Source: a virus. Taken from it: 29,430 bases of DNA. The DNA lies in IMG/VR virus record IMGVR_UViG_3300032050_000596, positions 1-29,430 of that record; one strand, given 5' to 3'. The notes under the pieces were generated by a model that was not told the origin of the DNA, did no database searches, and was given only the letters and a program-made list of their open reading frames with translations. Positions 1 to 29,430 of the stretch are shown here, piece after piece. The first letter of the stretch is position 1. Each line of letters opens with the position of its first letter. The translations under genes and the position numbers were made by a program.

Positions 1-120
1 ACGACTTATATAACTACTGGAAATGTTCAATCAACAAATATTATGAAGGCAACAGGAGCAGGTACAACTCTTGTGTCTACCCCTTGTTTCTATCGTTTAA
101 CTGTAACAAGAAATTATTAA
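1..120 (+). CDS. C-terminal end of a tail-fibre-like or other large phage protein (5' partial)
   Basis: Frame 1 is open from the first base to a TAA at 118-120, giving 39 residues with no start codon, so the gene enters from outside the window. The fragment is rich in Thr, Gly, Asn and Ser and ends in an alternating hydrophobic strand (FYRLTVTRNY), a composition common at the C-termini of phage tail fibres and other beta-rich receptor-binding proteins. The small gene that follows 11 bases later is of the kind often found after a fibre gene. The fibre assignment is inference from composition and position; too little is visible for a family call. Confidence 0.5.
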   Translation, partial: TTYITTGNVQSTNIMKATGAGTTLVSTPCFYRLTVTRNY

Positions 121-131
121 TTTATAAAAAT

Positions 132-557
132 ATGATAATATACAACAAAATAACAAAAGAAATCTTAGACTCAGACAAATTAAGTTCAACAGAATTTGAT
201 ATGCGATGGTTTATGGAAGACCCTGATTATCATTTTATAAAAGCAACACCACAACAAGAAGCTGATTATATCAAACAACAAAACACATTGCAACTTGCAA
301 ATAGCAAAACAACTGCTATAAATCAATTGCAAACATTAAAAACAACCACGATTGATAAATTACGAGCTGATAATTATGCAATAAGTATAAAAGTTCTTGC
401 AAACAACAGCCCGCTCGATATTGAAATTATACAAGCCTTAGATGTAAAATTAGATACTATTGACATAGAATTAGCAAAGGCAATTGATAATATAAACAAT
501 GCTATAAATCAAACTACTATTGATAATGCAGTTGATACATTCAAAACATTTTTGTAA
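132..557 (+). CDS. Small helical protein after the fibre-like gene; possibly a tail-fibre-associated protein
   Basis: The frame encodes 141 residues from the ATG at 132. An upstream in-frame ATG at 84 lies inside the preceding gene, and the ATG at 132 has the A/T-rich leader typical of this genome, so I prefer 132. Residues 1-45 (MIIYNKITKEILDSD and on) resemble the short strand-rich N-terminus of tail-fibre assembly or chaperone-type proteins. Residues 50-141 are a long amphipathic helical region rich in Gln, Asn, Asp and Ile, probably coiled coil. No catalytic motif is visible. The stop codon abuts the stop of the leftward gene beginning at 558, with no intergenic base. A role in fibre assembly is only a positional guess. 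Confidence 0.6.
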   Translation: MIIYNKITKEILDSDKLSSTEFDMRWFMEDPDYHFIKATPQQEADYIKQQNTLQLANSKTTAINQLQTLKTTTIDKLRADNYAISIKVLANNSPLDIEIIQALDVKLDTIDIELAKAIDNINNAINQTTIDNAVDTFKTFL

Positions 558-1037
558 TCAAAACAAACAAAGTTGCATAGCCGATATAGTTATGATTTTT
601 TTCATTTTATGTTGGCTTGGCTTATAAAAAATCCATTTATCAAAAATGTAATCAAATAATTGTTTTTGTTTTTTTACTATCGGTTTTGTTGGCTTATTAT
701 AGATAACAGCCAAACTTTCTTTTTTTATCGGTGGTTCTGTTTTGATATAGTTATGTTGCAATTTATTCTCAATTGCATTGATTATATTTAATTCTTTTTG
801 TAAATCTGTTGGCATATAATAGTCAATATGCTCATTTTCATTTCCCATTTTAATTTTACCGCCAACATATTTTTTTTTGACTAAACCTAGTTTTCGCTCA
901 GTTTTTCTTAACTCTTGGTGTTTTTTGTTGTTAGCTTCTTTGGTGCATTCTAAACTGCAATATTTTCTTTTTGTATATTTTGATGTCTGCTTTACAGGAT
1001 TGCAACAGCCTTCATTCAGGCAAACTATCTGTTCCAT
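558..1037 (-). CDS. Putative zinc-finger protein, function unknown
   Basis: This 159-residue protein begins with a likely zinc-binding module: Cys6, Cys11/Cys12, then RKYC-x3-C at about residues 26-30 followed by a Lys/His-rich helix. The rest is Lys-rich and basic, which suits nucleic-acid binding. Near residue 124 it has QKQLF, loosely like a beta-clamp-binding pentapeptide. The N-terminal Cys pattern and the RKYC-x3-C core recur in the rightward gene at 4677-5129, so the two may share a module. It is the only complete gene I found that ends in TGA, which confirms TGA is a stop here. A weak promoter can be drawn at 1072-1098. Function is not known; a phage-encoded transcription or host-takeover factor is one possibility. 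Confidence 0.7.
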   Translation of the reverse strand: MEQIVCLNEGCCNPVKQTSKYTKRKYCSLECTKEANNKKHQELRKTERKLGLVKKKYVGGKIKMGNENEHIDYYMPTDLQKELNIINAIENKLQHNYIKTEPPIKKESLAVIYNKPTKPIVKKQKQLFDYIFDKWIFYKPSQHKMKKIITISAMQLCLF

Positions 1038-1071
1038 TTTTTATAAATAAAAATGATATGATAATCCGCCT

Positions 1072-1098
1072 GCTATATTAACAATAAATACTTGTCAA
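1072..1098 (-). promoter_or_regulatory. Candidate leftward promoter for the zinc-finger gene
   Basis: On the minus strand a TTGACA (1093-1098) is followed after 15 bases by TATAGC (1072-1077). The -35 matches the consensus used elsewhere in this window, but the -10 is poor and the spacing short. It lies about 35 bases upstream of the ATG at 1037. Confidence 0.35.
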
Positions 1099-1103
1099 CT
1101 ATT

Positions 1104-1403
1104 TTATAATTTTATAAAACTACAAAATATTTTTTCAAAAAATTTATTGCAAAAGTTTGGCAACTTCATAACATAATATGTCAAAGTTGTTTCATTATCA
1201 ATATAAACTGTTATCATTTTCTTTTTAAAGAAAAATATTTTAAGTGGCAACTTCATAATATCATATTTAATATTTTTATAAACATAATCTTTCTCGCATT
1301 CCAATCTTTTTTCTAAATAATATTCAATAAAATCATTTTTATTATAAAACTTATAAATTAAATACGCATTATGTATATTATCAACAAAAACATAGTAAAC
1401 CAT
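1104..1403 (-). CDS. Hypothetical protein
   Basis: The gene encodes 99 residues rich in Tyr, Phe, Lys and Asn. It lies in the same leftward block as the secreted nuclease upstream (1419-1931), 15 bases away, and is probably co-transcribed with it. No signal peptide, membrane segment or motif is clear; the KIFFFKKK stretch is aromatic but not long enough for a membrane span. The size and the YVFVDN/TVYIDN strands suggest a small mixed alpha/beta domain. I do not recognise a family. Confidence 0.55.
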   Translation of the reverse strand: MVYYVFVDNIHNAYLIYKFYNKNDFIEYYLEKRLECEKDYVYKNIKYDIMKLPLKIFFFKKKMITVYIDNETTLTYYVMKLPNFCNKFFEKIFCSFIKL

Positions 1404-1418
1404 AAAAAAACAAATAAA

Positions 1419-1931
1419 TTACTGCATAAACATATCGCAATTGCCAAAACGAGATAAACAAAACATAAACAGTCTATCTTTATATTCTTTTTTGACTGCC
1501 TCACTCACCTCAAAAGGCAATTCAAGTTTATCACTCTTTTTTTGATTTTCACTGATGGTTGCTATAACAAGATTATTTCTATCATTATAAAAATCTATTA
1601 TATCATTTGTTTTTAATTTGCAAACACCTCGTCTTTTCATTTCCGCCCACGGAAACAAGTGGTCAATTTGAATATTTGCAGGGTCTGTTATCTCAACACC
1701 AGAATAAAACGATTTCCATTTTCCAGCAACAACTTGGCATTTATGATTAACAACAACATCCGTGCCTTCAACATATAATAACCAGTGCCTTGTATTTGTT
1801 ATACATAGCTCACCTTTGGCATTTTTAATCCACTGATGATTATCCCAGTTTGGTCGTTTGCAATCATTAGCTATTTTCTCCCTAGCAAAAGCATTTGTTG
1901 TTAGTAATAGTAGTAATAAAAATATTTTCAT
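1419..1931 (-). CDS. Secreted HNH-family nuclease (DUF1524/GmrSD-C-like)
   Basis: The first 16 residues (MKIFLLLLLLTTNAFA) form a textbook signal peptide with a hydrophobic Leu core and an Ala-Phe-Ala cleavage site, so the mature protein should leave the cytoplasm. The body carries the layout of small secreted HNH nucleases: CQVVAGKW near 65-72, IDHLFPWAE with Asp90-His91 as the metal/catalytic pair, FYNDRNNLV with Asn119-Asn120, and SENQKKSD with Asn129. Six cysteines in the mature part (24, 43, 65, 104, 158, 165) could form disulphides, which fits a periplasmic or extracellular life. The expected substrate is DNA, by family. It lies in a leftward accessory block beside the fibre region. A phage gene for an exported DNase is unusual; roles could be degrading DNA around the cell, interfering with competing phages or plasmids, or acting at lysis. 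Confidence 0.8.
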   Translation of the reverse strand: MKIFLLLLLLTTNAFAREKIANDCKRPNWDNHQWIKNAKGELCITNTRHWLLYVEGTDVVVNHKCQVVAGKWKSFYSGVEITDPANIQIDHLFPWAEMKRRGVCKLKTNDIIDFYNDRNNLVIATISENQKKSDKLELPFEVSEAVKKEYKDRLFMFCLSRFGNCDMFMQ

Positions 1932-1954
1932 ATAAAAAAGTAATAAATTGTAAA

Positions 1955-2416
1955 CTAAATGCTAATAAGTAGCATATCTATATTGTTATTGCGACATTCT
2001 TTTTGTATCTCAACTATAAAATCAAAAAACTCTGTAACATTTTTTAATGTGTTGGTTGATAATAATTCTTTTGATTTATTCAATATTTCTTCCAAATACA
2101 GGTGCATATTATTATAATATAAAATATATTCTCGTTTTTCTTTAATACCAAAAAGATAATCTACATTGTTATTCATAACAGAATCCATATGGTGAAATGT
2201 ATGCTCTGCTATATTTCTATCTCCGTAATGATTGGTATAATTAACAACAGAATACATATTGTGAAATGTCAACTTTGGTATGTTTTTATCTCCGTAATCA
2301 TTAGTGTAATATTCATTGTCAAGGTCTTCTTTACAGCAAAAAAATAGTTGTGAAAAAATTTTAATATCGTCTTTTGTTAATATATGGCTTAAATGTGTAT
2401 AGTTATATATTATCAT
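1955..2416 (-). CDS. Hypothetical protein with a 23-residue tandem repeat
   Basis: The protein has 153 residues. Residues 37-59 and 60-82 are two adjacent copies of one unit (YTNxYGDxNIxxxTFHxMxSVxN), an internal duplication also visible in the DNA at 2171-2308. The flanks are helical: residues 1-36 and 88-153 contain Leu/Ile/Glu/Lys-rich segments. The repeat is rich in His, Tyr and Asn and could be a binding surface, but I know of no matching family. The gene starts 7 bases after the stop of the small Cys/His gene at 2424-2600, and both should be read from the leftward promoter at 2627-2654. Confidence 0.65.
   Translation of the reverse strand: MIIYNYTHLSHILTKDDIKIFSQLFFCCKEDLDNEYYTNDYGDKNIPKLTFHNMYSVVNYTNHYGDRNIAEHTFHHMDSVMNNNVDYLFGIKEKREYILYYNNMHLYLEEILNKSKELLSTNTLKNVTEFFDFIVEIQKECRNNNIDMLLISI
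2171..2308 (-). repeat. Two-copy 69-bp tandem repeat inside the 1955-2416 gene
   Basis: The units run 2240-2308 and 2171-2239 in coding order, each 23 codons. Copies share TATGGTGAAATG/ATTGTGAAATG-type and TTTATCTCCGTAATxATT stretches on the plus strand but have many substitutions, so this is an older in-frame duplication rather than a fresh slippage product. Confidence 0.8.
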
Positions 2417-2423
2417 AGTTAAA

Positions 2424-2600
2424 TTAATTAATTAGTTCTTTATGTTCATTTTCATCTATCAACAATTCGTTTTCATCACAATGTCTTAAATGCACATTTT
2501 TGTTATCAGCCCACTCTTGTAAGCATTGTGTTGTTTGGCTGTGATAAAAAATATCTTGGTTTTTTATCTCTTCAAGGCACATTCTGCAATAGTGTTTCAT
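2424..2600 (-). CDS. 58-residue Cys/His protein, putative small zinc-binding protein
   Basis: Reading leftward from the ATG at 2598-2600 gives 58 codons and a TAA at 2424-2426. The product starts MKHYCRMCLEEIKNQDIF, with Cys5-x2-Cys8, then Cys26 and a His37-x2-His40-Cys41 cluster, which is enough ligands for one zinc site. The C-terminal third is very acidic (ENELLIDENEHKE). The first gene downstream of the leftward promoter at 2627-2654, it would be the leader gene of the left block, and a 58-residue acidic zinc protein expressed first is consistent with a host-takeover or regulatory role. That role is inference; no family was recognised. Confidence 0.6.
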   Translation of the reverse strand: MKHYCRMCLEEIKNQDIFYHSQTTQCLQEWADNKNVHLRHCDENELLIDENEHKELIN

Positions 2601-2626
2601 ATATTAAAAGATTAATTTATATATCT

Positions 2627-2654
2627 ATAACAACACACATTTTTTAATTGTCAA
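2627..2654 (-). promoter_or_regulatory. Leftward sigma70-type promoter
   Basis: On the minus strand TTGACA (2649-2654) is followed after exactly 16 bases by TGTTAT (2627-2632). The spacer and downstream part share the 15-mer TGTGTTGTTATAGAT with the leftward promoter at 22473-22500, so the two belong to one promoter class. It drives the genes at 2424-2600 and onward to the left. Confidence 0.65.
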
Positions 2655-2665
2655 GTAGAAAAATG

Positions 2666-2707
2666 ATAATATTATAACTTTTTTACGATGAATAGTTATA
2701 ATATTAT
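2666..2707. promoter_or_regulatory. Paired palindromic operator candidate between divergent promoters
   Basis: ATAATATTATAAC (2666-2678) and its exact reverse complement GTTATAATATTAT (2695-2707) form a 13-bp inverted repeat with a 16-base gap. Each arm also contains the perfect 10-bp palindrome ATAATATTAT, and the two palindrome centres are 32 bp apart, close to three helical turns, which would put both on one face of the DNA. The element lies between the leftward promoter at 2627-2654 and the rightward one at 2719-2746. I read it as a two-site operator; a simple transcript hairpin is an alternative. Confidence 0.55.
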
Positions 2708-2718
2708 AATAATAGTTG

Positions 2719-2746
2719 TTGACAATTAAAATTAGCTTGTTATATT
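2719..2746 (+). promoter_or_regulatory. Rightward early promoter (copy 1)
   Basis: TTGACA (2719-2724), a 16-base spacer and TATATT (2741-2746) make a strong sigma70-type promoter. The surrounding AGTTGTTGACAATTAAAAT is repeated exactly at 14425-14443, where the -10 and spacing are also the same. It precedes the early operon starting at 2773. Confidence 0.8.
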
Positions 2747-2772
2747 AAATTAATTAATCTAAATATAATTTT

Positions 2773-3111
2773 ATGATAAACAAAATAATTATTAGCAATT
2801 ACTTATTTAATAAAACTGCCAAAGCAATATCGTTAATGGATAAAGAGCAAAAACAGGCTTTTTGTTTAGAATATAAATTTACATCAATCGTTGGCGAATA
2901 TTATAATGATAATGATACTAGTAATGAAATATCTATTTACTCTGATGCTATTACATTACGTTTTACAATCAAAAATAAGTTAGTAAATGTTGAATCTAAT
3001 TTTGGCGGACATATAAGATGTTCTGCTGAAAAAATACAAGAAGATTTGCTTTATATTATAAATTTAATAGACGACATTGAAGTGCTATTTTTAGGATTAA
3101 CATTAAAATAA
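2773..3111 (+). CDS. Hypothetical early protein
   Basis: The gene encodes 112 residues and is the first of the rightward early operon, 26 bases after the -10 box at 2741-2746. The sequence predicts helix, then several strands in the middle (ISIYSDAITLRFTIKNKLVNVES), then a C-terminal helix (KIQEDLLYIINLIDDIEVLFLG). It is mildly acidic and carries no known motif. First genes of phage early operons often act against host functions, but nothing in the sequence says so here. I do not recognise it. Confidence 0.6.
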   Translation: MINKIIISNYLFNKTAKAISLMDKEQKQAFCLEYKFTSIVGEYYNDNDTSNEISIYSDAITLRFTIKNKLVNVESNFGGHIRCSAEKIQEDLLYIINLIDDIEVLFLGLTLK

Positions 3112-3119
3112 GATATATT

Positions 3120-3344
3120 ATGAAAAACAAATCTAATAAAAGAGTATTAGCAGAATATTTAGCAAAACATAATTTAATATCTGCAAAATATATTAAATTT
3201 TTTACTAGACAAAAGCACGATAAAAGCACGGGTGCATTTTCATCAATGATTGTTGAATGGGCAAGAACTAGCAACTTTTTGGCAGTGCAAGAATTGTTTA
3301 GAGAATTGCAAGATATTGAAAATAACAAAAATAATAAAAAATAA
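3120..3344 (+). CDS. Small basic hypothetical protein
   Basis: This 74-residue protein follows the previous gene after 8 bases and belongs to the early operon. It is basic at the N-terminus (MKNKSNKRVLAEYLAKHN) and helical, with a C-terminal Asn/Lys tail. The pattern RVLAEYLAKHNLISAKYIKFF could be a short helix-turn-helix-like DNA-binding segment, but that is weak. No family recognised. Confidence 0.55.
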   Translation: MKNKSNKRVLAEYLAKHNLISAKYIKFFTRQKHDKSTGAFSSMIVEWARTSNFLAVQELFRELQDIENNKNNKK

Positions 3345-3368
3345 TTAATTTAATTAACTTTTAACACA

Positions 3369-3638
3369 ATGGCAATACATTTTAAAATTAAAGGCAGTGA
3401 TAATACTAGGATTATATATGAATCGTCAAAAATGAGTCTTATAACAGATTTAATAACATATTGCTTTATTACATTTGGGTTTATTGGTTTCTATTTGAAC
3501 CATAATTATTTTGGTGATTCGTTTATTTGTAGTTTTGTTTGTGGCTTTATTGCAATAAGTGGTTTTTTTCTTTTTGGCAAAACTAAATCAAAAACATTAA
3601 CAAAACAAGAATTAAAAGACTATATTGATAAATTATAA
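3369..3638 (+). CDS. Small membrane protein with two predicted transmembrane segments
   Basis: The protein has 89 residues. Two hydrophobic spans are clear: about residues 25-42 (LITYCFITFGFIGFYL) and about 51-68 (FICSFVCGFIAISGFFLF), joined by a short loop with His and Asn. The N-terminal 20 residues and the Lys-rich C-terminal tail would both be cytoplasmic, giving a hairpin in the inner membrane. Two-span early phage membrane proteins can be superinfection-exclusion or host-modifying proteins; holins are also two-span, but the location in the early operon makes that less likely. Function not assigned. Confidence 0.6.
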   Translation: MAIHFKIKGSDNTRIIYESSKMSLITDLITYCFITFGFIGFYLNHNYFGDSFICSFVCGFIAISGFFLFGKTKSKTLTKQELKDYIDKL

Positions 3639-3650
3639 TTTTATAAAACT

Positions 3651-4049
3651 ATGGCTAAATTTACATTTAAAGACACTGGCAAAGAAATAAAAGTTGGTGA
3701 TGTTTTTTATTTTTATCATATTGAATATAAAAATAAGCCTTCCGTTGCAATTCCATTTGTTGCAAAAGATGTTGAATATATTGTTAAATCTTGCAAAGTG
3801 CAAGATATTGGTATTTTTTATAAAGATTGTGGCGGGTTTTTAAACAAAGATTATTATTTAATAACAGACGATATTAGCAACCCAACATTTACTGTAAACG
3901 ATTGTCTTTATTCATCACAAGAAGCTTGTAATGATGCAATGGAAATTAGAAAATTGCAAGAAGTTATATCACAGGATATATTCGCAATCCACGATATTGA
4001 TAAACTAAAAGAAATACACAACAAAATTTTTAACAACATTAATCTATAA
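3651..4049 (+). CDS. Hypothetical protein
   Basis: The 132-residue product has a beta-rich first half beginning FTFKDTGKEIKVGDVFYFYHIEY, the look of a small SH3-like or barrel domain, and a helical C-terminal third (EACNDAMEIRKLQEVISQ ... KLKEIHNKIF). It is preceded by the leader TTTATAAAACTATG, the usual start context here, and ends 4 bases before the thymidylate kinase start, so translation of the two is probably coupled. No family recognised. Confidence 0.6.
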   Translation: MAKFTFKDTGKEIKVGDVFYFYHIEYKNKPSVAIPFVAKDVEYIVKSCKVQDIGIFYKDCGGFLNKDYYLITDDISNPTFTVNDCLYSSQEACNDAMEIRKLQEVISQDIFAIHDIDKLKEIHNKIFNNINL

Positions 4050-4053
4050 AACT

Positions 4054-4671
4054 ATGTTTATAACAATTGAAGGAATTGACGGCTCAGGCAAATCAACGCA
4101 AGTTAAAAGACTAAATGATTATTTTTTAGACTTAAATAAACCTATTTTAGTAACAAGCGAACCGTCTCAAAATAGCGAAACTGAAAAAAATCTTTATAAT
4201 ATTTTAAAAAATGGATCACCGACCCCCACAACAGATTTATTGCTTTGTATGGTTTTAAGAAGTTTTCATATTAACAATATAGTAAAGCCAGCACTTGCAG
4301 ACAATAAAATTGTTATTTGCGACAGATATATTGATTCATCTATTGCATATTATGTTAGAGACATAAAAGATTATGAAAAACTATCTGATACAGTATTAGA
4401 TTTACATAAATCAGTCACAGATAATTTGATGCCAAGCTTGACAATATTATTGGATTTGCCAGCAGAAAATACAATTAATAGAATGATTACTCGTGGAGAG
4501 CTAGATAAATTTGATAGTATGAAGGTTGAGAATATGGAAGCTATCAGACAAGTATTTTTGCATAACGCAAAAGATGGTGTAGGTAAAAACCGAACACATA
4601 TTATAGATGCAACATTGCACGAAGATGAGGTTTTTGCAAACATTGTTAAAATAATTGAAAATAATCTATAA
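4054..4671 (+). CDS. tmk: Thymidylate kinase (dTMP kinase)
   Basis: The enzyme phosphorylates dTMP to dTDP with ATP in the cytoplasm, feeding dTTP synthesis. The 205-residue length is normal for the family. The P-loop GIDGSGKST is at residues 7-15, the DRYIDSSIAYY signature with the Asp-Arg pair at 90-91 binds the nucleotides, and a lid with Arg at about 143-148 (RMITRG) follows. The usual substrate-binding EPG after strand 2 is here EPS (36-38), a modest change. The gene sits in the early operon, with a zinc-finger gene 5 bases downstream. In a genome this AT-rich an extra thymidylate kinase would help meet a high dTTP demand; an altered nucleotide substrate cannot be excluded. Confidence 0.92.
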   Translation: MFITIEGIDGSGKSTQVKRLNDYFLDLNKPILVTSEPSQNSETEKNLYNILKNGSPTPTTDLLLCMVLRSFHINNIVKPALADNKIVICDRYIDSSIAYYVRDIKDYEKLSDTVLDLHKSVTDNLMPSLTILLDLPAENTINRMITRGELDKFDSMKVENMEAIRQVFLHNAKDGVGKNRTHIIDATLHEDEVFANIVKIIENNL

Positions 4672-4676
4672 AATAT

Positions 4677-5129
4677 ATGATAGAATTAATATGTAAAAAC
4701 CCAAATTGCACACTGGTTGATGGCAGGTTTGATGTAGGATGCAAAACACATATTAGAAAATATTGTTTAATGTCTTGTATGAAAAGCCATACAGCAGATA
4801 AAAAACTTGCCAAAAACCTTGCCAAAGAATTAGCAGAAAAAAACAAAGTTTATACAAAAAAAGTAAAATCAGTCAACAAAATAAAAGACTCTGTTTTATT
4901 TAAACATTTTTCAAATTTTATAATTGGTTATGAAGATAAGGGGGCTATATCAAGTCAATTAAAAACATGGATTCCGCATATAAATAAAAAACCTGAATAT
5001 GTAGATATGTGCAATAAAAAAATAGCTGAGTGTGGCGGTAAAATACCTATGTTGGTTTTTGCATCATTTGTTTCGTCAAATTGTAGCGAAGCTAAACTTA
5101 GTGGGCTTGATAAAGATATAAAATTTTAA
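4677..5129 (+). CDS. Putative zinc-finger protein related to the 558-1037 module
   Basis: The 150-residue product starts with Cys6-x4-Cys11, a third Cys near residue 22 and RKYC-x3-C at about 28-33, a likely zinc-binding site. The RKYC-x3-C core and the spacing of the first Cys pair resemble the N-terminus of the leftward protein at 558-1037. Next comes a Lys/Ala/Glu-rich helix (DKKLAKNLAKELAEKNKVYTKK), then a C-terminal domain of about 85 residues with two further Cys. The mix of zinc site and charged helix suits DNA or RNA binding. Its place directly after the kinase shows it is an early gene. Exact function unknown. Confidence 0.65.
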   Translation: MIELICKNPNCTLVDGRFDVGCKTHIRKYCLMSCMKSHTADKKLAKNLAKELAEKNKVYTKKVKSVNKIKDSVLFKHFSNFIIGYEDKGAISSQLKTWIPHINKKPEYVDMCNKKIAECGGKIPMLVFASFVSSNCSEAKLSGLDKDIKF

Positions 5130-5140
5130 TTTAATAATAT

Positions 5141-5725
5141 ATGACAACAAAAATAAAAAAACTAATAAAATATTTATCAACATATGAAGGCAAATTAGAA
5201 GTTAAAAAAACACTTTACATATTAAATAAATCTATTGACACTATATGTTTTTATAATTTACATATTTTATATGATGCCAAAAAGCAATTTATAAAGGATC
5301 AAATATTTTTTCTACAAACATTTCAGCGTGTTTTTCAAGAAGAATTACCTGTAACAGAATTATATATCAAGCAAACTGAATTAATGTTTTGTTATACAAT
5401 CGCACAAGAAACGGCATTGTATGGTAATAATTTTAATTTAATGATAGAAAAAAATGATAATTATAATATACCACAAGTTGATTTAGATAAAGGCTTAACA
5501 TCAATCAGAAATGCTACTTTTTTATTTACTATTCGCGATGATATTGAGAAAAATGGCGAAAGATTTTCTAATGTTATGCCAACATTAATGAAAGAATGTC
5601 TATCACTTATAACATCTTATGATAAAACAAAAAAACAAATTCAAGATATGTATAGTAAAATTGACACAGAAATAGATGTTTTTAAGAATACACTTGAAAA
5701 AAGCTTTAATTGGATTAATCTTTAA
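5141..5725 (+). CDS. Hypothetical all-helical protein
   Basis: The protein has 194 residues and appears almost wholly alpha-helical, with long amphipathic segments at 1-45, 50-95, 118-160 and 163-190. The C-terminal part (KTKKQIQDMYSKIDTEIDVF) is likely coiled coil. There are no signal peptide, membrane span or catalytic motif. It lies in the early operon 11 bases after the zinc-finger gene, and the next gene starts 4 bases after its stop. No family recognised. Confidence 0.6.
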   Translation: MTTKIKKLIKYLSTYEGKLEVKKTLYILNKSIDTICFYNLHILYDAKKQFIKDQIFFLQTFQRVFQEELPVTELYIKQTELMFCYTIAQETALYGNNFNLMIEKNDNYNIPQVDLDKGLTSIRNATFLFTIRDDIEKNGERFSNVMPTLMKECLSLITSYDKTKKQIQDMYSKIDTEIDVFKNTLEKSFNWINL

Positions 5726-5729
5726 AAAA

Positions 5730-5930
5730 ATGAATAAAATAACATTAAACACACTTATATTAGCAGTATTTATTCATTATGATACAAAAAATATATTATT
5801 TATGTTGATTGGATTTTCAATAGCTTGCATATTTGGTTATTGGAAATGTAGAATACTGCCAACAAAAAAAAATATGATGTTTCTTGTATATGCAGTCATA
5901 CTAGGTCTTTTGTTAAAATTAATATTTTAA
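5730..5930 (+). CDS. Small two-span membrane protein
   Basis: I take the start at ATG 5730, after the previous stop; an in-frame ATG at 5676 would overlap the previous gene by 50 bases. The 66-residue product has hydrophobic spans at about residues 7-32 (broken by HYDTKN) and 47-66 (MMFLVYAVILGLLLKLIF), separated by a basic loop (KCRILPTKKN), giving a small inner-membrane hairpin. It could be a holin-like or exclusion protein, but early-operon position and the lack of partner lysis genes leave this open. Confidence 0.55.
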   Translation: MNKITLNTLILAVFIHYDTKNILFMLIGFSIACIFGYWKCRILPTKKNMMFLVYAVILGLLLKLIF

Positions 5931-5935
5931 ATTAT

Positions 5936-6205
5936 ATGAATAAAGAAGAATTAAAAGAATTGTATTATAAATTTTACAATGCACCAAAGGGCTTAACAGA
6001 TAGTTTTGAGTGTGAACAAAAACAAATGCTAAGAAATAATCTATATAAAGATTTTTATGATAATCTTTTGATTGCAATAAACAAAAAGACTAAAAAAAAT
6101 CATAAATATCTTTTTGAAGCTATACATTGTTTATTAGATGTTGAATTTTACGAAAGTCTTTACCATAAAGATACAGTTGCAATGAATGTTATTGATAAAT
6201 TATAG
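5936..6205 (+). CDS. Hypothetical protein
   Basis: This 89-residue protein is the last intact gene of the early operon, starting 5 bases after the membrane-protein gene. It is helical and charged, with Lys/Glu/Asn-rich segments (MNKEELKELYYKFYNAPKG, INKKTKKNHKYLFEAIHCLLD). No motif is visible. It ends just before the decayed methyltransferase fragments at 6208-6341. Confidence 0.55.
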   Translation: MNKEELKELYYKFYNAPKGLTDSFECEQKQMLRNNLYKDFYDNLLIAINKKTKKNHKYLFEAIHCLLDVEFYESLYHKDTVAMNVIDKL

Positions 6206-6207
6206 TT

Positions 6208-6255
6208 ATGCCTTTTAATGTGAATGATAATAATAAACAAACTAATTTATTTTAA
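6208..6255 (+). pseudogene. Remnant of a methyltransferase C-terminus
   Basis: A 15-codon frame ends in KQTNLF followed by TAA. The intact methyltransferase downstream ends KQTDLF-TAA, and the DNA at both ends reads AAACAAACT(A/G)ATTTATTTTAA. I read this as the last codons of a lost or recombined methyltransferase gene. A chance small ORF is possible but the matching 20-base stretch makes this unlikely. Confidence 0.55.
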
Positions 6256-6257
6256 AT

Positions 6258-6341
6258 ATGATAAACAAAATACACAATTGTAATAATATGGAGTTGTTAA
6301 AAACAATGCCTGATAATTATGCGTTGGTTTATGGGTTGTAA
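6258..6341 (+). pseudogene. Remnant of an amino-methyltransferase N-terminus
   Basis: A 27-codon frame starts MINKIHNCNNMELLKTMP and ends YALVYGL-TAA. It aligns with residues 4-36 of the intact methyltransferase at 7005 (INKIHNCDNMDLIAKLP ... VPYGL), with the middle strand and the catalytic DVP lost. The copy is therefore a decayed 5' end of a close methyltransferase relative. Together with the fragment just before it, and the homing-type endonuclease just after it, this marks an old rearrangement at this locus. Confidence 0.7.
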
Positions 6342-6352
6342 ATAAAAAAAAT

Positions 6353-6395
6353 AAATAGATTTTATGCTTGACTTTTACAAAATAGATTTTATGAA
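6353..6395 (+). promoter_or_regulatory. Promoter candidate with a 14-bp direct repeat before the HNH gene
   Basis: TTGACT (6368-6373), 16 bases, then TATGAA (6390-6395) form a moderate promoter about 30 bases before the endonuclease start. The 14-mer AAATAGATTTTATG occurs at 6353-6366 and again at 6380-6393, 27 bases apart, so the region contains a short direct duplication that could also mark an insertion boundary. Confidence 0.4.
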
Positions 6396-6424
6396 TAATA
6401 AATTATTACTAATAAAGTTTTTTT

Positions 6425-7012
6425 ATGAAAGAAGTTTGGAAAAAAATTGAAAATATAAGTGTTGATTATTACGAGGTATCAAATTTTGGTAATGTTCGCA
6501 GTCTTGATAGAATTATTACATATAAAGACGGATTAAAAGTTCCTTATACTGGAAAAATATTAAAACAAAGTGATAGTTGTGGATATGCAAATATTATAAT
6601 AGGCAAAGCTGGTAATAAAAAATCAATAAAAGTTCATAAACTTGTAGCAGAGGCTTTTTTGCAAAGAATTGAAGGTAAAAATTGGATTAATCATAAAGAT
6701 TTTAATAGAAAAAATAATTGTGTAGAAAATCTTGAATGGTGCACACCGCGAGAAAATTTTTTACATACTATGCAAAATGATAGATGGAAACCGTCTTGCC
6801 ATAAAAATACAAAATCAATGCTTGGTAAATTTGGTGCAGAACATAATCGTTCAAAAGCAGTTATTCAATATGATTTACAGAAAAACGAAATTGCAAGATT
6901 TGGTGGAACCCGTGAAGCTGGTAGAATAACTGGTGCAATACCTGAATTAATTGCAAAATGTTGTCGTGGCGAAAGAAATTCTCATAAAAGTTATATTTGG
7001 AAATATGCATAA
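6425..7012 (+). CDS. NUMOD4/HNH_3 homing-type endonuclease
   Basis: The 195-residue protein has the standard order of free-standing phage homing endonucleases. Residues 3-50 are a NUMOD4 DNA-binding module (EVWKKIENISVDYYEVSNFG). Residues 69-115 are an HNH_3 nuclease core with His71, INHKDFNRKNNCVENLEWCT (His90, Asn97/98, Asn102). Residues 145-195 form a C-terminal NUMOD1-like helix-turn-helix module (KAVIQYDLQKNEIARFGGTREAG). It would cut DNA at a long recognition site and help spread its own locus. Its stop overlaps the methyltransferase start at 7005 by 8 bases, and a decayed copy of that methyltransferase start lies just upstream, as expected if the gene invaded or reshuffled a methyltransferase locus. 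Its own promoter candidate is at 6368-6395. Confidence 0.9.
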   Translation: MKEVWKKIENISVDYYEVSNFGNVRSLDRIITYKDGLKVPYTGKILKQSDSCGYANIIIGKAGNKKSIKVHKLVAEAFLQRIEGKNWINHKDFNRKNNCVENLEWCTPRENFLHTMQNDRWKPSCHKNTKSMLGKFGAEHNRSKAVIQYDLQKNEIARFGGTREAGRITGAIPELIAKCCRGERNSHKSYIWKYA

Positions 7013-8603
7013 TTTTATAAATAAAATACATAATTGCGATAATATGGATTTAATCGCAAAATTACCAAATAATTCAGTATCGGCATTAATAACAGATGTT
7101 CCTTACGGATTGCAAGATATAGATGCTTTAAAATTGATTAAAGAAAATGCAAATAATACTCGTGGCTTTATGAATTGTCAGTGGGATGTAATTCCAACAA
7201 CCAAAATGCTAACAGAATTTAATCGTGTATTAAAAGACGGTGGCTTTTTTGTGACCACATTTACCGCTCGTCAAGATTTACAATGTGTTTTGCAATATAG
7301 ATTACTGGAAGCTGGTTTTGATATATCATTTTCATCTATAATCTGGAATTATCAAACAGGGTTTCCAAAGGCTGCCAATTTTAGCAAGATTTCGCAAAAA
7401 CGAAGTGGGGTTGATTTTGAAGATTGTGGCGAATATGAACACTTTGGCAGGCAAAACAGAACAAAACAACCAAACGGAAATCCATTTGATAGAGAGCAAA
7501 CAGAAACAAAACAAAGAATATTAAAACCAACCACAGACGAAGCCAAATATATGGAAGGCTTGTATAGTTGCCAATTAAAGCCTGCCTACGAGCCTATAAT
7601 CATAGCACAGAAGCGATATAAAGAAAAATCTAAGATAGACCACATAACAACTTGGTATAACGAAAGAAAAGCATTATTAGACAGTGGTATTGCAGAAGAG
7701 GATTTATCATTATATACAAAGAATAGTAGCGGGGCAATTAGTATAGACTTGGCACGAATTCCCATTGAGAATGAAAATGATAAATGGAATTATCCAAATG
7801 GAGCAGGTGGCGTATATTCTCACGAATATCAAAAAAACAATAGCAATGCAAAACAATGGAACAGTTTTTCAACAGAAAAAGATAATAAACCAATTGAGGC
7901 AAATCAAAACGGAAGATTTCCAGCCACAATTTTGGTGTCAAATAATGCAATGGATGTTCTTAGAACAACAAAAAGTGGTAAAATGGATTCATCAAATACA
8001 AGACACACCGATGGTTCACCAAATGATATATATGGTAAATTTAACATTAATCACCCACTAGGAACAACACCGGCAGACCAAGGCGACCTTTCACGATACT
8101 TCTCACTGGATGCTTGGGTAAAAAAGAATCAGCCTGAATTATATAAATTATCACAGAAAGCACTTGAATTGCAACACGATACAGAAATCATATATCCATT
8201 TTTGAATACTAGCAAGCCATCGCAGGCGGAAGCTAATGCAGGTTTAGATAGTTTTGATAAAGGCGAAGCACCAGCATCTGCACGAAGTCAACCTGCCGAG
8301 GGGAGACAAAATGCACTTGGTAAGCCAAGAGCAAACACACACTGCACGAAAAAACCAATATCCCTTTTTAGCTATCTAATCACATTATTTAGTTCAAAAG
8401 AAAACGATATAATACTTGACCCTTTCTGTGGTAGCGGTGCAACTTGTATTGCATCTGTTTTGACTAACAGAAAATACATAGGAATCGATATGTCAAAAGA
8501 ATATTGCGACATCACGGAGGCAAGGGTAAAATACTGGCAAGATTTAAAGAATGCAAAAGTTGATAGTGAGCCTGAGGTTGATAAACAAACTGATTTATTT
8601 TAA
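7005..8603 (+). CDS. Site-specific DNA methyltransferase (adenine-N6 or cytosine-N4)
   Basis: The protein transfers a methyl group from SAM to an exocyclic amino group in DNA, likely protecting phage DNA from host restriction or marking it. I take ATG 7005 (532 residues); an earlier in-frame ATG at 6951 lies deep in the endonuclease gene and would add non-homologous residues. Motif IV is near the N-terminus as DVPY (31-34), instead of the usual DPPY, and the SAM-binding motif I is near the C-terminus as DPFCGSGA (472-479) followed by GIDMSKEYCDIT, so the order is that of the beta class. KPAYEPIIIAQKR in the middle is typical of phage members. About 250 residues between may hold target recognition. 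The last five residues, QTDLF, match the beta-clamp-binding pattern QxDLF, and this phage encodes a clamp-like protein. Confidence 0.88.
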   Translation: MHNFINKIHNCDNMDLIAKLPNNSVSALITDVPYGLQDIDALKLIKENANNTRGFMNCQWDVIPTTKMLTEFNRVLKDGGFFVTTFTARQDLQCVLQYRLLEAGFDISFSSIIWNYQTGFPKAANFSKISQKRSGVDFEDCGEYEHFGRQNRTKQPNGNPFDREQTETKQRILKPTTDEAKYMEGLYSCQLKPAYEPIIIAQKRYKEKSKIDHITTWYNERKALLDSGIAEEDLSLYTKNSSGAISIDLARIPIENENDKWNYPNGAGGVYSHEYQKNNSNAKQWNSFSTEKDNKPIEANQNGRFPATILVSNNAMDVLRTTKSGKMDSSNTRHTDGSPNDIYGKFNINHPLGTTPADQGDLSRYFSLDAWVKKNQPELYKLSQKALELQHDTEIIYPFLNTSKPSQAEANAGLDSFDKGEAPASARSQPAEGRQNALGKPRANTHCTKKPISLFSYLITLFSSKENDIILDPFCGSGATCIASVLTNRKYIGIDMSKEYCDITEARVKYWQDLKNAKVDSEPEVDKQTDLF

Positions 8604-8620
8604 AATTAAGAAAAATGCTA

Positions 8621-8666
8621 TTTTTTAAGAAACATATATTTTATAAGTTTTATAAGGCTTAAAAAA
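8621..8666. terminator. Imperfect inverted repeat after the methyltransferase, possible terminator
   Basis: TTTTTTAAG (8621-8629) and CTTAAAAAA (8658-8666) are exact complements, and pairing extends outward through TGC/GCA with one bulged base. The hairpin is AT-rich with a 28-base loop, so it is a weak terminator candidate at best. The rest of the 8604-8790 gap holds A-rich sequence with a lone TTGACA at 8724-8729 that lacks a well-placed -10. Confidence 0.35.
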
Positions 8667-8790
8667 TGCAACATAAGAAATCATAAAAAGATGATAACAG
8701 AAAATAACAGATAATAAGAAAAGTTGACAATTATATTTAACAATATTAAGAAATATGATTGTTATAAGAAAAACATAAATATATTGTATA

Positions 8791-9699
8791 GTGGCAAAAT
8801 ATTCTACCGAAATTATAATGGCTTTGCAAGAACATACAACTGGTGATTTTATTAAATATTTCCCACATCATATTGCAGAGATTAAAATCCTCCGTCCAGA
8901 TTTAAAAGAATATATGGGCAATGTAGATGATAAGTTATATTGTTATATTAAAAACCAACAATATCAAATTAATAGAAAATTAAACAACAATGAAATAGTT
9001 AAAAAAGCTGTTCAAAATAATAAAGAAAAATTAAATGCAATAAAAGAAAAGGCTATACAATCCAATACTGAGAACGAATATATTGAAAATATGATAAATG
9101 ATATATTTGTTAAATTAGAAACACAGCAAAATAATCAACCTCCACAATCACCAAAAAATAATCAACCTCCACAATCACCAAACAATAATGAATTAGCAGA
9201 TGATGATAATATAACATTTAATACTGCAAATAATTTAATGAATCGGATTGGTGATAACACCAAAGATATAGGAGATATAAAAAAACAAATACAAGATACA
9301 AAAGATACATTTAATAACAATATATTGAATAAACTGGCAGAATGCAATAACGAATTAACAGTCCCAAACAATAAGCTACACATTGACCAAATTAAATATC
9401 TTCAAGAGCAAATAAAAGTATTGAGTTCGTTATATAGATTAAATCACAATATAACAATTACAGACAAGATAACTGCAATAAGTGATTTATGCAAAGCCAC
9501 TAAGTTAAGTGTTGAAAGTTTTGCTATTTTATGCGAAGCTTCTGATAAACAAAGCGAAAGACAGTCTGAGAAAGAAAGAATTAATCAAAATAATAATATT
9601 GAAAAACAAATAGAAGGCTATGGACTTGATGAACAAATTGACATATTGCAACAGAATTTAACAAAAGAATTAGATGCAATTTCATATGAACCAAAATAA
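8791..9699 (+). CDS. Probable terminase small subunit or packaging accessory protein
   Basis: This 302-residue protein starts with GTG at 8791 (MAKYSTEIIMALQEHTTGDFIKYFPHHIAEIKILRPDL); the next in-frame ATG at 8818 is an alternative. The N-terminal 90 residues are helical and could include a DNA-binding unit. A Gln/Pro/Asn-rich linker with a doubled NNQPPQSP unit lies at about 113-132, followed by coiled-coil helices to the C-terminus. It overlaps the start of the large terminase by 14-26 bases, the usual place of the small subunit. I assign it by position and build, not by a family motif. Confidence 0.55.
   Translation: MAKYSTEIIMALQEHTTGDFIKYFPHHIAEIKILRPDLKEYMGNVDDKLYCYIKNQQYQINRKLNNNEIVKKAVQNNKEKLNAIKEKAIQSNTENEYIENMINDIFVKLETQQNNQPPQSPKNNQPPQSPNNNELADDDNITFNTANNLMNRIGDNTKDIGDIKKQIQDTKDTFNNNILNKLAECNNELTVPNNKLHIDQIKYLQEQIKVLSSLYRLNHNITITDKITAISDLCKATKLSVESFAILCEASDKQSERQSEKERINQNNNIEKQIEGYGLDEQIDILQQNLTKELDAISYEPK
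9131..9184 (+). repeat. 27-bp tandem repeat (two copies) encoding a Pro/Gln linker
   Basis: Two units at 9131-9157 and 9158-9184 each begin ATAATCAACCTCCACAATCA and differ at one base near the end. They encode NNQPPQSPK and NNQPPQSPN. Near identity suggests recent duplication and possible length variation between relatives. Confidence 0.9.
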
Positions 9700-11224
9700 A
9701 GATTTGCTTCAAAAAAAGATATTAATGCTAAAAAGTCAATTAATAGCTGTAAATAAAATAAAAGAATTAAAAATACAAAATGCACGGACAGATTTTAAAT
9801 CATTTATTGAGTTGATGTTTGGCGAAACAACTGCCAGCTGTAATTTTCAAAAATCATTCCATACTGATGTTTTAATAGCAATATGTCAATTAAAAGCAGA
9901 TAGAAAATTACTATATAAAAATGTTATTATAACAATTCCACCCGGGCATACTAAAACCCTTATTTGCAATGTTTTATATACGGCTTGGGTATTTGGCAGG
10001 TTTCCACAGACAAGATTTATATGTGGCGGTAATAACCAAGATGAGGTAAATAAAAGAAATATGGAGATTAGGGAGCTTATGCAAACAAATATTTATAAAA
10101 AAATCTTTCCAAATGTAAAATTGATAAACGAAGAAAAGACTTGGTTGACAACAAATTTTAGAGGCGGTCGCCGTGCCGTTACAACAAATATTGCAATGAG
10201 GTTTACTGGTGGAGATGCCGATGAGCTAATCATAGACGACCCGAACGATACAACTACAAGCCAGCATGAATTAGAAAAAACAAATGATTGGTTTCAAAAA
10301 AAAGCCAGCCGAAGACTTAGGGTTGGCAAAAGAAATAATGGTTTTTTACTTATACAGCAAAGAGTTGCTCAGGACGATTTAACTGGTTTTATACTAAGGT
10401 CAAGCAGAAAAGATTATTTTCATTTAACATTAAAAGCCGAAGACAAAGATGGGTTTAATATTGAGATACCGCTTATTGATGGTAATAAAGTTGTGTTGCA
10501 AAAAGAGGCTGGTTATTTGTGGGATATGTTTGCAAAAAGTGGAGATTATGATACTATTAAAAATAATGATGAACAAAACCTTGTTTGGCAGATTCAATAT
10601 TTAGGTAATGTTGATTGTATAGTTGGCAATCAATTTAAGCGAGAATGGTTGCAAGAAGTAGATAACAATAAAATACAATCCGTTTTAACAAGACCAAACA
10701 TTTTAACTATAATGTCAATAGATGCCGCCATAAGCGAAAAAACAACTGCCGATTACACTGCAATATTATTTTTTGCTTACGATATTGCCGACGGAACATT
10801 ATTTTTAATAGATGTTTGTAGAAAAAAAATAGCTTATACAGAATTAGAAAAATTAACTGCTGATTTATGTGTCAAATGGAATCCAAGATTAGTTTTGGTA
10901 GAAAACAAGGCAAACGGAAGTCCACTATTAGATAGAATTAATAGAGGACAGTTAATAAATAACAATACAGGCGAGCCGTTAAGATTAGTTGCGAAAGGTA
11001 TAACGCCAATAAAAAGCAAGATTGAACGAGCACATAATTCTGGTGTTTTGTTGGATGCCAAACGATTTTTCTTGCCAAAGTCTGCCCCGTGGCGAGTTGA
11101 TTTTGACAGTGAGCTATTACAGTTCCCAAATGGTAAAAACGACGATCAAGTTGATAGTTTTACACAGTGCATCAGGTATATTGAAAGCCTGCGAATGTCT
11201 AATGCTAGGGTAAGTATGGTTTAG
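9674..11224 (+). CDS. terL: Phage terminase large subunit
   Basis: The motor ATPase and nuclease that pumps phage DNA into procapsids and cuts the concatemer. The length (516 residues) is normal. The ATPase half shows a P-loop variant PPGHTKT (89-95), Walker B LIIDDP (185-190) and the coupling motif IQQR (227-230). The nuclease half shows the RNase H-fold acidic residues: Asp350 in SIDAA, Glu410 in VENKANG and Asp494 in NDDQVDS. The start may be ATG 9674 or ATG 9686; both overlap the preceding gene, which suggests translational coupling. It is followed by a promoter candidate at 11227-11255, and the portal lies 5 kb downstream with DNA-modification and regulatory genes in between, an unusual separation. 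Confidence 0.95.
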   Translation: MQFHMNQNKDLLQKKILMLKSQLIAVNKIKELKIQNARTDFKSFIELMFGETTASCNFQKSFHTDVLIAICQLKADRKLLYKNVIITIPPGHTKTLICNVLYTAWVFGRFPQTRFICGGNNQDEVNKRNMEIRELMQTNIYKKIFPNVKLINEEKTWLTTNFRGGRRAVTTNIAMRFTGGDADELIIDDPNDTTTSQHELEKTNDWFQKKASRRLRVGKRNNGFLLIQQRVAQDDLTGFILRSSRKDYFHLTLKAEDKDGFNIEIPLIDGNKVVLQKEAGYLWDMFAKSGDYDTIKNNDEQNLVWQIQYLGNVDCIVGNQFKREWLQEVDNNKIQSVLTRPNILTIMSIDAAISEKTTADYTAILFFAYDIADGTLFLIDVCRKKIAYTELEKLTADLCVKWNPRLVLVENKANGSPLLDRINRGQLINNNTGEPLRLVAKGITPIKSKIERAHNSGVLLDAKRFFLPKSAPWRVDFDSELLQFPNGKNDDQVDSFTQCIRYIESLRMSNARVSMV

Positions 11225-11226
11225 TG

Positions 11227-11255
11227 TTGACTATTAAAATAGTATGTTTTATGTT
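11227..11255 (+). promoter_or_regulatory. Rightward promoter candidate
   Basis: TTGACT (11227-11232) and TATGTT (11250-11255) are separated by 17 bases, and the -35 continues as ATTAAAAT, matching the TTGACWATTAAAA class seen at 2719 and 14428. It begins just after the terminase stop and precedes the gene at 11284. Confidence 0.55.
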
Positions 11256-11283
11256 TGATTGTAATTAACAAATAAAAAATATT

Positions 11284-11625
11284 ATGGTTAAACCTTGTAA
11301 AAACAGTATTGACGATTATAATGCTTGTAGTGTATCTTTTAACGAATTATCGCCTTTTATTTATTTTATAAATTTTCTGTTTGATTGTGATATTTATAAA
11401 AATGATATTACATTTTCTAATGATAATTTAGAATACAAACAAATAATTGATAATCTGTTGCCAATTAAAGAAAAATTATTAAATGATAGTCAATATCTAA
11501 AATACAAACAATATGTTATTGATAGAAAAACAATTACAGCCGAGATGTATAACAGTTTTATTAACATATTACAAGAGCCAAACGAAAATAATGTTATCAA
11601 CTTTTTAAACCAAATTAATAAATAA
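11284..11625 (+). CDS. Hypothetical protein
   Basis: The 113-residue product opens with MVKPCKNSIDDYNACSVSFNEL and is otherwise helical and acidic, with repeated Asn/Asp/Lys content and a C-terminal helix (MYNSFINILQEPNENNVINFLNQI). It is the first gene behind the promoter candidate at 11227 and is 4 bases from the antirepressor-like gene. Small acidic proteins next to BRO-type genes can be regulators, but I see no motif that shows it. Confidence 0.55.
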   Translation: MVKPCKNSIDDYNACSVSFNELSPFIYFINFLFDCDIYKNDITFSNDNLEYKQIIDNLLPIKEKLLNDSQYLKYKQYVIDRKTITAEMYNSFINILQEPNENNVINFLNQINK

Positions 11626-11629
11626 AACA

Positions 11630-12424
11630 ATGCAAAACAACTTAAAAATTTTTGAATTTAACAACAAAAAAATACGAATTGAAAATATAAACAACGAGGC
11701 TTATTTCTGTTCAATTGATATTTGTAATATTTTAGAATATAAAAACCATACAAAAGCAATACAAGATAATTGCGACCAAGATGGATTAACTGCGGGCTAT
11801 ATCATAGATACAATTGGTAGACAACAAAAGACAACATTTCTTAACGAAGCAAATCTATACAGATTGATAATGAAGTCAACTATGCCAAAAGCAAAAGCAT
11901 TTCAAGACTGGGTTTGTAAAGATGTATTGCCACAAATTCGCAAGACTGGTTCATACAATGCAATTCAACAACCACAACTGCCAACAACATATATTGAAGC
12001 CTTAAAAGCCCTTGTTGTTGCCGAAGAGTTATTAGAAAAACAAGCCCCACAGATTGAAAAATATAATCAATTGCATAATATTGAAGGCAATTTTAGTTTG
12101 CAAGATGCAATGAAAATGTTGCATTTAAAACCAAACAAAGCTATTGATAGATTATGCAAATTAAAATATATATACAATAACAACGGTAAATACAATTCAT
12201 ATCAAAAATATATCGATAATGGTTTATTTACAACAAAAACAATATTGAATGATAATATTGCATATGGCATATATATCACTGCCAAAGGCTTAGCATATTT
12301 TAGAGAGATTTTGCATAAATTTCACGATTGTAGTGTTGATGAATATAAATACAATCCATATTTAACTGCCAAACAGAATGAAAATAGTAGATTAGCTTTT
12401 GAAAAATTAAATAATAATTTATAA
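11630..12424 (+). CDS. BRO-N domain phage antirepressor-like protein with ANT-type C-terminus
   Basis: The 264-residue protein has an N-terminal BRO/Bro-N domain at about 1-105: IFEFNNKKIRIENINNEAYFCSIDICNILEYKN, then TTFLNEANLYRLIMKSTMPKAKAFQDWVCKDVLPQIRKTGSY, the hallmark stretch of the family. A coiled segment (YIEALKALVVAEELLEKQAPQIEKYNQL) leads to a C-terminal ANT/KilA-C-like domain at about 140-264 with a winged-helix look (FSLQDAMKMLHLKPNKAIDRLCKLKYIY). Such proteins bind DNA or repressors and derepress phage genes. It lies between the 11284 gene and a ParB-like gene. No cognate repressor is recognisable in the window. Confidence 0.88.
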   Translation: MQNNLKIFEFNNKKIRIENINNEAYFCSIDICNILEYKNHTKAIQDNCDQDGLTAGYIIDTIGRQQKTTFLNEANLYRLIMKSTMPKAKAFQDWVCKDVLPQIRKTGSYNAIQQPQLPTTYIEALKALVVAEELLEKQAPQIEKYNQLHNIEGNFSLQDAMKMLHLKPNKAIDRLCKLKYIYNNNGKYNSYQKYIDNGLFTTKTILNDNIAYGIYITAKGLAYFREILHKFHDCSVDEYKYNPYLTAKQNENSRLAFEKLNNNL

Positions 12425-12428
12425 ATAT

Positions 12429-13106
12429 ATGTCAATAAACTTCCCAGCACAATTAACAGAGTTTATCAATATAGATGAGCTTGTATTAGACAAACATAAT
12501 GCAAAAATACATACTGAGCCTGATTTAGAAAAATTAGCACGGATTATTGAAACCGAGGGTTTTAACGAACCTATAACAATTGGCACGGTAAAAAATGCTG
12601 ACCCAGTTGTTATTTGTGGGAATGGTAGAGTTGAAGCTATGAAAATGCTAGGTGCTACACAAATTCCATTTGTTAAAAAAGACTTCCGCACGGATGCCAG
12701 CAGGATTGCCTACGGATTGAAAAATAATGCAATACAACAAGAGACTGGGTTTAATGCTTTGCAATATCAAAAAAATGTTGAATTGATTGCAGTAGATGAA
12801 GTTGAGTTGGCAGAATTTGAAACTTACGAATTTAAAGCATTGGAGGTTGGCAAGATTGAAAAACTAAACAATGTTTTGAATGATGTTGAATTGATTGATA
12901 ATAGTGGGGAACAAACAGAATTAAAAAATACAAACGAAGAGATTAATATTGATAATATTGACACCAGTGAATGCAAAATTATTTTTAAATTTGATGCTTT
13001 AATGTATGAAAGTGTCAATAGCAGAATGAATAAAATAAAAGCAGACAACAATTTTTCAACAAACGAAGTTTTATTACTTGAATTATTAGAAAATTATGGA
13101 TCATAA
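12429..13106 (+). CDS. ParB/Srx N-terminal domain protein
   Basis: The 225-residue protein carries the ParB-like nuclease/CTPase fold at about 10-115: the opening INIDELVLDKHNAKIHTEPDLEKLARIIETEGFNEPITI, then VVICGNGRVEAMKMLGATQIPFV with the conserved G-N-G-R (64-67, the GxxR core). The rest is acidic and Asn-rich with a C-terminal helix pair and has no HTH of the chromosome-partition type. Stand-alone ParB-domain proteins are common next to phage methyltransferases and terminases. Its last 11 bases overlap the C5 methyltransferase start, so the two are made together and may act together. It lacks a ParA partner, so plasmid-type partition is unlikely. Confidence 0.85.
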   Translation: MSINFPAQLTEFINIDELVLDKHNAKIHTEPDLEKLARIIETEGFNEPITIGTVKNADPVVICGNGRVEAMKMLGATQIPFVKKDFRTDASRIAYGLKNNAIQQETGFNALQYQKNVELIAVDEVELAEFETYEFKALEVGKIEKLNNVLNDVELIDNSGEQTELKNTNEEINIDNIDTSECKIIFKFDALMYESVNSRMNKIKADNNFSTNEVLLLELLENYGS

Positions 13107-14142
13107 ATTTCCCTACAATTGGCATTTAAAAGATAGTTATCCTGCAAAAAATATTGAAAAACATAATTTAAAAGTATTTGGCACTTTTATTTGCGGAGGT
13201 GGCTCAACAATGGGCTATAAATTGGCAGGATTTAATCATTTAGGTGGTGTTGAGATAGATAAACAAATTGCACCAATTTATAAATTAAATCATAACCCAA
13301 AATATCTTTACAACGAAGACATAAGAGATTTTAGAATAAGAAATGATTTACCGCAAGAACTTTTTGAATTAGATATTTTAGACGGAAGCCCGCCGTGTAG
13401 TGTATTTTCTATGGCAGGTAAAAGAGAAGAAGGCTGGGGTGTTGAAAAAACATTTAAAGAAGGGCAAGCAAAACAATCATTAGATGATTTATTTTTTGAA
13501 TATATTGCATTAGCTAAAAGATTGCAACCAAAAATAGTAATTGCAGAAAATGTAAAAGGAATGTTGGTTGGCAATGCAAAAATCTATTGTAAAAAAATAA
13601 AAGATGCTTTTATAGATGCTGGCTATGAAGTGCAATTATTTTTATTAAATGCTGCGACAATGGGGGTTCCGCAAAGGAGGGAGAGGGTGTTTTTTATTGC
13701 AAAAAGAAAAGATTTGCAGTTGCCAGAGTTAAAGTTGAGTTTTAATGAAAAACCTATTTTATTTAAAGAAATTTTTGATAATAAAATTATAACAGGTAAA
13801 TTAGAGCCAAAACAATTATTGTTATGGAATAAAAAAATTCCTAGTGATAAATCTTTGGCTGATATTTGTATGCGAGTAGAAAATAAAAACAATTATTTTA
13901 GCCATTGCCTTATTAAGCAATCAGGAATATTGCCAACCTTAACAGCACATAGTAGTGTTCAACATGTTTTATATGATTACCCTAGATATTTAACTAATAG
14001 AGAATTTTTATTAGCTGGCTCATATCCGTTAGATTATAATTTTGGCAATTTAAATGCAGGATATTTAATTGGTATGTCAGTTCCGCCTGTGATGATAGCG
14101 CAAATATCACATCAAATATATTTACAATATTTTAAAAAATAG
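13096..14142 (+). CDS. DNA cytosine-C5 methyltransferase
   Basis: The enzyme methylates cytosine at C5 in a short DNA target using SAM. The 348-residue protein shows motif I as FICGGGSTMGYKLAGF (31-46), the catalytic motif IV GSPPCSVFS with Cys101, motif VI ENV (151-153) and motif VIII VPQRRERVFFIA (191-202). A short target-recognition region follows at about 215-290, and the C-terminal NREFLLAGSYP plus GNLNAGYLIGMSVPP matches motifs IX-X. No cognate restriction enzyme is present, so this is an orphan phage methyltransferase, likely antirestriction. It overlaps the ParB-like gene. Confidence 0.93.
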   Translation: MDHKFPYNWHLKDSYPAKNIEKHNLKVFGTFICGGGSTMGYKLAGFNHLGGVEIDKQIAPIYKLNHNPKYLYNEDIRDFRIRNDLPQELFELDILDGSPPCSVFSMAGKREEGWGVEKTFKEGQAKQSLDDLFFEYIALAKRLQPKIVIAENVKGMLVGNAKIYCKKIKDAFIDAGYEVQLFLLNAATMGVPQRRERVFFIAKRKDLQLPELKLSFNEKPILFKEIFDNKIITGKLEPKQLLLWNKKIPSDKSLADICMRVENKNNYFSHCLIKQSGILPTLTAHSSVQHVLYDYPRYLTNREFLLAGSYPLDYNFGNLNAGYLIGMSVPPVMIAQISHQIYLQYFKK

Positions 14143-14145
14143 TAT

Positions 14146-14370
14146 ATGAATATCTACGAGCTTTTATCATTATTTGCTTCCATAATCTGTTTTATTGCCA
14201 ACTACTTATTGCATTCAGCAAAAATCAATACAAAACAGTATGCTATGCTAACATTATGCACTTCGGTTTTGTTTTTGATATCAGCATTTGGCTTTTTTAA
14301 CAAAGGTGCTATTGTTAGTGAAGTTATGTGGCTTGGATTGTCAATATATGGAATTGTTAAAAAATCATAA
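14146..14370 (+). CDS. Small inner-membrane protein
   Basis: The 74-residue product has three hydrophobic stretches at about 5-22, 31-49 and 55-70, with polar turns (HSAKINTKQY and NKGAI) between them, suggesting a three-span membrane protein. It starts 3 bases after the methyltransferase stop and closes this operon. The pattern resembles small YgjV-like membrane proteins, but similarity is only general. A role in exclusion or lysis is possible, not shown. Confidence 0.6.
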   Translation: MNIYELLSLFASIICFIANYLLHSAKINTKQYAMLTLCTSVLFLISAFGFFNKGAIVSEVMWLGLSIYGIVKKS

Positions 14371-14382
14371 TTTTAACTACAA

Positions 14383-14420
14383 TTAAACCCCCACCGATAA
14401 AAAGATTAACTACAATTAAA
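14383..14420 (+). repeat. 15-bp direct repeat upstream of the clamp promoter
   Basis: TTAACTACAATTAAA occurs exactly at 14383-14397 and 14406-14420, 23 bases apart. Its core ACAATTAAA recurs a third time in the promoter -35 region at 14431-14439. This looks like an array of binding sites for a regulator that acts on the 14428 promoter. The stretch CCCCCACCG between copies is the most GC-rich run nearby. Confidence 0.6.
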
Positions 14421-14427
14421 ATAGTTG

Positions 14428-14455
14428 TTGACAATTAAAATTTGGTTGTTATATT
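14428..14455 (+). promoter_or_regulatory. Rightward promoter (copy 2) for the clamp gene
   Basis: TTGACA (14428-14433), 16 bases, TATATT (14450-14455). The -35 region AGTTGTTGACAATTAAAAT is identical to that at 2716-2734, as are spacing and -10, so both transcription units probably fire together. Confidence 0.8.
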
Positions 14456-14498
14456 TAATATAAGCAATTCATTTTGCATTAATTTAATCTTTTTTACT

Positions 14499-15116
14499 AT
14501 GAAGCTAATTATAGAACATGCTGTCTTATTTGACACCGTTAAATCTACTTCTTATGCTATGTCAAAACAAGGAGAACGAAGCAATTTGCAATCTATGTTT
14601 TTTGATTTTAATAATCGAGAGGCAAAAATTATTGCAACAGATGGCAATAGATTAGTTTTGAACACAATCACTAACACTGATTATTATAATTTAGAAAATA
14701 ATAACGATGTAAAGTTTTTGTTGAACAGAATTGATGTTAATCATTTGATTGCTTTCTTGAAAAATAACTTGCAAAAAAAAATGGTTTTGCAAGTTGTTAA
14801 TATAGAAATTGCAGGTATAACAATTACTTTTGAATTGAATGGCAACAAAGCTATTTATAATTTGATGGATGCAGACACATTTCCTAATTACACAAGAGTA
14901 ATTCCTTTGCATAAATATGATACTTTACCAAACAATGTTTTATTGAATGCAAATTATCTTGCAAATTGTAGCAAAATATTTGAAAAATGCAACTCGGTTG
15001 AGTTTTTACTAAATACACCATCAGGGGCATTATCAATGGCACCAGTTTCTATTAAATCATCACATATATTATTTAATATAGATGTTGTATATGTAATTAT
15101 GCCTATGAGTAAATAA
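14499..15116 (+). CDS. Shortened DnaN-like sliding clamp
   Basis: I take ATG 14499 (205 residues); the earlier in-frame start at 14442 lies in the promoter. The sequence follows bacterial beta clamp domains II and III: IIATDGNRLVL near 47-57 (compare ATDGHRLA in E. coli DnaN), LMDADTFPNYTRVIP near 120-134 (compare GRFPDYRRVLP), and the C-terminus YVIMPMSK (compare YVVMPMRL). Domain I is absent and domain III is cut from about 120 to about 75 residues. DnaN proteins are about 366 residues and hold polymerase on DNA. The short form could be a phage clamp with a different subunit number, or a decoy that competes for host clamp loader or clamp partners. It has its own strong promoter and terminator, so it is a single-gene unit. 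Confidence 0.8.
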   Translation: MKLIIEHAVLFDTVKSTSYAMSKQGERSNLQSMFFDFNNREAKIIATDGNRLVLNTITNTDYYNLENNNDVKFLLNRIDVNHLIAFLKNNLQKKMVLQVVNIEIAGITITFELNGNKAIYNLMDADTFPNYTRVIPLHKYDTLPNNVLLNANYLANCSKIFEKCNSVEFLLNTPSGALSMAPVSIKSSHILFNIDVVYVIMPMSK

Positions 15117-15119
15117 GAC

Positions 15120-15153
15120 AATGTCCTAGGATTATTTTTAATTCTAGGACATT
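15120..15153 (+). terminator. Strong intrinsic terminator after the clamp gene
   Basis: AATGTCCTAG-G-ATTA (15120-15134), loop TTTT, and TAAT-T-CTAGGACATT (15139-15153) pair over 15 positions with one G-T wobble, then a T-rich tail follows. It begins 3 bases after the stop codon. This is the only long near-perfect terminator hairpin I see in the window. Confidence 0.88.
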
Positions 15154-15174
15154 TTAATTTAATTTGCAATAATT

Positions 15175-15423
15175 ATGAACGAACAAGATAAAAAAACATA
15201 CCGTATATTACTAAAATTAAGTTTAGTCTGGGGCAACATAACAAGGGGGACATATAATGTTGAGATGTGCAATTTAAAGCATAATAAGAAAATATTACGA
15301 GGCTTGAATAAAACTGCCTTTGATTTTGTTAGATTATGTCAAGATGGCACGACTGGTAAAAGTTTATATGATATAACGGAAGTTATGCAAAAGATTGATA
15401 ATATTAAAAATAATTTAAAATAA
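15175..15423 (+). CDS. Hypothetical protein
   Basis: The 82-residue product is Lys-rich with a basic middle (MCNLKHNKKILRGLNKTAFDFVRLCQDG) and starts MNEQDKKTYRILLKLSLVWGNITRG. It is first of a tight three-gene run; each stop is followed by AATTATG or TTATG as the next start. No motif seen. Confidence 0.55.
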   Translation: MNEQDKKTYRILLKLSLVWGNITRGTYNVEMCNLKHNKKILRGLNKTAFDFVRLCQDGTTGKSLYDITEVMQKIDNIKNNLK

Positions 15424-15425
15424 TT

Positions 15426-15779
15426 ATGATAACAGAAACATTAATGCAAGAAAGAACAATAGCAATAAATGAATATTGTTTTTTGTTAAAATATTATTAT
15501 GATGGATGTAGTTTTAAAGTAAAAGTTTGGCAAGAGCAAACAGAAAACATAGATATAAATAAACCATATATTACATTTCATTTGCGATTTACAGGTGATT
15601 GTGTTCATAATATGATTAATCTTTTAGATCATTTTTGCGATAAAAAAGAAATGTTGACATTATTTAAATTATATGAATATATCGCAAACAGTGTTCCGTG
15701 GGACGATTTCTTGAGTGATGATGAGCTAATACAATATTGCAAAAAAGAATACAACTTTGATATAAACAATTTAAAATAA
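15426..15779 (+). CDS. Hypothetical protein
   Basis: The 117-residue protein is mixed alpha/beta with strands ITFHLRFTGDCV and a helical, acidic C-terminus (DDFLSDDELIQYCKKEYNFDINNLK). The start lies 2 bases after the previous stop, indicating translational coupling. I do not recognise a family and see no metal or catalytic motif. Confidence 0.55.
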   Translation: MITETLMQERTIAINEYCFLLKYYYDGCSFKVKVWQEQTENIDINKPYITFHLRFTGDCVHNMINLLDHFCDKKEMLTLFKLYEYIANSVPWDDFLSDDELIQYCKKEYNFDINNLK

Positions 15780-15781
15780 TT

Positions 15782-16195
15782 ATGATAAAATTTATAAACA
15801 AAATAAAGATTGCTTTTCTTGAAAAACAAGAACTGCTAAGCGAAATAAAAAAATTAAGGCAACTTGCTAAGCATTTACATAATATGCTAACAGATAAGCA
15901 AATTTTAGATTTACATCTATGTATAGACGAAGAAAGTTATTTATCAAATTTTGATAGTATGCACAAAATTGATACAACTGGCACTGTATTTACTCATATA
16001 AAAGATAATGAAAATCGTCGTTCATTTGGCACTGTTTTTTTGTATGTGGTGCTTGAAAATGTTAATCGAGAATGCGGAGAAAAATATTGTGTTAAAATAG
16101 GTGATTTATCTTATAGCTTTTCTTGTTATTTTTATACAGAAACAAAAGCAAACGAATATATGAAAAGAGTTAAAAAATTGTGTAATATAATTTAA
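15782..16195 (+). CDS. Hypothetical protein with N-terminal coiled coil
   Basis: The 137-residue product begins with a basic amphipathic helix (MIKFINKIKIAFLEKQELLSEIKKLRQLAKHLHNML), probably a coiled coil, followed by a beta-rich part (TGTVFTHIKDNENRRSFGTVFLYVVL ... KIGDLSYSFSCYFYTETKAN). It ends the three-gene run; the late promoter candidate before the portal begins 8 bases later. Function unknown. Confidence 0.55.
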   Translation: MIKFINKIKIAFLEKQELLSEIKKLRQLAKHLHNMLTDKQILDLHLCIDEESYLSNFDSMHKIDTTGTVFTHIKDNENRRSFGTVFLYVVLENVNRECGEKYCVKIGDLSYSFSCYFYTETKANEYMKRVKKLCNII

Positions 16196-16202
16196 AATCA
16201 TA

Positions 16203-16231
16203 ATTGATTATTATAAAATAACATTTATCTA
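16203..16231 (+). promoter_or_regulatory. Late-type promoter motif before the portal
   Basis: ATTGATTATTATAAAAT carries TTGATT (16204-16209), with TATCTA (16226-16231) after 16 bases. ATTGATTATTAT is shared with motifs at 19455 and 22571. It is the first of five related copies in the head-tail region. Confidence 0.55.
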
Positions 16232-16244
16232 TTATATAGATAAA
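16224..16244. promoter_or_regulatory. Perfect 9-bp palindrome overlapping the late promoter
   Basis: TTTATCTAT (16224-16232) and ATAGATAAA (16236-16244) are exact reverse complements around TAT. It covers the -10 region and ends 10 bases before the portal ATG, so it may be an operator or a 5' hairpin that affects portal translation. Confidence 0.5.
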
Positions 16245-16254
16245 CTTAAAATGA

Positions 16255-17670
16255 ATGTTTGGCATAGCAAATTTTATTAAAAAAAGTTGGGGCGGAACAC
16301 CTGATTCACCTCAACAAACAAGAAGCTATACAAACCTATTTAATAATCTTTTTGGTATAAAACATACTGATAATTTTCTAATAAATCAAAAGATTTTAGT
16401 AAAAGAAACAAGATATAATATAGCAAAAAACCATGCAATAGTCTCAAAAGCATTTGATATTATTTTAAATCATACATCAAATGTAGACATTGTTTTAAAA
16501 CAAAGGGTTGGCAACGAAATAAATGTTATAACAAAGCATCCAGTCGTTGATTTACTAAACAATCCAAACGGTTTATATGATAAAACAGAAATAGATTTTA
16601 TCAAAAAGCTATTGTTTGAATATATGGTAAATGGAGAATATTATATATTATATGATGAAGTTTCGGAAATTTTAGAAGTTATAGAATCAACAAATATTGC
16701 ACCAAAAGATTTTAAAAACAATAATTCATTTGTAACAGAATATGTTATTACAAATTATGCAACAAGAAATTATGATACAAGAAATACAAATACAGATACA
16801 ACACAACTTAATTTTAAATATAATCCCGTAGAGCAATATTATGAATCTTGTATGCAATATGATAAATTATATAAAAAAGATGGTATAACACCATTGCCGT
16901 GCTATAAATTATTTGTTTTTCAAGATATACAAAATAGATATTTAGATAATCAATATAGAAAATCTAAAATCTCGCAAAATATTCATAATATTACTACTTA
17001 TGAAAATGTGCAAAATGCTTTGTTTTATATTTCATCAAAAGCAATAAATAATAGTGTTTTGACAGTCAATCATAAAAATGGAAATAATGGCGACATTATA
17101 TTGAATGAAAAAGCTATTAATGATTCTAAAGTAGAATTGTCAAGGATAATAAATTCAACATCAAATTCTGGAAGTATTACAACTATGGAAAATGTAAATG
17201 CCGATTTTAATATTTCACCATTGAATAAATTAGAATACGATCAATTTGAAATGTTGTTAAATGATATTGAAAAAAAATTAATGTTAGGTCTTGGCATACC
17301 GTTAAAAATGATTGAAGCTTCAAAAGATAGTAATACATCTGGTGATATGTTAAATATAACTAATATGCAGTTGTATAAAGAACAGATTTTACCAATGTTA
17401 AATAAAATTTTACAACATCTAGGTGGCTTTTTATTTAATGTATTTGATGTTGAAGATAAGGGTTATTTTTTAGATGTTGATTTAAGTTCGATACAAGAAT
17501 ATAAACAAGCGGAAGCTGATGTTAGCATAAATTTATTTAAAAATAATGTAATTACAAGAAACGAAGCTAGGGCAAAAATTGGATTACCGCCACTTGACAA
17601 CGACAGCGGGGAGGCTTTCTTTAATGCAAATTCATTGCAACAACAAAACTCGCAAGATAATCTATTATAG
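16255..17670 (+). CDS. Phage portal protein (HK97-type)
   Basis: The portal forms the dodecameric ring at the capsid vertex through which DNA enters. The 471-residue protein has the usual opening (MFGIANFIKKSWGG), a body with strand-rich wing, the GIPLKMIEASKDSNTSGDMLNITNMQLYKEQILPMLNKIL segment that marks the stem and crown entry in the HK97 family, and a C-terminal tail VITRNEARAKIGLPPLDND (from 432). The ATG at 16255 is preferred to 16251, which stops after 9 codons. The C-terminal 38 codons are copied in the leftward gene at 18840-19448. Confidence 0.93.
   Translation: MFGIANFIKKSWGGTPDSPQQTRSYTNLFNNLFGIKHTDNFLINQKILVKETRYNIAKNHAIVSKAFDIILNHTSNVDIVLKQRVGNEINVITKHPVVDLLNNPNGLYDKTEIDFIKKLLFEYMVNGEYYILYDEVSEILEVIESTNIAPKDFKNNNSFVTEYVITNYATRNYDTRNTNTDTTQLNFKYNPVEQYYESCMQYDKLYKKDGITPLPCYKLFVFQDIQNRYLDNQYRKSKISQNIHNITTYENVQNALFYISSKAINNSVLTVNHKNGNNGDIILNEKAINDSKVELSRIINSTSNSGSITTMENVNADFNISPLNKLEYDQFEMLLNDIEKKLMLGLGIPLKMIEASKDSNTSGDMLNITNMQLYKEQILPMLNKILQHLGGFLFNVFDVEDKGYFLDVDLSSIQEYKQAEADVSINLFKNNVITRNEARAKIGLPPLDNDSGEAFFNANSLQQQNSQDNLL
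17552..17646 (+). repeat. Inverted repeat arm 1: portal C-terminal tail coding DNA
   Basis: Positions 17552-17596 match the reverse complement of 18959-19003 at 43 of 45 bases, and 17623-17646 match the reverse complement of 18903-18926 at all 24 bases. Sequence between these blocks has diverged. The arms enclose the minor head gene. Confidence 0.9.
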
Positions 17671-17674
17671 ATAA

Positions 17675-18655
17675 ATGAATCAGCAAGAGGCAAATAAAAT
17701 AGCATTGTCAATCTATAACAAAAAACAACCAATTATAAAATATATCAAAAAAGAGTTTGCTAAATTATATAATGGAGTTGGCAACGATATGTCAAAACTT
17801 ATTGCAAACAATACATTTATTGCCAAACAAGATATTATAAACAATTACAAGCCTGATATAACCTCAATTATTAGAATGGCTTATAGGATGACGGCTGAAA
17901 AATTTGATAACAATATTCGTAGCCAACTCAACACAGATAATACAGTTCAAAAAGCAAAAATTGATTTTGAAAATTCTGTTAATGCAAAAATTGACCACGA
18001 TATTACATTGTTTATAAACAACAAATCAGAAAAACAAGCTAATTATATTGCAGATACACTGGCAACAAAAATATTATTTCATAAAGACAATTCTTATAGT
18101 GATTTTGACGAGCATATTGACAATCTAAACAACACAATTACTAATTTGACACAAAACAGACTATTAACAAATAATAATGCTAAAATACAAGATTTATCAA
18201 AACAGATAACAACTGCGCAGCAAGAAATAGAAAAATACAAAAATGCAAAACAAAATTACATAGCAAAGTTTTTTCAAAGAAAATTTGTTGAAAATGTTGT
18301 CAACCAAATGTCAAATTTAGATGCTGAGCAGGAGGTAAATTATGCAGAAAGCAGTGTTCGTGATATTGAAGCTAATCAATTGTCAAAAAGCAACGAAGTT
18401 ATTAGTAGCGGTATTTATGCAGGTTATAAAGTATCACAGATATTATATAAACAATGGAATTCTGCATTAGATAATAAAACACGGACAGGGCATGCAATGG
18501 CTTATGGGCAGACCGTGTTGGCAACAGAATTGTTTCAAGTTGAAAACCCACAGGGCAGTATTGAGTTTGGTATGATGCCCCGAGCGGACACATTTTCTGT
18601 TGGCAACAAAATTAATTGTCGTTGTATTGCTATTTATTTTTTGAAAAAAGATTAA
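17675..18655 (+). CDS. Minor head protein (SPP1 gp7/MuF family)
   Basis: The 326-residue protein is mostly helical (1-240), with coiled coil around 165-205 (NNNAKIQDLSKQITTAQQEIEKY). The C-terminal third holds the MuF signature: QWNSALDNKTRTGHAMAYGQTV (about 265-286), then the Gly/Met-rich FGMMPRADTFSVGNKINCRCIAIYF ending in CRC. These proteins sit with the portal in the procapsid and may be ejected with DNA. It starts 4 bases after the portal stop. Its last 26 bases overlap the end of the leftward gene at 18630-18821. Confidence 0.88.
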   Translation: MNQQEANKIALSIYNKKQPIIKYIKKEFAKLYNGVGNDMSKLIANNTFIAKQDIINNYKPDITSIIRMAYRMTAEKFDNNIRSQLNTDNTVQKAKIDFENSVNAKIDHDITLFINNKSEKQANYIADTLATKILFHKDNSYSDFDEHIDNLNNTITNLTQNRLLTNNNAKIQDLSKQITTAQQEIEKYKNAKQNYIAKFFQRKFVENVVNQMSNLDAEQEVNYAESSVRDIEANQLSKSNEVISSGIYAGYKVSQILYKQWNSALDNKTRTGHAMAYGQTVLATELFQVENPQGSIEFGMMPRADTFSVGNKINCRCIAIYFLKKD

Positions 18656-18821
18656 TAAACCAGTATGGAATGAATACAAATATTTCAAATAATATAAGAA
18701 ATGGAATTGCAATAAATATTGCTTTTAAAAGAAATAAAATATCATATAAAACTGGGTTTGTTTTTTTAAAATTGTCGTTATATGCTAAAAAATCAATAAC
18801 CTTCATTATTATTTTATCCAT
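18630..18821 (-). CDS. Small membrane protein of the leftward cassette
   Basis: The 63-residue product has a long hydrophobic segment from about 27 to 58 (YDILFLLKAIFIAIPFLILF then EIFVFIPYWFINLF), one or two membrane spans, and a short basic tail (SKNK). It lies 18 bases downstream of the leftward portal-tail gene and would be co-transcribed with it. It overlaps the minor head gene stop convergently. A shadow ORF opposite (18616-18897) has no such context. Coding status is plausible but not certain. Confidence 0.5.
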   Translation of the reverse strand: MDKIIMKVIDFLAYNDNFKKTNPVLYDILFLLKAIFIAIPFLILFEIFVFIPYWFINLFSKNK

Positions 18822-18839
18822 ATCAAAAAAGTTTATTGT

Positions 18840-19448
18840 TTATTTTTTATATAATAATTCTTTAAAAGATGAATATCCTTCAATATCCGACATATAATTA
18901 TCTTGTTGTTGCAATGAATTTGCATTATTTAATAATTCAGCTAAAAAATCCTCTCCGCCAAGTGGTGGTAATCCAATTTTTGCCCTAACTTCGTTTCTTG
19001 TAAGTTTATTTGCTATAATATTTCTATAATTTAAAAATTTATCTGTTAATTCTTTTTTTTCTTTTGTGTTGGTAAAAAAATTTTCTAATTGTTTTTTTAT
19101 GATATTTTCTTCTTTTTTATTTTTAGCTTGTATAATTTGCATTTGTATATCGTATAATTTTTGTATTTCTAATATATTATACATATCGTAAAAAGCATTT
19201 TCAACTTGTTTTGCTAAACCTATTTTTTCACTTGTATCGTGTGGGCTTTTTGAAATTTGCGTTATTAATTCATGAACAAATATAATTTGTATATCTTTTT
19301 CAAAAATCTCACCTTTTTTGTATGGAGCTATTTGTAAAGATTGTATTGCAGTCTCAGTAAAAAACTTCTCTACCGCCTGTTCAATACTTATAATTTCATC
19401 ATTTGTATTTACTAAATCTTTTTCTATTAATGTCATTTTTAATTCCAT
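18840..19448 (-). CDS. Helical protein fused to a copy of the portal C-terminal tail
   Basis: I take ATG 19448 (MELKMTLIEKDL, 202 residues); a longer frame from 19577 would cross the divergent promoter and overlap the rightward gene at 19511. Residues 1-147 are acidic, Lys/Glu/Gln-rich helix with no recognised domain (EENIIKKQLENFFTNTKEKKEL). Residues 150-182 (TRNEVRAKIGLPPL, then NNANSLQQQD) copy the portal tail (TRNEARAKIGLPPL, then FNANSLQQQN), also at DNA level. The gene lies where capsid protease and major capsid genes are usual, runs opposite to the head genes and has its own promoter. The tail could target it to the portal or into the capsid; interference with assembly is another option. 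All roles are inference. Confidence 0.75.
   Translation of the reverse strand: MELKMTLIEKDLVNTNDEIISIEQAVEKFFTETAIQSLQIAPYKKGEIFEKDIQIIFVHELITQISKSPHDTSEKIGLAKQVENAFYDMYNILEIQKLYDIQMQIIQAKNKKEENIIKKQLENFFTNTKEKKELTDKFLNYRNIIANKLTRNEVRAKIGLPPLGGEDFLAELLNNANSLQQQDNYMSDIEGYSSFKELLYKK
18903..19003 (-). repeat. Inverted repeat arm 2 in the leftward cassette gene
   Basis: This is the reverse-oriented partner of 17552-17646: an exact 24-base block (18903-18926) and a 45-base block with two mismatches (18959-19003). The two mismatches read Ala/Val and a silent Pro codon change. Confidence 0.9.
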
Positions 19449-19450
19449 AT

Positions 19451-19503
19451 CAAAATTGATTATTATAATAATATATATATTATTAATATAAATAATAGTC
19501 AAT
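19451..19503. promoter_or_regulatory. Overlapping divergent promoters (copy 1)
   Basis: Rightward: CAAAATTGATTATTAT with TTGATT (19456-19461), 16 bases, TATTAT (19478-19483), serving the gene at 19511. Leftward: TTGACT (19497-19502, minus strand), 17 bases, TATATA (19474-19479), serving the portal-tail gene at 19448. The two -10 elements overlap, so use of one should exclude the other. A copy lies at 21081-21135. Confidence 0.6.
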
Positions 19504-19510
19504 ATAAAAT

Positions 19511-20176
19511 ATGCAAATAGAAAATAACTTTGGCAACTATAAAATCTTGACACGGGACACAACATCTTTATTGACATTAAATGAAGTCAAGATTGCATTA
19601 GGTTACGGGACTTTTGCTAATAGCATTACTGACCCACAATTACAAGCATTGATTGACTTTGTTCCTCATTTATGCGAAGAGATATTGAATAGCTATATTT
19701 TTCCAACAACAGGAACTATATCATTTTGCAATTTTACAAATTTAAGATATTATTCTGGTGACCCACTGCATCATAAAACATTAATTACTTTATACAAAGG
19801 CAACATAACTCAAATACCTGCAATCAATTATTTAAAAAACAATGTATTGACTTTGGTTGACAATGCAAATTATTATAATGATATTCAAACTTGCAAAACA
19901 ACCATTTTAGCAAAAAACGACGGCTTCCCAGTTGATTATGATTTATTAGATACATCTTATAGAAGCAGTCAACCAGATGTTGTTAAAATTAGCTTTGTTG
20001 GTGGTTACGATAATACAAATCCGTTGCCAGCATATTTAAAAAGAGCTATGCTAGATGCAATATTGTTTTTATTTACAAACAGCCCAAATTGTGGTTGCGA
20101 AGGTAATTGTGTATTACCTCAATTAGCAATTCAACAGTTGATGGGTATGAGGTGTCCAGTTTTACCTATTTTATAA
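19511..20176 (+). CDS. Head-tail connector/adaptor (gp6-like)
   Basis: The 221-residue protein starts just behind the divergent promoter. It has the form of gp6/gp15-type adaptors that dock under the portal: a helical opening that binds (LTLNEVKIALGYGTFANSITDPQLQALIDFVPHLCEEILNSYIFP), a beta middle (VKISFVGGYDNTNPLPAYLKRAMLDAILFLF) and a C-terminal tail. FVGGYDxxxPLPAYLKRAML is typical of this family. A Cys-rich patch NCGCEGNC near 195 is odd and could bind metal. It begins the head-completion module that runs to 21074. Confidence 0.72.
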   Translation: MQIENNFGNYKILTRDTTSLLTLNEVKIALGYGTFANSITDPQLQALIDFVPHLCEEILNSYIFPTTGTISFCNFTNLRYYSGDPLHHKTLITLYKGNITQIPAINYLKNNVLTLVDNANYYNDIQTCKTTILAKNDGFPVDYDLLDTSYRSSQPDVVKISFVGGYDNTNPLPAYLKRAMLDAILFLFTNSPNCGCEGNCVLPQLAIQQLMGMRCPVLPIL

Positions 20177-20178
20177 TT

Positions 20179-20613
20179 ATGGCTTCTATCAATAACAACA
20201 TAACGAAAGCACAGAAAGAATGGCTATGTAATGGCAATAGAATGATCGCAATGCAGTTTCAAAATCAAAATATGAAAGCACCTAGGCATCTGTCAAGCGA
20301 CCCAGTTGTTGACTCAGACGATGCCTCTGTTTTTATGCAACCCTGTGTAATAACATCGCTAGGCTATTTTAATAGTGGCTCTATAATGATGGATGGCACG
20401 GTAATAAGTGAATCGGCTACAAACAAATTATTAACAGTTTATAATGAAGGTATTTTGACTGTTATTAACAATACAAAAAGTTATGAAATTATAGACATAA
20501 GAGATAATATGAAATATAGCATAATACATTGTGATAATATAGATTTGCAAAACAGATTTGTGACGATGATGATAAAAAAAGAAGGTTTGGCAGACAGAAT
20601 TTACAATCAATAA
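20179..20613 (+). CDS. Head-completion (neck/stopper-type) protein
   Basis: I take ATG 20179 (144 residues), 2 bases after the adaptor stop; a longer frame from 20107 would overlap the adaptor. The N-terminus is polar (MASINNNITKAQKEWLCNGNRMIAM), the middle has strands (VVDSDDASVFMQPCVITSLGYF) and the C-terminus a strand-helix end (FVTMMIKKEGLADRIYNQ). Size and place between the adaptor and the gp10-like gene match head-closure proteins; no sequence signature proves it. Confidence 0.55.
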   Translation: MASINNNITKAQKEWLCNGNRMIAMQFQNQNMKAPRHLSSDPVVDSDDASVFMQPCVITSLGYFNSGSIMMDGTVISESATNKLLTVYNEGILTVINNTKSYEIIDIRDNMKYSIIHCDNIDLQNRFVTMMIKKEGLADRIYNQ

Positions 20614-20615
20614 AA

Positions 20616-21074
20616 ATGAAAATAAAAATAACAGTTTCGCAAAACCAAGAAAAATTAGAAAGATTTTTAGATGTTGTGCCAAACTTTCTTAATGCAGAAA
20701 TATCAAAAGCATTATGGGTCGGCGGTAAAAATACAGTCAAAACAGTTATTGAACAATCTCGTGAGCAAAAAAGTGGTGTTGCTGGAATTGTTTATAAAAA
20801 TGGCAGGCGATATAAAGTAGTTCGTTCCGCCCCCAACGAAACATCGGCTCAACAAACTGGTAAAAAAAACAAGGCAACTAAATTTAATGTTAATCAAAAT
20901 ACATTACAGATTGGAATTACAAACGATGTTAAGTATGCAAGTTTTGTTGAACTGGGAACTAAAAATATGAAGGCAAGGGGAGATTTACAGGTTGGCTTAA
21001 ATAAAAATAAAGATTTAATCGTAGACGATGTTAAGGTGAGGGTAAAAAGTATATTTGATAATATGTTTAAATAA
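20616..21074 (+). CDS. HK97-gp10-like head-tail joining/tail completion protein
   Basis: The 152-residue protein has the family's layout: an N-terminal basic helix (NFLNAEISKALWVGGKNTVKTVIEQSREQKSG), a beta hairpin (YKVVRSAPNET) and the signature YASFVELGTKNMKARGDLQVGL near 108-129 (consensus YaxyvExGTxxmxaRPfL). It helps join head to tail in tailed phages. It lies 2 bases after the previous gene and ends the module just before the repeated promoter element at 21081. Confidence 0.8.
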   Translation: MKIKITVSQNQEKLERFLDVVPNFLNAEISKALWVGGKNTVKTVIEQSREQKSGVAGIVYKNGRRYKVVRSAPNETSAQQTGKKNKATKFNVNQNTLQIGITNDVKYASFVELGTKNMKARGDLQVGLNKNKDLIVDDVKVRVKSIFDNMFK

Positions 21075-21080
21075 TATCAA

Positions 21081-21135
21081 CAAAATTGATAATTACATTA
21101 TATATTATGATATTTATATAGAAATAATAGTCAAT
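21081..21135. repeat. Second copy of the divergent promoter element, between convergent gene ends
   Basis: CAAAATTGATAATTA (21081-21095) and AATAATAGTCAATA match the ends of 19451-19503, with 55 versus 53 bases overall. Rightward TTGATA/TGATAT (21086-21113) and leftward TTGACT/TATCAT (21107-21134) can be drawn, both with 16-base spacing. Here no gene starts on either side, so the element seems displaced by the cassette at 21146-22445, or yields antisense RNA. Confidence 0.55.
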
Positions 21136-21145
21136 AGAAAATTCA

Positions 21146-21403
21146 TTATTTATTCTCTTTTGTTATGTCTGTTAATAATCTAATTTGATTTATTTTTTCT
21201 ATAAAATAATCTATATCAGCATTTTTAATGGCAACAAAACACTCAAAACCATATAATGCTGCCCCTTTTTTATATTTACATTGCGACCTTGCAACTTTAT
21301 AAGATAATTCTGTTATTTTTTTTTCTTTATAAAGCTGTTCCGTAAATAAAGCTATATTTTTTTTGACATCTGTTTTAATTTTTTTTATGTATTTTTTTGG
21401 CAT
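21146..21403 (-). CDS. Small basic hypothetical protein of the leftward cassette
   Basis: I take ATG 21403 (MPKKYIKKIKTDVKKN, 85 residues), 10 bases after the stop of the helical-repeat gene; a longer frame from 21478 overlaps that gene. The protein is basic at the start and helical, with a short hydrophobic strand (YGFECFVAIKNADIDYFIEKI). It shares the promoter at 22473-22500 and may be a partner of the protein at 21414-22445. No family recognised. Confidence 0.55.
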   Translation of the reverse strand: MPKKYIKKIKTDVKKNIALFTEQLYKEKKITELSYKVARSQCKYKKGAALYGFECFVAIKNADIDYFIEKINQIRLLTDITKENK

Positions 21404-21413
21404 ATATTTATAA

Positions 21414-22445
21414 TTATTTAAGTTCAGCAAATTTATCTTTTTTAATATAATTGATTGCCATAATTGGGAATGCTTCATTTAAACGCCCCACCTTATCTTT
21501 CGGGCATTCCTCCATTAATTTATTAAAATCTTCTTGACTAAACTTATATTTTTCTGCAAGATAGGGCAAAGCTTTTAAAAATTCTTGATAGGTTTCTATA
21601 TAACATCCGTTAAAATTATTAAAATTTTTATCAACCAATTTTTTCATTATACTATCAATACAGGCTTTGTCAACTTGACAATTTGGGAACATATTATGAA
21701 ATGTTGTAATATGGCTACAACTGTCAGCATTACAGCATTTTGTTAATAATATATCAAAATATCTTTGAGGGAATTTTAGTGCATTAGCTGGTAACATTTG
21801 AGCCAGTTTTTCAGAATAATAAAAACGGTCGCTATATGAATATGTATCAGTTTTATCAAAAAAATCCATTATTAAATCATTAAAAATTTCTTGTTCAATC
21901 GTAAAATTAATTGCAAGATGCGGTAAAGATGTTGCCAGTGCAAAACATTGATTATTTTTAAGTTCCTCTTTTTCAAGGCTTCGAAGCTCATAGAAATATT
22001 CCATGTCATACCTGTGAAAATGTGCCCTTTTCATAAGACCTTTTTTATATTTTACCTCATTTTTTATCCTAAAATAGTTAGACAATCCCCTATCCATTTT
22101 TTTATCATAATCTATCTGTGTTATTTTTGGTGTAAGATGTAAAAATGCTTTACATATAATTTCTAAATGGTGTATTGACTTGTATGATGTAAAATATTGT
22201 TCTATTTTTTCATCAAAATAGTCTTGCGACAAATTACAATTAGCTACCAAATCGGGAAATGTTTTTGCTAACTCCTTTATTATTTCGGTAAAATCTTTAC
22301 TGAGACATATATCAATCATTATATTAATGTTGGACTGGTCTATTAAAAACTCCTTAATATCAATATCAATATCCTCAATTAATCTAATAGCTTTTATTTG
22401 CTTTACAATATTTAGATTTTTTAAATCTATTAAATTTTTATTCAT
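21414..22445 (-). CDS. Alpha-helical repeat (solenoid-like) protein of the leftward cassette
   Basis: The 343-residue protein has a recurring helix-turn-helix unit of about 35-70 residues with the pattern xxFP-xLA-xxY/F-x-fsQexFnxlM. Clear copies: 59-81 (LAKTFPDLVANCNLSQDYFDEKI), 168-192 (ALATSLPHLAINFTIEQEIF), 213-234 (KLAQMLPANALKFPQRYFDIL), 247-267, 289-311 (FLKALPYLAEKYKFSQEDFNKLM) and 323-341. This suggests an alpha-solenoid for protein binding. There is no signal or catalytic motif. It has its own promoter, is opposite to the tail genes and interrupts the head-tail module, the marks of a moron. I know of no matching family. Confidence 0.7.
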   Translation of the reverse strand: MNKNLIDLKNLNIVKQIKAIRLIEDIDIDIKEFLIDQSNINIMIDICLSKDFTEIIKELAKTFPDLVANCNLSQDYFDEKIEQYFTSYKSIHHLEIICKAFLHLTPKITQIDYDKKMDRGLSNYFRIKNEVKYKKGLMKRAHFHRYDMEYFYELRSLEKEELKNNQCFALATSLPHLAINFTIEQEIFNDLIMDFFDKTDTYSYSDRFYYSEKLAQMLPANALKFPQRYFDILLTKCCNADSCSHITTFHNMFPNCQVDKACIDSIMKKLVDKNFNNFNGCYIETYQEFLKALPYLAEKYKFSQEDFNKLMEECPKDKVGRLNEAFPIMAINYIKKDKFAELK

Positions 22446-22472
22446 ATATTTATAAATTAACTAACTACATCT

Positions 22473-22500
22473 ATAACAACACATCTTTTTTAATAGTCAA
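22473..22500 (-). promoter_or_regulatory. Leftward promoter of the helical-repeat cassette
   Basis: Minus strand TTGACT (22495-22500), 16 bases, TGTTAT (22473-22478). It shares TGTGTTGTTATAGAT and the spacing with the leftward promoter at 2627-2654, linking this cassette to the early-left genes. Confidence 0.65.
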
Positions 22501-22567
22501 GAAAAAAAATTATGTTTTATTAATTTTTTTACCCTTTATAAAATAAGCATTTATAATTCATTCTATC

Positions 22568-22601
22568 AAAATTGATTATTATTTATAATAAAAAACATAA
22601 T
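22568..22601 (+). promoter_or_regulatory. Late-type promoter motif restarting rightward transcription
   Basis: CAAAATTGATTATTAT is identical over 16 bases to that at 19451-19466. TTGATT (22572-22577) is followed after 18 bases by CATAAT (22596-22601), 26 bases before the gene at 22628. Confidence 0.5.
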
Positions 22602-22627
22602 AAAATTATAAAATAATAACTAATATT

Positions 22628-23881
22628 ATGTTAATAAACGACATCCGCCTTCATCTATGCAGATATTTACCACAATTAACAGACGATTTAACAAGAAATT
22701 ACAAAAATACAAGCAATCCATTATTACAAAAATTTACCGTGCAAATAGTTGGCAACGATGTAATAATTACAATGACTGAAAAACATAATCTAAAATTAAA
22801 AGACCATTTTTATGTCAAGGGCATTAAGTTTGTTTATCCGCTTGCAAAATTAGAAAAAAGAAATCCAACCAATCCATATTATGCAGATATTGTGACTGCG
22901 ACCACGGTTGACGAAGCTATAACATCAACAAATTTATGGAGACAAGTTGAGATTAAGGGGGTGACGAGCGACCTTGCATATAATGGAACTTTTGATCTAA
23001 CAGACGCAGAAACTTTTATAGATGCTTTTGAATATGAAAATACAAATACAACAACATTAAATACAATTACAAACGAAGGCAATTATCTATTAGAATATGT
23101 TGATAGTGATAGTTTTTTTTGCACACCAAACGGATTTAAGACTGTTGAAAATATTATAGACGATTACACTTTTAGTTATAGTATTGACGAATTAAATCAA
23201 TATAATCAATGGCTATATAACAACACAACTATTGACTTAGTCAAGCCAATTGTAACCCCGACAATAGATTATGCAGATGCTGTTGTAAAATTTGACATTA
23301 AAATTGCAACAACATTAGATAAAAATAGGGCTTTTGATAAATATATAAGCTCACGACCAACTTATACAGGTAATACACAGACTAAGGACTGGGAACGAAA
23401 TTTATGGATTTTTATTAGTCAAGATAGGGGCGACAATTATAGTGAGGGCGGAATTACAACAGAAAATGCAAGTGTATATGTTAATCAAAATATGGATTTA
23501 AGATTACAAAAAGATTGTTATTTTTCTATAAATGCAATTTGTATGAATAACAACGAATTATTATCTGGTGAAACATTAGAATATTTTGAATATTTGACAA
23601 CAAATATTATAAAAGCCTGTGTTGGTAGAGTATTTAATAGCTTATTGATTGAAAATAATTATAAATATGGTAGATGTATTCCAGTTGACATTAGCAAAAC
23701 AGATATTTTGCAATCAGCAAAAATTGTTTCTTATAAAACAATAGAATTTAAAGTTAGCACAAAACTAAACAACGACGATGTATTGCAACCGTCCGCTGGT
23801 GTGCCAATCAAAGCTTTTGATTTTAAAATTGTCAATGAAAACAATATAAATGAATATGTAAAAGCCGAAGGCAATGTATAA
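22628..23881 (+). CDS. Structural protein in the tail-completion position
   Basis: The 417-residue protein begins with a short helix (MLINDIRLHLCRYLPQL), then beta-rich stretches (FTVQIVGNDVIITMTEKHNLKLKDHFYV and WRQVEIKGVTSDLAYNGTFDLT). A helical and beta C-terminal half (DWERNLWIFISQDRGDNYSE ... TIEFKVSTKLNNDD) resembles tail-terminator folds in build only. It precedes the small 23942 gene and the sheath, where Mu-like phages keep their tail terminator (gp37-like), but is more than twice as long. Structural role likely; exact identity unsure. It is the only unassigned late gene in this stretch large enough to consider as a capsid protein, yet nothing in it looks like the HK97 fold. Confidence 0.55.
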   Translation: MLINDIRLHLCRYLPQLTDDLTRNYKNTSNPLLQKFTVQIVGNDVIITMTEKHNLKLKDHFYVKGIKFVYPLAKLEKRNPTNPYYADIVTATTVDEAITSTNLWRQVEIKGVTSDLAYNGTFDLTDAETFIDAFEYENTNTTTLNTITNEGNYLLEYVDSDSFFCTPNGFKTVENIIDDYTFSYSIDELNQYNQWLYNNTTIDLVKPIVTPTIDYADAVVKFDIKIATTLDKNRAFDKYISSRPTYTGNTQTKDWERNLWIFISQDRGDNYSEGGITTENASVYVNQNMDLRLQKDCYFSINAICMNNNELLSGETLEYFEYLTTNIIKACVGRVFNSLLIENNYKYGRCIPVDISKTDILQSAKIVSYKTIEFKVSTKLNNDDVLQPSAGVPIKAFDFKIVNENNINEYVKAEGNV

Positions 23882-23884
23882 CAA

Positions 23885-23918
23885 CAAAATTGATTTTATA
23901 AAAAATACTATGAATATT
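23885..23918 (+). promoter_or_regulatory. Late-type promoter motif before the sheath operon
   Basis: CAAAATTGATTTTATAAA carries TTGATT (23890-23895), 17 bases, AATATT (23913-23918), in the 60-base gap before the small gene at 23942. It is the most divergent of the motif copies. Confidence 0.4.
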
Positions 23919-23941
23919 AAAATAAATTAAGTTATCAAAAT

Positions 23942-24133
23942 ATGTTAAAATTTATATGCAAAAAGCCTTTTACCGACGGAGGGCAGACTTTTAAAATGTT
24001 GCAAGAAATTACAATAGATAAAACACACGAACATTATGAATATTTTAATATGATGGCACAGAAAGGCAATTTTAGTGTTATGGAGGTAAAGATTGTAAAA
24101 CAAACAGAAGATAAACAAATAAAAGCAAATTAA
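23942..24133 (+). CDS. Small protein before the sheath (Mu gp38-like position)
   Basis: The 63-residue product (MLKFICKKPFTDGGQTFKML) is basic, with an N-terminal strand and central helix. In Mu-like phages a protein of about 60 residues (DUF2635-type) lies between the tail terminator and sheath. Position and size agree; sequence support is weak. It starts at the late promoter motif and ends 11 bases before the sheath gene. Confidence 0.5.
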   Translation: MLKFICKKPFTDGGQTFKMLQEITIDKTHEHYEYFNMMAQKGNFSVMEVKIVKQTEDKQIKAN

Positions 24134-24144
24134 ATTTATTATAT

Positions 24145-25728
24145 ATGGCATTAAATGTATTGTTAAACGAACAAGAAAGCAAAGTAGTTTCTAATTACTC
24201 ACCAAATATCTTATTCATTGGAATTAAATCTGCGATTGGCACTGCAACAAGCGGGCAGTTAAAAGACGATATTCTTAATAAAGAAGAGGCAGGAACTTTC
24301 TTTGGTAAAACCTCACATATTTACCAACCTTTGCAAACTGCATTTGATTTAATAGCAGATAGATTTTTAGGTAATGATAGTGTTGGGATTAGTGCAATTG
24401 GTTTTGATGAAAATGTTGCTGGGGTAAAAGCAACTGCAACTATTACAGTAACTGGTTCAGCCACAGAAACAAAAACAATTAAAGTTATTTTAGTGAGTGC
24501 AGAATATTACACATTTAATATTGAAGTTGCAACTGGTGATTTACAAAGCACAATAGCACAGAAAATAGTTGACGAAATAAATGCAAATATATCAATTCCA
24601 GTTGTTGCAAGTATAAACGGTGTTAATACAAATCAAATTGACTTAGTTTCTACTTTTAAATCAAATATCGGTAATAAATTCCATATAGAAATTGACGGAA
24701 CTATTCAAGGCTCATCTTTTGTAATAACTGAATTTACTGGCGGAACAACAACACCAGATATATCAATTATCAAAACATTATTAGTTGATAAACAATATAA
24801 TTATATTGTAATTGATAATCAATTTTTAGAAACCGATTCTACTATCCGTGAATTTTTTACAAACGAAGCTAGAATAAACAGACCAAACGATAATGTTGCT
24901 GGAATGTTATTTACAACTATTGCAGATACATATGCAAACCATCACACTAATTTACCTTTGTTAAATACTATAAAATGTAATGTCGTTGTTGCTGTTGCAA
25001 AAAATACTTCCGCATTAAGCAAAGGCAATTATATTAAAGAATTTGAAGACAATATAACAAGTGCTTTTGTTGTTCTGCAAGCTTTAACTTATACACCTGA
25101 GGCTAATGTAAATGATTTTATGCAAAATTCGGTAACTGGACTTGGAAGCCCTTCAAATTTACCAGTTGCAACAACAGATACTATTATGTTAAATCTTGTA
25201 AGAAGATTAGATAAAAATAATGGTTTTTCTTTTGATGAAAATAAACAATTGCAAAAAGATGGGGCGGTTATTTTAGACATTGATAAAAAGACATTAAATT
25301 GGTATGTTGCAAACAATACAACAACTTATTTGAAACAGTCAACAGGGGCGGATGCTGATATTACTGATATCTCGCAATGGGTTTCGTTTTTGTTTATGAA
25401 AAGCTTTTTTTATGAAAATTGCAAGCTTAGATTTAAAAAAACAACGATGACAAGCGGACAGGCTGTTGTTAATACTCAACAAATGACAAAAGAAGATGTT
25501 AAGACTTATTTAATGTCTTTAATCAATACTTTGGCAACCGAAGATGAAAATGGAGTTGTAATTGGCATAATTAGAAATGACCCTGTTTTGTTGCAACAAA
25601 TGGAAGATTATATAGATAAAAAATTAGTATTTATCTTTAAAAGTGGTAAAATTCAAGGTGAAATATTGCCATATATGGTTCAAGCTATAAAAGATATTAC
25701 ATTAACAATAGTTCAATCAAATAATTAA
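24145..25728 (+). CDS. Tail sheath protein (contractile tail, Mu gpL-like)
   Basis: The sheath surrounds the tail tube and contracts at infection. The 527-residue length is typical of Mu gpL-type sheaths. The N-terminus has the family look (SNYSPNILFIGIKSAIGTATSGQL), the variable domain at about 90-200 includes ATITVTGSATETKTIKVILVSAEYY and QKIVDEINANISIPVVAS, ending FTGGTTTPDISIIKTLL, and the C-terminal third (VLLQQMEDYIDKKLVFIFKSGKIQGEILPYMVQAIKDITLTIVQ) matches the conserved core. It starts the tail operon with the tube gene 11 bases on and shows that this is a myovirus. Confidence 0.88.
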   Translation: MALNVLLNEQESKVVSNYSPNILFIGIKSAIGTATSGQLKDDILNKEEAGTFFGKTSHIYQPLQTAFDLIADRFLGNDSVGISAIGFDENVAGVKATATITVTGSATETKTIKVILVSAEYYTFNIEVATGDLQSTIAQKIVDEINANISIPVVASINGVNTNQIDLVSTFKSNIGNKFHIEIDGTIQGSSFVITEFTGGTTTPDISIIKTLLVDKQYNYIVIDNQFLETDSTIREFFTNEARINRPNDNVAGMLFTTIADTYANHHTNLPLLNTIKCNVVVAVAKNTSALSKGNYIKEFEDNITSAFVVLQALTYTPEANVNDFMQNSVTGLGSPSNLPVATTDTIMLNLVRRLDKNNGFSFDENKQLQKDGAVILDIDKKTLNWYVANNTTTYLKQSTGADADITDISQWVSFLFMKSFFYENCKLRFKKTTMTSGQAVVNTQQMTKEDVKTYLMSLINTLATEDENGVVIGIIRNDPVLLQQMEDYIDKKLVFIFKSGKIQGEILPYMVQAIKDITLTIVQSNN

Positions 25729-25739
25729 TTTTTAAATAT

Positions 25740-26105
25740 ATGGCTTTTGAAATAGTATTAAGTTCTTTTAAATTTGGCAATAAAGTAATTCAATTTAAAG
25801 GGGAGGTAAAATATACGCCCGGAGGTTTAGTTATGGAAAATCAGGTACATCATGTTGGTGGCGGTCGTGTTGATAATCAACCAGTTGGCAGTGGATTAGA
25901 ACCTAGAACAATGGAAGTTACCGCTACAATGACCAAAGACTTAGCAAAATTAATTAAAGAATATTGGAATAACGGTGCTATTAAATATAATACAATAACA
26001 CACGATGGTAAAATTTATAAAAATTGTTTTTTTTCAAAAGATTGCACAGCTACAATTGGCTCAGATGTTACATTAATGTTCACAATTTTAGATTATAATT
26101 CATAA
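25740..26105 (+). CDS. Tail tube protein
   Basis: The 121-residue protein is beta-rich, begins IVLSSFKFGNKVIQFKGEVKYTPGGLVMENQVHHVGGGRVDNQPVGS and ends FTILDYNS. The size and immediate position after the sheath are those of the tube in Mu-like phages (gpM). It forms the hollow pipe for DNA. Its stop TAA overlaps the next ATG by one base (TAATG), which couples tube and chaperone translation. Confidence 0.82.
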   Translation: MAFEIVLSSFKFGNKVIQFKGEVKYTPGGLVMENQVHHVGGGRVDNQPVGSGLEPRTMEVTATMTKDLAKLIKEYWNNGAIKYNTITHDGKIYKNCFFSKDCTATIGSDVTLMFTILDYNS

Positions 26106-26635
26106 TGTTAAAAATAGAAACATATACATTAAAAAACCCTTGTAAAATAAGTCTTTATGTTGATAATGCGACTATTAACAAAAATATTACAAAATTAGTA
26201 ATATATGAGCCTACAATGGCACATTTAAAAAATGTTAATTATAGTTTTGTTGGCTACATAAAAGATACAAAGCAAGAAAATGGATTTAATCAGGCAACAG
26301 TTGAATTGAATAATACAATCCGTGCAGGCGCATTATCTCCCGAGCATATAAAAATGTTTATGCAATTAACTGATTTTATTAAAGATAATTTAAAAACAAG
26401 GCACGCAATAAGCGATGCAGAGCATACATCCGCAGTATTATCATTATTAACAACAAAAGCAATAATAAACAACGATAATGATACAGAAGAGGAAACGACA
26501 TTGCTTTTCAGTCCCGAAACCGCATCTTATTTAACTGCCGAAGATTTAAGAAATTTATCAATGTTAGATATGCAAAACATATTAAAAATAGTAGATAATT
26601 TTTTTTTCAACCTAGCAGGGCAGATTGGCTTATAA
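26105..26635 (+). CDS. Tail assembly chaperone, zero-frame product
   Basis: The 176-residue protein lies between tube and tape measure, where all long-tailed phages have their assembly chaperone gene. It has an N-terminal beta part (KIETYTLKNPCKISLYVDNATINKNITKLVIYEPTMAHLKN) and helical remainder (AEDLRNLSMLDMQNILKIVDNFFFNL). About 8 residues from its C-terminus it runs over a nine-T track, a slippery site. A -1 shift there joins it to the next open frame and gives a 283-residue protein. The zero-frame product helps coat the tape measure. Confidence 0.82.
   Translation: MLKIETYTLKNPCKISLYVDNATINKNITKLVIYEPTMAHLKNVNYSFVGYIKDTKQENGFNQATVELNNTIRAGALSPEHIKMFMQLTDFIKDNLKTRHAISDAEHTSAVLSLLTTKAIINNDNDTEEETTLLFSPETASYLTAEDLRNLSMLDMQNILKIVDNFFFNLAGQIGL
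26599..26607 (+). promoter_or_regulatory. Slippery sequence for programmed -1 ribosomal frameshifting
   Basis: A run of nine T is read AAT TTT TTT TTC in the zero frame, so the heptamer T-TTT-TTC (26602-26608) fits the canonical X-XXY-YYZ form. After a -1 slip, reading continues as CAA CCT AGC and stays open through 26955. The zero frame ends 27 bases further on at 26635. Confidence 0.75.
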
Positions 26636-26955
26636 CAATACAACAAAACATATTTTTATTGCCAAAGAATTTATTAGATAGTAATTTTTTTAATTATTTT
26701 ATGAATTTTGCAATGCTTTTACAACAAAATAGTTTTGATGTCAAAAATTCTATTATTTACAATATTTTATCTATATTTGATTTTAAAACAACAAATATTC
26801 AAAAACATATATTGCGACTTGGTGAAAAATATCACGGATTTATAACATATAAAGAAATAATGAATAAATGGAGCATAAAAGAATTTATAGAATATATTTA
26901 TATAGATAGTTTAAATAATGAGCAGGATAGATTGGAAGCGGATAGAAACAAATAA
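26608..26955 (+). CDS. Tail assembly chaperone, -1 frame extension (T-domain of the fusion)
   Basis: This frame is open from the slip site to TAA 26953-26955 and adds 115 residues. It has no good start of its own: the only candidate before the conserved part is TTG 26659, while the first ATG is at 26701. The 17 codons from the slip to TTG 26659 contain no stop, as expected for a fusion. The extension is helical and aromatic (LPKNLLDSNFFNYFMNFAMLLQQN ... IYIDSLNNEQDRLEADRNK). In the well-studied cases the fused form binds the tape measure and tube. Confidence 0.75.
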   Translation, partial: QPSRADWLITIQQNIFLLPKNLLDSNFFNYFMNFAMLLQQNSFDVKNSIIYNILSIFDFKTTNIQKHILRLGEKYHGFITYKEIMNKWSIKEFIEYIYIDSLNNEQDRLEADRNK

Positions 26956-26966
26956 TTTTTTATTAT

Positions 26967-28601
26967 ATGAGTGATTATAATGTTAGTGTCGAAATGGAAT
27001 TGATTGTTGAGCAGTTTAATAAAGCGGCACAAACAGCACAGAAACAAATTAAAGATTTAACTGGTAAAGAAAAACAACTTGGAGACGAGGCTATAAAATC
27101 TACTGGCAAACTAAATCAGGAAGAAAGGGCTATTAAAAATGTTGGAAAGCAGGCTGATATTACTAGTAAAAAAGTTGGTTTAATGGGTAAAATGTTTGGT
27201 GGAATAAAAGGGCAGTTGATGGGTTTTGTTGGTGTTCTTGGTGGGGCTTTTGCAATAAAAAAAGTTGTGACGGATTTGGCAGATTTAAGTTTTATGTTAG
27301 CAAAAATACAAACAAATACACACGCAAGCACAACAGAAATGAATAACTTAAAAGAAGCTATGATTAAATTAGCACCGACAACCGAGTTTAGTGTTGGTGA
27401 TTTAATGCACACGGCTTTTACAAAATCAAAAACACAATCTATTACAAAAATATTAGAAGATATGCAACATATATCAAATTTGGCAACTGCAATTGGTTCT
27501 GATTTGGAAGCCTCAAATTTGGCAACATTGCAAGTTCAAAATATATTTGGCGATCAAAAAACAGTTGATGTTGTTAATGCAATTATGAGGTCGGTTGATG
27601 GTTCAACACAATCTTTAAATGAATACACGGAGGCTATGCGAACAGGTGGAGCGGTTGCAAAAAATTTCGGTTTTTCATTGGAGCAAATTAATGCTATGAT
27701 TGGAGCATTAGCAAAAAATACAGTTCTTGGTGCAAACGCTGGGCAGGCAATAAGAACATTTACAACATCGTTATCTGGAATGCAAGATATAAAAAAGGGT
27801 AAAAAAGGTGCTATGTTGACTGACCCACAGAAAGCATTATTAAGTATCGGTATAAAACCCGGAGAAGTTGACCCCAGTAAAGTTCCTTTGGTTGATATTA
27901 TCAACAAATTATCAACTGCAATGTCAAAATTAGATGAAACTCAAAAAAATGTTATGATGGGTAAATTGTTTGGTAATAATCAATCAACATCAGCATTAGC
28001 ATTATTATTAAAAAACCCGCAAGACTTGGCAGATGCCCTTAGCAAACAAATGAATATAAAAATGACGGCGGAAGGTGGAGCAAAAAACATTATGTCTCAA
28101 CTTGGTGGGCAAGTAAAAGGCTTGGGCGGTGATATTGCTGGGCTTGTTTATGCCCTTGAGCCACTAACTCCTATTATATTAGATATTGTTTCTGTTTTTA
28201 GAATTTTATTGCAATCTATAAATAAAATAATTGGTTTTATTGCCAAACCATTGGGGCTTGGCTATTCTGCAATAACAACACCTGATGCCGAGGGGCTTCA
28301 AAAATTTAAAAATGATTTATCTAAAATGCAAACAACACAACCAAAAACATTAAATGAAACTTTTAGCAATGTGCCAGAAAAATTATCAAAATTGGGAGGC
28401 GGTATGATTAGTAATATTGGCAACAGTTTTGATTTTATTAAAAAAGATATTATGCAAAATATATCTAATGCAAAACAAGAAAATAAAATAACTGTTGTAT
28501 TAGAAAGCAAAACCCCTAATGTTATGGCAACCGTGATTGAAAGTAATACTCAAAATAGCGGAAATGTTGAAGTGCAAAAAAGAAATTTTATTAATTCTTA
28601 A
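26967..28601 (+). CDS. Tail tape measure protein (TP901 family)
   Basis: The 544-residue protein sets tail length and is ejected with DNA. Residues 1-75 are coiled coil (FNKAAQTAQKQIKDLTGKEKQLGDEAIK). A hydrophobic Gly/Val stretch at 75-98 (GIKGQLMGFVGVLGGAFAIKK) precedes the TP901 core (100-310: LAPTTEFSVGDLMHTAFTKS, LEASNLATLQVQNIFG, LGANAGQAIRTFTTSLSGM). A second hydrophobic part lies at about 395-430. By the rough rule of 0.15 nm per residue the tail would be near 80 nm. It starts 11 bases after the chaperone extension and its stop directly abuts the stop of the leftward gene. Confidence 0.9.
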   Translation: MSDYNVSVEMELIVEQFNKAAQTAQKQIKDLTGKEKQLGDEAIKSTGKLNQEERAIKNVGKQADITSKKVGLMGKMFGGIKGQLMGFVGVLGGAFAIKKVVTDLADLSFMLAKIQTNTHASTTEMNNLKEAMIKLAPTTEFSVGDLMHTAFTKSKTQSITKILEDMQHISNLATAIGSDLEASNLATLQVQNIFGDQKTVDVVNAIMRSVDGSTQSLNEYTEAMRTGGAVAKNFGFSLEQINAMIGALAKNTVLGANAGQAIRTFTTSLSGMQDIKKGKKGAMLTDPQKALLSIGIKPGEVDPSKVPLVDIINKLSTAMSKLDETQKNVMMGKLFGNNQSTSALALLLKNPQDLADALSKQMNIKMTAEGGAKNIMSQLGGQVKGLGGDIAGLVYALEPLTPIILDIVSVFRILLQSINKIIGFIAKPLGLGYSAITTPDAEGLQKFKNDLSKMQTTQPKTLNETFSNVPEKLSKLGGGMISNIGNSFDFIKKDIMQNISNAKQENKITVVLESKTPNVMATVIESNTQNSGNVEVQKRNFINS

Positions 28602-29430
28602 TTATGTTTTTTCTGTAAACGGAAATGAATTTGGTAAAATATACAATTTGGTTCGCAAGCCGTTTTTAACATTATATGATAAACTATAACCTGCCAATAT
28701 CCATTTATCTTTTGCACGATACATTGCCTGATTTGAAAATGTTGGATTTTTTTCTAAAATATCACTATTGATTGCAATCGGTGCTGCGAATTGCCATTTT
28801 ATCAATTTACTTAAATCATTATTTCTATTGCAAAAATAACCTTTGACTGTATATGTCAAAATCATATGTTGAGCCATTAATTGCCTTATAAGATATTCTG
28901 CATAATCTTTTGTTGCAACTCCGTCCCTATTTTCTCGCATTTCAAAAGAAAATCTTAATGCTAATAATTGATTTTTACTTATTTCGTAACCAATTTTAGA
29001 TATTTTTTCTGTTAATTTTACCGTAGTCACCTGCCCCAGTTCTCCATAATTTTCATTATTACTTTCTTGGTGTATATCAATTGTATTATAAATTTTCATA
29101 AAATCAACTTGAAAATCTGTATCTAAAATAATAGGATATTGATTAGCTGTATCATAATTATCGTTTATTGTTTGTATTTGAGTATTACTAAACCCTGCCC
29201 TGTTATAATCTTGTCTTGCATAACCAATTGCGACTTGCGAAGTATCTAAACAATATAAATATTCTTTACCATCATATATATTTGTTGTTAAAATTACTTG
29301 GGCTTCATTGCATAAGCTTTCTAAATAGTTGGCTACTGTTTGGTTTGGTGAAGTTGCTCTTTGATTTATTTTATCTAATGCAACATCATCTAAACCCTGT
29401 GTAATAATATCAACATTATTATTTATAAAA
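28602..29430 (-). CDS. Putative tail/baseplate-region protein, 5' end outside the window
   Basis: The leftward frame is open from the right edge to TAA at 28602-28604, giving at least 275 residues. An ATG at 29099 is internal: upstream codons continue without a stop (VALDKINQRATSPNQTV ... YPIILDTDFQVDFMKIYNT). The protein is beta-rich with mixed polar content and ends AGYSLSYNVKNGLRTKLYILPNSFPFTEKT. Its place after the tape measure would suit a baseplate or hub protein, but it runs on the opposite strand, so it may instead belong to another leftward block. I do not recognise the family. Confidence 0.7.
   Translation of the reverse strand, partial: FINNNVDIITQGLDDVALDKINQRATSPNQTVANYLESLCNEAQVILTTNIYDGKEYLYCLDTSQVAIGYARQDYNRAGFSNTQIQTINDNYDTANQYPIILDTDFQVDFMKIYNTIDIHQESNNENYGELGQVTTVKLTEKISKIGYEISKNQLLALRFSFEMRENRDGVATKDYAEYLIRQLMAQHMILTYTVKGYFCNRNNDLSKLIKWQFAAPIAINSDILEKNPTFSNQAMYRAKDKWILAGYSLSYNVKNGLRTKLYILPNSFPFTEKT

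Follow-up and report, generated by a model that had tools for sequence, protein, structure and literature searches.

A reverse-strand gene for an orphan helical-repeat protein, with a copy of a putative early promoter, among the late genes of a contractile-tailed phage

A gene encoding an orphan protein of imperfect helical repeats lies in reverse between the neck and tail genes of a tailed phage, behind a near-copy of the promoter region that precedes the leftward early operon of the same genome. The moron-type anatomy of this locus is well supported by the sequence: the gene is on the reverse strand, sits between head and tail functions, carries a promoter copy of apparently early class and is followed by a small gene in the same orientation, much as the initial annotation had proposed. 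We give a probability of about one half to the reading that the two genes are an early-class cassette of moron type whose main product would be a soluble, all-helical binder of a host protein or of a protein of a rival phage. The features that bear on this reading are collected in Table 1; the window denotes the whole stretch of DNA analysed, a virus record of 29,430 bases with 28% GC.

Table 1. Features of the cassette, its borders and the related early promoter region (positions in the window)
Feature	Position	Strand	Evidence
Helical-repeat protein gene	21414..22445	-	ORF, start context, codon usage, repeat tests, physical properties
Repeats: seven candidate helix-pair units covering residues about 51-343	21417..22295	-	Alignment, leave-one-out test
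Predicted promoter of the accessory genes: TTGACT, 19 nt, TATAGA with TG extended -10	22469..22500	-	Exact motif twice in window, 0 in shuffles
Near-copy (about 92 bp, 79% identity) of the sequence preceding the left-early operon, from promoter through leader to start codon	22441..22532	-	blastn, alignment, shuffle control
Left-early promoter region, paralogous copy	2596..2686	-	blastn, motif search, alignment
Small basic gene, 85 aa, pI 9.65	21146..21403	-	Start-context score; no family or viral-contig match
Perfect TTGACA-16-TATAAT inside the helical-repeat gene	21646..21673	-	Sole such match in window
Boundary element C, AT-rich imperfect palindrome, 3' border of the putative insertion	21063..21142	.	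Alignment to 19435-19510; 0/100 shuffles reach score
Boundary element D, ahead of the following late gene, related less strongly to the same element	22548..22626	.	Alignment; 1/100 shuffles reach score

The source is a tailed phage whose tail has a contractile sheath. PHROGs profiles recognise the tail sheath, tape measure and neck proteins, Pfam the portal and a BRO/KilAC antirepressor, and NCBIfam the large terminase subunit; the scan of window proteins recognised neither an integrase nor a CI-like repressor, and no Rfam family was found in the window. A near-identical contig (L003, G001) matches window positions 1-18479 at 99.98% and runs on for about 3.6 kb beyond the window's left end, where it probably encodes a large appendage protein; because it continues there, the virus record is a fragment. 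The best terminase matches, at about 28%, are to Sphingobium and Erythrobacter phages, and an attempt to assign a host by terminase, methylase and dTMP kinase gave nothing firm, with a slight alphaproteobacterial lean.

The string TTGACWATTAAAAAANRTGTGTTGTTATAGAT, a consensus drawn from its two sites, occurs exactly twice in the window, in front of the helical-repeat gene and at 2623-2654 (-), and in none of 100 shuffles. The initial annotation had described a gene opposed to the late genes and reading from its own promoter, nearly the same as the left-early one; the ORF does lie on the minus strand among the head and tail genes, and the shared string is confined to these two sites of the window. 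The promoter claim can be strengthened, because the entire 5' region is common to both sites: the two upstream copies align at a score of 90, where shuffles reach 53 at most. The front end of the cassette, leader and start codon as well as promoter, is a copy of the front end of the leftward early operon. Among viral contigs, a relaxed form of TTGACWATTAAAAAANRTGTGTTGTTATAGAT matched the near-identical contig and no other. The wider promoter class TTGACWATTAAAA has five sites in the window (2654-, 2719+, 11227+, 14428+ and 22500-), none of them directly preceding a late structural gene. The promoter appears to be of early class, where "early" is read from the gene layout, and since its front end is a left-early copy the gene would be expected to share the timing of the early genes rather than that of its late neighbours. 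Opposite strand and promoter copy together make the gene, as far as sequence can tell, a separate transcription unit with a promoter of its own, as is asked of a moron. In the early region itself, the left and right early promoters diverge from a stretch (2609-2760) that is an imperfect inverted repeat of 150 bp (72%), and a 71 bp tandem duplication (80%) lies at 2171-2310, inside the left-operon gene 1955-2416.

PHROGs assigns the neighbours of the helical-repeat gene to neck, sheath and tape measure functions, and the cassette separates the neck (tail-completion) gene from the tail genes. Both of its borders resemble the sequence before the late gene at 19511, with alignment scores of 67 for boundary element C and 57 for element D, which is consistent with insertion at a repeated late-gene leader. 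Searches with the sheath, the gene at 22628 and the portal for relatives with or without the cassette returned the known contig or nothing usable and gave no related phage with an empty site; the near-identical contig stops before the insertion site, and there is no other close relative among those found. Because of this the insertion is read solely from anatomy. Neither GC content nor codon usage sets the helical-repeat gene apart as foreign. No intrinsic terminator was found behind the cassette; the AT-rich element C is present there, and its fold is no better than that of shuffles.

A small basic gene behind the main one had been part of the initial annotation, and its existence stands, while its start does not. 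The gene almost certainly begins at 21403, judged by start context, and not at 21478 as in the ORF list, because the ATG at 21478 scores -16.8 against 4.8 for the one at 21403, which sits 10 bases behind the stop of the helical-repeat gene. Its product, scanned in the longer form, has no family in Pfam, PHROGs, PADLOC or NCBIfam, and no relative among the viral contigs. The perfect TTGACA-16-TATAAT within the helical-repeat gene may drive a separate transcript of the small gene; this is only a lead, because 0.13 such matches are expected by chance in the window, and 12 of 100 shuffles contain one.

The helical-repeat gene itself is real. Its coordinates are exactly those first annotated, an ORF of 343 residues opening with ATG. 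The start context, TTAATTTATAAATAT followed by ATG, scores 8.9 where the gene maximum in the phage's own score distribution is 8.5, codon usage is within the range of the other phage genes, and the plus strand opposite, in the same register, holds many stops. The protein (40.8 kDa, pI 6.3, no Trp) has no strong, membrane-grade hydrophobic segment and is, judged by its composition, soluble. Residues 237-262 (21659-21737) hold a cluster of cysteines and histidines (C237, C238, C243, H245, H250, C256, C262), a possible metal site within one weak repeat unit. Across the window a Shine-Dalgarno sequence is not evident and A/T runs such as TATAAATATATG precede the starts; TAA ends 34 of 40 genes and TGA 1 of 40.

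The protein had been described as unknown, with clear homology to a structural or housekeeping family named as the finding that would speak against that view. Searches of sequence databases and of phage, plasmid and contig collections gave no homologue, and Pfam, PHROGs and NCBIfam no such family. PHROGs and NCBIfam have no match at all, and in Pfam no repeat family appears up to E = 10, the only entry being PRESAN at E = 1.8. PADLOC has no family for either protein of the cassette, which places neither in a known defence system, and no enzymatic family was matched in Pfam, PHROGs, NCBIfam, PADLOC or the PDB sequences. The PDB sequences gave no match to the protein and none to its repeat profile with E below 0.25; two profile matches (E 0.25 and 0.79) were set aside as single weak stretches. 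No relative was found in 50,697 phages or 72,556 plasmids, nor, one chance match aside, in IMG/VR or GTDB contigs, where the contig scans need an exact shared peptide and distant relatives may escape them. The exception, a Saprospiraceae sequence (L002; query residues 51-96, 37%), is ascribed to chance, with E = 0.41 in a whole-genome search. By these searches the protein is an orphan.

Within the protein, an imperfect unit of about 40 residues recurs in seven candidate copies, with FP/LP or equivalent motifs at residues 63, 105, 174, 218, 253, 293 and 326 and a rough consensus, from the aligned units, of L-x3-FP-x-LA-x-N-x4-Q-x2-FDxL. In ungapped self-alignment the sum of the ten best diagonals exceeds all 500 shuffles, and 8 of the 500 reach the score of the best single diagonal. 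Leave-one-out profiles are more discriminating: the copies at 63, 174 and 293 beat 1000 of 1000 shuffles and the copy at 326 beats 995, the copy at 218 passes weakly (965), and the copies at 105 (923) and 253 (782) do not pass. The count of "at least six copies" first given is therefore at the optimistic end, since only four units are clear in this test, while the presence of repeats holds. The unit is absent from every other frame of the window and of the contig extension, as searched with the repeat profile. A single-sequence AlphaFold2 model is all helical, and its helices pair up on the repeat units, at low confidence (mean pLDDT 41.8, pTM 0.23). Of the earlier proposal of a solenoid of helix pairs, the helical repeat is upheld by the sequence; the solenoid fold is suggested, and with a mean pLDDT of 41.8 it is a sequence-based reading. 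HEAT, TPR and mTERF-like alpha-solenoids are likewise built of tandem units of about 35-45 residues, comparable to the predicted helix pairs, whereas Pfam profiles place the protein in none of these or other known alpha-solenoid families, ankyrin-like ones included. We take the FP/LP-xL motif to recall proline-marked repeats. That the repeats are an effect of composition in an AT-rich, helix-rich protein with no regular solenoid is improbable: of the seven copies two or three score weakly and the structure model is poor, but four copies are strong when held out and the summed self-similarity lies above that of every shuffle.

What might such a protein do? The sequence shows the gene, its repeats, the promoter copy, the boundary elements and the absence of relatives in the searches; from these we infer the insertion event, the fold, the timing, the binding role and the target. 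The main product would be a soluble cytoplasmic repeat protein, all-helical and probably a solenoid, that binds a protein partner and is not an enzyme; for a repeat protein such a role is reasonable. Its likeliest use would be to neutralise a host factor or a component of a competing phage, early in infection or, if the phage is temperate, perhaps in a lysogen. Alteration of the host or blocking of other phages, as first proposed, is plausible; the searches gave no homologue, defence model or known partner in its support, and literature on phage solenoids offered no example of their use in phage takeover. A more specific version, a new family of phage helical-repeat binders that capture a particular host-defence or competitor protein and are deployed with a copied early promoter cassette, is a long shot; if true, the array of repeats would lend itself as a scaffold, with units that can change to follow the target.

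Other explanations of the locus must be weighed against an early-class binder cassette. An anti-phage gene expressed from the prophage, acting by superinfection exclusion or by blocking virion assembly in the manner of Tab, with the small gene as partner or self-protection, is an unlikely alternative. Its anatomy would be that of Tab, a minus-strand gene with its own promoter in the late region (PMC10884400), and the second co-oriented small gene, possibly with an internal promoter, is in keeping with it; yet PADLOC gives no match, Tab has 83 residues and no matching protein family is found here, and as to a temperate lifestyle, the scanned proteins of the window include no recognised integrase or CI-like repressor. 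Quite as doubtful is a displaced gene of the early leftward operon, serving host takeover or counter-defence, that moved together with its promoter into the late region, so that the locus would record a rearrangement and not the acquisition of a moron. The upstream homology does run through leader and start codon, and codon usage agrees with that of the phage, but the coding part is unlike the left-operon genes by blastn within the window, and the repeat profile matches no other window protein. That the product is a virion or assembly protein read from the other strand is very improbable: the location between neck and tail genes would suit it, whereas the early-class promoter, the opposite orientation and the lack of a structural PHROG match do not.

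Reverse-strand genes with their own promoters in late operons have elsewhere proved to be accessory or anti-phage genes (PMC10884400; PMC7067206). Tab of Pseudomonas phage JBD26 is a moron with a proven function, that of a tail assembly blocker, and shares with the helical-repeat gene the reverse strand, an own promoter and a place inside the late region (PMC10884400). It differs in length, 83 residues against 343, in its position between terminase genes, and in being constitutively expressed from the prophage (PMC10884400), whereas the promoter here is early-class by layout; the likeness is one of gene anatomy, and the phage collection gave no match to the helical-repeat protein. STMMW_20121 of Salmonella prophage ST64B is likewise antisense to lytic genes with its own promoter, and its expression has been measured (PMC7067206), whereas the helical-repeat gene is known from sequence alone; the two are not known to be related in sequence. 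The present case would add an orphan repeat protein to the reverse-strand cassettes of late operons, which elsewhere were found to be defence or host-modifying genes, and a front end copied from, or of the same source as, that of an early operon illustrates how such cassettes may gain early expression.

The window holds further reverse-strand genes. One in the left-early operon, 1419-1931 (-), encodes an HNH nuclease (HNH_4, E 7.8e-6; weak GmrSD_C) that seems to carry a signal peptide. Another, 28602-29099 (-), lies directly behind the tape measure gene and has no family beyond a weak clamp-loader PHROG (E 0.009). A second reverse-strand gene of the late operon, 18840-19577 (-) with a probable start at 19448, ends in an inverted copy of a C-terminal segment of the portal (73.6% DNA identity to 17552-17646; RNEVRAKIGLPPL versus RNEARAKIGLPPL), possibly a portal-fragment decoy or a recombination scar.
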